In this document: positions 1 through 53,156 of the stretch, in pieces
Layout of the letters: each line of letters opens with the position of its first letter
Position numbering within the stretch: position 1 is the first letter of the stretch
Assembly: GCA_017483805.1 (NCBI GenBank)
Contig: JAFUUL010000049.1
Location: forward strand, 1 to 53,156
Direction of reading: 5' to 3'
DNA: 53,156 nucleotides
Origin: Prevotella sp.
Lineage (GTDB): Bacteria; Bacteroidota; Bacteroidia; Bacteroidales; Bacteroidaceae
The notes under the pieces: generated by a model
Seen by the model: only the letters and a program-made list of their open reading frames with translations
What the model was told of the DNA's origin: nothing
Databases searched by the model: none
Program-made: the position numbers and the translations under genes

Positions 1-483
1 ACCCGCAGCGACGCCTGCGGTGCGGCGGAGACCTGGGCACTGTATCTTGGCGGTAAGCAGGAGGACCTGCAGGGAACAGCCGTCTACGGTGACCCAGGCT
101 TGGCAGCCGCTATCCAGAAGGACGTGAACGGACTGGGTCTGAACAACATCGGCTATGCCTACGACACCAAGACGGGCAAGCCCAACCCCGGCATTGCCGT
201 GGCTCCCATCGACGTGAACAACAACGGCCAGATTGACCCCGAGGAGGACTTCTATGACAACAAGGAGGACGTGGTGAAGGCCATTGCCGAAGGACGCTAT
301 CCGTCACCTCCCGCCCGCGACCTGTACTTTGTCTCGAAGGGCGTACCCACCGACCCTGTTGTCGTGGCATTCTTAGAGTATATCCTGACCACCGGACAGA
401 AAGAGAACGGTCCGCAAGGATATATTGAGATACCTCAGGAGAAACTGGATGCCGGACTGAAGAAGTTGGGGGTAAAGGAGTGA
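1..483 (+). CDS. pstS: Phosphate ABC transporter substrate-binding protein PstS, C-terminal part
   Basis: This is the C-terminal 160 residues of a periplasmic phosphate-binding protein; the start lies outside the window. The frame is open from base 1. Visible family features are the TRSDACGAAETWA stretch, in which the Arg-Ser-Asp and following Gly resemble the phosphate-binding loop of PstS, and the GLGLNNIGYAYD segment. PstS captures phosphate in the periplasm and hands it to the PstCA channel. The stop codon overlaps the region where pstC begins, and pstC, pstA and pstB follow on the same strand, which fixes the identity. The residues after about 85 (VDVNNNGQIDPEEDFYDN region) resemble a calcium-loop-like acidic stretch also common in Bacteroidales PstS. 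Regulation cannot be seen because the promoter is outside the window. Confidence 0.9.
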   Translation, partial: TRSDACGAAETWALYLGGKQEDLQGTAVYGDPGLAAAIQKDVNGLGLNNIGYAYDTKTGKPNPGIAVAPIDVNNNGQIDPEEDFYDNKEDVVKAIAEGRYPSPPARDLYFVSKGVPTDPVVVAFLEYILTTGQKENGPQGYIEIPQEKLDAGLKKLGVKE

Positions 484-485
484 AT

Positions 486-1376
486 ATGGCAAAGGATAAA
501 CGTTTACTGAAAGACCGCATAGCAGAGCAACTGATGGCCATTCTGACCGTCAGTAGCCTGCTGTTGGTGGTGGCGATGGCAGTGGGCCTGTACTTGAAGT
601 CGGTGCCTATCTTGCAGGAACATTCGCTGTGGGACTTGCTGACCGAAGGGGAGTGGCGACCAATGGCAGACAAGTTTGGCTTCTTTCCTTTCTTGATGGG
701 TACGCTCTATGTGTCGCTTTTAGCACTGGGCATCGCCATTCCCATCTCGCTGCTGATGGCCATCTACCTGACGGAGTATGCCCATACGGCGGTGAAGCGC
801 TACGTGTTCCCGCTGCTCGACATCCTGGCGGGTCTGCCGTCGGTCATCTATGGTGTGTGGGGCATGCTGGTCATTGTGCCGTGGGTGGCCGACGTGGTGG
901 CGCCGTCGCTCAAGCGTGACTCCAGCGGCTACACCGTGCTGGCGACGGGCATCGTACTCGGCGTGACGGTCATTCCGCTGCTGGTCAGCCTGTTTATTGA
1001 AATATTCAGCAACGTGGGTCGCGACTACCGCGAGGCAGCTTGGTCGCTGGGCGCCACACGCTGGCAGACCACCAAGGATGTCATTCTGCGCAAGACAGCT
1101 CCGGGCGTCATCGCCGCCATCGTGCTAGCTGCCAGCCGTACGTTGGGTGAGACCATCGCCGTCATCATGGTCTGCGGCAATCTGGCTATTGTGCCCGGCT
1201 CGCTGCTCGATGCCTGCTATCCTATTCCGGCCCTGATAGCGAACAACTACGGTGAGATGCTGTCGCTGCCACTTTATGAGAGTGCGCTGATGTTTGCGGC
1301 GTTCATCCTGTTCTTCGTCGTGCTGGTGTTCAACTTGTTCTCGCGACTGGTGCTTCGCCGGATGCAGAACAATTAA
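486..1376 (+). CDS. pstC: Phosphate ABC transporter permease PstC
   Basis: Inner-membrane permease that forms the phosphate channel together with PstA. The protein is about 296 residues with a short cytosolic N-terminus, a membrane segment at about residues 17-37 and five further hydrophobic segments. The permease coupling loop (EAAWSLGATRWQT, around residue 185) is the binding-protein-dependent EAA motif that contacts PstB. A GTG at 480 is in frame and overlaps the pstS stop, but the ATG at 486 has AGGAG five bases upstream and is the better start. The tight spacing shows co-transcription and probable translational coupling with pstS. Confidence 0.93.
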   Translation: MAKDKRLLKDRIAEQLMAILTVSSLLLVVAMAVGLYLKSVPILQEHSLWDLLTEGEWRPMADKFGFFPFLMGTLYVSLLALGIAIPISLLMAIYLTEYAHTAVKRYVFPLLDILAGLPSVIYGVWGMLVIVPWVADVVAPSLKRDSSGYTVLATGIVLGVTVIPLLVSLFIEIFSNVGRDYREAAWSLGATRWQTTKDVILRKTAPGVIAAIVLAASRTLGETIAVIMVCGNLAIVPGSLLDACYPIPALIANNYGEMLSLPLYESALMFAAFILFFVVLVFNLFSRLVLRRMQNN

Positions 1377-1399
1377 AAAAGGACAATAAAAACATACTT

Positions 1400-2245
1400 A
1401 TGAAAAAAGCAGTTGTCATAGAAAAGATATGGAAGGTGCTGATGTACGCTTCCATTGCCTTGGTGCTGTTCTTCGTGGTCAGCGTCATATGGTCGGTGTT
1501 CCGGCGCGGACTGCCCGTGCTGTCGTGGGAGATGGTGTCTTCACTGCCCGGTGGCGGTTTTTATATCGGTAAGGAGGGTGGATTCCTCAATGCCATCGTC
1601 GGTTCACTTTACATCGTAGGCGGTGCTACCGTTTTGGGCCTACTGGTCTCGATTCCCGTCGTGTTCTATCTCAATGTCTATCTCAAGCCGCACTCCAAGT
1701 TTGGTGCTGTGGCCCGACTGGCCTACGACGTATTGTTCGGCATACCAAGCATCGTCTATGGTGCCTTCGGCTTCACCATCATGATCTTCTTCGGCCTGCG
1801 CACGTCGCTGTTGGGAGGTATCCTCGTGGTCACGCTGCTAATCATCCCCATCTTCATCCGTTCGATGGACGAGGTGGCAAAGACCATTCCGCAGGATTTG
1901 CTGGAGGCGGGCTATAGCCTCGGTTCCACGCGTTTGGAAACTATTGGCGTGGTGGTGCGCCAGATAGCCCCAGCCATTGCCACAGCCACGCTGCTCTCCA
2001 TCGGTCGCGCCATCGGCGATGCTGCCGGCGTGATGTTCACGGCGGGATTCAGCGACTCCATTCCGACCAGCCTGACACAGCAGACAGCCTCGCTGCCGCT
2101 GAGTGTGTTCTTCCAGTTGAGTGCGCCCCAGTTGGAGGTGCAGGACCGTGCTTACGCCGCTGCCGTGGTGCTGACGGCCATCGTGCTCACCCTCTCGTTG
2201 AGCGGACGCTTCATCATGAATCGCTTCTCGCGCAACAAAATATGA
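1400..2245 (+). CDS. pstA: Phosphate ABC transporter permease PstA
   Basis: Second permease subunit of the high-affinity phosphate transporter, 281 residues, with about six membrane segments beginning at residues 13-32. The EAA coupling loop reads LEAGYSLGSTRLET near residue 170, followed by a conserved GRAIGDAAGVMFTAG segment typical of PstA. It starts 23 bases after the pstC stop in the same operon. Length and motif order are normal for the family. No independent promoter is visible in the gap. Confidence 0.93.
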   Translation: MKKAVVIEKIWKVLMYASIALVLFFVVSVIWSVFRRGLPVLSWEMVSSLPGGGFYIGKEGGFLNAIVGSLYIVGGATVLGLLVSIPVVFYLNVYLKPHSKFGAVARLAYDVLFGIPSIVYGAFGFTIMIFFGLRTSLLGGILVVTLLIIPIFIRSMDEVAKTIPQDLLEAGYSLGSTRLETIGVVVRQIAPAIATATLLSIGRAIGDAAGVMFTAGFSDSIPTSLTQQTASLPLSVFFQLSAPQLEVQDRAYAAAVVLTAIVLTLSLSGRFIMNRFSRNKI

Positions 2246-2354
2246 TACCAAACTAAAGGTATATAATTTACTATTCAAAAGGTATTGCACAAGTCAAATA
2301 ATCGCTGTACCTTTGCACCCACAGAAACTAACATAAAAACAAGCAGTTAAAGAC

Positions 2355-3221
2355 ATGAGTTTTTCAATCAGCATTCCGCAAGTGCTTGGCAGCAGCATCA
2401 GCCAGCATATCCCTTGGACGGTACATGTGCCATTCATCGTCGACCGTAAGTTCCCCCGCTTGGAGGACACCCATCTGGCTACGCATAATCTGAACATCCA
2501 TATCGGCAAGGCCCACATCCTGAAAGATGTCAACGTAGAGATTCCGCAAAATAAGATTACGTGCATCATTGGCCCGTCAGGCTGTGGCAAGACTACGCTG
2601 TTGCGCACCTTCAACCGCCTTGTAGACTCCATCGAAGGTGTGAAGATTGACGGCGAGGTGAACCTCGGCAAGCAGGACATCATCGCCGCAGGTCCCAGTC
2701 AGATGACGGAACTGCGCCGCAACATAGGCCTGGTGCCACAGCGTCCCTGCCCGCTGCCCATGAGCATCTACGACAACATTGCCTACGGATGTCGCATCCA
2801 CGGCGTGCGTGGCAAACGCAAACTCGACCTCGTGGTGCAGCACTATCTGGAGGCTGTCGGCCTGTGGAATGAGGTGAAAGACCGTCTTCATACTCCCGCC
2901 AACAAACTCTCTGGCGGACAGCAGCAGCGCCTCTGTCTGGCACGTTCGCTGGCTGTGGAGCCCAGTTATCTGCTGGCCGACGAGTCGACCAGTGCCCTCG
3001 ATCCTATTTCGAGCAAGACCGTCGAAGATCTCTTCGTCAAACTGAAGCAAGACTACAGCATCGTGATGGTTACCCACACTCTGCGTCAGGCGCAGCGCAT
3101 TGCCGACCACGTCATCTTTATGTACTTAGGTGAAGTTATAGAACAGGGTGATGCGAAGGACATCTTCAATCATCCTCAGCACGAACTGACCAAGAATTAT
3201 TTAAGCGGTGGTATCAGTTAA
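2355..3221 (+). CDS. pstB: Phosphate ABC transporter ATP-binding protein PstB
   Basis: Cytosolic ATPase that powers PstCA. Motifs in order: Walker A GPSGCGKTT at about residues 73-81, ABC signature LSGGQQQR at about 185-192, Walker B YLLADEST at about 205-212, and the H-loop MVTHTL. The 288 residues exceed the usual length of about 250 because of an N-terminal stretch of roughly 40 residues before the ABC fold begins at DTHLATHNLNIHIGK. The stretch has no recognisable domain; either it is a real extension or translation starts further inside. The gap from pstA (110 bases) is longer than between the other pst genes. The usual next gene, phoU, is not present. Confidence 0.93.
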   Translation: MSFSISIPQVLGSSISQHIPWTVHVPFIVDRKFPRLEDTHLATHNLNIHIGKAHILKDVNVEIPQNKITCIIGPSGCGKTTLLRTFNRLVDSIEGVKIDGEVNLGKQDIIAAGPSQMTELRRNIGLVPQRPCPLPMSIYDNIAYGCRIHGVRGKRKLDLVVQHYLEAVGLWNEVKDRLHTPANKLSGGQQQRLCLARSLAVEPSYLLADESTSALDPISSKTVEDLFVKLKQDYSIVMVTHTLRQAQRIADHVIFMYLGEVIEQGDAKDIFNHPQHELTKNYLSGGIS

Positions 3222-3231
3222 TTCCTGTTAT

Positions 3232-3360
3232 ATGATCGACAATCCCTTCAATTTCTCACCACCCGATGAGGAAGAACAGAACTGGCGTAGCGCTCTTGTC
3301 TATACGATAGGGGCACTACTCTTGCTTCTGCTGGGATTCATCGGAAACGGTGTGTTATGA
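3232..3360 (+). CDS. 42-residue membrane microprotein downstream of pstB
   Basis: A small open frame starts ten bases after the pstB stop. The product begins MIDNPFNFSPPDEEEQNW, an acidic soluble head of about 20 residues, and continues into one hydrophobic helix rich in Leu (TIGALLLLLLGFIGNGVL) ending at TGA. One transmembrane segment with the head probably cytosolic is the only structural statement possible. The position directly after pstB suggests co-transcription with the phosphate transporter. The frame continues in register into a degraded peptidase-like remnant after the stop, so a chance fusion-born frame is an alternative. Function unknown. Confidence 0.45.
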   Translation: MIDNPFNFSPPDEEEQNWRSALVYTIGALLLLLLGFIGNGVL

Positions 3361-3489
3361 ATCTGCATCTGTCACCAGTTTGAGCCCAGCCACAATCCCC
3401 GTTTCTACGCCCTGATGGATCGCTATTTCCCCCGCTGGCGAGAGGCACGGAAGGAGACGCGCCGCATCTGCCGGATGGAGAGGAAAAAT
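3361..3489 (+). pseudogene. C-terminal remnant of a YgjP/SprT-like metallopeptidase
   Basis: Reading the frame from 3361 gives CHQFEPSHNPRFYALMDRY followed by FPRWREARKETRR. That matches the end of YgjP-type (DUF45) zinc peptidases, where a HExxH motif is followed by xxNHSxRFW and a P-x-W-(K/R)-E-x-R-(K/R) tail. The HExxH core is missing and there is no start codon, so this is a decayed 3' fragment. The match is by memory of the family pattern only. It lies where phoU would be expected after pstB. Confidence 0.4.
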
Positions 3490-3708
3490 AGAAATAAAAC
3501 TGGATACGTACGCAGAATGTTTCGATTAAGCGAGAGCAGAACAAGCAACAAGGAGCGAAATCTGAGCGACATGCACGACGAGAATGTCATCCGCTCTAAC
3601 AAAACAGACACCATCTTCGTAGTGGATTGCGACATCCGCATCAATATGCCGGAACTGAGACAAGGCGGAACCAGGACATAAACAACAGAAGTCTTAGTTA
3701 AGTCATAA

Positions 3709-3873
3709 AAACGTCCACGAAAGAGCGAGGCCTTCGGCCGCATCCTGGAGTACATCGGCAACAACGTCCGCCGCTGCAATCTGCGCGAACAGCAGGGCAA
3801 GCGCTCAATGGTCGTCACCGATGTGCCAACGGTAGAAGAGGCCGTCCGCGTGCTGAAGGCTGTTTTGGCATAA
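3709..3873 (+). pseudogene. Orphan C-terminal gene fragment
   Basis: An open stretch of 54 codons without a start codon encodes a peptide that includes FGRILEYIGNNVRRCNLREQ and later VTDVPTVEEAVRVLKAVLA before TAA. Its codon use and amphipathic helices look like real protein, unlike the flanking sequence. The upstream part of the gene is absent (stop at 3706-3708). I do not recognise the family. It most likely is the tail of a deleted gene. Confidence 0.35.
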
Positions 3874-4117
3874 ATACCGCTTTGTCACACGCGGGCGCGG
3901 CCAACTACTAGGTTATAAAAACAGCACCCACCCCAGGCACCCTGGGCACCCAAATCAGCCGCCGAGTTATGAAAATATCTCCCATAGATAGAAAAATATC
4001 TCTGGGAGTTATCAGAATATCACCGTAATCGGGAAAATTTCCTCCACTTTCCTTACAATTCAGTAGTCGATAGTCTATTTTGTAAAAGGCAGATAACGGA
4101 AAATGCAAATACTATAT
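3874..4117. other. Gene-free spacer with short repeats
   Basis: No credible gene. Contains a small palindrome near 3934-3950 (CCCAGG-cac-CCTGGG) and two partial copies of GAAAATATCTC about 25 bases apart (3970-4015). A minus-strand frame of 66 codons here is made of these repeats and is not called. Confidence 0.5.
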
Positions 4118-4579
4118 TTACATGTCTCCTGACCATCCATGGCCTAGGTCCCAGTGCTCATCATACACAAACTCAAAATAGGGAAGAGAGAACTCTTCTT
4201 CTATAAGAGTTGTAAGTTCGTCGAACACCGGCTCAGCCCAATGGCCGACAAGTACAATGAATTTGTCAATGTTCCAGGCAACTCGGCCACGAGGAATCTG
4301 CGTGTAGTCACCTTTGAATTTTGTGTCCTCATGTTTGGCCTGGGCCTTGAAATACTCTTTGGCCCAGACCTGTCTGTGCAGATGAGGATAGTTGATGAAA
4401 GGTAATCCCTTGTCGGCAGCATCTTCTACCATCTTTGGGGTTATCTCTTTCTTTCGTACACCAAAGAGGGCGTGATCCTCTGGAGCATACCAGAAGATTC
4501 CTATGCAAGGCATCTGCTCATCGAAGGCTTTCATATCGCTCATCTGCATCTGATGTTCTTTTTCTGATAGTTGGGTCAT
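4118..4579 (-). CDS. Uncharacterised conserved protein, paralogue of the gene at 39731-40336
   Basis: A 153-residue soluble protein without signal peptide. It shares an ordered set of motifs with the product at 39731-40336: (I/V)GIFWY near residue 27, (H)xxVWxxEF, FKGDYTQIPRGRV, a VGHW segment, an acidic EEEFSLP stretch and a terminal HWDLGHGW. The conserved PRGRV and HWD(L/I)G blocks probably define a family, but I do not recognise a named domain or an enzymatic signature. The gene has its own promoter (4608-4638) with the same TACTTTTG -7 box as the paralogue. It stands alone between remnants and a leader region. Confidence 0.7.
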   Translation of the reverse strand: MTQLSEKEHQMQMSDMKAFDEQMPCIGIFWYAPEDHALFGVRKKEITPKMVEDAADKGLPFINYPHLHRQVWAKEYFKAQAKHEDTKFKGDYTQIPRGRVAWNIDKFIVLVGHWAEPVFDELTTLIEEEFSLPYFEFVYDEHWDLGHGWSGDM

Positions 4580-4607
4580 TGTTCCGCATTGTTAATTGTT
4601 CGTGCTG

Positions 4608-4638
4608 CAAAAGTACTAATAAAATCTGAATAAACAAA
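4608..4638 (-). promoter_or_regulatory. Bacteroidetes-type promoter of the 4118-4579 gene
   Basis: On the minus strand TTTG (4635-4638) is followed after 19 bases by TACTTTTG (4608-4615), matching the Bacteroidetes sigma consensus. The start codon lies about 29 bases downstream of the -7 box. Confidence 0.7.
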
Positions 4639-4830
4639 TAAAAAGGAGGCAAATTCCACAATGACAACACGTCTTCTGGGTGCTTGGGGTGCGCCAGGTG
4701 CAGCATATCTGGGTTAAGTAGAAAAAGCACTTATGAGGCGCGTCAAAGCGTATTATGTCCTGTGCAAAGATTTTCTGGCGCAGTTTGCTATACCGTTTGC
4801 TAAATGTTTTGAGAGATTTCTTCTGATTTC

Positions 4831-4862
4831 TTTGGCGATATCACAAATTCTTTTTATCTTTG
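4831..4862 (+). promoter_or_regulatory. Strong Bacteroidetes-type promoter before the long leader
   Basis: TTTG at 4831-4834, a 20-base spacer, then TATCTTTG at 4855-4862: a full match to the consensus. Transcription should begin near 4870, giving a leader of about 430 bases before the first secreted-protein gene. Confidence 0.75.
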
Positions 4863-4869
4863 CACTCGA

Positions 4870-5299
4870 CTTAGTATGCCGTTTTTCTGCGACAGACGGG
4901 TCAAACAGACATCGATGGACTTCCTCATTAGGCCGACGGAGCCGTTTGTAGGGCTAGGCTGAGAGGGAAAGGCGTTTACGGACGTTACATTCTGTGTGTT
5001 CAAACTTCGCAACTTTGAATCTTCCCACAGAAGTGATGCAACAAAGAACGCCGCAATGGGTGAATTATATGTTCCCGGTATCTGCCATATATTTATTAGG
5101 TATGGTGGCTGGAGGTTGTATATAACTGCACTCGGCGTGGGCTGTCTTGCGTTGCTTATTCTTGGGAAGGGGCAATGCGAAGGCCTGAGCACAGGAATGG
5201 GCGAAATGTAAGAATCTCCCATGCCTTTTTGTTTCCATACTACTAACTTGAAAACATAATGCTGAACGCTGGGAGTGCAGGAGGCAAAAAAATGAGAGA
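4870..5299 (+). other. Long untranslated leader or unannotated small RNA region
   Basis: The stretch between the promoter at 4831-4862 and the gene at 5300 contains no convincing long gene. Two overlapping small frames exist: 4996-5211 (71 codons, hydrophobic near its C-terminal third) and 5036-5125 (29 codons, starting MQQRTPQW and ending in a hydrophobic segment). Neither has a clear ribosome-binding site. The length and the absence of obvious decay make a structured leader, a cis-regulatory RNA or a small hydrophobic peptide plausible. Confidence 0.4.
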
Positions 5300-5812
5300 A
5301 TGATGAAACTAAATTTACCCCAGACCTGGTTGCTAAGTATAGTCTTGCTTTGTGTTGCCAGTGTGGCTTGTGCGCAACGGAACTACCTGTGCTTGTATTC
5401 TAACGACAAGCAGCAGGACAACTCTTGGGAGATTGAGCAGGTTAGGAAGTTGACTTTTTCTTCAACTGGTGTAGAGATACACTTGCGTGATGGCGGAGAG
5501 CCATCTGTATGTCCTTTCACAAATGTCTGCAAGTTCACTTTTGAGTCACAGCCACTCCCCAGCAGTATCATGGTTTCAGAGAGTGCTCTGCTGGAATGCT
5601 TGTTTTACGACTTCTTAGCGCGAGCAGTGTTGACATCGGCCAAACAGGGCGTCTTAAGGCTGTATGCGATGGATGGCATGTTGGTTAGGTCTATTCTGAT
5701 TACAGAAGGGCAGACCTCCTATTTCGTCGGCGATATGCCTTCTGGCATCTATATTGTTAACTTGATTTCGGGCCTTTCCCAAAGTCAGTCCATAAAGATT
5801 GTTATACGTTAA
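5300..5812 (+). CDS. Secreted protein with T9SS-like C-terminal tail
   Basis: A 170-residue exported protein. Residues 1-25 form a signal peptide (hydrophobic LLSIVLLCVASVACA, then cleavage before QRNY). The middle contains WEIEQVRKLTFSS, a pattern common in small Bacteroidales surface proteins. The last 60 residues (GVLRLYAMDGMLVRS, then MPSGIYIVNL and a basic end SIKIVIR) match a type A T9SS sorting-domain layout: beta-strand, G(M)YI strand and terminal KIVIR. This suggests secretion across the outer membrane. The start uses tandem ATGs at 5300 and 5303. The next gene starts 6 bases after the stop, so the two are probably translated from one mRNA. Confidence 0.75.
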   Translation: MMKLNLPQTWLLSIVLLCVASVACAQRNYLCLYSNDKQQDNSWEIEQVRKLTFSSTGVEIHLRDGGEPSVCPFTNVCKFTFESQPLPSSIMVSESALLECLFYDFLARAVLTSAKQGVLRLYAMDGMLVRSILITEGQTSYFVGDMPSGIYIVNLISGLSQSQSIKIVIR

Positions 5813-5824
5813 ATACTTATGAAT

Positions 5825-8197
5825 ATGAAAAAACTGTTTCTTCTTTTAGCCCTGACGGCCTCATCGTTTATGGGCAATCTGAATGCACAGAACCGCATGG
5901 TGCGCATCTTGCAAAATGGCAATGTGGTGCAGTCATACCCCGTTGAGCAAATTGACTCTATCGTAATCGACGAAGTCATGGATGCGCCGACTGGTCTTGT
6001 CGCCTCTGTCGAGGGACGGAGTGTCGTGTTGACTTGGAACGCTGTGCCAGATGCTACCTTTGATGTATGTCGCTCTGCTGATGACAAGGTGTATACCACG
6101 CTGGCCGTCAATGTTAACACCAACCGCTATGTAGACAATGCGCCTATTGCCGGCACAAATTATTATAAGGTAAAGGCAAAGGCTGGCGGACATGAGAGTA
6201 GCCTCAGCGAGACACCCGCCATCGTGACAATGACAACATCGGAACAGGAAAGCGGGATATATCTGGGGGTGATGAGTTTCAATCAGGCACTCTACACCCA
6301 GCCTATCGCTTTGCTCAATCAGCAGACAAAGACCACCTATGAGGACTTTATTGAGGGCATGACCATGAAAAACGGCACTGTGCTCTGTTATTCTGTCGAC
6401 CAGGCTATCAACGCCCTACAGTCGGTATCTCTTCCTGCGGATCTGTCGACGGTCGCTTTGGTAACATTCACAGATGGACTTGACCAAGGTTCGCTGATGA
6501 TAGACAGCCGCTATGATATCGATGACGACTTCCTGGCCGCTATTAAGAGCAGGATTACTTCTGAGACCGTTGCAGGGCAGAATATGACAGCATTCTCTAT
6601 TGGCTTGCGTGGCAGTGATGTCACTTCGGCTGATGATATAGCCAAATTCCGTTCAACGCTGAAGTTGCTGGCCTCTTCTGACGCTAACGCTACGGAGGTG
6701 TCGAATATGGCAGAGGTGAATGCTAAGTTTCAGGAGATAGCCGAGCAGTTGAACCGCTCCACTTACATACAGACGGTCACGTTGAAAATACCTGGCATCT
6801 CCAACGGCACTCGCATTCGCTTTACTTTCGACAATGTCTCGTCGGCAGGACTCTCCAACACCTACATCGAGGGTACCTTCAACTTGCGCGACCGCTCCTT
6901 GACAGATGTGGAGTATCACGGCATGACCAGTACATCGGGAACGACCATTATGGGGGTCACTGATGGTATCTTCGTGACATTTACTTTCGATGGCATTCAT
7001 ACCGATGACAACAAACTGCTCTCCAAGGAATACATCGATGAGTGGTATTTTACCTCGGCCTCTTCATGGCAAATCAACTCTGAGTTTGACCCCGACGAAC
7101 AGCCTGATGTGGTCAATGAAAAGAGTTCTGCGGTCATCATGCTGGTGCTCGACTGTTCCAGTTCACTCGGCTCGCAGTTCCCTACGGCCAAGAGCAATGC
7201 TAAGTCGTTTATTAATACGCTTTGTCAGTCTACTGGTAGTGATAATAGTGGAGACGATGATAACAAGAAAAACAATGATCCTACGCTCTACTCTACCCAG
7301 CCGCAAGACTTGACATTGGCTGTTGTCTGGGATGGCGTCAGATATTTTCTCACTCAGGAGGAGTACGCAAAAGCCAATCTCAGCCGTGCAACCATTGAGG
7401 GCTTGACCATCAGTTTCGGCGGGCAGCAGTTTGTCGTTGCGTTGGAGGATGAGCCTATAGATAATGTCTATGGTGATTATGCCATAACATTTTATGGTGA
7501 ACGGTTGCCTAATATTTCACAGGCTAAGGTTCTTAGTGCTCGTTGGTCAGTGGTTAATAATGCGCTAACCGCGTTTGGTGGAAAAATGTTAAATGGCTCA
7601 TGGACCTGTAGCAAAGATACATCATATAGTAGTGGAGATATCTATTATTATCTTTCGAATAATGGCGGTGGCGTTTACAGTAGTTCCCAGGGGAATAAGA
7701 GGCCCGTTCGCCTCGTGACCTCTGTTGAAAGCGTTGCCCCCGTTGTGTGGCGAGACCCTTTGGAGTATCATTTAGCAGCAAGAAAGGGGAACAGCATGGA
7801 ATATTTCTCAATGGAGGAATGGACATTTATTGTGGACAAATCGGCCTATGAAAAAATTGGTGTTGTCTTACAGGATTCTGAAAAAAATAGATTTATACTT
7901 GCATTACAGAACGAAGGAGTGGATGATTTGTATGCAGAGAATGCAGTCGAATACTATGGTGTAAATCTTCCCAATTATAATCAGGCAAGAGGTATTAGTG
8001 CCCGTTGGTCAGTGGTTAATAATGCGTTAACTGCATTTGGGGGAAAAGTGTTAAATGGCTCATGGACTTGTAGCAAAGATACTGGTAGCGGTAATGGATA
8101 CTATTATTATCTCACGAATAATGGCGGTGGCGTTTACAGTAGTTCCCAGTGGAATAAGAAGCCCGTTCGCCTCGTCTATCCATTCGAAGAGGAATAA
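5825..8197 (+). CDS. Large secreted Fn3/vWA-like surface protein with duplicated C-terminal module
   Basis: About 790 residues. An ATG at 5819 is in frame; MKKLFLL at 5825 is the more natural start, followed by a signal peptide ending near NLNAQ. Residue numbers here count from 5819. Residues 55-140 resemble a fibronectin type III domain (PTGLVASVEGRSVVLTWNAV). Residues 145-320 look like a vWA domain (LVTFTDG with Asp219) but lack the usual leading DxSxS motif; a DCSSS motif (Asp445) appears later at 440-470 in a second, incomplete vWA-like start. Residues about 495-635 and 636-792 are two copies of one module ending in SARWSVVNNALTAFGGK, GSWTCSKDT and NNGGGVYSSSQ. The halves near the C-terminus are almost identical in DNA. 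The last 1 kb is more AT-rich than its neighbours. Likely surface adhesion or display; function not known. Confidence 0.75.
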   Translation: MKKLFLLLALTASSFMGNLNAQNRMVRILQNGNVVQSYPVEQIDSIVIDEVMDAPTGLVASVEGRSVVLTWNAVPDATFDVCRSADDKVYTTLAVNVNTNRYVDNAPIAGTNYYKVKAKAGGHESSLSETPAIVTMTTSEQESGIYLGVMSFNQALYTQPIALLNQQTKTTYEDFIEGMTMKNGTVLCYSVDQAINALQSVSLPADLSTVALVTFTDGLDQGSLMIDSRYDIDDDFLAAIKSRITSETVAGQNMTAFSIGLRGSDVTSADDIAKFRSTLKLLASSDANATEVSNMAEVNAKFQEIAEQLNRSTYIQTVTLKIPGISNGTRIRFTFDNVSSAGLSNTYIEGTFNLRDRSLTDVEYHGMTSTSGTTIMGVTDGIFVTFTFDGIHTDDNKLLSKEYIDEWYFTSASSWQINSEFDPDEQPDVVNEKSSAVIMLVLDCSSSLGSQFPTAKSNAKSFINTLCQSTGSDNSGDDDNKKNNDPTLYSTQPQDLTLAVVWDGVRYFLTQEEYAKANLSRATIEGLTISFGGQQFVVALEDEPIDNVYGDYAITFYGERLPNISQAKVLSARWSVVNNALTAFGGKMLNGSWTCSKDTSYSSGDIYYYLSNNGGGVYSSSQGNKRPVRLVTSVESVAPVVWRDPLEYHLAARKGNSMEYFSMEEWTFIVDKSAYEKIGVVLQDSEKNRFILALQNEGVDDLYAENAVEYYGVNLPNYNQARGISARWSVVNNALTAFGGKVLNGSWTCSKDTGSGNGYYYYLTNNGGGVYSSSQWNKKPVRLVYPFEEE
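7541..8174 (+). repeat. Intragenic near-identical direct repeat
   Basis: Bases 7541-7715 and 8001-8174 are nearly identical except for a divergent core of about 25 bases, while the upstream halves of the two encoded modules have drifted far apart. This points to a recent duplication or ongoing gene conversion of the 3' part only. Confidence 0.8.
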
Positions 8198-8455
8198 CAG
8201 CATAATAGGCAAACGAAGTAGAGAAGATAAAGATTGAGATGCCAGATGCAGGGCTGCTTACTTTGAATGATTGGCTATCAACTCCTCACCCGACACCCCT
8301 GAAATGCCTTTGTGAAAAGGGAATAAGGCGGGTGAGGTGTTGAAGGGATTCTGCGAAGAGATGTTTTGCTCCAGTATCGTCTTCAGACGAGAAGACATAT
8401 CGGGTCAGGCGGGAAGGTACGGCAAGTTAGGCAGAAAGGTATGGCAGTTTACTGG

Positions 8456-8523
8456 GGTAAAGTCCCATCGGAACGACCGCAAAGTGGCATAGTTTTCGCC
8501 CGAAAATAGCATCGGAACGACCC
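8456..8523. repeat. Dispersed intergenic repeat, related copy near 51.0 kb
   Basis: GGTAAAGTCCCATCGGAAC (8456-8474) and two copies of ATCGGAACGACC (8467-8478, 8511-8522). The same words recur at 51025-51042 (one mismatch over 18 bases) and, inverted, at 50955-50967. Confidence 0.6.
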
Positions 8524-8540
8524 GAAGGTGACGGGTGCTG

Positions 8541-8622
8541 GTTTGGAGCCTCCAAACGGGGAGTTTGAAGCCTCCAAACGAGGTGATTGGAGGCTTCAAA
8601 CCCATCGCTTGGAGGCTTTTTG
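8541..8622. repeat. Hairpin array built from GAAGCCTCCAA units
   Basis: A perfect 15-base inverted repeat (8563-8577 and 8587-8601, loop 9) is flanked by a smaller perfect stem GTTTGGA-gcc-TCCAAAC (8541-8557) and a further TTGGAGGCTTTTT half (8610-8622). The last unit ends in T residues and could act as a terminator on the plus strand. Confidence 0.7.
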
Positions 8623-8733
8623 TTCGGAAGCGAAAAGAATCCTGTCTTAAATAATGTGTAAATTTGTGGTATGTTGTTTTATTCTCGAAAAGATTTCGTA
8701 ACATTGGCTTCGCCGAACTTGCTTTTCGTTCGG

Positions 8734-8767
8734 AAAAAGAAAGAAAATCGCGATTTTCTTTCTTTTT
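8734..8767. terminator. Perfect 34-base palindrome, terminator-like, overlapping the -33 region
   Basis: Arms 8734-8750 and 8751-8767 are exact reverse complements and end in TTTTT. The palindrome lies directly upstream of the TAACTTTG -7 box at 8783-8790, where the -33 element should be. Confidence 0.55.
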
Positions 8768-8782
8768 CTCTCACTTATTTCG

Positions 8783-8790
8783 TAACTTTG
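8783..8790 (+). promoter_or_regulatory. -7 box (TAACTTTG) of the maturase-sulfatase operon
   Basis: TAACTTTG fits TAnnTTTG. The expected -33 position (about 8759) is TTTC-like and falls in the palindrome arm. The maturase start codon is 73 bases downstream. Confidence 0.55.
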
Positions 8791-8863
8791 TAGCGAGATA
8801 TCGACTTAGAATAATGAATATGGCAACTTATCAGCGTACACAAGTATAATCAAATAGATCTCT

Positions 8864-9937
8864 ATGGCCGTAATTGCTCCTTTCGCCCGTCCGTTCTATA
8901 TGATGGCCAAGTCGGTAGGCTCGACCTGCAATCTGGCGTGCGGGTATTGCTACTATCTGGAGAAGGCGAAACTCTATGGTGGGGTGGGGCGGATGATGAT
9001 GAGCGACGAGGTGCTGGAGCGGTTTGTGCAGCAGTATCTGGAGAGCCAGACGAACACGGAGGTGCTCTTCACCTGGCATGGCGGTGAGCCGCTGTTGCAG
9101 CCGATGGCATTCTACGAGAAGGCGATGCGACTGCAGCATCGCTATTCCGAAGGGCGGCACGTGGACAACTGTCTGCAGACCAACGGCACACTGCTTACCG
9201 ACGACTGGTGCCGGTTCTTTCGTGACAATGGCTGGCTGATAGGCATCAGCATCGACGGGCCGGAACATCTGCACGATGCCTACAGGAAGAATCGCAACGG
9301 CGACCCTACGTTCCGCCAGGTGATGCACGGCATCGAACTGCTGGAGAAGTACGGCGTGATGTGGAACGCGCTGGCCACGGTGAATACCGTCAGCGTGGAG
9401 GAGCCTGAGGCTGTCTATCGGTTCTTCAGGAGCATCGAGTGCAAGTATATCCAGTTTACGCCCGTCGGTCCGCCGGAGCCGGGGCACGTTGACGCTGAGG
9501 CATGGGGGCGGTTCCTCTGTCGGGTGTTCGACGAGTGGGAACGGGAGGATGTGGGCGAGTATTACGTCAATATTTTCGAAGCCACGCTGGCCAACTATCT
9601 GGGCGTGACGCCGGGCATGTGTGCCATGTCGGACCTGTGCGGCCATGTGGGCGCGGTGGAGTGGAACGGCGACGTCTACAGTTGCGACCACTTCGTGTTT
9701 CCGCAGAACTATCTGGGCAACCTGCGGCAGCAGACGCTCTACGAGATGATGCACAGCGAGCAGCAGCGGGCGTTTGCCCGGCAGAAAACGGACGGCCTGC
9801 CGCAGACGTGCAAGGACTGTCGCTGGCTGTTCGCCTGTCATGGCGAGTGTCCGCGCAACCGGCAGTGCCTGTGCGAGGGCTACAAGATGTATTTTGAGCA
9901 CGTGGACTCCTTTATGAAAGTGATAAGTGATGAGTGA
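8864..9937 (+). CDS. Anaerobic sulfatase-maturating enzyme (radical SAM, SPASM)
   Basis: Radical-SAM enzyme that converts a Cys or Ser in sulfatases to formylglycine without oxygen. The 357-residue protein has the SAM-cluster motif CNLACGYC (Cys22, Cys26, Cys29), the HGGEPLL glycine-rich segment near residue 70, the TNGTLL strand and the SIDGPEHLHD motif. The C-terminal SPASM region has the expected cysteines (CAMSDLCGH, YSCDHFVFP, CKDCRWLFACHGECPRNR). It is somewhat shorter than typical family members but all motifs are present. A sulfatase gene with a Ser-type modification site starts 9 bases after the stop, so maturase and substrate are made from one operon. Confidence 0.92.
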   Translation: MAVIAPFARPFYMMAKSVGSTCNLACGYCYYLEKAKLYGGVGRMMMSDEVLERFVQQYLESQTNTEVLFTWHGGEPLLQPMAFYEKAMRLQHRYSEGRHVDNCLQTNGTLLTDDWCRFFRDNGWLIGISIDGPEHLHDAYRKNRNGDPTFRQVMHGIELLEKYGVMWNALATVNTVSVEEPEAVYRFFRSIECKYIQFTPVGPPEPGHVDAEAWGRFLCRVFDEWEREDVGEYYVNIFEATLANYLGVTPGMCAMSDLCGHVGAVEWNGDVYSCDHFVFPQNYLGNLRQQTLYEMMHSEQQRAFARQKTDGLPQTCKDCRWLFACHGECPRNRQCLCEGYKMYFEHVDSFMKVISDE

Positions 9938-9946
9938 TTAGTGAAT

Positions 9947-11365
9947 ATGGAAAAGAGAAAGATCTATGTGAATGGCATATTGGCACTGACGGGCGTCGTG
10001 CCGACAGTTGGGGCGCAGGCTCAGGAGGCCACGCCCGACAGGCCGAACATCGTGTTTATCCTGGCCGACGACATGGGCTATGGCGACCTGTCGTGTTTCG
10101 GGTCGAAGCACGTGAAGACACCCAATATCGATGAACTGTCGCGAACGGGTACCACTTTCACGCAGTGCTATGCCGGCAGTGGCATCAGCAGTCCGTCGCG
10201 CTGTTCGCTGATGACGGGCCGTCATTCGGGCAACACCCGCATCAGGGACAACCAGTGTCCCGTGGGCGGCATACGTGGCGTGAAGATCAACGCCAATGGC
10301 GACACCACCTACATCCGTCGTACCAACCTGATGCCCACCGACACCACCATAGCCACCGTGCTCAGTGCTGCAGGCTATCGCACGTGTCTGGTGAACAAGT
10401 GGCACCTGGACGGCTACGACCCCACGGCATCGCCCAACCACCGCGGCTTTCATGAGTTCTACGGATGGACCATCTCTACCGTCCATTCCAACTCGCCCTA
10501 CTACTATCCCTACTATCGCTTTAGCGGCGACTCGCTGACCACCATCGAGGAGAATGCCCACGATGCCCACGTGCGCCACAACACCGACATCTCCACCGAC
10601 GATGCCATCGCCTTCATAGGGCGCAACAAGAAGAACCCCTTCTTCCTCTATCTGGCCTACGACGCCCCGCACGAACCCTATATCATAGACGAGACCTCGT
10701 GGTACGACGGACAGGAGGAGTGGTCGATGAACACCAAGCGCTATGCCTCGCTCATCACCCACATGGACCGCGCCATCGGCAGGCTGCTGGACTATCTGGA
10801 GCGCGAGGGGCTGCGCGAAAACACCCTCGTCATCTTTGCCAGTGACAACGGGGCAGCCGTGCAGGCACCGATAGAGGAACTGAACTGCAACGCCGGCTTC
10901 CACGGTCGCAAGGGCCAACTCTATGAGGGTGGCATCCGCGTGCCGATGATTGTCAACCAGCCGGGCCGCGTGCCGGTGCAGAAACTGCAGAACCTGATCT
11001 ACTTCCCCGACGTGATGCCCACGCTGGCCGCCTTGGCCCGCGGCGAGCAGCATCTGCCTCAGGGCATCAACGGCATGAATATCCTACCGCTATTCTACGG
11101 TCAGCCCGTCGACACCGACCACCGTATGCTCTACTGGGAGTTCACCGGCAAGCAGCGCGCCGCCCGACTGGGCGACTGGAAGTGCGTGACCATCAAGCGC
11201 AACGCCCCGCTGGAACTGTACAACCTGCGGGAGGACCCCGAGGAGCGTCATAACCTGGCCGACCAGTATCCCGAGATGGTGCAACTCTTCGATGAGGCTA
11301 TGCAGCGCATGCATCAGCCCTCAGAGTGCTGGCCGCTGCCGGGGGAAGTTGTAAGTGAGAAGTGA
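9947..11365 (+). CDS. Secreted arylsulfatase-type sulfatase, serine-type
   Basis: Formylglycine-dependent sulfatase of the alkaline-phosphatase fold. The frame is open from a GTG at 9941, but the ATG at 9947 is preferred; residue numbers use it. A signal-like hydrophobic segment (NGILALTGVVPTVGAQA) precedes RPNIVFILADDMGYGD, the first metal-binding Asp pair. The modification motif reads S-S-P-S-R-C-S-L-M-T-G with Ser81 at the position normally Cys or Ser, so it is an S-type sulfatase needing the anaerobic maturase upstream. FASDNGA (metal Asp-Asn) and a GRKGQLYEGGIRVPMI block follow. The likely substrate is a sulfated host or dietary glycan in the periplasm; the specific linkage cannot be read. 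The promoter is shared with the maturase. Confidence 0.9.
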   Translation: MEKRKIYVNGILALTGVVPTVGAQAQEATPDRPNIVFILADDMGYGDLSCFGSKHVKTPNIDELSRTGTTFTQCYAGSGISSPSRCSLMTGRHSGNTRIRDNQCPVGGIRGVKINANGDTTYIRRTNLMPTDTTIATVLSAAGYRTCLVNKWHLDGYDPTASPNHRGFHEFYGWTISTVHSNSPYYYPYYRFSGDSLTTIEENAHDAHVRHNTDISTDDAIAFIGRNKKNPFFLYLAYDAPHEPYIIDETSWYDGQEEWSMNTKRYASLITHMDRAIGRLLDYLEREGLRENTLVIFASDNGAAVQAPIEELNCNAGFHGRKGQLYEGGIRVPMIVNQPGRVPVQKLQNLIYFPDVMPTLAALARGEQHLPQGINGMNILPLFYGQPVDTDHRMLYWEFTGKQRAARLGDWKCVTIKRNAPLELYNLREDPEERHNLADQYPEMVQLFDEAMQRMHQPSECWPLPGEVVSEK

Positions 11366-11397
11366 TAAGTGATAAGTGATTAATGATAAGTGATAAG
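11352..11397 (+). repeat. Degenerate heptamer tandem repeat (GTGATAA) at gene end
   Basis: Five to six units of AAGTGAT/GTGATAA follow and overlap the end of the sulfatase gene. A shorter run of the same unit sits at 9919-9942 between maturase and sulfatase. The units place stop codons in several frames. Confidence 0.6.
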
Positions 11398-11400
11398 TGG

Positions 11401-11438
11401 TTGTGTCATTTTGTCTGTCGTTTGTGTCATTTTGTCTG
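11401..11438 (+). promoter_or_regulatory. Direct repeats, possible enhancer-binding-protein sites
   Basis: TTGTGTCATTTTGTCTG occurs exactly twice (11401-11417, 11422-11438), ending 13 bases before the sigma-54-like -24 element. The pair is placed like an upstream activating site, though closer than usual. Alternatively it is a simple repeat. Confidence 0.4.
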
Positions 11439-11450
11439 ACTGAAGTGTGT

Positions 11451-11467
11451 TGGCATTGATGTTGCAT
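11451..11467 (+). promoter_or_regulatory. Sigma-54-type promoter of the small heat-shock gene
   Basis: TGGCATTGATGTTGCAT keeps the GG and GC dinucleotides at the exact 10-base interval of the -24/-12 consensus (TGGCAC-N5-TTGC). Predicted start of transcription is near 11478, giving a leader of about 70 bases with AGGAGG (11535-11540) before the ATG. Confidence 0.6.
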
Positions 11468-11547
11468 TACTCTAAGCGAGCACCGAAAGGAACTCAAGAG
11501 AAAATAAACATTAACAACCAAATAAAAGTAATTAGGAGGACAAAATT

Positions 11548-11976
11548 ATGACACCAATGATGAGACGTAACGCAGCATGGCTGCCCAGTGTTTTCAACGA
11601 TTTCTTTGACACCGAGTTTATGCCGAAGGCCAATGCCACCGCACCGGCCATCAACGTAAAAGAGAACGACAAGGCCTACATCGTAGAGTTGGCCGCTCCG
11701 GGCATGAAGAAGGAGGACTTCAATGTTCACATCAACGACGAGGGTAACCTGATCATCAAGATGGAGAGCAAGCAGGAGCAAAAGGATGAGGATAAGTCGA
11801 CCCGCTACCTGCGCCGCGAGTTCTCGTACTCGAAGTTCGAACAGACGCTGCTCCTGCCTGACGATGTGAAGAAGGAGGACATCAAGGCCAAGGTGGAGCA
11901 CGGCGTGCTGACCGTAGAACTGCCGAAGATCGTCGAAGAGAAGGTCAAGGTGAGCCGTCAGATTGAAATCGGATAA
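11548..11976 (+). CDS. Small heat-shock protein, Hsp20/alpha-crystallin family
   Basis: ATP-independent holdase that binds unfolding proteins in the cytosol. The 142 residues consist of a short N-terminal arm with LPSVFNDFFD, and an alpha-crystallin domain from about residue 35 (APAINVKENDKAYIVELAAPGM) to 133 containing the signature GVLTVELPK. No signal peptide. Length is typical. An AGGAGG sequence precedes the start by 7 bases, unusually strong for this genome. A sigma-54-type promoter and an inverted-repeat terminator (11996-12033) delimit a single-gene unit. Confidence 0.93.
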   Translation: MTPMMRRNAAWLPSVFNDFFDTEFMPKANATAPAINVKENDKAYIVELAAPGMKKEDFNVHINDEGNLIIKMESKQEQKDEDKSTRYLRREFSYSKFEQTLLLPDDVKKEDIKAKVEHGVLTVELPKIVEEKVKVSRQIEIG

Positions 11977-11995
11977 CGCATCTGACAGAGACATG

Positions 11996-12040
11996 AAGAG
12001 GGTCTGAATCGTTTTGGCGGTTCAGACCCTCTTTTTTGGT
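11996..12040. terminator. Intrinsic terminator after hsp20
   Basis: Perfect 13-base stem AAGAGGGTCTGAA/TTCAGACCCTCTT with a 12-base loop and a T run after the plus-strand arm. It also lies 15 bases beyond the end of the opposing glnN gene and may terminate both. Confidence 0.9.
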
Positions 12041-12048
12041 GTCCTCGA

Positions 12049-14265
12049 TTAGCGGATGAACAGCAGTTCGCGGTACTTGGGCAGCGGCCAGAGCGAGTCG
12101 TCGACGATCAGTTCGAGTTTGTCGATCTGGTAGCGAATGTCGTCGAGTTTCGGCTCCACCTTGTCGTGGTAGGCGATGGCCTTCTCGTGCTCGTCCTCTA
12201 TCTTGTTGGCCAGTTTGCGGGCGTTGACCAGGTCTTCCACGCCTTTTTCGATGGCAGTGGTGCGCTCGGCTATCTCCTCGATAATCTTGATGTTGCGAGC
12301 GTTGAGTTTCTCGGCCTTGTCGATGGGGAAGATGGTCGAGATGTTCTCCACGTTCTTCAGCAGGGCACTCTGGTAGCGGGTGGCCACGGGGATGATGTGG
12401 TTCATCGAGAGGTCGCCTAAGACGCGGGCCTCGATCTGAATCTTCTTCGTGTAGGTCTCCCACTTCACCTCGTTACGGGCCTCGAGTTCCTTCTTCGTCA
12501 TCACGCCGAGGCTCTCGAACATCTGGATGCTCTCTGTGTCGAGGTAGCGCTCGAAGATCTTCGGGCACGACTTCTCGACGTCCAGCCCGCGCTTCTCGGC
12601 TTCAGCCACCCACTCGTCGCTGTAGCCGTTGCCGTCGAAGCGGATGGGCTTGCAGGTCTTGATGTCCTCGCGGAGCACATCGATGATGGCATGGAACTTG
12701 GCCGTGTGACCGGTACCGGCAAGTTTCTTCTCAAACTCGGGTATGCGAGCGTCGACACGCTTCTTGAAGTCGACCAAGGCTTCGGCCACGGCACTGTTCA
12801 GGGCAATCATGGCACTGGCACAGTTGGCCTCAGAGCCTACGGCACGGAACTCGAAGCGGTTGCCGGTGAAGGCAAATGGACTGGTGCGGTTGCGGTCGGT
12901 ATTGTCGATGAAGAGTTCAGGAATCTCGGGGATGTCCATCTTCAGGCCCTGCTTGCCAGCCATGGCGAGCATATCCTCCACGTCGGCCTTCTCAATGTGG
13001 TCGAGCAGTTCGCTGAGTTGCTTGCCCAGGAACGACGAGATGATGGCGGGAGGAGCCTCGTTGGCACCCAGACGGTGGGCGTTGGTGGCCGACATGATGG
13101 AGGCCTTCAGCAGACCGTTGTGGCGATAGACGCCCATCAGTGTCTCCACGATAAACACAGCGAAGCGCAGGTTGCCTTCAGCGTTCTTGCCGGGGGCGTG
13201 GAGCAGTACGCCATTGTCGGTCGACAGACTCCAGTTGTTGTGCTTGCCGCTACCGTTGATGCCTGCGAAGGGCTTTTCGTGGAGCAGCACACGGAAGCCG
13301 TGCTTGCGGGCCACGCGCTTCATGACCGACATCAGCAGCATGTTGTGGTCGACGGCCAGGTTGGTCTCCTCGAAGATAGGTGCCAACTCAAACTGGTTGG
13401 GGGCCACCTCGTTGTGGCGTGTCTTGCAGGGGATGCCCAGTTCGAGGGCGACAATCTCCAGTTCCTTCATGAAGGCGGCCACGCGCTCGGGGATGGCGCC
13501 GAAGTAGTGGTCGTCCATCTGCTGGTTCTTGGCCGAGTCGTGGCCCATCAGCGTGCGGCCCGTGAGCAGCAGGTCAGGACGGGCGGCATAGAGTCCCTCG
13601 TCGACGAGGAAGTACTCCTGCTCCCAGCCGAGATTGCTTGTCACCTTCTTCACGGCGGGGTCGAAGTAGTGGCAGACATCCGTAGCGGCCACGTTCACGG
13701 CATGGAGGGCGCGCAACAGCGGAGCCTTATAGTCGAGTGCCTCACCGCTATAAGAGATAAAGACGGTGGGGATGCAGAGCGTGTCGTCGATGATGAAGAC
13801 GGGGCTTGTGGGGTCCCAAGCCGAGTAGCCGCGGGCCTCGAAGGTAGAGCGGATGCCGCCAGAGGGGAACGACGAGGCGTCGGGCTCCTGCTGCACGAGC
13901 AACTTGCCACTGAACTCCTCTACCATGCCGCCCTTGCCGTCGTGCTCGATAAACGAGTCGTGCTTCTCGGCAGTGCCTTCGGTCAGGGGCTGGAACCAGT
14001 GGGTGTAGTGTGTGACGCCATTCTCCGTAGCCCACTGCTTCATGCCAGCAGCCACGGCATCGGCCACCTGACGATCGAGGCGGGCACCATTGTCGATGAC
14101 GTCGATCATCTTCTCATAGACGTCCTTCGGCAGATACTTGTACATCTTCTCGCGGTTGAAGACCTTCTTGCCGAAATACTCACAAGGTCTCTCAACGGGT
14201 GCTTTTACGTCGAGCGGCTTCTTCTTGAAAGCCTCGCCGACAACCTGAAATCTTAATGCTTCCAT
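12049..14265 (-). CDS. glnN: Type III glutamine synthetase
   Basis: ATP-dependent synthesis of glutamine from glutamate and ammonium, dodecameric cytosolic enzyme. The 738-residue length and the N-terminal MEALRFQVVGEAF match GSIII of Bacteroidales (about 730 residues) rather than the shorter GSI. Recognisable active-site segments include ITSNLGWEQEYFLVDE (metal-binding Glu), CKTRHNEVAPNQFE, HEKPFAGINGSGKHNNWS and NRTSPFAFTGNRFEFRAVG. The first codon in the open frame is 14271, but MEALRF at 14265 is the better start. It is the last gene of the minus-strand gltB-gltD-dapF-dapL-glnN run, 28 bases after dapL, linking glutamine synthesis to glutamate synthase. Confidence 0.95.
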   Translation of the reverse strand: MEALRFQVVGEAFKKKPLDVKAPVERPCEYFGKKVFNREKMYKYLPKDVYEKMIDVIDNGARLDRQVADAVAAGMKQWATENGVTHYTHWFQPLTEGTAEKHDSFIEHDGKGGMVEEFSGKLLVQQEPDASSFPSGGIRSTFEARGYSAWDPTSPVFIIDDTLCIPTVFISYSGEALDYKAPLLRALHAVNVAATDVCHYFDPAVKKVTSNLGWEQEYFLVDEGLYAARPDLLLTGRTLMGHDSAKNQQMDDHYFGAIPERVAAFMKELEIVALELGIPCKTRHNEVAPNQFELAPIFEETNLAVDHNMLLMSVMKRVARKHGFRVLLHEKPFAGINGSGKHNNWSLSTDNGVLLHAPGKNAEGNLRFAVFIVETLMGVYRHNGLLKASIMSATNAHRLGANEAPPAIISSFLGKQLSELLDHIEKADVEDMLAMAGKQGLKMDIPEIPELFIDNTDRNRTSPFAFTGNRFEFRAVGSEANCASAMIALNSAVAEALVDFKKRVDARIPEFEKKLAGTGHTAKFHAIIDVLREDIKTCKPIRFDGNGYSDEWVAEAEKRGLDVEKSCPKIFERYLDTESIQMFESLGVMTKKELEARNEVKWETYTKKIQIEARVLGDLSMNHIIPVATRYQSALLKNVENISTIFPIDKAEKLNARNIKIIEEIAERTTAIEKGVEDLVNARKLANKIEDEHEKAIAYHDKVEPKLDDIRYQIDKLELIVDDSLWPLPKYRELLFIR

Positions 14266-14293
14266 AATCAATTTGTGTCTGTGTTAATAATAC

Positions 14294-15523
14294 CTATTTA
14301 TTCCAATTCTCTATTCGTTGTAAAGCCTCTTCGGTCTGCTCGTGACTGCCGAAGGCCGTGAAGCGGACATAGCCCTCGCCGCTGGGACCAAAGCCGACGC
14401 CGGGGGTGCAGACCACGTTGGCACCGTAGAGCAGTTCCTCGAAGAACTGCCACGATGGCGTGCCGTTGGGCGTCTTCATCCAGATGTATGGGGCGTTCTC
14501 GCCGCCATAGACCTCGTAGCCGAGGCTGCGGAAGGTGTCCAGCATCTTACGGGCGTTCCGCATATAGTAACCGATGGTGGCAGCCACCTGCTCTTTCCCC
14601 TCTGGGGTATAGACGGCCTCGGCAGCACGCTGCGAGATGTAACTCGTCCCATTGAACTTGGTGGACTGCCTGCGGTTCCACAGCGGGTTCAGTGGGATGC
14701 GCTCGCCGGTCAGGGTGGCTGCCGTCAGGTCCTTGGGCACGATGGTGTAGCCACAGCGCACACCGGTGAAACCTGCCGTCTTCGAGAACGAGTGGAACTC
14801 GATGGCACACTTTCGGGCACCCCGTATCTCGTAGATGCTGCGCGGAATGTCAGGATCCTGGATGTAGGCCTGATAGGCGGCATCGTAGAAGATGAGCGTG
14901 TCGTTCTTCAGGGCATAGTTCACCCACTTGCGCAGTTCTGCCTTACTGATCACCGTGCCTGTCGGGTTGTTGGGATAGCAGAGGTAGATGACGTCTACCC
15001 GTCGGTCGGGCAAGGCCGGCACGAAGCCGTTCTCTGCCGTGCAGGGCAGGTAGATGACGTTCGACCAGCGGCCATCCTGCTGTATGCCGGCACGGCCTAT
15101 CATCACGTTCGAGTCGATGTAGACGGGGTAGATGGGGTCGGTGACGCCTATCGAGTTGTCCCAGCGGATGAGTTCCTGGATGTTGCCCGTGTCGCTCTTG
15201 GCACCATCGTTGATGAAGATCTCGTCGATGTCGAGGTGGATGCCGCGGGGCAGGAAATCGTTCTTCAGGATAGCCTCGCGCAGGAAGTCGTAGCCCTGCT
15301 CGGGGCCGTAGCCGCGGAATCCGCTGGTGGTCCCCATCTCGTCGACGGCGCGGTGCATGGCCTCGGTGACGGCAGGACAGAGCGGCTGGGTGACGTCGCC
15401 TATGCCCAGCGAGATGACGTCGGCCTTGGGGTGCATCACCCGGAAGGCATTGACCTTCTTGGCAATGTCGGCGAACAGGTAGTTGTTCGGCAGTTTAAGG
15501 AAATGATCGTTTACTAATGCCAT
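14294..15523 (-). CDS. dapL: LL-diaminopimelate aminotransferase
   Basis: PLP enzyme converting tetrahydrodipicolinate directly to LL-diaminopimelate with glutamate as amino donor, for lysine and peptidoglycan. The 409-residue protein starts MALVNDHFLKLPNNYLFADI, the classical DapL N-terminus; an earlier in-frame ATG at 15565 would overlap dapF and is rejected. Key blocks: SLGIGDVTQPLCP, SGFRGYGPEQGYDFLR, CYPNNPTGT and the PLP lysine in SFSKTAGFTGVRCGY (Lys248). It follows dapF, which performs the next step, with a 19-base gap. Glutamate use fits its location between gltBD and glnN. Confidence 0.95.
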   Translation of the reverse strand: MALVNDHFLKLPNNYLFADIAKKVNAFRVMHPKADVISLGIGDVTQPLCPAVTEAMHRAVDEMGTTSGFRGYGPEQGYDFLREAILKNDFLPRGIHLDIDEIFINDGAKSDTGNIQELIRWDNSIGVTDPIYPVYIDSNVMIGRAGIQQDGRWSNVIYLPCTAENGFVPALPDRRVDVIYLCYPNNPTGTVISKAELRKWVNYALKNDTLIFYDAAYQAYIQDPDIPRSIYEIRGARKCAIEFHSFSKTAGFTGVRCGYTIVPKDLTAATLTGERIPLNPLWNRRQSTKFNGTSYISQRAAEAVYTPEGKEQVAATIGYYMRNARKMLDTFRSLGYEVYGGENAPYIWMKTPNGTPSWQFFEELLYGANVVCTPGVGFGPSGEGYVRFTAFGSHEQTEEALQRIENWNK

Positions 15524-15542
15524 ATTCTTTTGTAATTGATAA

Positions 15543-16346
15543 TTATATTTCGATTTCGCCATCAAAGACGAAGGCGGCAGGACCAGTCATGTAAACATGA
15601 CCATCGGACTCCCGCCACTCGATGTCGAGCGTACCGCCGTCCATCACAATCGTGCTTTTGCGTCCCGCCTTCTTGCAGAGGCAAGCGGCGACGGCCGTGG
15701 CACAGGCACCGGTGCCGCAGGCCTGGGTGATGCCACTGCCGCGTTCCCATACCCGGACGCGGATGCTGCCGTCCTCCAGTATTCTGGCAAACTCGATGTT
15801 GCAGCGCTGAGGGAAGGCAGGATGCTGCTCCAGCACGCGCCCCATTTCAGCCACCTGGTCCACATCGTCGGTGAAGATGACATAGTGGGGATTGCCCATC
15901 GAGACAAACGTGCCCTGCGTCAGACCATAGTGGGGCAGGAAGAGCGTCTCGTCGTCCAGCACCGGCTCTAACATATCAACGGACACACGGTCCACAATAT
16001 TGTCTACCACGTGCAAACGAAGTGTCTTGATGCCCGAGAGGGTCAACAGACGCACCTCCTCCTGGTTGGTCAGACCACGCTCGTAGACATACTTGCCGAT
16101 GCAGCGGCTGGCGTTGCCGCACATCATGGCCTCTGAGCCGTCGGCATTGAAGATGCGCATCGTGAAGTCGGCCTCCGGGATGGGCGACTGGCCTATCAGC
16201 ACCAGGCCATCAGAGCCGATGCCCTTATGGCGGTCGCTCCAGCGGATGGCTGCCGCAGCGGGGTTCTCCACGGGCTGTTCCATCGTGTTGACGTAGATGT
16301 AGTCATTGCCCGCACCGTGCATCTTGGTGAATCGTATCTTGCTCAT
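15543..16346 (-). CDS. dapF: Diaminopimelate epimerase
   Basis: Cofactor-free racemisation of LL- to meso-diaminopimelate. 267 residues in two mirror-image lobes; the catalytic cysteine pair is present as MMCGNASRC (Cys76) and QACGTGACA (Cys210). The substrate-binding [11 protein letters not shown] segment is at the N-terminus. Lies 17 bases after gltD and 19 bases before dapL in one operon. Normal length, no anomaly. Confidence 0.95.
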
Positions 16347-16363
16347 CTTACTTTTTTACCTTT

Positions 16364-17722
16364 TTACCTTTTCAAAAAGTCATCGACTCTCTTCGCCGTC
16401 TCGATGCCACTGGCCATCGCACGAACGACGAGTGAGGCGCCGTTGGCGGCATCGCCGCAGACAAAGACATTCTCAGGGTACTGCGGATGTTCCGGCTTCA
16501 GGAATCCCATGGCCAGCAGGACGAGTTCGGCTTTGATAATCTCAGGCTGTCCCTTCTCGACCATCAGTGGACGCCCGCCTTCTGGGTTGGGCTTCCAGTC
16601 GATCTCCTGGACTTTTACGCCCGTCAGTTTGCCGTCCTTGCCGAGGAACTCCAGTGTGTTGATGTTCCAGCGGCGGGTGCAGCCCTCTTCGTGGCTGCTT
16701 GTCGTCTTCAGCGTGCGGGGCCAGTTAGGCCAAGGGTTCTGCGGGTCTTCTGGACCTTCTACGGGGCGTGGCATAATCTCGATCTGAGTGACGCTCTTGC
16801 AGCCTTGGCGATGGGCCGTACCGATGCAGTCAGAGCCGGTGTCACCACCACCGATGACCAGCACGTCCTTACCCTTGGCGGTGATGCGTTCATCCTTCGA
16901 AAATTCCATCCCGGCCAGCACGCGGTTCTGCTGAGAGAGCAGTTCGAGGGCGAAGTGGACGCCCTTCAGTTCGCGGCCGGGGGCCTTGAGGTCACGTGCC
17001 GTGGGCGTGCCGGTGGCGAGGACGATGGCGGAGTTCTGTTCCGTAAGCTGCGATAATATCGCAGCACACTCAACGGCCTCGCCATAGCGGAACTCGATGC
17101 CTTCCTCTTCCAGCAACTTGATGCGGCGGTCGATGATCGCCTTGTTCAGTTTGAAGTTAGGGATGCCGTAGCGCAGCAGACCGCCGGCGGCTTCGTTCTT
17201 CTCAAAGACCGTCACCGTGTAGCCCATCAGGTTAAGGGCGTTGGCGGTGGCCAGACCGGCAGGGCCGGCACCAATGACGGCCACCTTCTTTCCATTACGA
17301 ACGATGTTGGTACGGGCCGTGATGTAGCCCTCGCGGAAGGCCGCCTCGGTGATGGCTGCCTCGTCTTCGCGGTTGGTGGTCGGTTCGTGGTTGAAGCGGT
17401 TCAGCACGCAGGCCTTTTCGCACAATGCCGGACAGATGCGGCCTGTAAACTCGGGGAAGGGGTTGGTGCTGTTGAGCAGTCGATAGGCCTGTTCCCACTC
17501 GCCTTTATACAGGGCATCGTTCCACTCGGGCGCCTTGTTGCCCAGCGGACAGGCCCAGTGGCAGAAGGGTACGCCGCAGTCCATGCACCGGCTTGCCTGC
17601 AACTTCCGTTCACGGGTGTTCAGCGTCTGCTCCACCTCGCCGAAGTCGTGTATTCTATCGTGTATCGGACGATACCCGGCCTCCTGTCGGTGTATCTCCA
17701 GAAATGCTTTCGGATTTCCCAT
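16364..17722 (-). CDS. gltD: Glutamate synthase small subunit
   Basis: NAD(P)H-dependent FAD subunit that feeds electrons to GltB. The 452-residue protein has the N-terminal iron-sulfur cysteines (CMDCGVPFCHWACPLGNKAPEW), the FAD dinucleotide fold VAVIGAGPAGLATA near residue 150, and the NAD(P)H fold VLVIGGGDTGSDC near residue 290. The C-terminal VFVCGDAANGASLVVRAMASG closes the FAD domain. It follows gltB by 36 bases, a spacer made of degenerate ATTGAAG repeats. Standard length. Confidence 0.95.
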   Translation of the reverse strand: MGNPKAFLEIHRQEAGYRPIHDRIHDFGEVEQTLNTRERKLQASRCMDCGVPFCHWACPLGNKAPEWNDALYKGEWEQAYRLLNSTNPFPEFTGRICPALCEKACVLNRFNHEPTTNREDEAAITEAAFREGYITARTNIVRNGKKVAVIGAGPAGLATANALNLMGYTVTVFEKNEAAGGLLRYGIPNFKLNKAIIDRRIKLLEEEGIEFRYGEAVECAAILSQLTEQNSAIVLATGTPTARDLKAPGRELKGVHFALELLSQQNRVLAGMEFSKDERITAKGKDVLVIGGGDTGSDCIGTAHRQGCKSVTQIEIMPRPVEGPEDPQNPWPNWPRTLKTTSSHEEGCTRRWNINTLEFLGKDGKLTGVKVQEIDWKPNPEGGRPLMVEKGQPEIIKAELVLLAMGFLKPEHPQYPENVFVCGDAANGASLVVRAMASGIETAKRVDDFLKR

Positions 17723-17725
17723 TTT

Positions 17726-17757
17726 GTATATTGAAGATTGAAAATTGAAGATTGAAC
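17726..17757 (-). repeat. Degenerate tandem repeat in the gltB-gltD spacer
   Basis: The spacer consists of ATTGAAGATTGAAAATTGAA-type units, a short tandem array of the same kind as those near 11.37 kb, 44.38 kb and 51.27 kb. Confidence 0.5.
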
Positions 17758-17758
17758 A

Positions 17759-20700
17759 TTAATAGTCGCGTTGGATGTCTGCAATCTTGCTTTGCAACTT
17801 CTTGAACTGTTCCTCCTGCAGCACGCGCTTGTATTCGATGGGTACCACCTGGATGAAGTCGTCCACGTAGTGCGGCCAGTCGTCGAGCATCGTGCGGGCC
17901 AGTTTCGAGCCTGTGTAGAGGTAGTGCTGGCGAATGAGTTCGTGCAGTTCCTTGCGGCTGACGCTGTCCTCCACGAGGTTGATCTCCACCATGTCCATGT
18001 TGCAGAAGTAGTCGAAGGTGTGTTTCTTGTCCCACACATAGGCCACGCCGCCCGACATGCCTGCGGCGAAGTTGCGGCCGGTCTCGCCGAGCACCACCAC
18101 ACGACCGCCTGTCATGTATTCGCAGCAGTGGTCGCCGGCGCCCTCGATAACGGCAATGGCACCACTGTTACGCACGCCGAAACGCTCGCCCACCTTACCA
18201 TTGATGTAGAGTTCGCCGGAGGTGGCACCGTAGAGACCGGTGTTGCCGGCTATGATGTTGTCCTCAGCACGGAAGTCCTCATCACTACGTGTTGGCGGCA
18301 GAATGCTGATGCGACCGCCGCTGAGGCCCTTGCCGAAGTAGTCGTTGCACTCGCCCTCCAGTTTGAGGTTCAGGCCGCGGACGGCAAATGCACCAAACGA
18401 CTGACCGGCAGAACCCTTGAACTTGATGTTGATGGTGCCGTCGGGCAGGCCGGCCTCGCCGTATTTCTTAGCGATGACGCCGCTCAACATGGTAGTCACG
18501 GCGCGGTCGGTGTTCTTGATGGCGTAGTCGAGAGTCACCTCTTCTTGATTGTCGATGGCCTTTTCGGCGGCGCGGATAATCTCTTCGTCCTTCACGTCGC
18601 TCACCTTGGTGAAAGCACCACGGTCCCAGTAGAGGGCCTTGTCCGTTTCTGGCTTGTGGAGCAGTCGGGCGAAGTCGATGGTGGCCCACTTGGCCTCCCC
18701 AAGCCCCTCCAAAGGAGGGGGTGTTTGGTTACTTGAAGAGGTTGCGATGTTAGTGTTATTATGTATCATAACATCCCCTCCTTTGGAGGGGCTTGGGGAG
18801 GCCTTCACCTCTATCATTTCCGTGTGGCCTATGATTTCCTTCAGGCTATGGACGCCGATTTCTGCGAGGTATTCGCGTACCTGCTGAGCCAGGAAGGTGA
18901 AGTAGTTGACCACGTAGTCGGCACGGCCTTCGAAGTGCTTGCGCAGTTCAGGATTCTGAGTGGCCACGCCCATCGGACAGGTGTTGGTGTTGCATTTGCG
19001 CATCATCACGCAGCCCAGCACGATGAGCGGCAGCGTGCCAAACGAGAACTCGTCGGCGCCGAGCATCGCCATGATGATGACGTCTTTGGCTGTCTTCAGT
19101 TGTCCGTCGGTCTGTAGGCGCACCTGATTTCGCAGGCCGTTGATGACCAGTGTCTGCTGAGTCTCAGCCAGACCAATCTCCGGCGAGATGCCTGCAAAGC
19201 GCATGCTCGAAGCCGGACTGGCACCTGTGCCACCCTCAGCACCACTGATGACGATGAGGTCGGCCTTCGCCTTGGCCACACCCGCGGCGATGGTGCCTAC
19301 GCCACTCTCGGCTACCAGTTTCACGCTGACGGCGGCGGTCGGGTTGATATTCTTCAGGTCGAAGATAAGTTGTGCCAGGTCCTCGATCGAGTAGATGTCA
19401 TGATGGGGTGGGGGCGAGATGAGGCTGATGCCGGGTATGGCGTTGCGCGTCTTGGCGATGATGTCGTTCACCTTGAAGCCGGGCAACTGACCGCCCTCGC
19501 CGGGCTTGGCACCCTGAGCCACCTTGATCTGAATCTCTTCGGCATTCACCAGATACTCGGCCGTCACACCGAAGCGACCAGAGGCTATCTGCTTAGTCTT
19601 CGATGACAGCGATACGCCGTCCACCTCGGTATGATAGCGGGCGTTGTCTTCACCGCCCTCGCCGGTGTTGCTGCGGGCACCGAGTTTGTTCATGGCCAGT
19701 GCCAGTGCCTCATGGGCCTCGATGCTCAGCGCTCCGAACGACATGGCACCCGTCACGAAGTGTTTGACGATAGACTCTACCGATTCCAGACCCTCCCCCG
19801 GCTCCTCCCTGTGAGGGAGGGGAGTAGATGCTTTCTTGAAGGTGAGGAAGTCACGCAGGAAGATGGGCGATTCTTTCTCATCGACCATTTTCGACCACTC
19901 CTTAAACAGTTCGTAATTGCCCGTGCGGCAGGCCAGTTGCAACTTCGCGATGGTTTCCGGATTCCACGCGTGCTTAATACCATCCTTGCGCCACGAGAAT
20001 TGCCCGTAGTTCGGAAGGTAGCCACTCCCCTCCCTCACAGGGAGGGGTTGGGGGTGGGTCTGTTGCATCCTGATAGCATCCCTTGCAATCTCTTTCAGAC
20101 CGATGCCACCGATGGTGCTCACCTCCGTGCCGAAGTAGCGGCGCAGCAAGTCCTCGCTCAGACCGATGCTCTCGAAAATCTTCGCGCCGCGGTACGAGCG
20201 GATGGTCGAGATGCCCATCTTCGACATGATCTTCTTCAGTCCCTTGTCCACGGCCTTGATGTAGTGGGCCTCGGCCGTGGCGTAGTCCTCCTGAATCTTG
20301 CCGCGCTTCACGAGGTCGTCCAAGATGGCGAAGGTCATATATGGGCAAAGGGCCGAGGCACCATAGCCTAAGAGCAGGGCAGCGTGCATCGTCTCGCGAA
20401 TCTCTCCGCTTTCCACGATGAGGGCCGTCTGGACGCGCTTACCGACGCTGATCAGGTAGTGATGGACAGCGGAAACGGCGAGGAGGCTCGGAATGAAGAA
20501 CCACCCCGACAGACCCTCCCCCGGCCCCTCCCTGTGAGGGAGGGGAGTGGATAGTTCTGTCTCGTCGATTTTATCGGTGAGGATGATGTAGTTGTAGCCG
20601 TCGTCCACGGCTTTCTCGGCATCCTTGCAAAGTTTGTCGAGAGCCGTGCGCAGAACCTCGCCGGCCTGGGAGTAATCACTCCCCTCCCTCACAGGGAGGG

Positions 20701-22471
20701 GCTGGGGGGTGGGTCTGAAGGTCATTGGGAGTTTTATCGTCTTAAATCCCTTGTACCTTATATTACACAGTATGTCGAGTTGCGTGTTCGTCAGCACCGG
20801 CTGCGGCAGGCGCACCATCTTGCAGTTCGACGCGTCGGGCGTCAGGATGTTCGTGCCCACGGCGCCGATGTACTCCGTCAGGCTCATCACCAACTCCTCA
20901 CGGATGGGATCGATGGCGGGATTCGTCACCTGCGCAAACTGCTGGCGGAAGTAGTTGAACAGCAACTGCGGGCGGTCACTGATGACGGCCAGCGGCGTGT
21001 CGTTACCCATGGCAGCCACGGGCTCCTGTCCAGCGGTGGCCATCGGGATAATGGTACGGTCGATATCCTCCTGGCCATAGCCGAAGGTCATCAATTTCTG
21101 TTCGAGGTTGCTCACCGCGTTCTCCACGTGGCGACCGCTCTTCAGTTTCTCCAACTGTACGCGGTTCTCGCTGAGCCATTCGCGGTAGGGGTGAGCCTTG
21201 GCCAGTTGTTCCTTGATCTCGCCGTCGTAGTAGATGCGGCCTTCCTGCGTGTCGATGAGCAAAATCTTACCTGGTTGCAGACGGCCTTTAGATACCACGT
21301 CGCCTGGCTCGAAGTCCATCACACCCACCTCAGAGGCCACCACCATCATGCCTTGTTTGGTAATGGTGTAGCGGCTGGGACGCAGACCGTTGCGGTCGAG
21401 CATACCACCGGCATAGCGGCCATCAGAGAACAGCAGGGCTGCCGGACCATCCCACGGCTCCATCAAGATGGAGTGGTATTCGTAGAACGCTTTCAGATCT
21501 TCCGAGATGGGATTCTTGTCGTTGAACGACTCTGGTACCAGAATAGCCATTGCCTGCGGCAGCGACAGGCCGCTCATCATCAGAAACTCGAAGACGTTGT
21601 CCAGGCTCGCCGAGTCGCTCATGCCGTCCTGCACGATGGGGCGCAGGTCCTTGATGTCGCCCAGTGCCTCGCTGCTGAGCACGCTCTCGCGGGCCTTCAT
21701 CCAGCCGCGATTGCCCCGGATGGTGTTGATCTCGCCGTTGTGTGCCAACAAGCGGAAGGGCTGGGCCAGTTTCCATTTGGGAAATGTGTTTGTGCTGAAT
21801 CGGGAATGAACCAGCGCCAGTCCGCTTGTAAAGTAATCGTTCGACAAGTCAGGGAAGTAGCGACGCAGTTGTCCGCTGGTCAGCATACCCTTGTAGATGA
21901 TGTTTTTGCTTGAGAGTGAGCAAATATAAAAATCCTCGTCGGCAATGCGGTTTTCTATTCGCTTGCGTACCTTATATAATATACGCTCGAACACGGGTAC
22001 GTTGTCATCCGGCACGCCTGTTATGAAAATCTGCTTGATGTCAGGTTCCACTTCCCGCGCTGCCGCCCCCAGAACCTCTGGGTTAGTGGGTACTGTGCGC
22101 AGATGCATCAGTTGAAGCCCCTCACGCTCTATCTCTTCTATCATGATGGAGAGGATCTCCTGCTGTGCCTGTTCGTCGCGTGGCAGAAATACCAGTCCTG
22201 TGCCGTACTTCCCCTTCTCAGGAACGGGAATCCCCTGCAACAGGATAAACTCGTGGGGAATCTGAACCATGATGCCCGCACCGTCACCCGTCTTGTCGCG
22301 TGTCTCGGCGCCGCGGTGCTCCATGTTCTCCAGCACTCGGAGCGCATTGTCCACCAGGTCGTGGCTCTTGTTGCCATGAATATTGACAACCATGCCCACA
22401 CCACAAGCATCATGCTCGTAGGCACTCTGGTAAAGGCCTCTTTCTTGCTCGTTAATCTTACATTTTGTCAT
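17759..22471 (-). CDS. gltB: Glutamate synthase large subunit, with five in-frame repeat insertions
   Basis: Makes two glutamates from glutamine and 2-oxoglutarate. The N-terminal class II amidotransferase begins after a propeptide, with nucleophile Cys23 in DACGVGMVV. The FMN/synthase domain includes SPPPHHDIYSIEDLAQLIFD and the 3Fe-4S cysteines (CVMMRKCNTNTCPMGVATQ). The C-terminal GXGXG beta-helix domain is intact. At 1570 residues it is about 60-90 longer than usual. The excess is accounted for by five low-complexity insertions at about residues 585-598, 640-653, 803-816, 882-894 and 1223-1259, each encoded by a palindromic GC-rich repeat. The frame is kept throughout, so the protein may still be active. 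First gene of the gltBD-dapFL-glnN run; promoter -7 box at 22514-22521. Confidence 0.95.
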   Translation of the reverse strand: MTKCKINEQERGLYQSAYEHDACGVGMVVNIHGNKSHDLVDNALRVLENMEHRGAETRDKTGDGAGIMVQIPHEFILLQGIPVPEKGKYGTGLVFLPRDEQAQQEILSIMIEEIEREGLQLMHLRTVPTNPEVLGAAAREVEPDIKQIFITGVPDDNVPVFERILYKVRKRIENRIADEDFYICSLSSKNIIYKGMLTSGQLRRYFPDLSNDYFTSGLALVHSRFSTNTFPKWKLAQPFRLLAHNGEINTIRGNRGWMKARESVLSSEALGDIKDLRPIVQDGMSDSASLDNVFEFLMMSGLSLPQAMAILVPESFNDKNPISEDLKAFYEYHSILMEPWDGPAALLFSDGRYAGGMLDRNGLRPSRYTITKQGMMVVASEVGVMDFEPGDVVSKGRLQPGKILLIDTQEGRIYYDGEIKEQLAKAHPYREWLSENRVQLEKLKSGRHVENAVSNLEQKLMTFGYGQEDIDRTIIPMATAGQEPVAAMGNDTPLAVISDRPQLLFNYFRQQFAQVTNPAIDPIREELVMSLTEYIGAVGTNILTPDASNCKMVRLPQPVLTNTQLDILCNIRYKGFKTIKLPMTFRPTPQPLPVREGSDYSQAGEVLRTALDKLCKDAEKAVDDGYNYIILTDKIDETELSTPLPHREGPGEGLSGWFFIPSLLAVSAVHHYLISVGKRVQTALIVESGEIRETMHAALLLGYGASALCPYMTFAILDDLVKRGKIQEDYATAEAHYIKAVDKGLKKIMSKMGISTIRSYRGAKIFESIGLSEDLLRRYFGTEVSTIGGIGLKEIARDAIRMQQTHPQPLPVREGSGYLPNYGQFSWRKDGIKHAWNPETIAKLQLACRTGNYELFKEWSKMVDEKESPIFLRDFLTFKKASTPLPHREEPGEGLESVESIVKHFVTGAMSFGALSIEAHEALALAMNKLGARSNTGEGGEDNARYHTEVDGVSLSSKTKQIASGRFGVTAEYLVNAEEIQIKVAQGAKPGEGGQLPGFKVNDIIAKTRNAIPGISLISPPPHHDIYSIEDLAQLIFDLKNINPTAAVSVKLVAESGVGTIAAGVAKAKADLIVISGAEGGTGASPASSMRFAGISPEIGLAETQQTLVINGLRNQVRLQTDGQLKTAKDVIIMAMLGADEFSFGTLPLIVLGCVMMRKCNTNTCPMGVATQNPELRKHFEGRADYVVNYFTFLAQQVREYLAEIGVHSLKEIIGHTEMIEVKASPSPSKGGDVMIHNNTNIATSSSNQTPPPLEGLGEAKWATIDFARLLHKPETDKALYWDRGAFTKVSDVKDEEIIRAAEKAIDNQEEVTLDYAIKNTDRAVTTMLSGVIAKKYGEAGLPDGTINIKFKGSAGQSFGAFAVRGLNLKLEGECNDYFGKGLSGGRISILPPTRSDEDFRAEDNIIAGNTGLYGATSGELYINGKVGERFGVRNSGAIAVIEGAGDHCCEYMTGGRVVVLGETGRNFAAGMSGGVAYVWDKKHTFDYFCNMDMVEINLVEDSVSRKELHELIRQHYLYTGSKLARTMLDDWPHYVDDFIQVVPIEYKRVLQEEQFKKLQSKIADIQRDY
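18694..18801. repeat. 108-base inverted-repeat element inserted in gltB
   Basis: Perfect 27-base terminal inverted repeats (18694-18720 and 18775-18801) enclose a 54-base AT-richer core. The element adds 36 codons in frame, including ASPSPSKGG and PPPLEGLGEA peptides. It resembles a small non-autonomous insertion; no transposase is nearby. Confidence 0.8.
19789..19826. repeat. gltB palindromic insertion, copy b
   Basis: ACCCTCCCCCGGCTCCTCCC followed by TGTGAGGGAGGGGAGT: a short palindrome encoding STPLPHREEPGEGL on the minus strand. Same family and orientation as 20511-20550. Confidence 0.75.
20023..20061. repeat. gltB palindromic insertion, copy c
   Basis: Contains CTCCCCTCCCTCACAGGGAG and a G-rich tail; encodes HPQPLPVREGSGY. 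It is the inverse orientation of copy b, same as 20678-20717. Confidence 0.75.
20511..20550. repeat. gltB palindromic insertion, copy d
   Basis: Same unit as 19789-19826 with few changes; encodes STPLPHREGPGEGL in frame. Confidence 0.75.
20678..20717. repeat. gltB palindromic insertion, copy e
   Basis: Same unit as 20023-20061; encodes TPQPLPVREGSDY in frame. Confidence 0.75.
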
Positions 22472-22787
22472 ATTACCCTAATCTTTTTCTTCTTTTTTGT
22501 TCCTTTTCGGCTGCAAAGTTATAACAAAAAGGAAGAATGCGGAAGATTTTGGTGACTTTTTAAATCTTGTTTTTCTCCTGAAGTTTTAATTTGGAAGTAA
22601 AGTTATTGAATTTGCTTACGAATCGAAAGAAAACACTTTTCTATTTAAACGGATTGTTATGCCGTCTTAATTTTCTTTGTCGAAACGCTGCAAATTTCCT
22701 TCATTTTCTTGCAAAACGTCGTATCTTTGCACCCGAAAACATTTCGGAATGTTGTGACACAGATGTATTATTAAAAAGGTAAAAAGC
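22472..22787. promoter_or_regulatory. Divergent gltB / glnK control region
   Basis: 316 bases without a gene. Minus-strand -7 box TAACTTTG at 22514-22521 for gltB (no good -33 match). Plus-strand -7 box TATCTTTG at 22722-22729 for glnK, with only a TTTC-like -33 near 22698. Weak -33 elements on both sides suggest activator-dependent nitrogen control. No sigma-54 element was found here. Confidence 0.6.
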
Positions 22788-23135
22788 ATGAAAAGGATTG
22801 AAGCAATCATCCGCAAGACAAAGTTCGAGGATGTAAAAGAAGCACTGTTGCAGTCGGACATCGACTGGTTTGAGTACCACAACGTGCATGGCATCGGACA
22901 GAGCCGCGAGGAGCGCATCTACCGTGGTGTGCAGTACTCGACGGATGTGATTGAGCGCGTTGCACTGACCATCGTCTGCCGTGACCAGTTCGTCGAACCG
23001 ACGGTAAAGGTCATTCTGAGGGTGGCGCATACTGGCGAGATTGGTGATGGCCGTATCTTCGTCAGCGACATGATCGACACATGGTCGATACGCACCGGCG
23101 AGAACGGCGATACCGTATTAAGAGACAAGAAGTAA
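22788..23135 (+). CDS. glnK: PII nitrogen-regulatory protein
   Basis: Trimeric signal protein that binds ATP/ADP and 2-oxoglutarate and plugs or releases AmtB. 115 residues starting MKRIEAIIRKTKFEDVKEAL. The T-loop contains EERIYRGVQY with Tyr45 aligning to the classical uridylylation tyrosine. The B-loop equivalent is VAHTGEIGDGRIFVSD. It sits 39 bases upstream of amtB, the standard GlnK-AmtB pairing. Some T-loop residues differ from enterobacterial PII (GIGQSREERI), so modification may differ. Confidence 0.93.
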   Translation: MKRIEAIIRKTKFEDVKEALLQSDIDWFEYHNVHGIGQSREERIYRGVQYSTDVIERVALTIVCRDQFVEPTVKVILRVAHTGEIGDGRIFVSDMIDTWSIRTGENGDTVLRDKK

Positions 23136-23174
23136 AAAGGATAACACAACACTCAACACAAACACAAATTCATT

Positions 23175-24428
23175 ATGAACGAAATAGGATTATCACTCGA
23201 TACCGTATGGATGCTATTGGCAGCCATGTTGGTTTTCTGGATGCAGCCTGGTTTTGCACTGTGTGAGGCTGGCTTTACACGCAGCAAGAACACGGCCAAC
23301 ATCCTGATGAAGAACTTCGTCGACTTCATGTTCGGCTCATTGTTGTTCTTCTTTGTCGGCTTCGGCTTTATGTTCGGAAGCGATGGTGCCGGATTCATTG
23401 GCGCCCCCAACTGGGGCGACCTGAGTTTCTACAGCGGCGACCTGCCCACAGAGGGCTTTCTGATTTTCGAGACCGTCTTCTGTGCCACATCAGCCACCAT
23501 CGTCAGTGGTGCTATGGCCGAGCGTACCAAGTTCTCTATGTATCTGCTCTATAGCGCAGCCATCTCGCTATTCATCTACCCCATAGAGGGCCACTGGACA
23601 TGGGGCGGAGGTTGGCTCTGCAACGATGCGGCCGATTCATTCATGATGTCTGTCTTCGGTGATGTGTTCCACGACTTTGCCGGCTCGGCCATAGTCCACA
23701 GCGTTGGTGGCGTACTGGCGCTGATTGGTGCCATGGCGCTCGGTCCCCGTCTGGGCAAGTATGCCAAGAACGGCAAGAGCCGTGCCATTCCCGGCCATAA
23801 CCTGGCACTGGCCTCACTGGGCGTCTTCATTCTTTGGATGGGTTGGTTCGGCTTCAACCCCGGATCGCAGTTGGCAGCCTCTGGCGAGGTGAACCGCGTG
23901 GCCATCTCTCATGTCTTCCTGACAACGAACCTGGCTGCTGCTGCCGGTGGCATCGCCACCATGTTCCTCACATGGTTCAAGTATGGTAAGCCCTCTCTGT
24001 CACTGACGCTGAACGGCGTGCTGGCTGGACTGGTGGGTATCACGGCAGGCTGTGATCTTGTCTCACCCGTCGGAGCCGTTGTTATCGGCTTGGTCTGTGG
24101 ACTGGTGCTGGTCTATGCCATCGAGTTCATCGACCATAAACTTCATATTGACGACCCCGTTGGTGCTTCCAGCGTACATGGCGTCTGCGGTATTCTGGGC
24201 ACGCTGATGACGGGTCTGCTTTCAACCAGCAATGGTGCTTTCTATGGTCATGGCTGGGGATTCTTCGGTGCCGAATGCTTTGGCATCCTGGTTATCGACC
24301 TCTGGGCTGCTGTCTGTGGTTTTGCCCTGTTCTATGGCATCAAGAAGTTGCGTGGCCTGCGTGTAGAGGCTCGTATCGAGGAAGAAGGACTCGACATATA
24401 CGAGCATGGAGAGAGTTGTTACAATTAA
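23175..24428 (+). CDS. amtB: Ammonium transporter
   Basis: Amt/Rh channel conducting ammonium across the inner membrane. 417 residues with about 11 membrane helices and no signal peptide. The twin pore histidines are visible in HDFAGSAIVHSVGG and in DDPVGASSVHGVCGI. Twinned with glnK upstream, and followed by a porin-like gene, so the unit can move ammonium from outer membrane to cytosol and gate it. The C-terminal tail (LRVEARIEEEGLDIYEHGES) is the conserved PII-contact region. Confidence 0.95.
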   Translation: MNEIGLSLDTVWMLLAAMLVFWMQPGFALCEAGFTRSKNTANILMKNFVDFMFGSLLFFFVGFGFMFGSDGAGFIGAPNWGDLSFYSGDLPTEGFLIFETVFCATSATIVSGAMAERTKFSMYLLYSAAISLFIYPIEGHWTWGGGWLCNDAADSFMMSVFGDVFHDFAGSAIVHSVGGVLALIGAMALGPRLGKYAKNGKSRAIPGHNLALASLGVFILWMGWFGFNPGSQLAASGEVNRVAISHVFLTTNLAAAAGGIATMFLTWFKYGKPSLSLTLNGVLAGLVGITAGCDLVSPVGAVVIGLVCGLVLVYAIEFIDHKLHIDDPVGASSVHGVCGILGTLMTGLLSTSNGAFYGHGWGFFGAECFGILVIDLWAAVCGFALFYGIKKLRGLRVEARIEEEGLDIYEHGESCYN

Positions 24429-24457
24429 GAGTTAAGAATTATGAGTGTTTATTAGAT

Positions 24458-25162
24458 ATGAAAAAGATTGTTTTATTTGCAATGGGCTTGGTCGCTGGTG
24501 CGACCGCCCTTGCACAGGACAAAGTTGAGACAACCATCGGTGCTGACTTCGTGAACCAGTACATCTGGCGTGGTCAGGATCTGGGAAGTACTGCCGTCCA
24601 GCCCACACTCGGCATCGGCTATAAAGGCCTGAGCCTCTCGGCATGGGGCAGTTACGGATTGACTGACGCAGCCGATACCAAAGAGTTCGACCTGACCCTC
24701 GGCTATGCCATAGGTGGCTTCAGCGTCAGTGTGACCGACTACTGGTTCAACGCAGGACTCGACCCAGAGAACCGCTACTTCAAATACGACGCCCACGGGA
24801 CGAACCATGTTTTTGAGGCCACTGTCGGCTACGACTTCGGAGTGGCCAGCCTGCAGTGGTCTACCAACTTTGCCGGCAATGACGGGGCGAACAAAGACGG
24901 CGACCGTGCCTACAGCAGTTACATCGAGGCTTCCGCTCCGTTCAAACTGGGCGGTGTCGACTGGACAGCCACGGCTGGTGCTGTGCCTTTCGCTACCGAT
25001 TTCTATGGGACTACCGGCTTCGCCGTGGCCGACCTGTCGCTTAAAGCCACGAAGGACATCCGTGTGACCGACTCGTTCAGCATCCCTGTCTTCGCACAGG
25101 TATCGGCCAACCCATGTGCCCAAAAAGCCTACCTGGTTCTCGGTTTTACGCTGCAACCCTAA
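24458..25162 (+). CDS. Outer-membrane porin-like protein (TorF/Gcw_chp type)
   Basis: 234-residue beta-barrel candidate. A signal peptide (MKKIVLFAMGLVAGATALAQ) is followed by alternating-hydrophobicity strands. The opening TTIGADFVNQYIWRGQDLG is characteristic of the putative porin family with YIWRG, and the chain ends in a hydrophobic strand (AYLVLGFTLQP). The open frame extends upstream into amtB, but the ATG at 24458 with its signal peptide is the clear start. Position after glnK-amtB suggests a role in nitrogen compound uptake; this is inference. Confidence 0.85.
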   Translation: MKKIVLFAMGLVAGATALAQDKVETTIGADFVNQYIWRGQDLGSTAVQPTLGIGYKGLSLSAWGSYGLTDAADTKEFDLTLGYAIGGFSVSVTDYWFNAGLDPENRYFKYDAHGTNHVFEATVGYDFGVASLQWSTNFAGNDGANKDGDRAYSSYIEASAPFKLGGVDWTATAGAVPFATDFYGTTGFAVADLSLKATKDIRVTDSFSIPVFAQVSANPCAQKAYLVLGFTLQP

Positions 25163-25178
25163 TCTTATCCAGGTGTGC

Positions 25179-25216
25179 CCTCCCTCCTGTTTTTGCAGGT
25201 GGGAGGATTTTTCTGT
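25179..25216 (+). terminator. Intrinsic terminator after the porin gene
   Basis: Stem CCTCCCTCCTG (25179-25189) and CAGGTGGGAGG (25196-25206) with one mismatch, loop TTTTTG, followed by ATTTTTCTGTTTT. It separates the ammonium unit from pyrG. Confidence 0.8.
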
Positions 25217-25240
25217 TTTCACATCTCTATATATCATAAA

Positions 25241-26854
25241 ATGGAAACGAAATATATCTTTATCACAGGAGGCGTGGCCTCGTCATTGGGCAAAGGCATC
25301 ATTTCGGCATCGCTGGGAAAACTGCTGCAAGCCCGCGGTTATCGGATCACCATCCAGAAGTTCGATCCCTACATCAACATCGATCCCGGGACGCTCAACC
25401 CCTATGAGCACGGCGAGTGCTACGTGACGGCCGACGGAATGGAGACCGACCTCGACCTGGGCCACTACGAGCGGTTCACAGGCATCGAGACCACCCGCGA
25501 CAACAGTGTCACCACGGGGCGTATCTACCTCTCTGTCATCGAGCGCGAACGGCGTGGCGACTATCTGGGCAAGACCATCCAAGTGGTGCCCCACATCACC
25601 GACGAGATCAAACGCCGCATCCTGCTCAATGCCACTAAGCAGCCGCTCGACTTCGTCATCACTGAGATAGGTGGCACCATCGGCGACATTGAGAGTCAGC
25701 CGTTTCTGGAGGCCATCCGACAACTGCGTTGGGAACTGGGGCCACAACGTGCACTGAACGTGCACCTGACCTATGTGCCCTATCTGGCGGCGGCTGGCGA
25801 ACTGAAGACCAAGCCCACGCAGACCAGCGTGAAGCAACTGCAGGGCCTGGGCATTCAGCCCGAAGTGCTGGTGCTTCGCACGGAGCACAACCTGAGCGAT
25901 GACCTGCGCATCAAGGTGGCCCACTTCTGCAATGTAGACGTGGAGGCCGTCATCCAGAGCCAGGATATGCCCAGCATCTACGAGGTGCCTGTCAATATGC
26001 AGCGGCAGGGCTTGGACGCCATCATCCTCAAGAAGATGGCACTCGAGGTAGGCCCCACGCCCGAACTGGGCCCTTGGCGCGACTTCCTGGAGCGGCGCAA
26101 GCAGGCCAAGAAGGTTGTCGACATCGGCCTTGTGGGCAAGTACGACCTGCAGGATGCCTACAAGAGCATACTGGAAAGCCTTGCTCACGCAGGAACCTAT
26201 AATAACAGAAAGGTGAAGACCCACTTTGTCAACAGCGAGTTCTTGACCCGCGAGAATGTGGCCGACAAACTGAGCGGTATGGCGGGCGTCGTCATCTGTC
26301 CGGGCTTCGGGCAGCGTGGCATCGAGGGCAAGATCATTGCTGCCGAATACACTCGGACGCACGATATCCCCACCTTCGGCATCTGTCTGGGCATGCAGAT
26401 GATGGTCATCGAGTTCGCCCGCAACGTGCTGGGCTACCGTGATGCCACGAGCAGCGAGATGGATGCTAACGCGACGCATCCCGTCATCGACCTGATGGAG
26501 GAGCAGAAGAATGTCACCCGGATGGGCGGCACCATGCGACTGGGTGCCTACGACTGTGAGTTGGCCAAGGGCAGCCGCACCTGGCGGGCCTATGGTAAGG
26601 AGACGCTCATCAAGGAGCGCCACCGCCACCGCTATGAGTTCAACAATCTCTACCAGAACGAGTTCGAGCAGCATGGCATGAAGTGTGTGGGCGTCAACCC
26701 CGCCTCCGGCCTGGTAGAAATCGTCGAACTGCCCTCCCTCCGCTGGTACATCGGCACGCAGTTCCATCCCGAATACTCTTCAACGGTGCTGCATCCCCAT
26801 CCGCTGTTTATGAGTTTCATAAAAACCTGTGTAGAAGGAGAGGATAGAAATTAG
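25241..26854 (+). CDS. pyrG: CTP synthase
   Basis: Glutamine-dependent amination of UTP to CTP. The 537-residue protein starts METKYIFITGGVASSLGKGI (synthase P-loop) and carries the metal-binding and UTP segments (KFDPYINIDPGTLNPYEHGE). The C-terminal class I amidotransferase has nucleophile Cys382 in FGICLGMQMM and the HPEYSS histidine-glutamate pair. The longer open frame from 25175 is rejected because METKY is the universal start. It opens a plus-strand run of three glutamine amidotransferases (pyrG, purF-type, asnB). Confidence 0.96.
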   Translation: METKYIFITGGVASSLGKGIISASLGKLLQARGYRITIQKFDPYINIDPGTLNPYEHGECYVTADGMETDLDLGHYERFTGIETTRDNSVTTGRIYLSVIERERRGDYLGKTIQVVPHITDEIKRRILLNATKQPLDFVITEIGGTIGDIESQPFLEAIRQLRWELGPQRALNVHLTYVPYLAAAGELKTKPTQTSVKQLQGLGIQPEVLVLRTEHNLSDDLRIKVAHFCNVDVEAVIQSQDMPSIYEVPVNMQRQGLDAIILKKMALEVGPTPELGPWRDFLERRKQAKKVVDIGLVGKYDLQDAYKSILESLAHAGTYNNRKVKTHFVNSEFLTRENVADKLSGMAGVVICPGFGQRGIEGKIIAAEYTRTHDIPTFGICLGMQMMVIEFARNVLGYRDATSSEMDANATHPVIDLMEEQKNVTRMGGTMRLGAYDCELAKGSRTWRAYGKETLIKERHRHRYEFNNLYQNEFEQHGMKCVGVNPASGLVEIVELPSLRWYIGTQFHPEYSSTVLHPHPLFMSFIKTCVEGEDRN

Positions 26855-26884
26855 AATAATTACTGTCCAAGATAAAACAATATA

Positions 26885-28624
26885 ATGGAAGAACTGAAGC
26901 ACGAATGTGGCGTGGCGATGATTCGCCTGTTGAAGCCTCTCGACTACTACGAGCAGAAGTACGGTACGTGGGCCTACGGGTTCAACAAACTCTACCTCAT
27001 GATGGAGAAGCAGCACAACCGAGGACAGGAGGGTGCCGGCTTTGCCACCGTCAATCTGCACACGGAGCCCGGCACCGAGTATATGTTTCGTGAGAAGGCC
27101 GAGGGCAAGGATGCCATTACGGACATCTTTGCCCGCGTCAACCCTTCGATGGCCGGCGAACTGCTGATGGGCCATCTACGCTACTCCACCACCGGTAAGA
27201 GCGGACTGACCTTTGTCCATCCCTTCCTGCGACGTAACAACTGGCGGGCCAAGAACCTCTGTCTCTGTGGCAATTTCAACATGACGAATATCGACGAGGT
27301 CTTTAAACTGCTTACAGACCAGGGACAGTCGCCGCGCATCTATAGCGACTCCTACATCACACTCGAACTGATGGGCCATCGGCTGGACCGCGAGGTGGAG
27401 CGCCTCTTCACCGAGGCCAAAGCACAGGGACTGGATGGCACAGCCGTCACCCGCTATATAGACGACCACGTAGAGGTGGCCAACGTGCTGCGCACCACGA
27501 TGCCCCGCTTCGACGGCGGCTACGTGATGTGTGGCCTCACCGGCAGCGGCGAGATGTTTGCCGTTCGTGACCCCTGGGGCATCCGGCCCGCGTTCTACTA
27601 TCAGGACGAAGAAGTGGTGGTGCTGGCCTCCGAACGGCCCGTCATTCAGACCTGCTTCAATCTGGAGGCCGACGTCATCAGCGAACTGCAGCCCGGACAG
27701 GCTCTCATCGTCAACCGTCACGGCCAGGTGTCGCTGCCGCAAATCTTGGAGCCCCGCCAGAACAGCCGATGCTCGTTCGAACGTATCTATTTCAGTCGTG
27801 GCTCCGACCGCGACATCTATCGCGAGCGCAAACTGCTGGGTGAGCAACTGGTGGAGCAGGTGCAGCAGGCTGTCGACGGTGACCTGGAGCACACCGTCTT
27901 TTCCTATGTGCCAAATACGGCCGAGGTGGCCTACTATGGTATGGTGGAGGGTTTCCGCCATCGCCACCACGACGTGCGTACCGAGAAGGTGGTGTGGAAG
28001 GACATCAAACTGCGCACCTTCATCACCGAGGGGCAGGAGCGTAACGACCTGGCCGCCCATGTCTACGACATCAGTTACGGCTCCATTGAGCCTCACTGCG
28101 ACAATCTGGTCATCATCGACGACTCCATTGTTCGCGGCACGACACTCCGCGAGAGCATCTTCAAGATTCTCGACCGTCTGCACCCCCAGAAGATCGTGAT
28201 GGTCAGCAGTTCGCCCCAGATACGCTACCCCGACTACTACGGCATCGATATGTCGCGACTGGAGGAACTCTGCGCCTTCCGTGCTGCCATCGCCCTGCTC
28301 CGCGAGCGTGACATGCAGTACATCATCGACAAAACCTATCAGGCCTGCAAAGACTGCACGACGGGGGCTGTACCGTTGCGTAACTATGTGAGGGAGATCT
28401 ATGCACCCTTCACCGTCGACGAGATCAATCGGAAGATTGTCGAGATGCTGCGCCCTGAGGGCATGCAGGCGCCCGTCGAACTGGTGTTTCAGAGCATCGA
28501 AGGCCTGCACCATGCTTGTCCCAATCATCCTGGCGACTGGTATTTTACGGGGCATTATCCCACCTCTGGTGGTACAAGGCTGGTCAATCAGGCATTTGTG
28601 AACTATATTGAAAAGGTAAAATAG
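26885..28624 (+). CDS. purF: Amidophosphoribosyltransferase, long Bacteroidetes type
   Basis: First committed step of purine synthesis: PRPP plus glutamine to phosphoribosylamine. A seven-residue propeptide precedes nucleophile Cys8 (HECGVAMIR). The glutaminase domain (HNRGQEGAGFATV, MGHLRYSTTGKS, PWGIRPAFY) covers residues 8-260. The phosphoribosyltransferase domain carries the PRPP loop LVIIDDSIVRGTT near residue 415. At 579 residues it is longer than classical PurF (about 470-510); the C-terminal extra (GLHHACPNHPGDWYFTGHYP) belongs to a Bacteroidetes subgroup. Catalytic identity is inferred from domain order. Confidence 0.88.
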   Translation: MEELKHECGVAMIRLLKPLDYYEQKYGTWAYGFNKLYLMMEKQHNRGQEGAGFATVNLHTEPGTEYMFREKAEGKDAITDIFARVNPSMAGELLMGHLRYSTTGKSGLTFVHPFLRRNNWRAKNLCLCGNFNMTNIDEVFKLLTDQGQSPRIYSDSYITLELMGHRLDREVERLFTEAKAQGLDGTAVTRYIDDHVEVANVLRTTMPRFDGGYVMCGLTGSGEMFAVRDPWGIRPAFYYQDEEVVVLASERPVIQTCFNLEADVISELQPGQALIVNRHGQVSLPQILEPRQNSRCSFERIYFSRGSDRDIYRERKLLGEQLVEQVQQAVDGDLEHTVFSYVPNTAEVAYYGMVEGFRHRHHDVRTEKVVWKDIKLRTFITEGQERNDLAAHVYDISYGSIEPHCDNLVIIDDSIVRGTTLRESIFKILDRLHPQKIVMVSSSPQIRYPDYYGIDMSRLEELCAFRAAIALLRERDMQYIIDKTYQACKDCTTGAVPLRNYVREIYAPFTVDEINRKIVEMLRPEGMQAPVELVFQSIEGLHHACPNHPGDWYFTGHYPTSGGTRLVNQAFVNYIEKVK

Positions 28625-28639
28625 TAAAATAAATAAGTT

Positions 28640-30304
28640 ATGTGTGGAATTGTAGCAATATTAAACGTGAAAGAGCAGACGCAGACTCTGCGTCAGAAAG
28701 CATTACGTATGAGTCAAAAGATCCGTCATCGCGGACCAGACTGGAGTGGAATCTACTGTGGCGGGAGTGCCATCCTCGCCCACGAGCGACTGAGCATTGT
28801 CGATCCCGAGTCGGGCGGCCAGCCCCTCTATTCGCCCGACAGGAAGGTGGTACTCGCCGTCAATGGCGAAATATACAACCATCAGGAGATACGTCGCCAC
28901 TATGCTGGACAGTATGACTTCCAGACGGGTAGCGATTGTGAGGTTATCCTTGCCCTCTATCGTGAAAAGGGCATCGACTTCCTGGAAGATCTCAACGGCA
29001 TCTTTGCTTTCGTGCTCTACGACGAGGAGCGCGACGAGTTCCTCATTGCCCGCGATCCCATCGGTGTCATTCCCCTATACATCGGCTACGACAATGATGG
29101 CACCGTCTATGTGGCCTCTGAACTAAAAGCCCTTGAAGGGCAGTGCGAGCGTTATGAGCCCTTCCTGCCTGGTCACTACTACTGGAGTCGCGAGTCCTGT
29201 ATGCGGCGATATTATCGCCGCGATTGGATGCAGTACGACGCGGTGAAGGACAATGCGGCCAGCGTCTCTGCCATTCATGATGCCCTGGAGGCCGCCGTCA
29301 AACGTCAACTGATGTCAGATGTGCCTTACGGCGTACTGCTCTCGGGCGGTCTTGACTCGTCGGTCATCTCTGCCATCGCCGAGAAGTACAGCCAGATGCG
29401 TATCGAGGACAATTCGCAGACCCGTGCCTACTGGCCCCGACTGCACTCCTTTGCCGTCGGCCTGAAGGGGGCGCCCGACCTGGCCAAGGCCCGTCTTGTG
29501 GCCGATCATATCGGTACCGTTCACCATGAGATCAACTACACCATCCAGGAAGGACTCGATGCCATCCGCGATGTCATCTATTTCATCGAGACCTACGACG
29601 TCACCACCGTACGCGCCTCTACCCCAATGTACCTCCTGGCCCGTGTCATCAAGTCGATGGGCATCAAGATGGTGCTTAGCGGCGAGGGTGCCGACGAGAT
29701 CTTCGGCGGCTATCTCTACTTCCACAAGGCCCCGACGGCCAAGGATTTCCACGAGGAGACCGTGCGCAAACTCTCCAAACTGCATCTCTACGACTGTCTG
29801 CGTGCCAACAAGAGCCTGTCGGCCTGGGGCGTTGAGGGCCGTGTGCCCTTCCTCGACAAGGAGTTCCTCGACGTGGCTATGCGCACCAATCCTGAGGCCA
29901 AGATGTGTCCGGGCCAGACCGTTGAAAAGAAAATTGTGCGCGAAGCCTTTGCCGATATGCTGCCCGCCGAGGTGGCCTGGCGACAGAAGGAGCAGTTCAG
30001 CGATGGCGTGGGCTACTCGTGGATTGACACGCTCAAGGCCGTAACGACGGCAGCGGTTAGTGACGAGCAGATGGCCCACGCCGCCGAGCGGTTCCCCATC
30101 AACCCGCCGAAGAACAAAGAGGAATACTACTACCGCTCGATCTTCGCCGAGCACTTCCCCAGCGATTCCGCTGCCCGCAGCGTGCCCAGCGAGGCCAGCG
30201 TGGCCTGTAGCACTGCCATCGCCCTGGAGTGGGACGAAGCCTTCCGCAACCTCAACGACCCAAGCGGCCGTGCTGTGAAGGGCGTGCATGAGCAGGCCTA
30301 CTGA
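28640..30304 (+). CDS. asnB: Asparagine synthetase B, glutamine-hydrolysing
   Basis: Makes asparagine from aspartate, glutamine and ATP. Nucleophile Cys2 in MCGIVAILN, glutaminase motifs RHRGPDWSG and NGEIYNH, then the synthetase P-loop LLSGGLDSSVISA near residue 235 and SGEGADEIFGGY near residue 350. 554 residues is normal. It begins 15 bases after the purF-type gene and is closed by a strong terminator. Confidence 0.96.
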   Translation: MCGIVAILNVKEQTQTLRQKALRMSQKIRHRGPDWSGIYCGGSAILAHERLSIVDPESGGQPLYSPDRKVVLAVNGEIYNHQEIRRHYAGQYDFQTGSDCEVILALYREKGIDFLEDLNGIFAFVLYDEERDEFLIARDPIGVIPLYIGYDNDGTVYVASELKALEGQCERYEPFLPGHYYWSRESCMRRYYRRDWMQYDAVKDNAASVSAIHDALEAAVKRQLMSDVPYGVLLSGGLDSSVISAIAEKYSQMRIEDNSQTRAYWPRLHSFAVGLKGAPDLAKARLVADHIGTVHHEINYTIQEGLDAIRDVIYFIETYDVTTVRASTPMYLLARVIKSMGIKMVLSGEGADEIFGGYLYFHKAPTAKDFHEETVRKLSKLHLYDCLRANKSLSAWGVEGRVPFLDKEFLDVAMRTNPEAKMCPGQTVEKKIVREAFADMLPAEVAWRQKEQFSDGVGYSWIDTLKAVTTAAVSDEQMAHAAERFPINPPKNKEEYYYRSIFAEHFPSDSAARSVPSEASVACSTAIALEWDEAFRNLNDPSGRAVKGVHEQAY

Positions 30305-30306
30305 TA

Positions 30307-30347
30307 AAAAAAGAGGTACAGCACCGAAAACGCTGTACCTCTTTTTT
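30307..30347. terminator. Bidirectional terminator between asnB and trpB
   Basis: Perfect 16-base stem (30307-30322 and 30332-30347) with a 9-base loop and A/T runs on both sides. It serves the converging asnB and trpB genes. Confidence 0.92.
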
Positions 30348-30363
30348 GACCTTTATACTCGTA

Positions 30364-31725
30364 TTATTGTTTGTCCAGTTCGGCCAGGTTTTCTGCAATC
30401 ATCTCGTCGGTGACGGTGTAGTTCTGCAGGTCGCCCTTGATGAACGCCTCGTAGGAAGGCATATCGATGAGGCCGTGGCCGGAGAGGTTGAAGAGGATGA
30501 CCTTCTCTTCGCCGGTCTCCTTGCATTTGTTGGCCTCGCGGATGGTGGCGGCGATGGCGTGGCACGACTCGGGAGCGGGGATGATGCCCTCGGTGCGGGC
30601 GAAGAGCATACCAGCCTCGAAGGTCTCCAGTTGCGGGATGTCGACGCCGTGCATCAGACCGTCCTTGATGAGTTGCGAGATGATCATGCCGGCACCGTGG
30701 TAGCGCAGACCACCGGCGTGGATGTTCGACGGCTTGAAGTTGTGGCCCAGGGTGAACATGGGCAGCAGGGGGGTGTAGCCGGCCTCGTCGCCGAAGTCGT
30801 AGCGGAACTGGCCGCGAGTCAGTTTCGGGCAGGAGTCAGGCTCGGCAGCGATGAACTCAGTTTTCTTGCCGTCCTTCAGGTTGTGGCGCATGAAGGGGAA
30901 GGCGATGCCGCCGAAGTTGGAGCCGCCGCCGAAGCAGCCGATGACGATGTCGGGATATTCGCCAGCCATCTGCATCTGCTTCTCAGCCTCCAGACCGATG
31001 ATGGTCTGGTGCAGGCCCACGTGGTTGAGCACCGAGCCCAGCACATACTTACAGTGCGGCGTAGTGGTGGCCAGTTCGACAGCCTCGCTGATGGCCGTGC
31101 CCAGTGAGCCGCTGTGCGTCGGGTCCTTGGTCAGTATGTCCTTGCCGGCACGGGTCGACATGGAGGGACTGCCTTCGACCACAGCCCCGAAGGTGCGCAT
31201 GATGCTGGAGCGATAGGGCTTCTGCTGCATGGTGATCTTCACCTGATAGACCGCGCAGTCCAGTCCATAGATCTTGGCGGCATAGGAGAGGGCGGCGCCC
31301 CACTGGCCGGCACCGGTCTCGGTGGTCACGTTGGTGGTTCCCTCCTGCTTGGCGTAGTAGCACTGGGGTAGGGCGGAGTTGATTTTATGCGAGCCGAGAG
31401 GGTTGGTGCTCTCGTTCTTGAAGTAGATATGGGCGGGTGTGCCGAGGGCCTTCTCCAGTTCGTAGGCACGGACAAGGGGCGTGCTGCGATAGAACTTGTA
31501 CTTCTCGAGCACCTCTTCGGGTATGTCTATCCAGGCGTGTTCGGTGTCCAGTTCCTGCACGCAGCATTCGCGGGGGAAAATATGAGCCAGGTCGTCCACG
31601 CCCAGCGGCTGCTTGGTGGCCGGATGGATGGGCGGCATGGGCTTGTTGGGCATGTCGGCCTGAATGTTGTACCACTGTGTAGGGATTTCGCTCTCGGGGA
31701 GAATGAATTTCTTTTGTTTAGTCAT
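30364..31725 (-). CDS. trpB: Tryptophan synthase beta chain, TrpB2 type
   Basis: PLP enzyme joining indole and serine. The 453-residue length, the N-terminal LPESEIPTQWYNI and the inserted segments mark the TrpB2 subgroup, which often stands alone without trpA. The PLP lysine is Lys114 in NPLGSHKINSA; the phosphate loop is GCFGGGSNFGG. The start MTKQKKF at 31725 is chosen over a longer frame that would run through the promoter. No trpA or other trp gene is adjacent, which fits an indole-salvage role. Confidence 0.93.
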   Translation of the reverse strand: MTKQKKFILPESEIPTQWYNIQADMPNKPMPPIHPATKQPLGVDDLAHIFPRECCVQELDTEHAWIDIPEEVLEKYKFYRSTPLVRAYELEKALGTPAHIYFKNESTNPLGSHKINSALPQCYYAKQEGTTNVTTETGAGQWGAALSYAAKIYGLDCAVYQVKITMQQKPYRSSIMRTFGAVVEGSPSMSTRAGKDILTKDPTHSGSLGTAISEAVELATTTPHCKYVLGSVLNHVGLHQTIIGLEAEKQMQMAGEYPDIVIGCFGGGSNFGGIAFPFMRHNLKDGKKTEFIAAEPDSCPKLTRGQFRYDFGDEAGYTPLLPMFTLGHNFKPSNIHAGGLRYHGAGMIISQLIKDGLMHGVDIPQLETFEAGMLFARTEGIIPAPESCHAIAATIREANKCKETGEEKVILFNLSGHGLIDMPSYEAFIKGDLQNYTVTDEMIAENLAELDKQ

Positions 31726-31760
31726 AATAAAAAAGTTTAGGAATTGGTAATCTCCGCCTG

Positions 31761-31792
31761 CAAAGGTAATGTAAACAAAGCGAAAAACCAAA
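31761..31792 (-). promoter_or_regulatory. trpB promoter overlapping a terminator stem
   Basis: TTTG (31789-31792) and TACCTTTG (31761-31768) on the minus strand with a 20-base spacer. The -33 box lies inside the terminator stem 31788-31813. Confidence 0.75.
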
Positions 31793-31813
31793 GAAAATCG
31801 CAATTTTCTTTGG
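31788..31813 (-). terminator. Compact terminator ending the lipoprotein operon
   Basis: Stem CCAAAGAAAAT/ATTTTCTTTGG, loop of 4, followed on the minus strand by TTTTTCG. It lies 10 bases after the beta-helix gene. Confidence 0.7.
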
Positions 31814-31823
31814 TTTTTCTTTA

Positions 31824-33371
31824 TCACTTCCAGTCTGGCCCGACGCTGCGCTGGGGCAGGCTGCTGTTCAGCGGGTTGGGGTCGAACCAGTTCTTGGCGC
31901 CAGACTGGTCGGCCAGGTTGATAGTGCCGAGGTTCTCTGTCGGGTGACAGATGATGCAACCAGCGAGATAGAACTCGCGATCGAACGAGAACAGGGTCGA
32001 CGTGGCGTTGTTGGCATAGAAGCGGCAGTCATAGAACGTGACATTCGAGCCGCTGCTCTCTACGAGCGTGTACTCGCGGTTGTGGTGGAAGTCGCACTGC
32101 TCGAACTTGGCAAACTCGACGTTCTCCAGGGTCATGATGCCGTAGGTGCAGTCGTGGATGAGGGAGCGGTACATCGAGAAGTCACGCGTACCTTTCAACT
32201 GCAAGCCGTAGGTGCCGCAGCCGTAGAGGTTGCAGCCGTGCAGGTTGATGCGCCAGCCACCCTCTACACCGATGACACCGCCCTGGCAGTGGCCGCCCGT
32301 GGTGTGGCCAAAGGTCAGGTTGCGTATCTCGATCTGTTCGCAGCCCATGAACTTGATGCAGAAGGCATAGCGGGGCTCGACCACGATACGGGAGTCGCCC
32401 TCGCCACGTATGAGCATCCGCTTGTAGTTTTGGACTACGAGTTGGCGTCCGTCAAACACCTCCTCGCTGGTGATACGCTGTCCCATGTCGCTGAGGCTGG
32501 GTTGCCCCTCGCTGCACCATTTGAAGTTGTAGTTCTGCTTGTTCCACCATGCCTTGTCGTTGAGCAGCGGCGTGAGGTTGATTTCGGTGTCCTTGGCCAC
32601 CAGGATATTGCAGCCCGAGATGATGGAATGCAGGAACTGCTCAGCCGTATGCACGCGGATGTACTGTTCGCCGTCGTACTGGATGACGGTGCCGTCAGGC
32701 TCCGTCTCTTCAGGCCCGCGACCGTCGTCGGCCAGGCCGCCGGGGAACATATCGGGAGTGACATCGGCCGTTTGTTCTGAGTGGTCGAACACGGGGCGCA
32801 TACCGTTCCAGTTGAAGTGATGCGTCACTTGCTCCTGACTGTCGAAGATAAGCAACTCCTTGCCTACTTTTGGCAGTTGGAAACCGTAGCCGCCCCGTTC
32901 CGTGCGGGCCAGCCAGTCGCCAATGGCCTTGGGCTCAGGGGTGAGCGTATGCTTCTGGGGGTCGTAGTCGTAGAAGCAGATGATCTCTATCTCAGGGTCT
33001 ACGGGCTGACCGATGACCACGGCGAAGAGCCGGTGCCCATTAGAGCGACGCCACACGCAGGTCGACATATACTGGCGGTCGCTGCCGCCATTGTAGCATT
33101 CGGCATAGCCGTTCTTGGCATCCACCTCCACGGTGTAGTCGTCGTCTGGGTCGAGCACTTTCTTGCTCACACCCAGTTGCATCACCTGGCAGATATCGCC
33201 GCCGGCAGAAGTGGGCCACGTCATGTCGAAGCGTTCCAGCATGATGGCCAGTCCGCCTGTCGGTACATCGTTGATCACCTTCGTCTTCCACTTCTCTTTG
33301 ATGGTCTCAAGATCCGTCGCCCCTGCCATCATCGGTACTATCAGGGCCAAGGCCAAAATGAGTTTCTTCAT
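31824..33371 (-). CDS. Secreted right-handed beta-helix protein
   Basis: About 515 residues with a signal peptide (MKKLILALALIVPMMAGAT). Upstream in-frame ATGs exist at 33377 and 33383; MKKL at 33371 is chosen. The N-terminal third has no recognisable fold (WKTKVINDVPTGG, ICQVMQLGVSKKVLD). Residues from about 245 show a parallel beta-helix pattern with repeated N-L-x-F-x-H and C-x-L-x-G-x-G-x-Y-G-L-x-L turns (GVEGGWRINLHGCNLYGCGT). Such folds are common in polysaccharide-active or surface proteins, but no catalytic triad can be read. It is the last gene of the seven-gene lipoprotein operon. Confidence 0.75.
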   Translation of the reverse strand: MKKLILALALIVPMMAGATDLETIKEKWKTKVINDVPTGGLAIMLERFDMTWPTSAGGDICQVMQLGVSKKVLDPDDDYTVEVDAKNGYAECYNGGSDRQYMSTCVWRRSNGHRLFAVVIGQPVDPEIEIICFYDYDPQKHTLTPEPKAIGDWLARTERGGYGFQLPKVGKELLIFDSQEQVTHHFNWNGMRPVFDHSEQTADVTPDMFPGGLADDGRGPEETEPDGTVIQYDGEQYIRVHTAEQFLHSIISGCNILVAKDTEINLTPLLNDKAWWNKQNYNFKWCSEGQPSLSDMGQRITSEEVFDGRQLVVQNYKRMLIRGEGDSRIVVEPRYAFCIKFMGCEQIEIRNLTFGHTTGGHCQGGVIGVEGGWRINLHGCNLYGCGTYGLQLKGTRDFSMYRSLIHDCTYGIMTLENVEFAKFEQCDFHHNREYTLVESSGSNVTFYDCRFYANNATSTLFSFDREFYLAGCIICHPTENLGTINLADQSGAKNWFDPNPLNSSLPQRSVGPDWK

Positions 33372-33384
33372 CGTCATGGTCACG

Positions 33385-34770
33385 TTATTCGTTCGTTTTC
33401 TTGGCTTTGGCAGCCAACTCCTTCAGTTTGTCCTTGCCCTTGAAGGCGAATACCCAGATGAGGAAGCCGGCCAGCACCAGCAGGCTGATGCCCAGCAGCG
33501 GACGGTAGAACAGCCAGGCCACGGCAATGACGATGAGCGACCATACGAAGCCCAGCACGGTGCAGACCAGTCTGACGCCCCAGCCAAAGATGTCGGCAAC
33601 GAACGGCACCACCTTGAGGATGGCCTCGATAAAGCCGAAGATGCCCTTCAGGCCGCCAATCACCAGCAGTATGCCGATGATGCGCAGAGCCCAGAGCCAC
33701 ATCGAGTTGGCGTCCTTCTCTGATTCGATAATCTCGTCGCCGCTCTTCTTGCCCATCACGAGGGTCTGGAAGCGCTTGCCGTTCTTGGCCTTGTAGGGCT
33801 TGAAGGAGTCGCCTTCCACGACGGCCATCACCGTCACCTTGGCGGGCACCACCTTCTCGAAGGTGATGCGTACGTCGCCTACCTCAGGCGCACCAGGCAC
33901 ACGGCCGAAATAGAGAATGTTGTTGGCCACGTGTACATACTCCAGGTCTTTCTTGTTCTCAGCATTCTCCATCGCCTTGTTGATGCTGTCGTTCACTGCC
34001 TGCAGCGAGTCGATCGCAGCCTTGGCAGAGTCGGAGAGCAATGCCAAAACAGAGTCGGGGATGGCCGCCTGTTGTACGGGCTGCTGAGTGGTCTGCTGAG
34101 CCGGTTCCTGAACACCATAGAAGCGCTCGTAGGCCGTCTGGGCATTCTTGTCGAACTGCTTCAGCAAGTCCTCGTCGAGCGTCAGGTCCATACCCTCGCG
34201 TGAGGAGATGCTGTGTATCAGGCCCTCCGTCAGTTGATAGGCACCCCACGATACGTTCTCTGCCCACTGCTCTGCATCCTCATAAGATGTCAGCACCATG
34301 TTCTTGTTCTGGTAGGCTGCATCCTTAAACTGGCTCGACTCCATCGGGCTGCCCACCCACTCCTTGGTGTAGGTGTAGGTCGTGGTGGTCACTTCCTTGC
34401 CGCCAAACTTGTCTTCCTTCTTCTCCTGCTTGTGCTCCACCCACTGGTAGTACTCCACGGTACGGCGGATAGAGATGGCCTTGGCACCGATGCCGAACTG
34501 GTCGTCGGTCAGCGAGTCCTCAGTGGTGGCCATTGCCGTTCCGCAGATCAGTTCTCCCTCTAGCGAGGCATCCTTCTTGTTGGGGTTCTCCATCTCAACG
34601 TATGCACTGCCGGCCTCGTCGAGCATCTTCTCAGTCTTCACGGCGCGACCTTCGTTCCACCACAGCAGTACGGTGCCGATGAGGAACATCAGGATGCCAC
34701 CGCCGATTGCTTTAAATGAGTTTCCTACCCGGGTTCCGTATCCCGTTGTTTTCGTTTCTTGATAAGCCAT
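33385..34770 (-). CDS. TMEM43/LUMA-family membrane protein
   Basis: 461 residues. One membrane helix at about 19-38 (AIGGGILMFLIGTVLLWW) followed by NEGRAVKTEKMLDEA, a signature of the TMEM43 family known also from animal nuclear-envelope proteins. A large extracytoplasmic domain follows, with RRTVEYYQWVEHKQEKKED and TYTYTKEW typical of the family. Four further helices lie at about 335-450, ending in a basic tail. It sits between a lipoprotein and the beta-helix gene in one operon. Bacterial roles are unknown; inner membrane is the likely location. Confidence 0.85.
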   Translation of the reverse strand: MAYQETKTTGYGTRVGNSFKAIGGGILMFLIGTVLLWWNEGRAVKTEKMLDEAGSAYVEMENPNKKDASLEGELICGTAMATTEDSLTDDQFGIGAKAISIRRTVEYYQWVEHKQEKKEDKFGGKEVTTTTYTYTKEWVGSPMESSQFKDAAYQNKNMVLTSYEDAEQWAENVSWGAYQLTEGLIHSISSREGMDLTLDEDLLKQFDKNAQTAYERFYGVQEPAQQTTQQPVQQAAIPDSVLALLSDSAKAAIDSLQAVNDSINKAMENAENKKDLEYVHVANNILYFGRVPGAPEVGDVRITFEKVVPAKVTVMAVVEGDSFKPYKAKNGKRFQTLVMGKKSGDEIIESEKDANSMWLWALRIIGILLVIGGLKGIFGFIEAILKVVPFVADIFGWGVRLVCTVLGFVWSLIVIAVAWLFYRPLLGISLLVLAGFLIWVFAFKGKDKLKELAAKAKKTNE

Positions 34771-34808
34771 AATTATTTAATGTGTTAAGTTAATGATTCT
34801 TGTCCCTT

Positions 34809-35900
34809 CTATTCGGTGGTAATGTAGAGCCAATCCGGTTCAAAATTGGAGGAGAAGCCCAGTTGCTGGAACAGTCTCTCGCCTTCTTCTGTGGAAATGT
34901 CACCTTTCTCCGATTCCCACTGGTCATCCGATAGGTTGCCTTCGGGGTCGAACTCTTCGTGGTGGCTGAATACGTTGACACTTTGGCTGTCCTTGATGAG
35001 CACAAAGCGTGACTGCCTGCATCCCGTGCCGCAGCCGCCGATGCTGCCCACGCCATGCTCATAGAATTCCAATGTGCTGTTCCCTTCGGCGTAGGCCAGC
35101 CACTTGGCATGGCCGTTGGCAATGGAGAAGACCACAATGGCCTCCAGGTCGGGACAGCGTACCAGCACTTCCGGCGTACCGTCGCGGTCGATGTCAAACA
35201 GGCTATAGTCACCGATGAGTATGCCGGCCTCTGGGTCAAGCAGGTCGCGTGCCTGCTTGTTCATGTCGGCGTAATAATCGTGGATGTCGAACTTGTCGCC
35301 AAAGTAGAACTTCTTGAGGTCAATGTAGTGGTGCATCTCGGCCAGCATATTGCGAGAGTCCTTAAGTATGGCTTTGACGCGCCACTGGTCGCCTTGCAGC
35401 ATCAGGTCCCAGCCCACCTCTTGGGCTTCTTTGCCTTCGCCGCTCAGCATAAAGTCAACGTGGGCTCTGCCGTCCGTGCGGATGGCCTTCACGTCGATGT
35501 CACTGACCTCGACCGGCCCCTCGTATTCCATTGTCCAGTATGAGTATACGTCAGGGAATATGGCATCCCAGAATCCCTGCTCGCCTTCACGTCCTTCGTC
35601 CGCTTTGTCGACGGCGGCGACGGCCTCCTGCCAATCCTTGGTGGCGAACCGCTGGTCGGTATCGTTGTCACGACCGGAGTAGCCTCCCTCGACATGATAT
35701 TGGTTGATATACTCAAAGATGGCCTCTACCTGTGCCGTGATGGCATCCTTGACGGCAGCGGTATCGGTGATGGCTGCGGGTTGGCTGGCAGCCACAGAGT
35801 CTGCAGCCAGTGAGTCGGCATCGGTCGCAGTGTTCTTGGCTTTGTTGCCGCAGGCAGTCAGCATCATGGCTGCGGCGGCGAGAATCATCAGTTTCTTCAT
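34809..35900 (-). CDS. Lipoprotein with NTF2-like (DUF3828-like) domain
   Basis: 363 residues. Lipobox LTACG with the lipidated Cys at residue 17 and a following linker rich in Ala/Asp/Ser (ADSLAADSVAAS). Residues 50-190 (an NTF2/DUF3828-like alpha-beta fold ending MLQGDQWRVKAIL) are followed by a second region with a DIDRDGTPEVLVR loop (about 235-250), resembling integrin-type or VCBS calcium loops. No catalytic motif. Member of a set of four lipoproteins with similar leaders in this operon. Confidence 0.75.
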   Translation of the reverse strand: MKKLMILAAAAMMLTACGNKAKNTATDADSLAADSVAASQPAAITDTAAVKDAITAQVEAIFEYINQYHVEGGYSGRDNDTDQRFATKDWQEAVAAVDKADEGREGEQGFWDAIFPDVYSYWTMEYEGPVEVSDIDVKAIRTDGRAHVDFMLSGEGKEAQEVGWDLMLQGDQWRVKAILKDSRNMLAEMHHYIDLKKFYFGDKFDIHDYYADMNKQARDLLDPEAGILIGDYSLFDIDRDGTPEVLVRCPDLEAIVVFSIANGHAKWLAYAEGNSTLEFYEHGVGSIGGCGTGCRQSRFVLIKDSQSVNVFSHHEEFDPEGNLSDDQWESEKGDISTEEGERLFQQLGFSSNFEPDWLYITTE

Positions 35901-35909
35901 ACGGTGGGT

Positions 35910-36428
35910 TTAATAGTTTCGGTTCATCAGTTTGTCAAATGCTTCCTTCAGGTCGGTGGCCAGACGCAGGGCGAATACGTCGTCCATCTGGCGCTGGCCC
36001 TTGACGATTTCGTGGACGAGGCCGCTCGATGCGTAATAGTAGCGCGTCTCGTCGGCATTCATCTTCTCGAAGAAGAATGTCGTATTGCCGTCCTTGTCGA
36101 AGAGAAACTCCTGATAGAATTTGTTGGCAGCGACATTAGACTGGCGGGTGATGAGGTAAGGCTGGTAGACGACTGTCTCCACTTCCTCCTCGTACCGTCC
36201 ATTATAATAATAATGTATCGTCTCGTTGGTCGGTCCGCAGCCAGGCATCTGGTAACTGTTCGTTACCGTCAGTATGTAGCCGGGCTGTCCTTCCTTCTGC
36301 AGCCGCTCGGCATCAGCCACATGCTGCTTCGCCTCGGCATACTGCTTGCGGATCTGTGCCACTTGGGCGTTCTGGGCCTGTGCCAGTAATGGCAGCAGCA
36401 GGGCCATCACTAAAAGTAGTCTCTTCAT
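35910..36428 (-). CDS. Exported protein of unknown function
   Basis: 172 residues with a clear signal peptide (MKRLLLVMALLLPLLAQAQ). The mature part starts with a charged helix (AQVAQIRKQYAEAKQHVADAERL), then a strand-rich domain containing GYILTVTNSYQMPGCGP and DGNTTFFFEKMN. No lipobox. The start codon overlaps the stop of the upstream lipoprotein gene by ATGA, indicating translational coupling. Family not recognised. Confidence 0.65.
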   Translation of the reverse strand: MKRLLLVMALLLPLLAQAQNAQVAQIRKQYAEAKQHVADAERLQKEGQPGYILTVTNSYQMPGCGPTNETIHYYYNGRYEEEVETVVYQPYLITRQSNVAANKFYQEFLFDKDGNTTFFFEKMNADETRYYYASSGLVHEIVKGQRQMDDVFALRLATDLKEAFDKLMNRNY

Positions 36429-37099
36429 ACGGGTGCTCCTTCGGTGGGTTCTTCGTCATCCTCCAGGGGGATGTCGTTCTCGCGGGCGTAGGTCTCCATC
36501 ATGTTCAGGTAGCCTCCCTTGCCAAAGGCCTCGGGGGCGTCGAAGTTGTTCACGCGCCAGCGGCCGTTCTCCATCCAGAGTTCCAGTATCATGAAGTTGT
36601 GGCCCTCCTGCTCATCGGCAAATTTCGGGTCGATCTTGAACTTCACGCGGGCCCGGGCCTCGTTGCCGGCCAGCAGGTCGGCCTCGAGCATCACAATCTC
36701 TAAGGGCGCTCCTACGCCCACCATCCAGCGGTAGCCACCCTCGTCGCCCATGAAGCGCATGTCGCCCTGGGCATTCTCGTCGTGACGGGCAATGTTACGC
36801 TTCAGGCCGAGGTAGTAGCCGGTGCAGAACTCCTCGTCCAACTGGTTGAAGTCGACGTAGGCCGCCGTCTCGTTCAGACGGTCGTACATCTGGCGCACGT
36901 GCTGCTTCACGGCCTCTTCCGTCCATAGGTCGGCGGGGGCAGCCTCCACGCCGTCGGTCTGAGCGGCCAGTTGTTCGTCTGCCGTGGAGATGGTGTCGCT
37001 ACTCAGCGCGTCGGTGTTTTCCGACTCGCTATTGTTGGTCTTGTTGCCGCAGGCTGCCAGCGTGAGGGCTGCTGCAGCGAGAATCATGAGTTTCTTCAT
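36425..37099 (-). CDS. Lipoprotein with DUF3828-like domain
   Basis: 224 residues. Lipobox LAACG (MKKLMILAAAALTLAACGNK) and an acidic/Ser linker. The domain from about 60 to 200 (VKQHVRQMYDRLNE, YYLGLKRNI, a strand pair, LELWMENGRWRVNNF) has the order of NTF2-like/DUF3828 proteins and parallels the lipoprotein at 34809-35900. The ORF extends upstream of 37099 but overlaps the neighbouring gene, so MKKL is the start. Unknown function. Confidence 0.75.
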   Translation of the reverse strand: MKKLMILAAAALTLAACGNKTNNSESENTDALSSDTISTADEQLAAQTDGVEAAPADLWTEEAVKQHVRQMYDRLNETAAYVDFNQLDEEFCTGYYLGLKRNIARHDENAQGDMRFMGDEGGYRWMVGVGAPLEIVMLEADLLAGNEARARVKFKIDPKFADEQEGHNFMILELWMENGRWRVNNFDAPEAFGKGGYLNMMETYARENDIPLEDDEEPTEGAPV

Positions 37100-37122
37100 A
37101 ATGGTTTGTTTGTTGTTTATTG

Positions 37123-38634
37123 TCATTGCTCTATGTCGCTGAAGAAAGCGTTTATCTGCTCTCCCTGGGGTGTCTGGTCGAGATAGGCCTGTGCCTCTTC
37201 CTTGGTGATGTCCTTGTCGTTGAGGCCAGCCTCTTCTATCTCGCCGTAGTCCTTCAGCACGTTGAGGCGCCAGAGGCGTTTGCCGTCTTTGAAGGCATGA
37301 ATCTCCTCCTGCCACGACGAACCGCCGGCAGAACCCGATAACTTGAGATAGCCGATGTCGTCCTTCTTGCACATCAGTGGACTCCGCCGCGGATTCTCGA
37401 TGGCAATGAGCGTCAGTTTGCCGTCCTTGCGCAGGAAGAAGGCCCCGTTCTTGTCATCTTTGTCGCGTAGCCAGATCCATTCGTTGGCGTAGTCGATGGG
37501 TACGTGGGCCCACTTGACCAGTTTCACGTCGCTATCTCCCATCTCGTCGGCATGATAAAGGCTGTCCATCTCAGCGAGGTCTCTCTTCCATACGGGTCTC
37601 GCCTCGTCTACCAAGTTATGATAGCACTCATATTCATGCTCTATCAGTTTGCCATTGCGCAGGTAGAACATACCCACCGTGCTGCTCTCAGGCGCACTGC
37701 GATAATAGCAGAGTTCCAGCCCATTGGGACCTTCAAAGGCTGCCTGGGGATAGCAACCGGTATACCGTCCATCGTCATCGACATTCCAACAGTAGTCCGT
37801 CTCAGAAAACATATCGCCGATTTGCTCGTTCACATAGACCTTGTCGCCCTGTATGAGCACGTCGAGTGCCAGTACATGTTTACGGTCGTCGCCTGCCTCT
37901 TGCCCCGTTTGGCGGGAGTTCCCTTTATACTCGCCTTCAAACTGCAACAATCCATATTGGTAAGTGTCGCCGATGTTGCACGACAGTTCAGAACGCGATG
38001 CTGTCATGCCATAACGCTCTTCCAACTGCTTGACAACGGCAGCAGGCAGAGGGTCTTCCTCGCCCCATTCGTACTCGAAATACTTGATGGGCAGATGCTT
38101 GCGCGACTGGAGGTAGGCATCGGTGACAATGACCGTTCCCCACTCATAGCCGCCATACTCTGATTCCTTTTTGTCAGAGGGGTTGACAAAATCGAAGCGG
38201 GCGCAGAGCGAAGGAATCTCTATCCGCCCGTGTATCACGCCGATACTTGGGGTGTCGCCATCGGGATCCTTCAGCACCTCGTCGATGAACTTGATCTTGA
38301 CGAACCGATCGCCCATGAGCATGTTGGTATACTGTTCCTTGTTGCGGCGGAACATCTCCTGCAAGGCCCATCGCCGGTGTTCCTCCTCGAAGTATTCGGG
38401 ATATTCCTCGTTCCTCTGAGGCTCTTCCAGTTTCGACCAGTAGGGCATCAGCCCATACTGGGCATCTATACTCATGATGAACATTGGCGGGGGTGTGGTG
38501 TCGTCCTCCTCGATGATGCTGTCGAGGACGGCTTCTGGCGAATCCTTGCCGTCGCCGGCATTTGCCGTTCCATTGTTCTTGCAACTGATCATTACTGCCA
38601 TCGCGCAGACGGCCACAAACGTAAGTTTCTTCAT
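37123..38634 (-). CDS. Large lipoprotein of unknown function
   Basis: 503 residues. Lipobox ISCK (MKKLTFVAVCAMAVMISC). The mature chain has an acidic linker and a long alpha-beta body without recognised domain. Visible features: YGLMPYWSKLEEPQRNEEYP near residue 60, a strand block with GGYEWGTVIVTDAYL, an EYECYHNLVDEARPVWKRD helix, and C-terminal WLRDKDDKNGAFFLRKDGKL. Cys pairs are few. Co-transcribed with its neighbours (gaps of 12 and 23 bases). Confidence 0.7.
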   Translation of the reverse strand: MKKLTFVAVCAMAVMISCKNNGTANAGDGKDSPEAVLDSIIEEDDTTPPPMFIMSIDAQYGLMPYWSKLEEPQRNEEYPEYFEEEHRRWALQEMFRRNKEQYTNMLMGDRFVKIKFIDEVLKDPDGDTPSIGVIHGRIEIPSLCARFDFVNPSDKKESEYGGYEWGTVIVTDAYLQSRKHLPIKYFEYEWGEEDPLPAAVVKQLEERYGMTASRSELSCNIGDTYQYGLLQFEGEYKGNSRQTGQEAGDDRKHVLALDVLIQGDKVYVNEQIGDMFSETDYCWNVDDDGRYTGCYPQAAFEGPNGLELCYYRSAPESSTVGMFYLRNGKLIEHEYECYHNLVDEARPVWKRDLAEMDSLYHADEMGDSDVKLVKWAHVPIDYANEWIWLRDKDDKNGAFFLRKDGKLTLIAIENPRRSPLMCKKDDIGYLKLSGSAGGSSWQEEIHAFKDGKRLWRLNVLKDYGEIEEAGLNDKDITKEEAQAYLDQTPQGEQINAFFSDIEQ

Positions 38635-38646
38635 GCTATTTCTGTC

Positions 38647-39573
38647 TTAATCACGATACTTGAAGTAGCCCTTGCGGAGGGTGATGGGGCCATCGTATGC
38701 CTCGCTGGCCTGCGGGTGGACAATATGGCAGGTGCCTGTCAGGTCGCCCTGTTCGTCCAGATGCACGTAAAGACTGAAGGCCCTGACGGTCTTCATCGCG
38801 TTATCGTCGTATTCGTTTTCCGTCACGGAAAGTTGCTCGCCATCGAAGGTGACGGCTGTCTTGTCGAAGCCGTACATACGGTAGACATCACACTGGCCCG
38901 CCTTCAGACCGTTGTCCGTCATCTTCAGGTTGAGCATCAGTTCAGGACCATCATCGCCCACCCAGCCCCATTCGCCAACGAGGACCTTGGCCTTCTCGCG
39001 GGCCATAAGGCCATCGCTGATGATGCTGCGGAAATAAGCTTTATCAGAGCCTTCAGAATCCTCTGGGCCGAAATCGTCGATATACCAGTTGTCACGTTCG
39101 AAGAGCAGCGAGAGTGTTAAGTCATTCTTGTTGCCGAAGTCGATGACTATGATATCTGCCAAGGCTGTCGAATCGGTGATGTTGTACACCTTGTGAATCT
39201 GATAGTTCCAGTCCTTGGAAAAGTCCTGTCCGTATATCCAGTGGTCGGCGTCGAAGACGACGTCACCCGTCTCGTTGGCGAAATCGAATGCCTGCCTCAT
39301 CAGGCTGTAGTAGCGCGACGAGCAATAGGCGCTGTCGGGATTGAAGCCTGAGTCCATATACGGATGGCAGTCATCCGTCTCGCCAGCCACTCTCTGTCTG
39401 ATGTCGCTATAGATGGTGTCGAGCCGTTGGCGGATGTAAGTCTCACAGTGTTTGTCGATGTTTGCGTCGGCAATCGAGTCGGTGGGCAGCGAATCTGCTT
39501 CACTGACGGCTTTGTCTGTCTTTTGGCCGCATGCCGTGAGCACGATGGCTAAAGCAAGAATCAGTTTCTTCAT
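38647..39573 (-). CDS. Lipoprotein with DUF3828-like domain, first gene of the operon
   Basis: 308 residues. Lipobox LTACG and leader CGQKTDKAVSEADSLPTDSIA, closely matching the leader of the 34809-35900 lipoprotein. Residues 40-175 (CETYIRQRLDTIYSDIRQR, YCSSRYYSLMRQAFDFANE, LSLLFERDNWYIDDFGPE) match the DUF3828 layout. Residues 190-308 form a second strand-rich domain (LVGEWGWVGDDGPELMLNLK), similar to lipocalin-like DUF domains that report matrix or oxidised ligand binding; this is a weak guess. Lies behind an operator-bearing promoter (39608-39670). Confidence 0.75.
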   Translation of the reverse strand: MKKLILALAIVLTACGQKTDKAVSEADSLPTDSIADANIDKHCETYIRQRLDTIYSDIRQRVAGETDDCHPYMDSGFNPDSAYCSSRYYSLMRQAFDFANETGDVVFDADHWIYGQDFSKDWNYQIHKVYNITDSTALADIIVIDFGNKNDLTLSLLFERDNWYIDDFGPEDSEGSDKAYFRSIISDGLMAREKAKVLVGEWGWVGDDGPELMLNLKMTDNGLKAGQCDVYRMYGFDKTAVTFDGEQLSVTENEYDDNAMKTVRAFSLYVHLDEQGDLTGTCHIVHPQASEAYDGPITLRKGYFKYRD

Positions 39574-39607
39574 GATCGAAATTGCAATGGTTGTCCAGTT
39601 TTGGCTG

Positions 39608-39670
39608 CAAAGTTACGAAAAAAAAGACGAACCGCCGTTATCATTTCGTCAATTTCTCTTGTCATTTCAT
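39608..39670 (-). promoter_or_regulatory. Activator-type promoter with direct-repeat operators (operon 39573-31824)
   Basis: -7 box TAACTTTG at 39608-39615 on the minus strand; no TTTG at the -33 position. Two 12-base direct repeats, TTATCATTTCGT (39638-39649) and TTGTCATTTCAT (39659-39670), are 21 bases apart and begin 22 bases beyond the -7 box. Identical layout to 42690-42752. Confidence 0.75.
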
Positions 39671-39730
39671 GAAAAACACCTATTGCAAGACAGAGTTGCA
39701 TTCAGTGGGCCGCGCCCGTGTGCGTTAGTC

Positions 39731-40336
39731 CTAAGTCGATGACCACGTCTGACCGATGTCCCAGTGGTTTGCTTTTTGGACAATGGTCTTGTCACGAGGC
39801 AGGTCAAACTCTTCGTAAATAAGGTCGATTGCCTCAGGACTATTATCTATCCACGAACCAACGGCAATGATGAACTGGTCATTGGCAGGTGAATAAAAAA
39901 CCCTGCCACGTGGCTTCATTTGGTATTCGCCCTTGAAGGGACCGATGCCGCCATTGTGGTATTTCTGACGGCGGAACTCCTTCTTCCACACGTCTTCGTG
40001 CATCTCGCTACAGGTAATCAGACCGCCACCAGCATTTGGCTTCAGGTAGTCTGTACGCTTATGTGTGACCACGCCGAATAGTTCCTTCAGCGTAGCGTTA
40101 TACCAGAAAATTCCTACTTTTGGCTCATCGCCGGCACCTCGGTTGCGAGCCATCACGTTCATTGCCTCGTCGAGTTGTTCCTTGCTGAACTCGCCGACTG
40201 CTACACCTGTGGTTGGCGTCTCAGTCTGATTCTCCACCACCTCGATATTCTCGATTTTCTTAATGGCGTTGGTAACGGCATCGCTGACGATGTCGTTCAG
40301 TTGTTCCAATGAAAGCGTAAATATCTTGTCTGCCAT
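39731..40336 (-). CDS. Uncharacterised conserved protein, paralogue of 4118-4579
   Basis: 201 residues, soluble, no signal peptide. An extra N-terminal region of about 90 residues (helical, LSLEQLNDIVSDAVTNAIKK, then a linker) precedes the conserved core shared with 4118-4579: VGIFWYN, EDVWKKEF, FKGEYQMKPRGRVF, VGSWIDN, EEFDLP and HWDIGQTW. The core is reminiscent of small single-domain modules with unknown activity. The gene has its own promoter with a palindromic operator, separate from the lipoprotein operons on each side. Confidence 0.7.
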   Translation of the reverse strand: MADKIFTLSLEQLNDIVSDAVTNAIKKIENIEVVENQTETPTTGVAVGEFSKEQLDEAMNVMARNRGAGDEPKVGIFWYNATLKELFGVVTHKRTDYLKPNAGGGLITCSEMHEDVWKKEFRRQKYHNGGIGPFKGEYQMKPRGRVFYSPANDQFIIAVGSWIDNSPEAIDLIYEEFDLPRDKTIVQKANHWDIGQTWSST

Positions 40337-40358
40337 AATCCACCTGTTTTTACGTTTG

Positions 40359-40390
40359 CAAAAGTACGATATTTATTTGGATTATCCAAA
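40359..40390 (-). promoter_or_regulatory. Promoter with palindromic operator before 39731-40336
   Basis: TTTG (40387-40390), 20-base spacer, TACTTTTG (40359-40366) on the minus strand. The perfect palindrome TTTGGATTATCCAAA (40376-40390) covers the -33 box and half of the spacer, as expected for a repressor site. Confidence 0.7.
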
Positions 40391-40473
40391 CAAATCGAAG
40401 ATTTTTGGTGTTCTGCCGAATGGAAAAATGTTCGTGGCTCTGTGTGATGAAAGACCTCTGTTGGTATGAAGCC

Positions 40474-40500
40474 TGGGGATGCCCACCAAAGGCATCCCCA
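40474..40500 (-). terminator. Hairpin after the lipoprotein gene at 40527
   Basis: Perfect 10-base stem TGGGGATGCC/GGCATCCCCA with a 7-base loop, 27 bases after the gene end. It lacks a clear U run, so it may protect the transcript end or terminate weakly. Confidence 0.5.
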
Positions 40501-40526
40501 AAGCAAATTTTCATGAATATAGTTTG

Positions 40527-41174
40527 TTATTCCGCTATCCATGATTCTCCGACAGACTGGATGTTGCCGTCCTTCTGCCAGTAGTGGGCTGAGTAGACGC
40601 GTGTCTGGCCGTCGCGGGCGATGTAGTGGCCCAGTATGCGCTGCTCCTCGCGGTCGACCTCGGGATTGCAAATCTGGCGGAAGGTGCCTTGGCAGTAGAA
40701 CTTGCCGCTGTCAGGATCGTAGACCCATGCATCGTAGCGTACAAACGTCTGGTCGCTGACGGGCTCCCGTCCCAAACAGATCATCACATCGGTTCGCCCG
40801 TCGAAGTTTACGTCAGTCTGCCATACGTTGCCAAAGGTTTCCAGCATATCCTGGGGATAGTCATAGCCCGTTCGCTCGCCAACCGTCATGGTCTTGCCCT
40901 CGCTGTTGCGGATAATCACCTCGTACTTTGGCTCGCTGTCCAGGTCGAAGGTGCGTACGCTGACGTCCCACTCCTCCACATTCGTCGGGTCATCCGTTGG
41001 CTCCTCCTCCACTTCGACTGTCTCGGCGGTTACCACGTTGGCCGAGTCGGCTGCTGCCTGGATCTCTACTGCAGGGCTGTCGCTGTCAGCGTCAGCCTTG
41101 GCCGTCTTGTTGCCGCACGCTACGAGTGCAGCGGCAGCAGTTGCGATTGCGAAGTTAAATAGTACTTTCTTCAT
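40527..41174 (-). CDS. Lipoprotein with XAC2610-like domain
   Basis: 215 residues. Lipobox LVACG (MKKVLFNFAIATAAAALVAC) and a long acidic linker. The C-terminal half (WQTDVNFDGRTDVMICLG, YDPDSGKFYCQGTFRQICNP, EEQRILGHY) follows the pattern of XAC2610-related proteins: a D-x-N-x-D-G-x-x-D calcium-like loop, then an F-x-x-x-x-x-I-x-N-P segment. Starts 10 bases after the 41185-42447 gene. Third gene of the operon driven from 42690-42752. Confidence 0.78.
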   Translation of the reverse strand: MKKVLFNFAIATAAAALVACGNKTAKADADSDSPAVEIQAAADSANVVTAETVEVEEEPTDDPTNVEEWDVSVRTFDLDSEPKYEVIIRNSEGKTMTVGERTGYDYPQDMLETFGNVWQTDVNFDGRTDVMICLGREPVSDQTFVRYDAWVYDPDSGKFYCQGTFRQICNPEVDREEQRILGHYIARDGQTRVYSAHYWQKDGNIQSVGESWIAE

Positions 41175-41184
41175 TCCTCTTTGG

Positions 41185-42447
41185 TTATTTCTTGGCAAAC
41201 ATCAGGAAGGCCCAAGCGGCTACGAGGTTGGGGTTGGCATCGGCATTCACCAGTCCGACCTGATTCCCCGCTGCGTCCACCAGTTTGTGGTTGTATGTCT
41301 GATCCTTCGAAGAGAAGGCTGTTCCCTTGAACGTACCCTTCACCACGCGGCCCACCGTCTTGCCAGCAGCATTGGTTACTACGCCGGCGCTGCTGACTGC
41401 GCCAAGTTTAGCGCCCTTCAGGTTGTAGACTACGCCGTTCACGTACTTGCCCACACGGTCGCGGCTGCTGTCTACCAGCCAGTCCCACGTCGGGTCGTAG
41501 CCGAACACCTTCACATCGTCCAGTCGGCACCAGTAGATGCCGTTGTCTTCGGCTCCAAACTTGTTCTGCAGGAACACGTAGTAGTCGCGCGGGTCCATTT
41601 CCTGCTTGATGTTCGGGTCGATTATCGACTGCTTGGAGTCCATCTTGAAAGCGCGGCGTCCAAAGGCTGCCTGCTCGTCGTTCTCCTTGTCAATGCGCTT
41701 AGCGTTCTTGGCGGCCACGTCCAGCGTGCTCGTGTCGTAAGGCAACAGTCCCCATACGATGAAAGCCGTCAGTGCCTTATCCATCGGCTCCGTTGTGACA
41801 TAGGTTGTGCCCGGATACACCGTAGCCGTCGTATCGTTCTCTATCACGCCTACCTCCGTGCCGTTCACATACACCTTGTTGTCCTTCAACTGAAACTTGG
41901 CGCCCTTGGGGTTGACCATCTCACCTGAGGCGCTGATGTTGCCTGCCAACTCGCCCTGGCTGCTTACTATCGTGCCGTCAGCCTTCAGTTGGTAGGACAC
42001 ATTCGAGTCGCGGCTCGACATGAATACTTTTGTCGTCTTATTATACTTTCCCTTCAGCCGGTAGCCCACTTCGTCCTTGCGGTCGATGATGTAGACCACG
42101 CCAGCCGGTGGTGTCGGATTCTCCTGTTGGGCCTGCTCAGCCTGCTCGCGTGCAAGTCTTTCATTGTTCTGGCGAATAAATTCGTACTCTGAGCCGTCGT
42201 TTGTCGAACCCTGTGTCTGCTGTTGCTGCGTCTGGCTGTCGTTGGCGGGCACTTGCTGTTGCACCGTCGTCGTCGCGTTGTTCTTCGCGTTGTCCACCTT
42301 CTCCTCAACCTTCTCCTTGACAGCCTTCTTTGCCTTGCCGACAAGTCCTTTAATATTACCAAACTGGGCGTAGGCCAGGTTGCTGCCCCCCATAAACAGG
42401 AGGCTTGCGGCCAAAACGACCTTCAGAATTTGTTGATTTTTCTTCAT
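41185..42447 (-). CDS. Exported repeat protein
   Basis: 420 residues with a signal peptide (LKVVLAASLLFMGGSNLAYAQ). Residues 30-110 are low complexity: a Lys/Glu/Val helix (GKAKKAVKEKVEEKVDNAK) then Gln/Thr-rich linkers. Residues 130-220 and 330-375 contain strand-turn units such as YQLKADGTIVSSQGELAGNI and VYNLKGAKLGAVSSAGVV that look like short beta-propeller or MORN-like repeats (x-G-x-I/V-x-N/S-x-x-G). Function unknown; periplasmic or outer-membrane-associated. Confidence 0.7.
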   Translation of the reverse strand: MKKNQQILKVVLAASLLFMGGSNLAYAQFGNIKGLVGKAKKAVKEKVEEKVDNAKNNATTTVQQQVPANDSQTQQQQTQGSTNDGSEYEFIRQNNERLAREQAEQAQQENPTPPAGVVYIIDRKDEVGYRLKGKYNKTTKVFMSSRDSNVSYQLKADGTIVSSQGELAGNISASGEMVNPKGAKFQLKDNKVYVNGTEVGVIENDTTATVYPGTTYVTTEPMDKALTAFIVWGLLPYDTSTLDVAAKNAKRIDKENDEQAAFGRRAFKMDSKQSIIDPNIKQEMDPRDYYVFLQNKFGAEDNGIYWCRLDDVKVFGYDPTWDWLVDSSRDRVGKYVNGVVYNLKGAKLGAVSSAGVVTNAAGKTVGRVVKGTFKGTAFSSKDQTYNHKLVDAAGNQVGLVNADANPNLVAAWAFLMFAKK

Positions 42448-42480
42448 TTGCTTAAAGTTTTAAAGTTCGATGGTTAGGGT

Positions 42481-42672
42481 TTATGGTTTAGTATTGTCGT
42501 TGTCCGATTCTGTCTCTTGCTCCCTCTTCAGGTAGGTCTGGAATCTCTTCTCCACCATGCGGTCGATACGCTCGTTGACGTTATTTCCCAGCATATCCTC
42601 CATGTCGAGCAGCCGTTCGAGGTAGTCCTTGGCATACTCCATTGCCGATTCCTGATATTTGGTCTTTGCCAT
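42481..42672 (-). CDS. 63-residue helical protein, first gene of operon
   Basis: Small soluble protein starting MAKTKYQESAMEYAKDYLER and continuing as a charged helix with a basic-acidic pattern. No signal peptide, no membrane segment. The longer frame from 42747 would run through the operator and -7 box, so 42672 is the start. It lies directly behind the operator-bearing promoter. Unknown function; a cytosolic regulatory peptide is one idea. Confidence 0.6.
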   Translation of the reverse strand: MAKTKYQESAMEYAKDYLERLLDMEDMLGNNVNERIDRMVEKRFQTYLKREQETESDNDNTKP

Positions 42673-42689
42673 GATTGATTTTTCGGTGG

Positions 42690-42752
42690 CAAAGTTACAA
42701 TTATTCGGACGAAACGCTGTTATCATTTCGTCAAGTAATCTTATCATTTCGT
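42690..42752 (-). promoter_or_regulatory. Activator-type promoter with direct-repeat operators (operon 42672-40527)
   Basis: -7 box TAACTTTG (42690-42697, minus strand) without a -33 box. Two exact 12-base repeats TTATCATTTCGT at 42720-42731 and 42741-42752, spaced 21 bases, starting 22 bases beyond the -7 box. Layout is identical to 39608-39670. Confidence 0.78.
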
Positions 42753-42784
42753 TTAAAAGATAAGAAAAAGCGGTTAATTATGCA

Positions 42785-44342
42785 TTAATCTGCCGCTTTT
42801 TCCTGTTTCTCCAGATATTGCGTGGGGGTGAGCCCGAAGGTTCGCTTGAAGGCGCGGGTGAAGTTGGGCGTGTCGTTGTAGGCGCAAAGTGCGGCAATCT
42901 CTGACACGTTCATCTCGGGATGCTTGTCCAGCAGATGGCGGGCGCGGCGCATGCGGACGGTCTGGATGAAGGCCTGCGGCGTCTCGTCGGTGATGGCCGT
43001 CAGTCGCTGGCGGAACTGGAAGAGGCTCATGCCCATGCGCTCTGCCACGTGGTTGGCGTCGATCTGTCCTGAGAGTATCAGCAGGTTGACGGTGTTGATG
43101 GTCTTCTCCAGGAAGTCGCGGTCGGCGGCGGTCAGTTCCTCAGGCTCCTCCTGCTTGTTGGTCGAGATGGCATTGTCGTAGTGCTCGTTCAGCGTGTCGT
43201 AGCGCTCGCTCAGTTCCTTGATGCGCTCCGACAACTCGGCATTGATGCGCTGCTGCTGGTGGTGACGGCGGCGCATGAAGAGCCAGATGCCCACGGCCAG
43301 CACGACGGCAGCGATGGCGGCCAGGATGGCCCACGTCTTGGCGCGGCGCTGCTCGTGGTTCTCAAGGTTGCAGCCAGTCGTTGCCGAACTCAGCATTGTA
43401 TTTGGCCAGCCGCTCGGCCGACGTGTTGCTGTAGATGGAGTCCTTCAGGTCGTTGAAGCGGTCCAGTTGCTTCTTGGCCTCGTCGGGGTTCTGCTTCCAG
43501 AGGCTCTCGTAGAGTCCGCGGCGGGCGTGCACCTCATTGTAGGGGTCGCCCAGGTTCGTGAAGATGTCGGCCGCCTCCTGATAGTAGGCTATGGCCTCCC
43601 CCTCGCGCTGCTGTGAGAGCAGGGCCATGCCCATCTTGTTGCAGGCTATGCCCAGCGACTGGCGGTCGGGCGTCTGGCGCAGGAAGGGGATCACCTCCCT
43701 CAGCACCTGTTCCGCCTGAGCGTAGTCGTGCAGGCCTATCAGGACGGAGGCCTTCTGGGCCAGTCGCACCATAGCGCGCGGCTCGTTGCCCAGCGACTTG
43801 TCTATCTCGTAGGCCCGCTCGATGTAGGGTAGGGCCTTCTGGTCGTTGCCCAGGGCGTGGTACACCTCGGAGGCCATAGCCTGCAGGATGGCCATGCGGC
43901 CGGGGTTGTCGGCCTGCTCTGCCATCTCGATGCCCCTCAGCACGTACTGCTCGGCCTCCTCGGGCTGGTGGGCGCCCATGTAGATGCCGGCCAGCGTGTT
44001 CAGGCTCGACGACATCAGGTCGGGGTCGCCAGTCTGCTCGTCGAGTGCAAAGCACTGCTTGGCATACAGTGCGGCCTCGTCGTAGTCGCCCAGGCGGACG
44101 TTGATGATGGCCAGCAGGTTCAGGCAGTCGGATTCCAAGTCCGTGCCCGTGCAGAGTGGCAGTGCCTCGTGGGCGGCAGTCAGCGCTTCTTTGTAGTGCT
44201 GGACGCCATACAGGCTGTCGGCTTTGTCCACGAGTAGGGTTCCCTGCTGCTCGTCGGCTGCCGTTGCGCTGTAGCAGCAAGCGATGAGCAGCATGGTTAG
44301 CCAGAGTCGCATCGTGATGGTTCTGAATGTCATTGTGGTCAT
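42785..44342 (-). pseudogene. TPR-membrane-AraC regulator, frameshifted
   Basis: One regulator gene read in two frames. Frame one (44342 to 43362): signal/anchor segment (LWLTMLLIACCYSATA), then TPR repeats (e.g. ALTAAHEALPLCTG, DYDEAALYAKQCFALD, NTLAGIYMGAHQPEEAEQY) to about residue 320. Frame two (to 42785): membrane helix TWAILAAIAAVVLAVGIWLF, coiled linker, then an AraC helix-turn-helix (VAERMGMSLFQFRQRL, VSEIAALCAYNDTPNFTRAF). One extra base near 43366-43367 (GG in AAGG) restores a continuous NDWLQ-LENHEQ if removed. In related Bacteroidales proteins these parts form one chain. As written it gives two products overlapping by 35 bases. It lies next to the two operator-bearing operons and is the best candidate for their regulator. 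Confidence 0.8.
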
Positions 44343-44352
44343 AATTTGGTTG

Positions 44353-44412
44353 CAAAGATACAAAATAATTATAAATTTTAAATTATGAATTATGAATTAT
44401 TTCGTATCTTTG
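44353..44412. promoter_or_regulatory. Divergent promoter region, regulator / symporter
   Basis: Minus-strand TATCTTTG at 44353-44360 (for the regulator) and plus-strand TATCTTTG at 44405-44412 (for the symporter). The interval is AT-rich, with repeated AATTATGAATTATG units (44372-44400). The symporter ATG at 44421 sits only about 8 bases beyond the -7 box, so its mRNA would be nearly leaderless. Confidence 0.6.
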
Positions 44413-44420
44413 CACGCAAT

Positions 44421-45852
44421 ATGGTGATTATAGTAGTAGTTTTGGCATATTTCGCCCTGCTGTTGGCCTTCAGCAGGTGGACAGGCAGGCGGGCCACCAA
44501 CGAGACCTTCTTCCGTGCCGAACGGCGGTCGCCGTGGTCTCTGGTGGCCTTCGGCATGGTGGGGGCGAGCATCTCGGGCGTCACCTTCGTCAGCGTGCCG
44601 GGCATGGTGCTGTCGTCGCAGATGACCTACCTGCAGGTGTGCCTGGGCTTCATCGTGGGCTATTTGGCCGTGGCCTTCGTGCTGCTGCCGGTCTACTACC
44701 GGCTGAACCTCACCTCCATCTACACCTATCTGGGGCAGCGGCTGGGGCGGCAGTCCTACAAGACGGGCTCCTGGTTCTTCCTGCTGTCGAAGATGGTGGG
44801 GGCGGCGGTGAAGTTCTATGTGGTGTGCATCATCCTGCAGCAGTTTGTGCTCGACGCCATGGGCATCCCCTTCGCCGCGACCGTGGTGGTGATGGTGGCG
44901 CTCATCTGGCTCTACACCCGGCGGGGCGGCGTGCGCACGCTGGTCTATACCGACACCCTTCAGACGCTTTGTCTCTTCTCGGCGCTCCTCCTTATTATAT
45001 ATATGGTGATGCGGCAGATGAACTTCTCGCTCAGCGAGGCCGTCAGTGCCATCGTCGGTGACGAGCGGAGCCGCATCTTCGTCATGGACGACTGGGCCTC
45101 GCCGCACAATTTCTGGAAGCAGTTCCTGAGCGGTGCGTTCATCGTGGTGGTGATGACGGGGCTGGACCAGGACATGATGCAGAAGAACCTGACCTGCCGC
45201 ACGCTGCGCGAGGCGCAGAAGGATATGTGCTCCTATGGCGTGGCCTTCGTGCCGGCCAACCTGCTCTTCCTCTCCCTGGGCGTGCTGCTGGCGCAACTCT
45301 TTGAGAGTCAGGGCGTGGCGTTGCCCGCCAAGGGCGACGAACTGCTGACCCAGTATGTGGCGGCCGCCGACTCATCACTCATCACTGATAGAAGTGCTTT
45401 TCACGATAGGCATCGTGGCCGCCTCGTTCTCATCGGCCGACTCGGCCCTGACCTCGCTGACCACCAGTTTCTGTGTGGACATCTGCAACCGGCCCGCCGA
45501 CGAGCGGCTGCGCAAGCGGGCCCATCTGGGCATCTGTCTGCTCTTCGTGGTCTTCATCCTGCTGTTCGATGCCGTCAACAGCAAGTCGCTCATCGACGCC
45601 ATCTATACGATTGTGTCCTATACCTACGGCCCGCTGCTGGGCCTGTTTGCCTTCGGCCTGTTCACCAGGCGGCGGGTGCGCGATCGGCTGGTGCCCATCG
45701 TCTGCATCGCCTCCCCGTTCATCTGCTACGCCGTCGACAGCCTGTCGCAGTCGGCGTGGGGCTACCGTTTCGGCTACGAACTGCTGATGCTCAACGGCCT
45801 GCTGACCTTCGCGGGGCTGTGGCTTACCTCGCGGCGTGAACCTGGTCGATGA
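44421..45852 (+). pseudogene. Sodium:solute symporter family protein, frameshifted
   Basis: SSS-family transporter of about 477 residues if the frame is repaired. The first frame (44421 to about 45370) begins MVIIVVVLAYFALLLAFSRW and holds the early helices with GMVGASISGVTFVSVPGMV, a family signature. After DELLTQYVAA the reading must shift one base to continue as SSLIEVLFTIGIVAASFSS, with SADSALTSLTTSFCVDI, to the stop at 45850-45852. The open frame starting at 44385 includes the promoter and is rejected. The shift lies in TCATCACTCATCACTGATA (45370-45390 region), a copy of the GTGATGA-type tandem repeat otherwise found between genes. Substrate unknown. The 3' end overlaps the opposing kinase gene by 29 bases. 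Confidence 0.75.
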
Positions 45853-47509
45853 ATTCGCTGGGCTGGATGCCAAACTCCTTCTTGAAGCAAGTCGCAAAAT
45901 ACTTGGGGTCCTTGAAGCCCACCTTGTAGGCCAGGTCGCTGACGCGGATGTCGCGTTGGGTCTCTGCCAGCCGCTTGGCCTCCTTCATGCGGATGTCGCG
46001 GATATAGGTAGAGACGTTCTGGCCCGTCAGTGCCCGCAGTTTGTTGTAGAGCGTCGAGGCCGAGGCCCCCATCTCCACGGCAAAGGCATCGCGGTCGAAC
46101 TCGCTGTCTGACAGGTGGTTCATCACGCAGGTGTAGGCTTTCTGCAGAAACTCCTCGTCGGGCGTCAGGGGGCGGGCTTCCGCCGCATCCGCCGCAGCCT
46201 GCCGCTGTTCGCCCAGGATGCGCTTGCGGTTCTCTATGATGTTGTCGATGCGCAACTTCAGGTCGCTCAACCGGAAGGGCTTGGTCACATAGTCGTCGGC
46301 ACCAATCAGCATGGAGTGCTTGCGGTCTTCCTCTGCCGTCTTGGCCGAAACGAGGATCACGGGCAGGTGGCTCAACTCCGGCGTGCCCTTGATGTGGCGG
46401 GTCAGTTCGTTGCCGTCCATCTCCGGCATCATCACGTCGGCCACGATGATGTCCAGGTCCTCCTTGTTGATCACCTCCAGGGCCTCGAGGCCGTTGGCAG
46501 CCGTCAGCACGTTGTACTTGTAACTGAGCAGCGTCTTCATCAGCATCAGCAGTTCCTCGTTGTCCTCCACCAGCAGGATGCTGTAGAGCGGCTTGGCGGG
46601 TTCCTTCTCTACCGGCTGGCTGGGGGGCGTGAGCATCTCCAGCGCGCTCACGTCGATGATGTTGGTGTGGGGCGTGGTGAGGTCGATGGGGTGCTTGGTG
46701 TCAATCTGTTGGGCGGAGAAGGCATCCTTGGTGATGGGGATGGTCACCGTGAACACCGTTCCCTGTCCCTCCTTGCTCTTGCAGTCGATGGTGCCGCCGT
46801 GCAGATAGGTCAGTTCGCGCGTCAGGGCCAGTCCCAGTCCTGTGCCGCTCACCTTCATGCGCCTGTAGTCGCCGTCGTAGAAGCGCTGGAACAGGTGCTT
46901 CATCTTGTGGGCAGGGATGCCGATGCCGTTGTCGCGTACCTCTATTATAATATGGTCGTAGTTCTCGTTGGTTTGGGCAACGAGGTCCACCTGTCCCGGC
47001 GTGCTGGTATATTTGGCCGCATTGGAGAGCAGGTTGTAGATGATCTTGTCCAACTTGTCGGGGTCGATCCAGCCCATCATCGACTTGGGGTTGCACTGCA
47101 CGTTGAACGTCAGCCCCTTCTTGCGCAGCAGCGGGGCGATGCTCAAGGCCGTCCGGCGGATGTACTCCATCGCGTCGCCCTGCGACACCAGCAACTTCAG
47201 GCCGCCCGACTGCGACTTGCTGGTCTCCAGGATCTCCTGCAGCAGGCGCGTCATGCGCTCCACGTTGAGTTCCATCATGGCATACTCGGCAGCATGGCTG
47301 GAGTCCTGCCCGTGGTCCTGGTCGCGCAGCCGCTCGATGGAGGCCGAGATGACGGTCAGTGGCGTCAGCAACTCGTGGGATATGTTGGTGAAAGCCCGGT
47401 CCATCTGCAGCCGGTTGCGGAGGCGGACACTGCGGTTGTAGAGCCATCGTCCCACGATGAGCAGAACCGCGAGGAGCAGAATGCCGACGATAATGACAGG
47501 TATCTTCAT
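45824..47509 (-). CDS. Hybrid histidine kinase-response regulator-AraC protein without large sensor
   Basis: 561 residues. One membrane helix (residues 4-20) followed directly by a histidine kinase: His45 in FTNISHELLTP, N-box NLLSNAAKYT, G-boxes DNGIGIP and GTGLGLAL. A receiver domain follows (ILLVEDNEE, phospho-acceptor Asp358 in IIVADVMMPEMDG), then an AraC-type DNA-binding domain (about 450-561; VSDLAYKVGFKDPKYFATCFKKEFG). Classical hybrid two-component systems of Bacteroidetes carry a large periplasmic ligand domain before the kinase, and it is missing here. Signal input may come from a partner such as the neighbouring symporter. The start at 47509 (MKIPVIIVG) is chosen because upstream codons overlap promoter and operator sequence. 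Confidence 0.85.
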   Translation of the reverse strand: MKIPVIIVGILLLAVLLIVGRWLYNRSVRLRNRLQMDRAFTNISHELLTPLTVISASIERLRDQDHGQDSSHAAEYAMMELNVERMTRLLQEILETSKSQSGGLKLLVSQGDAMEYIRRTALSIAPLLRKKGLTFNVQCNPKSMMGWIDPDKLDKIIYNLLSNAAKYTSTPGQVDLVAQTNENYDHIIIEVRDNGIGIPAHKMKHLFQRFYDGDYRRMKVSGTGLGLALTRELTYLHGGTIDCKSKEGQGTVFTVTIPITKDAFSAQQIDTKHPIDLTTPHTNIIDVSALEMLTPPSQPVEKEPAKPLYSILLVEDNEELLMLMKTLLSYKYNVLTAANGLEALEVINKEDLDIIVADVMMPEMDGNELTRHIKGTPELSHLPVILVSAKTAEEDRKHSMLIGADDYVTKPFRLSDLKLRIDNIIENRKRILGEQRQAAADAAEARPLTPDEEFLQKAYTCVMNHLSDSEFDRDAFAVEMGASASTLYNKLRALTGQNVSTYIRDIRMKEAKRLAETQRDIRVSDLAYKVGFKDPKYFATCFKKEFGIQPSEFIDQVHAAR

Positions 47510-47528
47510 GACGGGCGTTAGTAGTTTT

Positions 47529-47658
47529 GGTTTGAAATTCGTGAGCGAAGTTACTACTTTTTTGTCTAATATGCAAATATTTGGCAGAAAAAGTGCGAAA
47601 AGGGGTTTAAAATTCGTGATATTTGGTTTAGAATGCGATAATTCGCGCATTTTAAACC
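47529..47658 (-). promoter_or_regulatory. Promoter and four operator copies of the hybrid regulator
   Basis: Minus-strand promoter TTTG (47574-47577), 20 bases, TAACTTCG (47546-47553). A 16-base motif of type GGTTTRAAATKCGTGA occurs at 47529-47544, 47604-47619, 47625-47640 (more divergent) and inverted at 47643-47658. Copy one overlaps the predicted start of transcription; the others lie upstream. Confidence 0.65.
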
Positions 47659-47699
47659 TTAAATAATGATTGTTGAACGCTCTTTTGCACGAATTGCGC

Positions 47700-47794
47700 T
47701 ATCTTTGCACCATCAAAAGATTTTAATGGTTAAGGTTTATGGTTGATTAATTTTTAGTAAGAGAAAAGCCTCGCTGGGAAGCGAGGCTTTTTTC
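47700..47794 (+). ncRNA. Candidate small RNA, promoter plus terminator without a gene
   Basis: A TATCTTTG -7 box (47700-47707) is followed about 60 bases later by a strong hairpin GCCTCGCTGGGAAGCGAGGC with a T run (to about 47794). No frame of interest lies between. The -33 match is poor, and the hairpin also serves as the trpB-independent terminator of trxB on the other strand, so this is a low-confidence call. Confidence 0.3.
47764..47794. terminator. Bidirectional terminator after trxB
   Basis: Stem AAAAGCCTCGC/GCGAGGCTTTT with a short loop and T runs both ways, 19 bases beyond the trxB stop. Confidence 0.85.
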
Positions 47795-47812
47795 GTGGGG
47801 TGCGGTTGCTCT

Positions 47813-48742
47813 TTAGTGCAGCAGGTAGCGCTCGGCCTCGATGGCGGCCTGACAGCCCGTGCCGGCCGCACTGATGGCCTGGCGGTAGGTGGGGTCGGCG
47901 CAGTCGCCGGCCACGAAGACGCCGGGAATCTTGGTGCGGGGGGTGCCTTCGATCTTCTTCAGATAGCCCACCTCGTCGGTGTCCAGCCATTCGCGGAAGA
48001 TGGCGGTGTTAGGGTTATGGCCGATGGCCAGGAAGAATCCGTCGATCTGGATGTCGACCAGCGTCTCGTCGGGCTCGCCCTTGCGCTTCACCAGATGGGC
48101 ACCCTCCACGCCGTCTTCGCCAAACAGGCCCAGCGTGTTGTGCTCGAACAGTATCTCGATGTTCTCGCGCTCCATCACGCGCTGCTGCATCACTTTCGAG
48201 GCACGCAGGAAGGGCTTGCGCACAATCATGTACACCTTCTTGGCCAGTCCGCTCAGGTAGAGGGCTTCCTCGCAGGCCGTGTCGCCGCCGCCCACCACGG
48301 CTACGGTCTTCTTGCGGTAGAAGAAGCCGTCGCAGGTGGCGCAGGCCGACACGCCCATGCCGTTGTATTTCTGCTCGTCGGGCAGTCCCAGGTATTTGGC
48401 CGATGCGCCCGTGGCGATGATCACCGTGTCGGCCTCGATCTCCGTGCCGGCATCGTCCCAAGCCTTATAGGGGGCGGCAGAGAAGTCCACCTTGACAATC
48501 TCGCCGTCGCGGATGTCGGTGCCGAAGCGCTCGGCCTGCTGGCGCAGGTCCATCATCATCTGGTTGCCGTCCACGCCCTCAGGATAGCCGGGGAAGTTCT
48601 CCACCTCGGTGGTCTGTGTCAGTTGTCCGCCGGGCTGCAGGCCGCAGTACTCGATGGGGCTCAGGTTGGCCCTGCTGGCATAGATGGCGGCAGTGTAGCC
48701 CGCGGGCCCGCTGCCTATGATCAGGCATTTCGTGTGCTCCAT
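47813..48742 (-). CDS. trxB: Thioredoxin reductase
   Basis: NADPH-dependent reduction of thioredoxin. 309 residues with FAD fold CLIIGSGPAGYTAAIYASRA, redox pair CATC (Cys134, Cys137) and NADPH fold VAVVGGGDTACEEA. C-terminal GVFVAGDCADPTYRQAISAAGTG closes the FAD site. Four bases separate it from the gpx-like gene upstream, indicating a redox operon. Confidence 0.95.
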   Translation of the reverse strand: MEHTKCLIIGSGPAGYTAAIYASRANLSPIEYCGLQPGGQLTQTTEVENFPGYPEGVDGNQMMMDLRQQAERFGTDIRDGEIVKVDFSAAPYKAWDDAGTEIEADTVIIATGASAKYLGLPDEQKYNGMGVSACATCDGFFYRKKTVAVVGGGDTACEEALYLSGLAKKVYMIVRKPFLRASKVMQQRVMERENIEILFEHNTLGLFGEDGVEGAHLVKRKGEPDETLVDIQIDGFFLAIGHNPNTAIFREWLDTDEVGYLKKIEGTPRTKIPGVFVAGDCADPTYRQAISAAGTGCQAAIEAERYLLH

Positions 48743-48745
48743 ACG

Positions 48746-49300
48746 CTATTTCACTAGTTCAGCCTTGATCTGCTTCTCGATGGCGTCGGTGCTGGTGGTC
48801 GGCTCGAAGCGTGCCACCACCTGGCCTTTCTTGTTGATGAGGAACTTGGTGAAGTTCCACTTGATGTCGGGCTTCTGCTTGTAGTCGGGGTCGGCCTTGG
48901 TCAGCATGTCATCGAGGATGTGTGCAATGGGGTGGGCCATATCCCATCCGGCGAAGCCTTTCTCTGTCTGCAGGAACTTGAAGAGCGGGTCGGCGTCTTC
49001 GCCGTTCACCTTCACCTTCTTGAAGCGGGGGAACTCGGTGCCGAAGTTCAACTTGCAGAACTCATGGATGCTCTCGTCGGTGCCGGGGGCCTGCTGGCCG
49101 AACTGGTTGCAGGGGAAGTCGAGAATCTCGAAGCCCTGGCTGTGGTAGTGCTTGTAGAGTCCTTCCAGTTCGTCGTACTGTGGGGTGAAACCGCACTTGG
49201 TTGCCGTGTTGACGATGAGAAGCACCTCGTTGGCATACTCCTTCAGCGATACATCCTTACCTTTTCTGTCCTTGACAGAGAAATCATAAACGGTTTTCAT
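48746..49300 (-). CDS. Glutathione-peroxidase-family thiol peroxidase
   Basis: 184 residues, thioredoxin-like fold. The peroxidatic Cys36 is in VNTATKCGFTPQYDEL, the Gln is in FPCNQFGQQAPG and the Trp in KWNFTKFL: all three catalytic positions are present, with Cys instead of selenocysteine. Such enzymes in bacteria usually use thioredoxin, which fits the downstream trxB. No signal peptide. Confidence 0.92.
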   Translation of the reverse strand: MKTVYDFSVKDRKGKDVSLKEYANEVLLIVNTATKCGFTPQYDELEGLYKHYHSQGFEILDFPCNQFGQQAPGTDESIHEFCKLNFGTEFPRFKKVKVNGEDADPLFKFLQTEKGFAGWDMAHPIAHILDDMLTKADPDYKQKPDIKWNFTKFLINKKGQVVARFEPTTSTDAIEKQIKAELVK

Positions 49301-49329
49301 TGTTGTGTTTTGTTATTAATAGAATGAAT

Positions 49330-50271
49330 TTATTTGTTGTTCAGGTTCCACAGGCGCTTGATGGTGGCCACGTCCTGCGTCTCCACGCTCTGCTCGATGT
49401 CGTCGGGCAGGTTGCAGAAGAAGTCGATGCCGTCGTTACGGCCGGCATAACTGCAGGTCTTCTCCTCCAGTTCGCGGATGTTGACCACGTAGTCGCCCAG
49501 TTTGTCGGTTGAGTGGTCGGCACTGAGGTGTTCCACCCAGAAGCCCATGGCCTGGTAACTGCCGTTGCGCTTCAGCAGCAGGGCCATGAAGAAATAGCGG
49601 GGCACGATGAAGCCGCTGCGGGTGCGGCAGAGGATCTGCGACTCGTGGTCGATGGTGCCGCCCTTCACGACGAAGAGCGTGTCGTTGGCACCGGTGATCT
49701 TGCGCCCCCAGTCGTCGCGCACGAAGGCCTCCATCTTCGACCAGATGCCGCTGTTGAAGTTGCCTCCCTGCGGAAACATATTGCTCATGTAGAATGTCTG
49801 CCCGTTGGCTTCCTGCGAGTAGACACGATCCTCAGAGGCGCAGATGTGGCCGCGCTGGAAATAAGAGAAACCTTTGTCGGGGTAACTGCTGCCGCTGAAC
49901 TCTCCCGTCACGCTGGGCTGCTCGTTGGCCGGTATGTCGGGGTCTTTCTGGAACGGGTCTCCGTTGGGCCAGTTGCTGCGCGACCATTTCTTCACCTTGT
50001 TCTCCTTGGTGAAGTAGAAGCAGGTCCAGCGCTGTGCCTTCAGGTCGTGGTCCCACTCCAGTGAGTAGGTGGTGCCGAAAGCGCTGGTGGTGTGGGTGAC
50101 GACGGTGCTGTTGCCCTCGCGCAGATGCGGAAATTCCAGTGCCGCATAGCGTTCGGTGTTCTTGTTCTTGTTGGCAGTGCCCTCCGATCCTCCGCCTCCG
50201 TTGTCGTCGTCGCCGCAGGCGGCCATTGTCAGGACAACGGTCATCAGGACGAGGATTCTTAGTTGTTTCAT
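49330..50271 (-). CDS. Lipoprotein DNA/RNA non-specific endonuclease
   Basis: 313 residues. Lipobox MAACG (Cys19) followed by a Gly/Asp linker. The beta-beta-alpha-metal nuclease domain spans about 65-290: FQRGHICASEDR with catalytic His142 in the RGH motif, and NMFPQGGNFNSGIWSKME with metal-binding Asn. Members degrade nucleic acids nonspecifically; the lipid anchor places it at the outer membrane or periplasm, where it could supply nucleotides or phosphate. 30 bases separate it from the gpx-like gene. Confidence 0.9.
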   Translation of the reverse strand: MKQLRILVLMTVVLTMAACGDDDNGGGGSEGTANKNKNTERYAALEFPHLREGNSTVVTHTTSAFGTTYSLEWDHDLKAQRWTCFYFTKENKVKKWSRSNWPNGDPFQKDPDIPANEQPSVTGEFSGSSYPDKGFSYFQRGHICASEDRVYSQEANGQTFYMSNMFPQGGNFNSGIWSKMEAFVRDDWGRKITGANDTLFVVKGGTIDHESQILCRTRSGFIVPRYFFMALLLKRNGSYQAMGFWVEHLSADHSTDKLGDYVVNIRELEEKTCSYAGRNDGIDFFCNLPDDIEQSVETQDVATIKRLWNLNNK

Positions 50272-50292
50272 TTGTTTTTGTGGTTAGTCAAA

Positions 50293-50336
50293 GAAGGTGC
50301 GTACAAGGCATATGCAACTACCCTGGACGCACCTTC
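50293..50336 (-). terminator. Hairpin after rpmE2
   Basis: Perfect 10-base stem GAAGGTGCGT/ACGCACCTTC with a 24-base loop, 28 bases after the rpmE2 stop; followed by only a short T run on the minus strand. Confidence 0.5.
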
Positions 50337-50363
50337 AGTAAGTGTCATTTCGTGAAATCTATC

Positions 50364-50618
50364 TTACTTCTTCGAAGCCTTACCGTAGCGGCTCATGAAC
50401 TTATCGACGCGACCAGCGGTGTCGACGAGTTTGCTCTTACCCGTATAGAAGGGGTGAGAACTGCTGGAGATTTCTACTTTTACCACGGGGTAGGTTTCGC
50501 CTTCGAATTCTACGGTGTCATTGGTCTTTGCGGTAGACTTCGTAAGGAACATATCGCCGTTGGACATGTCCTTGAACACGACGGGGCGATAGTTTTCGGG
50601 ATGAATTCCTTGTTTCAT
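50364..50618 (-). CDS. rpmE2: Ribosomal protein L31, type B
   Basis: 84-residue large-subunit protein. Starts [22 protein letters not shown] and ends with [25 protein letters not shown], typical of L31. The zinc-binding cysteine pairs of type A are absent, so it is the zinc-independent form. It has its own promoter at 50678-50709. Confidence 0.95.
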
Positions 50619-50677
50619 TGTTGTTTTTTATAAATGTTTGATAAATACTATTCGGCCATTATGCGCCAATTTGGCTG

Positions 50678-50709
50678 CAAAGGTACTAACTTTTTCCCGA
50701 ACCCGCAAA
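50678..50709 (-). promoter_or_regulatory. rpmE2 promoter
   Basis: TTTG (50706-50709), 20-base spacer, TACCTTTG (50678-50685) on the minus strand. Confidence 0.8.
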
Positions 50710-50725
50710 CTTTTCTTCTGAAAAA

Positions 50726-50757
50726 TTTGGATTTTGCCTGAAAATGTTGTATCTTTG
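50726..50757 (+). promoter_or_regulatory. Distal gyrA-side promoter
   Basis: TTTG (50726-50729), 20-base spacer, TATCTTTG (50750-50757). Transcripts would cross both palindromic elements before gyrA. Confidence 0.75.
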
Positions 50758-50790
50758 CACCTGCGTTCTTTGAACTGATAAGAACATCAT

Positions 50791-50930
50791 GGTAACAGGT
50801 AACAGATGTAACAGATGTTTTTAAAGACTTTCTTCACGCGTACCGCGTACGCTTACGCGTAAATAATTAGGTACGCGGTACGCGCGGTAACTTTTTCTTA
50901 TTATATCTGTTACATCTGTTACCTGTTCCT
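50791..50930. repeat. Nested palindromic element 1
   Basis: Outer perfect 23-base inverted repeat (50794-50816 and 50905-50927, AACAGGTAACAGATGTAACA type) encloses a perfect 14-base inner repeat CGCGTACCGCGTAC (50837-50850 and 50871-50884). About 140 bases in total. Confidence 0.85.
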
Positions 50931-50954
50931 GTGTATCAAAGAAGCGTCATCTAA

Positions 50955-51092
50955 GGGTCGTTCCGATATCATCTTCGGGAGTAAAGTATGGCACTTTAGG
51001 GAGTAAGGAAGCATACTTTACTATGGTAAAGTCCTATCGGAAGCCCCCTGACTTGGCCTACCTTCGGGGGCAAGATGATACTGCGACGACCC
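50955..51092. repeat. Nested palindromic element 2
   Basis: Outer inverted repeat of 21 bases with four mismatches (50955-50975 and 51072-51092), inner perfect 11-base repeat AGTAAAGTATG (50980-50990 and 51012-51022). Shares words with the repeat at 8456-8523. Confidence 0.7.
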
Positions 51093-51175
51093 GCAGACAG
51101 CACCCCTCGTCTCTGATATGTGCAAACAGAGGGTTAAAAATTGCTTAAATCTTTTTTTATTCCACGAAAAAGTAG

Positions 51176-51183
51176 TACCTTTG
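51176..51183 (+). promoter_or_regulatory. Proximal gyrA -7 box
   Basis: TACCTTTG with a T-rich but non-consensus -33 region; 115 bases before the GTG start. Confidence 0.5.
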
Positions 51184-51297
51184 TAGGCTGAAACGTACAG
51201 GGCGAAATGCGTCAGCGGGCTTAAAAACGGCCTTCACGGCGATTTCGGCTCGAAAGTGAAAAGTAAAAAAGGTAAAAAAGTAAAAAGATAAAGTAAA

Positions 51298-53156
51298 GTG
51301 GATCAGACGTTTGACAACGACAGAATTTTGAAGATTAACATTGAGGAGGAGATGAAGTCCTCGTACATCGACTACAGTATGTCGGTGATCGTGGCCCGTG
51401 CCCTCCCTGATGTTCGTGATGGATTTAAGCCCGTGCATCGCCGTATATTATATGGTATGATGGGCATTGGAAATACAAGCGACAAGCCGCACAAGAAGTG
51501 CGCCCGCGTGGTGGGTGAGGTGCTCGGTAAGTACCACCCCCACGGCGACTCCTCCGTCTATGGCGCCCTGGTGCGCATGGGACAGGAGTGGAACATGCGC
51601 TACACGCTCGTAGACGGACAGGGTAACTTCGGCTCCGTGGACGGCGACTCGCCCGCAGCCATGCGTTACACCGAGTGCCGCCTCTCGAAGATGGGTGAGC
51701 ACATCATGGACGACCTGGACAAGGAGACCGTCGACATGGACCCCAACTTCGACAACACGCTGGTGGAGCCCAGCGTGATGCCTACCAAGGTGCCCAACCT
51801 GCTGGTCAATGGCGGCAACGGCATCGCCGTGGGTATGGCCACCAACATGCCGACCCACAACCTGGGCGAGGTCATCGACGGCTGCTGTGCCTTCATCGAC
51901 AACCCTGACATCGACACCGAAGGCCTGATGCAGTACATCCCCGGCCCCGACTTCCCCACAGGAGCCTACATCTATGGCCTGCAGGGCGTGCGCGATGCCT
52001 ATGAGACGGGCCGCGGCCGCATCGTGATGAGAGCCAAGGCCGAGATTGAGGCCGGCGACACGCACGACAAGATTGTGGTCAACGAGATTCCCTACGGCGT
52101 GAACAAGGCCGACCTGGTGGCCTACATCGCCGACCTGGCCACCCAGCACAAGATTGAGGGCATTGCCAACGTGAACGACGAGTCGGGCCGCCAGGGTATG
52201 CGTATCGTGGTCGACTGCAAGCGCGACGCCAACGCCAACGTGATCCTGAACAAACTGTTCAAGATGACCGCCCTGCAGAGTTCGTTCTCTGTCAACAACA
52301 TCGCCCTGGTGCCCATCAAGACCGCCGACGGCGTGCGCCTGCGTCCCCGTCTGCTGTCGCTCCGTGAGTGCATCCGCTACTTCATCGAGCACCGTCACGA
52401 CGTGACCATCCGCCGCACGCAGTACGACCTGCGCAAGGCCCGCGAGCGTGCCCACATCCTGGAGGGCTTGATCATCGCCGTGAACAACATCGACGAGGTG
52501 GTGCACATCATCCGCCAGAGCCAGACGCCCACCGATGCCCAGCGCAACCTGGAGAAGCGCTTCGACCTGGACGAACTGCAGTCGAAGGCCATCGTCGATA
52601 TGCGCCTGAGCCAACTGACCGGCCTGCGCGTCGACCAACTCCACCAGGAGTACGACGACCTGATGAAACTGATTGCCGACCTGGAGGAGATCCTGAACAA
52701 CCCCGAGCGTTGCAAGGAGGTGATGAAGCAGGACCTGCTGGAGGTGAAGGAGAAGTATGGCGACGAGCGCAAGACGGAGATCATCCCCTTCGACCACGAG
52801 TTCAACGCCGAGGACTTCTATCCCGACGATCCCGTCGTCATCACCATCAGCCACATGGGCTACATCAAGCGCACACCGCTCTCTGAGTTCCACGCTCAGG
52901 GCCGTGGCGGCATGGGCTCGAAGGGTGCCCGCCACCGCGACAACGACTTCACCGAATATATCTATCCCGCCACGATGCACAACACGCTGCTCTTCTTCAC
53001 CCAGAAGGGCCGCTGCTACTGGCAGAAGTGCTACGAGATACCCGAGGGCGACAAGAACTCGAAGGGCCGCGCCATCCAGAATATGCTCAACATCGAGCCC
53101 GACGACGCCATCAACGCCGTGCTGCGCATCAAGAAGTTCGACGACGAGGAGTTCCT
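51298..53156 (+). CDS. gyrA: DNA gyrase subunit A, N-terminal part
   Basis: Catalytic breakage-reunion subunit of gyrase; runs past the window end. The first in-frame start is GTG at 51298 ([20 protein letters not shown]); a later ATG at 51352 would remove conserved residues. Active-site Tyr lies in [11 protein letters not shown]. Residues near the quinolone region read [17 protein letters not shown], with Ser at the position of E. coli Ser83 and Gly at the position of Asp87. The first C-terminal pinwheel blade begins [19 protein letters not shown], with the GyrA-box-like [10 protein letters not shown], which favours GyrA over ParC. Confidence 0.95.

Follow-up and report, generated by a model that had tools for sequence, protein, structure and literature searches.

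The window analysed here, 53,156 nucleotides of Prevotella sp. DNA (contig JAFUUL010000049.1), contains two minus-strand promoters of the same layout: two 12-mers with a period of 21 bases, then 22 bases, then a TAnnTTTG box (Table 1). This paired-operator architecture had been proposed, with its coordinates, in a sequence-only reading and is borne out when checked against the sequence. Behind the promoters lie a three-gene run (42672 to 40527) and a seven-gene run (39573 to 31824), both recovered as ORFs as had been claimed and regarded here as putative operons.

Table 1. Features of the regulator, operators and putative operons, in window coordinates.
Feature	Coordinates	Strand	Remarks
Regulator, N-terminal part	43362..44342 (ORF 43362-44363)	-	Signal-peptide-like start and TPR sensor; TPR_12 6e-25; frame stops before TM segment
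Regulator, C-terminal part (other frame)	42785..43396	-	TM segment, linker, AraC-type DNA-binding domain; HTH_18 3e-22
Operator 1	42720..42752	-	ACGAAATGATAA-N9-ACGAAATGATAA, exact pair, period 21
-7 box of promoter 1	42690..42697	-	TAACTTTG, 22 nt from operator 1
Operon 1 gene 1	42481..42672	-	63-residue protein, probably helical; family without clear Pfam/PDB relatives
Operon 1, exported 420-residue protein	41185..42447	-	Fivefold beta-flower-like C-terminus, below Pfam cut-off
Operon 1, lipoprotein	40527..41174	-	XAC2610-related domain
Operator 2	39638..39670	-	ATGAAATGACAA-N9-ACGAAATGATAA, 2 mismatches
-7 box of promoter 2	39608..39615	-	TAACTTTG, 22 nt from operator 2
Operon 2 gene 1, lipoprotein-like	38647..39573	-	No Pfam; weak match below cut-off
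Operon 2 gene 2, lipoprotein-like	37123..38634	-	Below cut-off; cluster c7, also behind operators in relatives
Operon 2 gene 3, lipoprotein-like	36425..37372	-	Likely start inside ORF; no Pfam
Operon 2 gene 4, exported-looking 172-residue protein	35910..36428	-	No Pfam
Operon 2 gene 5, lipoprotein-like	34809..35900	-	No Pfam; below cut-off
Operon 2 gene 6, TMEM43-family membrane protein	33385..34770	-	PF07787, 1e-64
Operon 2 gene 7, exported right-handed beta-helix protein	31824..33377	-	PF13229, 7e-11

The candidate regulator adjoining the operators is a TPR-membrane-AraC gene, which in the window is split into two overlapping ORFs. It had been described as a single adjacent gene; the adjacency stands, but the splitting by a frameshift in the window assembly had been missed. 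The broken frame points either to an assembly error or to a switch that this strain has lost or modified; the gene is also broken in G006, by an in-frame stop. The C-terminal piece contains the double helix-turn-helix domain of AraC/XylS-type factors (HTH_18), which was aligned in the orthologs with L035 and L164 left out. Hydropathy analysis gave a TM segment in all 69 orthologs analysed and a hydrophobic stretch near the N-terminus in 62 of them. The orthologs are accordingly predicted to be membrane-bound one-component regulators that combine sensor, membrane segment and DNA-binding domain in a single polypeptide; in the window this chain is split. Neither of the two window pieces matches a kinase or receiver family in Pfam. 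The ortholog in L033 gave a single kinase-family match, to FimS, limited to its sensor part (among the 25 of 41 NCBIfam matches listed). A link to defence was considered and dropped: for ten proteins PADLOC returned no more than an unspecific TPR match and a weak match of 39731-40336 to a specificity subunit.

Allowing up to three mismatches, the window contains two instances of the 12-mer pair and 100 dinucleotide shuffles contain none (also run with the box added), whereas single half-sites with up to two mismatches are unremarkable (five in the window against a shuffle mean of 2.56, with 8 of 100 shuffles reaching five). At the same tolerance the whole assembly (3,626,307 bases) yields only the two window pairs, and a reversed-pattern control yields none; with two operator sites in this genome, we rejected a global envelope regulon. 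Both window operators also contain a short inverted repeat, GACGAA..TTCGTC, overlooked in the sequence-only reading, which was dropped as a candidate operator on being seen in 7 of 72 sites.

The comparison drew on 80 loci, the best 80 of 209 relatives. The half-site exceeds 12 bases and reads approximately TTT[G/C]ACGAAATGATAA (68 sites). Among 96 operator sites the distance to TAnnTTTG is 22 nt in 68, 21 nt in four and neither in 24; all 21 perfect pairs have the box at 22 nt. The spacer between operator and -7 box is variable in sequence and nearly fixed in length. Promoter-less matches in G081, G116, G161 and G150 contig 4 show that a genome search at up to three mismatches picks up chance or unrelated repeats as well. 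In G081, similar units form a tandem array without a promoter. The absence of a -33 TTTG from the window promoters, claimed previously, extends beyond them: none of 72 operator promoters has TTTG 17–23 nt before the -7 box. The arrangement is that of AraC/XylS-type sites, a direct repeat about 21 bp apart beside the -35/-33 region, and both the form of the operator and its spacing are directly evident in these sequences.

The operator is tied to the regulator by co-occurrence and by position. In a genus sample of 200 genomes (our own included; up to seven candidates scored per genome), an ortholog was found in 20, namely the split window copy and 19 relatives with scores of at least 818 bits, the next-best protein scoring 648 bits. 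An operator match is present in 20 of these 20 genomes (19 if a doubtful match in G150 is discounted) against 5 of the 180 without an ortholog (Fisher test, 3e-23, or 2e-20 with the G150 match as a miss); the proper operator of G150, with more mismatches, adjoins its ortholog. Two genomes, G040 and G086 (80% and 94% complete), have good operators and no ortholog that was found. Across 294 other genomes of the order there was neither an operator-plus-box pattern nor a protein above 667 bits (up to four candidates scored per genome). The regulator link suggested by the sequence-only reading therefore passes its co-occurrence check, and the paired operators are conserved in relatives rather than scattered, with two pairs in the genome.

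At the level of single genes, orthologs were separated from paralogs by a cut of 700 bits that we set ourselves (nearest scores 712 and 692), after regulators sharing exactly the same final 350 residues had been merged (168 matches to 111, near-identical ones remaining). Of 71 orthologous genes, 57 have an operator within 700 bp on the 3' side and three have one divergently on the 5' side, giving 60 of 71 adjacent, with split genes (window, L035, L164) counted by their C-terminal piece. The box is present at 58 of these 60 sites. Four further orthologs lie too near a contig end, three have the operator elsewhere in the locus (among them L139, which is divergent but whose own open frame overlaps the site) and four lack such an operator in the available locus although enough 3' sequence is present (L118, L116, L070 and L071). 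This operator lies beside none of 37 paralogs, and the tie to the orthologous regulators and the separation from paralogs are accordingly established by sequence comparison. The ORF work on relative loci, the regulator set and the small-protein search left out L001–L030.

Some paralogs have different repeats at a similar place, with a period of 21 or 31–32; a scan of paralog flanks over periods of 14–45 gave 21 (nine cases), 31–32 (five) and 19 (one), and many paralogs have no clear repeat nearby. Altogether at least six different tandem half-sites were seen beside TPR-membrane-AraC genes. That some related regulators share the design with other half-sites had been missed previously. Within the ortholog set, both half-site copies carry A at position 9 where the regulator is of the NF.RA type (57/57), and the operators of SF.RS regulators have C and T there (3/3, a fourth, L139, being alike); the SF.RS regulators amount to two cases because L138–L140 are near-identical. 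In a tree built without the DNA-binding domain the SF.RS change needs two gains, though its well-supported branches would also fit a single origin. On this comparison, a change in the predicted recognition helix is accompanied by a change of operator base.

The cargo behind the operators varies from one species to the next. In 32 of 72 operons (ORFs shorter than 45 residues left out) the first gene encodes a protein of about 60 residues, and all 32 occurrences there are in that position; the cargo that follows consists of exported, lipid-anchored or membrane proteins. Two further profile matches to the small-protein family, in L154 and L187, lie 1.3 and 3.6 kb from a paralog with no operator seen ahead. 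Pfam gave no consistent match for the family (the most frequent, PhyR_sigma2, in 4 of 29 members, best E 0.008; the smallest E value of any one match was 0.0007, for a single member against an ARM-repeat family), and the PDB gave none up to an E value of 1. The operons mostly include exported proteins, which supports that part of the sequence-only reading; for a role in envelope stress, also proposed, no evidence was found, and the cargo differs between species. No SusC/SusD-type polysaccharide locus appears among the Pfam matches of the window operons or of ten cargo-cluster representatives.

These observations make it very likely that the repeats are binding sites of the adjacent protein, a predicted one-chain membrane transcription activator of a small local regulon. 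We infer binding, activation rather than repression, a topology that goes beyond hydropathy, and the signal. The chain would comprise a periplasmic TPR sensor, one transmembrane segment and a cytoplasmic AraC-type DNA-binding domain, with a periplasmic signal setting its activity. Two monomers would bind as neighbours, separated by two helical turns and hence facing one side of the DNA. The monomer nearer the promoter would abut the -33 region; the promoter itself has a -7 box and lacks the -33 TTTG. From that position this monomer is proposed to recruit RNA polymerase in the manner of XylS or HTCS proteins (class II activation). The regulon would as a rule take in the neighbouring operon, with no more than one or two others.

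The sign of regulation is not readable from sequence, and AraC itself is capable of both activation and repression; the pair might be a repressor or dual-action site at which the TPR-AraC protein keeps the operons silent in the absence of a signal. We regard this as improbable, given that the proximal half-site ends at the -33 region of promoters uniformly devoid of TTTG there, a layout that PMC5481539 associates with activator-dependent promoters such as XylS/Pm. A still less probable alternative is that the operators serve another regulator, for example the histidine kinase-receiver-AraC gene at 45824-47650, about 3 kb off, which has an AraC-type domain and whose class (HTCS) has 21-bp direct repeats as predicted operators (PMC3878776). 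In 24 relative loci, however, this gene is the best window match of no ORF listed within 6 kb of the operators, whereas the TPR-AraC gene is found in at least 16; with a TPR-AraC ortholog in 20 of 25 operator-match genomes and its recognition helix tracking the operator base, the kinase gene was rejected for want of co-conservation among the ORFs listed. That the pair has no regulatory role and is instead a dispersed repeat, or the remnant of a mobile element, that was duplicated along with the locus is hardly credible, the G081 array notwithstanding, with only two copies in the genome, a nearly constant distance to the -7 box across divergent loci, a box at almost every regulator-adjacent site and operators beside regulators 45–90% identical to the first row of the comparison.

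In Prevotella-like bacteria, then, a membrane sensor of this type appears, judging from the sequences, to switch on neighbouring surface or envelope genes through its own repeat pair. More tentatively, and at somewhat less than even confidence, TPR-membrane-AraC proteins may make up a class of plug-in surface switches not yet described in Bacteroidales. Each would have its own evolving tandem half-site beside its gene, a nearly constant docking distance of some 22 nt from the -7 box, half-sites spaced by two or three helical turns, and an operon headed by a dedicated partner of about 60 residues that feeds back on the regulator, followed by interchangeable surface cargo. A predicted operator code would make the target genes of these regulators legible from sequence, and the paralog half-sites, together with the residue-base swap found in nature, allow DNA recognition by AraC-type proteins of Bacteroidota to be tested directly. 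The work also points to an uncharacterised family of small proteins placed first behind the operator, and the design could supply an orthogonal, membrane-signalled promoter set.

Among known systems, FimS of Porphyromonas gingivalis (NCBIfam NF053520) resembles the sensor region, which aligns over ortholog residues 24–386 (7.5e-11), but the score is 41 against a cut-off of 600, and the output of FimS is a kinase where ours is an AraC domain. SusR of Bacteroides is located in the membrane. PMC3878776 describes the SusR family as single proteins that sense a periplasmic ligand and activate operons, as is proposed here; its predicted repeats, however, are 67 or 77 bp apart instead of having a period of 21, and its DNA-binding domain is unlike any other yet known. 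XylS at Pm shares the direct-repeat operator at the promoter and the AraC-type recognition helices, its two 15-bp direct repeats being read by helices 3 and 6 according to PMC5481539, where a cited title speaks of overlapping activator and polymerase sites; XylS differs in sensing benzoates through its own N-terminal domain, whereas the present regulator has a TPR and TM part and a TAnnTTTG promoter. There is also a likeness to the Bacteroides HTCSs, whose operators were predicted to be direct repeats in tandem, on average 21 bp apart (12+9, 16+5, 14+6), with neighbouring targets and motif similarity tracking regulator phylogeny (Ravcheev et al., 2013, PMC3878776); the AraC-type domain, the repeats of about 21 bp, the neighbouring targets and the motif following phylogeny are common to both. 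The earlier description of the regulon as not known thus needs qualifying with respect to its operators, and appears to hold for the TPR-membrane-AraC class, on which a search of open-licence PMC texts found no study. The present regulators differ from HTCSs in being one protein with a TPR sensor and without kinase or receiver, in targeting a small protein and exported cargo instead of polysaccharide loci, and in the 31–32 bp spacing of some paralogs.

The two minus-strand promoters and repeat pairs described in the sequence-only reading are present where it had placed them. Read on that strand, each comprises a half-site, 9 nt, a second half-site, 22 nt and TAACTTTG. At up to three mismatches the window contains two matches to the pair versus none in 100 shuffles; single half-sites show no excess over chance in the window. 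A search of the whole assembly (3,626,307 bases, 199 contigs) returned just these two places, as did the pattern with the −7 box added, and the reversed pattern, used as a control, gave no match.

In relatives, the regulator encoded beside operator 1 is a single protein of ∼500–615 residues, with an N-terminal hydrophobic segment, TPRs, a TM segment and an AraC-type domain. The window copy is interrupted by a frameshift that yields two overlapping frames, split between the TPR and TM parts. The same gene contains an in-frame stop in genome G006 and is open in the other 18 of the 19 relatives of the top group in a search with an ortholog profile (A1); the stop listed for G070 is at the end of its gene. 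The break in the window copy may be biological or an assembly error.

The operator pattern is conserved, matching 25 of 200 genomes of the genus (its own included), and the reversed pattern matches one of the 200. When profile A1, built from 13 intact copies, was run on these 200 genomes, orthologs in 19 relatives reached ≥818 bits, clear of the other proteins scored (≤648 bits); the two pieces of the window copy gave 541 and 331 bits. The proposed association of regulator and operator is well supported by this comparison, with all 20 ortholog genomes falling among the 25 with an operator match. Genome G150 was counted through a doubtful match on another contig, and its proper operator, with more mismatches, adjoins its ortholog. 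Fisher's P is 3e-23 (2e-20 if G150 is scored as a miss), figures that overstate the strength of the association because related genomes are not independent. Five operator-match genomes lack an ortholog: the match in G081 is a tandem array, those in G116 and G161 have no promoter, and G040 and G086 carry well-formed operators with no ortholog detected in either genome. Another 294 genomes of the order yielded neither the operator-plus-box pattern nor, among at most four candidates scored per genome, a protein exceeding 667 bits. The G081 array (loci L004/L027) is built of 21-base units in tandem that are similar to the half-site, ACGAAATGAAAATTCTGTCGG; it has no promoter and occurs at several places in this one genome.

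Scanning GTDB genomes turned up 209 relatives, the best 80 of which were taken as loci; their titles read Prevotella, Prevotellaceae, Bacteroidales or one of a few other labels, and many mention ruminant forestomach samples. Once copies sharing the same last 350 residues had been merged and an ortholog cut of 700 bits applied, a threshold chosen here (nearest scores 712 and 692), 71 orthologs and 37 paralogs remained. Of the 71 orthologs, 57 have the operator 3′ of the gene at a distance of up to 700 bp, three have it divergently 5′ and three elsewhere in the locus (including L139, where it is divergent but the gene's own open frame overlaps the site); four have none in the locus despite ample sequence, and four are too close to contig ends to be assigned. 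None of the 37 paralogs has a window-type operator within 700 bp.

From 1.82 Mb of loci, 96 distinct sites were gathered, allowing up to six mismatches. TAnnTTTG follows the pair at 22 nt in 68, at 21 nt in four and at neither distance in 24, 11 of which carry six mismatches; all 21 perfect pairs have the box at 22 nt. The intervening spacer is poorly conserved. Base counts over the 68 sites give a half-site of ∼16 bp, TTT[G/C]ACGAAATGATAA, with the proximal copy slightly stricter than the distal one. Bacteroides promoters, as described in an excerpt of PMC7366714, combine the −7 TAnnTTTG with TTTG near −33. The absence of the latter from the two window promoters extends to the relatives, with TTTG 17–23 nt ahead of the −7 box in none of 72 promoters.

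Both recognition helices vary between the window-type and paralog-type groups. Within the window clade, base nine is A in both half-sites for 57 of 57 N-F-x-R-A regulators; for the three S-F-x-R-S regulators counted it is C in the proximal copy and T in the distal one, and L139 is a fourth S-F-x-R-S regulator with the same bases. Since L138–L140 are near-identical, the S-F-x-R-S regulators represent two cases. A tree that leaves out the DNA-binding domain puts these in two positions, although the change may have a single origin.

Some paralogs appear, from their flanking sequences, to share the design with different half-site letters, the direct repeats ending ∼20–22 nt ahead of TAnnTTTG. Around the 108 regulators, 75 of 421 such boxes have a period-21 repeat with at least 11/16 positions matching, a level reached by 13 of 8,320 shuffled upstream stretches; 59 are of window type and 16 of other types, including some that are weak or read on the reverse strand. 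In paralog flanks only (45 boxes, 32 periods tried), period 21 occurred nine times, 31–32 five times and 19 once. Four proteins were retrieved from a different family of the order: one (L239, genome G280) has a 32-bp pair matching at 11/14, and the other three reach at best 8/14 beside the gene's 3′ end. Many paralogs have no convincing repeat nearby, and the rule is therefore claimed for some paralogs, not as universal.

Locations of the operators, associated genes and repeats
Feature	Location	Details
Operator 1	42720–42752 (−)	
Operator 2	39638–39670 (−)	
Regulator frameshift	43362–43396	
Small protein	42481–42672	first gene of operon 1
TMEM43-family protein	33385–34770	PF07787, 1e-64
GGCAGATTCTGCACAA repeat	L191–L193	3′ of gene, 58–150 nt range by box position
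ATAAGATTTGGACAAC repeat	L190	3′ of gene, 58–150 nt range by box position
GATTAAAAATGAATAC repeat	L182/L082	3′ of gene, 58–150 nt range by box position
TTTTTGACAACC-like repeat	L162; similar one at L161	71 nt 3′; 1.3 kb 3′ (L161)
GAGAAATTGTCAT-like repeat	L186	two sites, divergent, upstream
TTGGAAGA..TTATCAAC-like repeat	e.g. L171, L172, L174, L177	about three turns; spotted by eye
G040 operator	C9:9291–9323	
G086 operator	C28:22643–22675	
G081 tandem array	C16:17509–17583	also on other contigs
17-base direct repeat TTGTGTCATTTTGTCTG	11399–11440	21-base period; behind sulfatase-like gene 9941–11365
Short direct and inverted repeats around GGAGTTTGAAGCCTCCAAAC	8541–8620	intergenic

The window contains two further repeat regions (last two rows of the table). 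A short AAGTGAT tandem array precedes the 17-base repeat, beside which no TAnnTTTG box was seen by eye.

Downstream genes were obtained for 69 of the 72 operator-box sites examined and, in agreement with the exported cargo first proposed, in 64 of these 69 one or more of the encoded proteins match a crude pattern for a signal peptide or lipobox. A family of small proteins (45–97 residues), with no clear relative in Pfam or the PDB, provides the first gene in 32 of the 72 operons (that in the window and 31 others); matches to its profile are also found downstream of paralog repeats or boxes at L168, L169, L171, L173, L177 and, weakly, L172, and farther off at L154 and L187. The remaining cargo includes lipoproteins, beta-helix proteins, BspA-type LRR giants, Ig-like proteins, HEAT-repeat proteins and TMEM43 proteins, a family known chiefly from the nuclear envelope of animals, which recurs in eight of the 72 operons. 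The G081 array aside, genomes carry one, two or three sites when three mismatches are allowed; the system would therefore be a local switch, and the suggestion of a stress regulon does not hold in any global sense.

A specialist would be convinced by the assignment of the operator to the regulator and would consider it useful more than startling; what adds value to it are the paralogs' cognate repeats and the unfamiliar small protein. Searches of open-licence PMC texts found no study of TPR-membrane-AraC proteins. XylS recognizes two 15-bp direct repeats (PMC5481539, in excerpt), and the part of PMC3878776 dealing with predicted sites gives repeats of 67 or 77 bp for SusR and direct repeats averaging 21 bp for the AraC-type domains of HTCS. 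Given the 21-bp repeats predicted for HTCS and the lack of a TPR-membrane-AraC study in these searches, the style of the operator is known, and the class of regulator and its regulon would be new.
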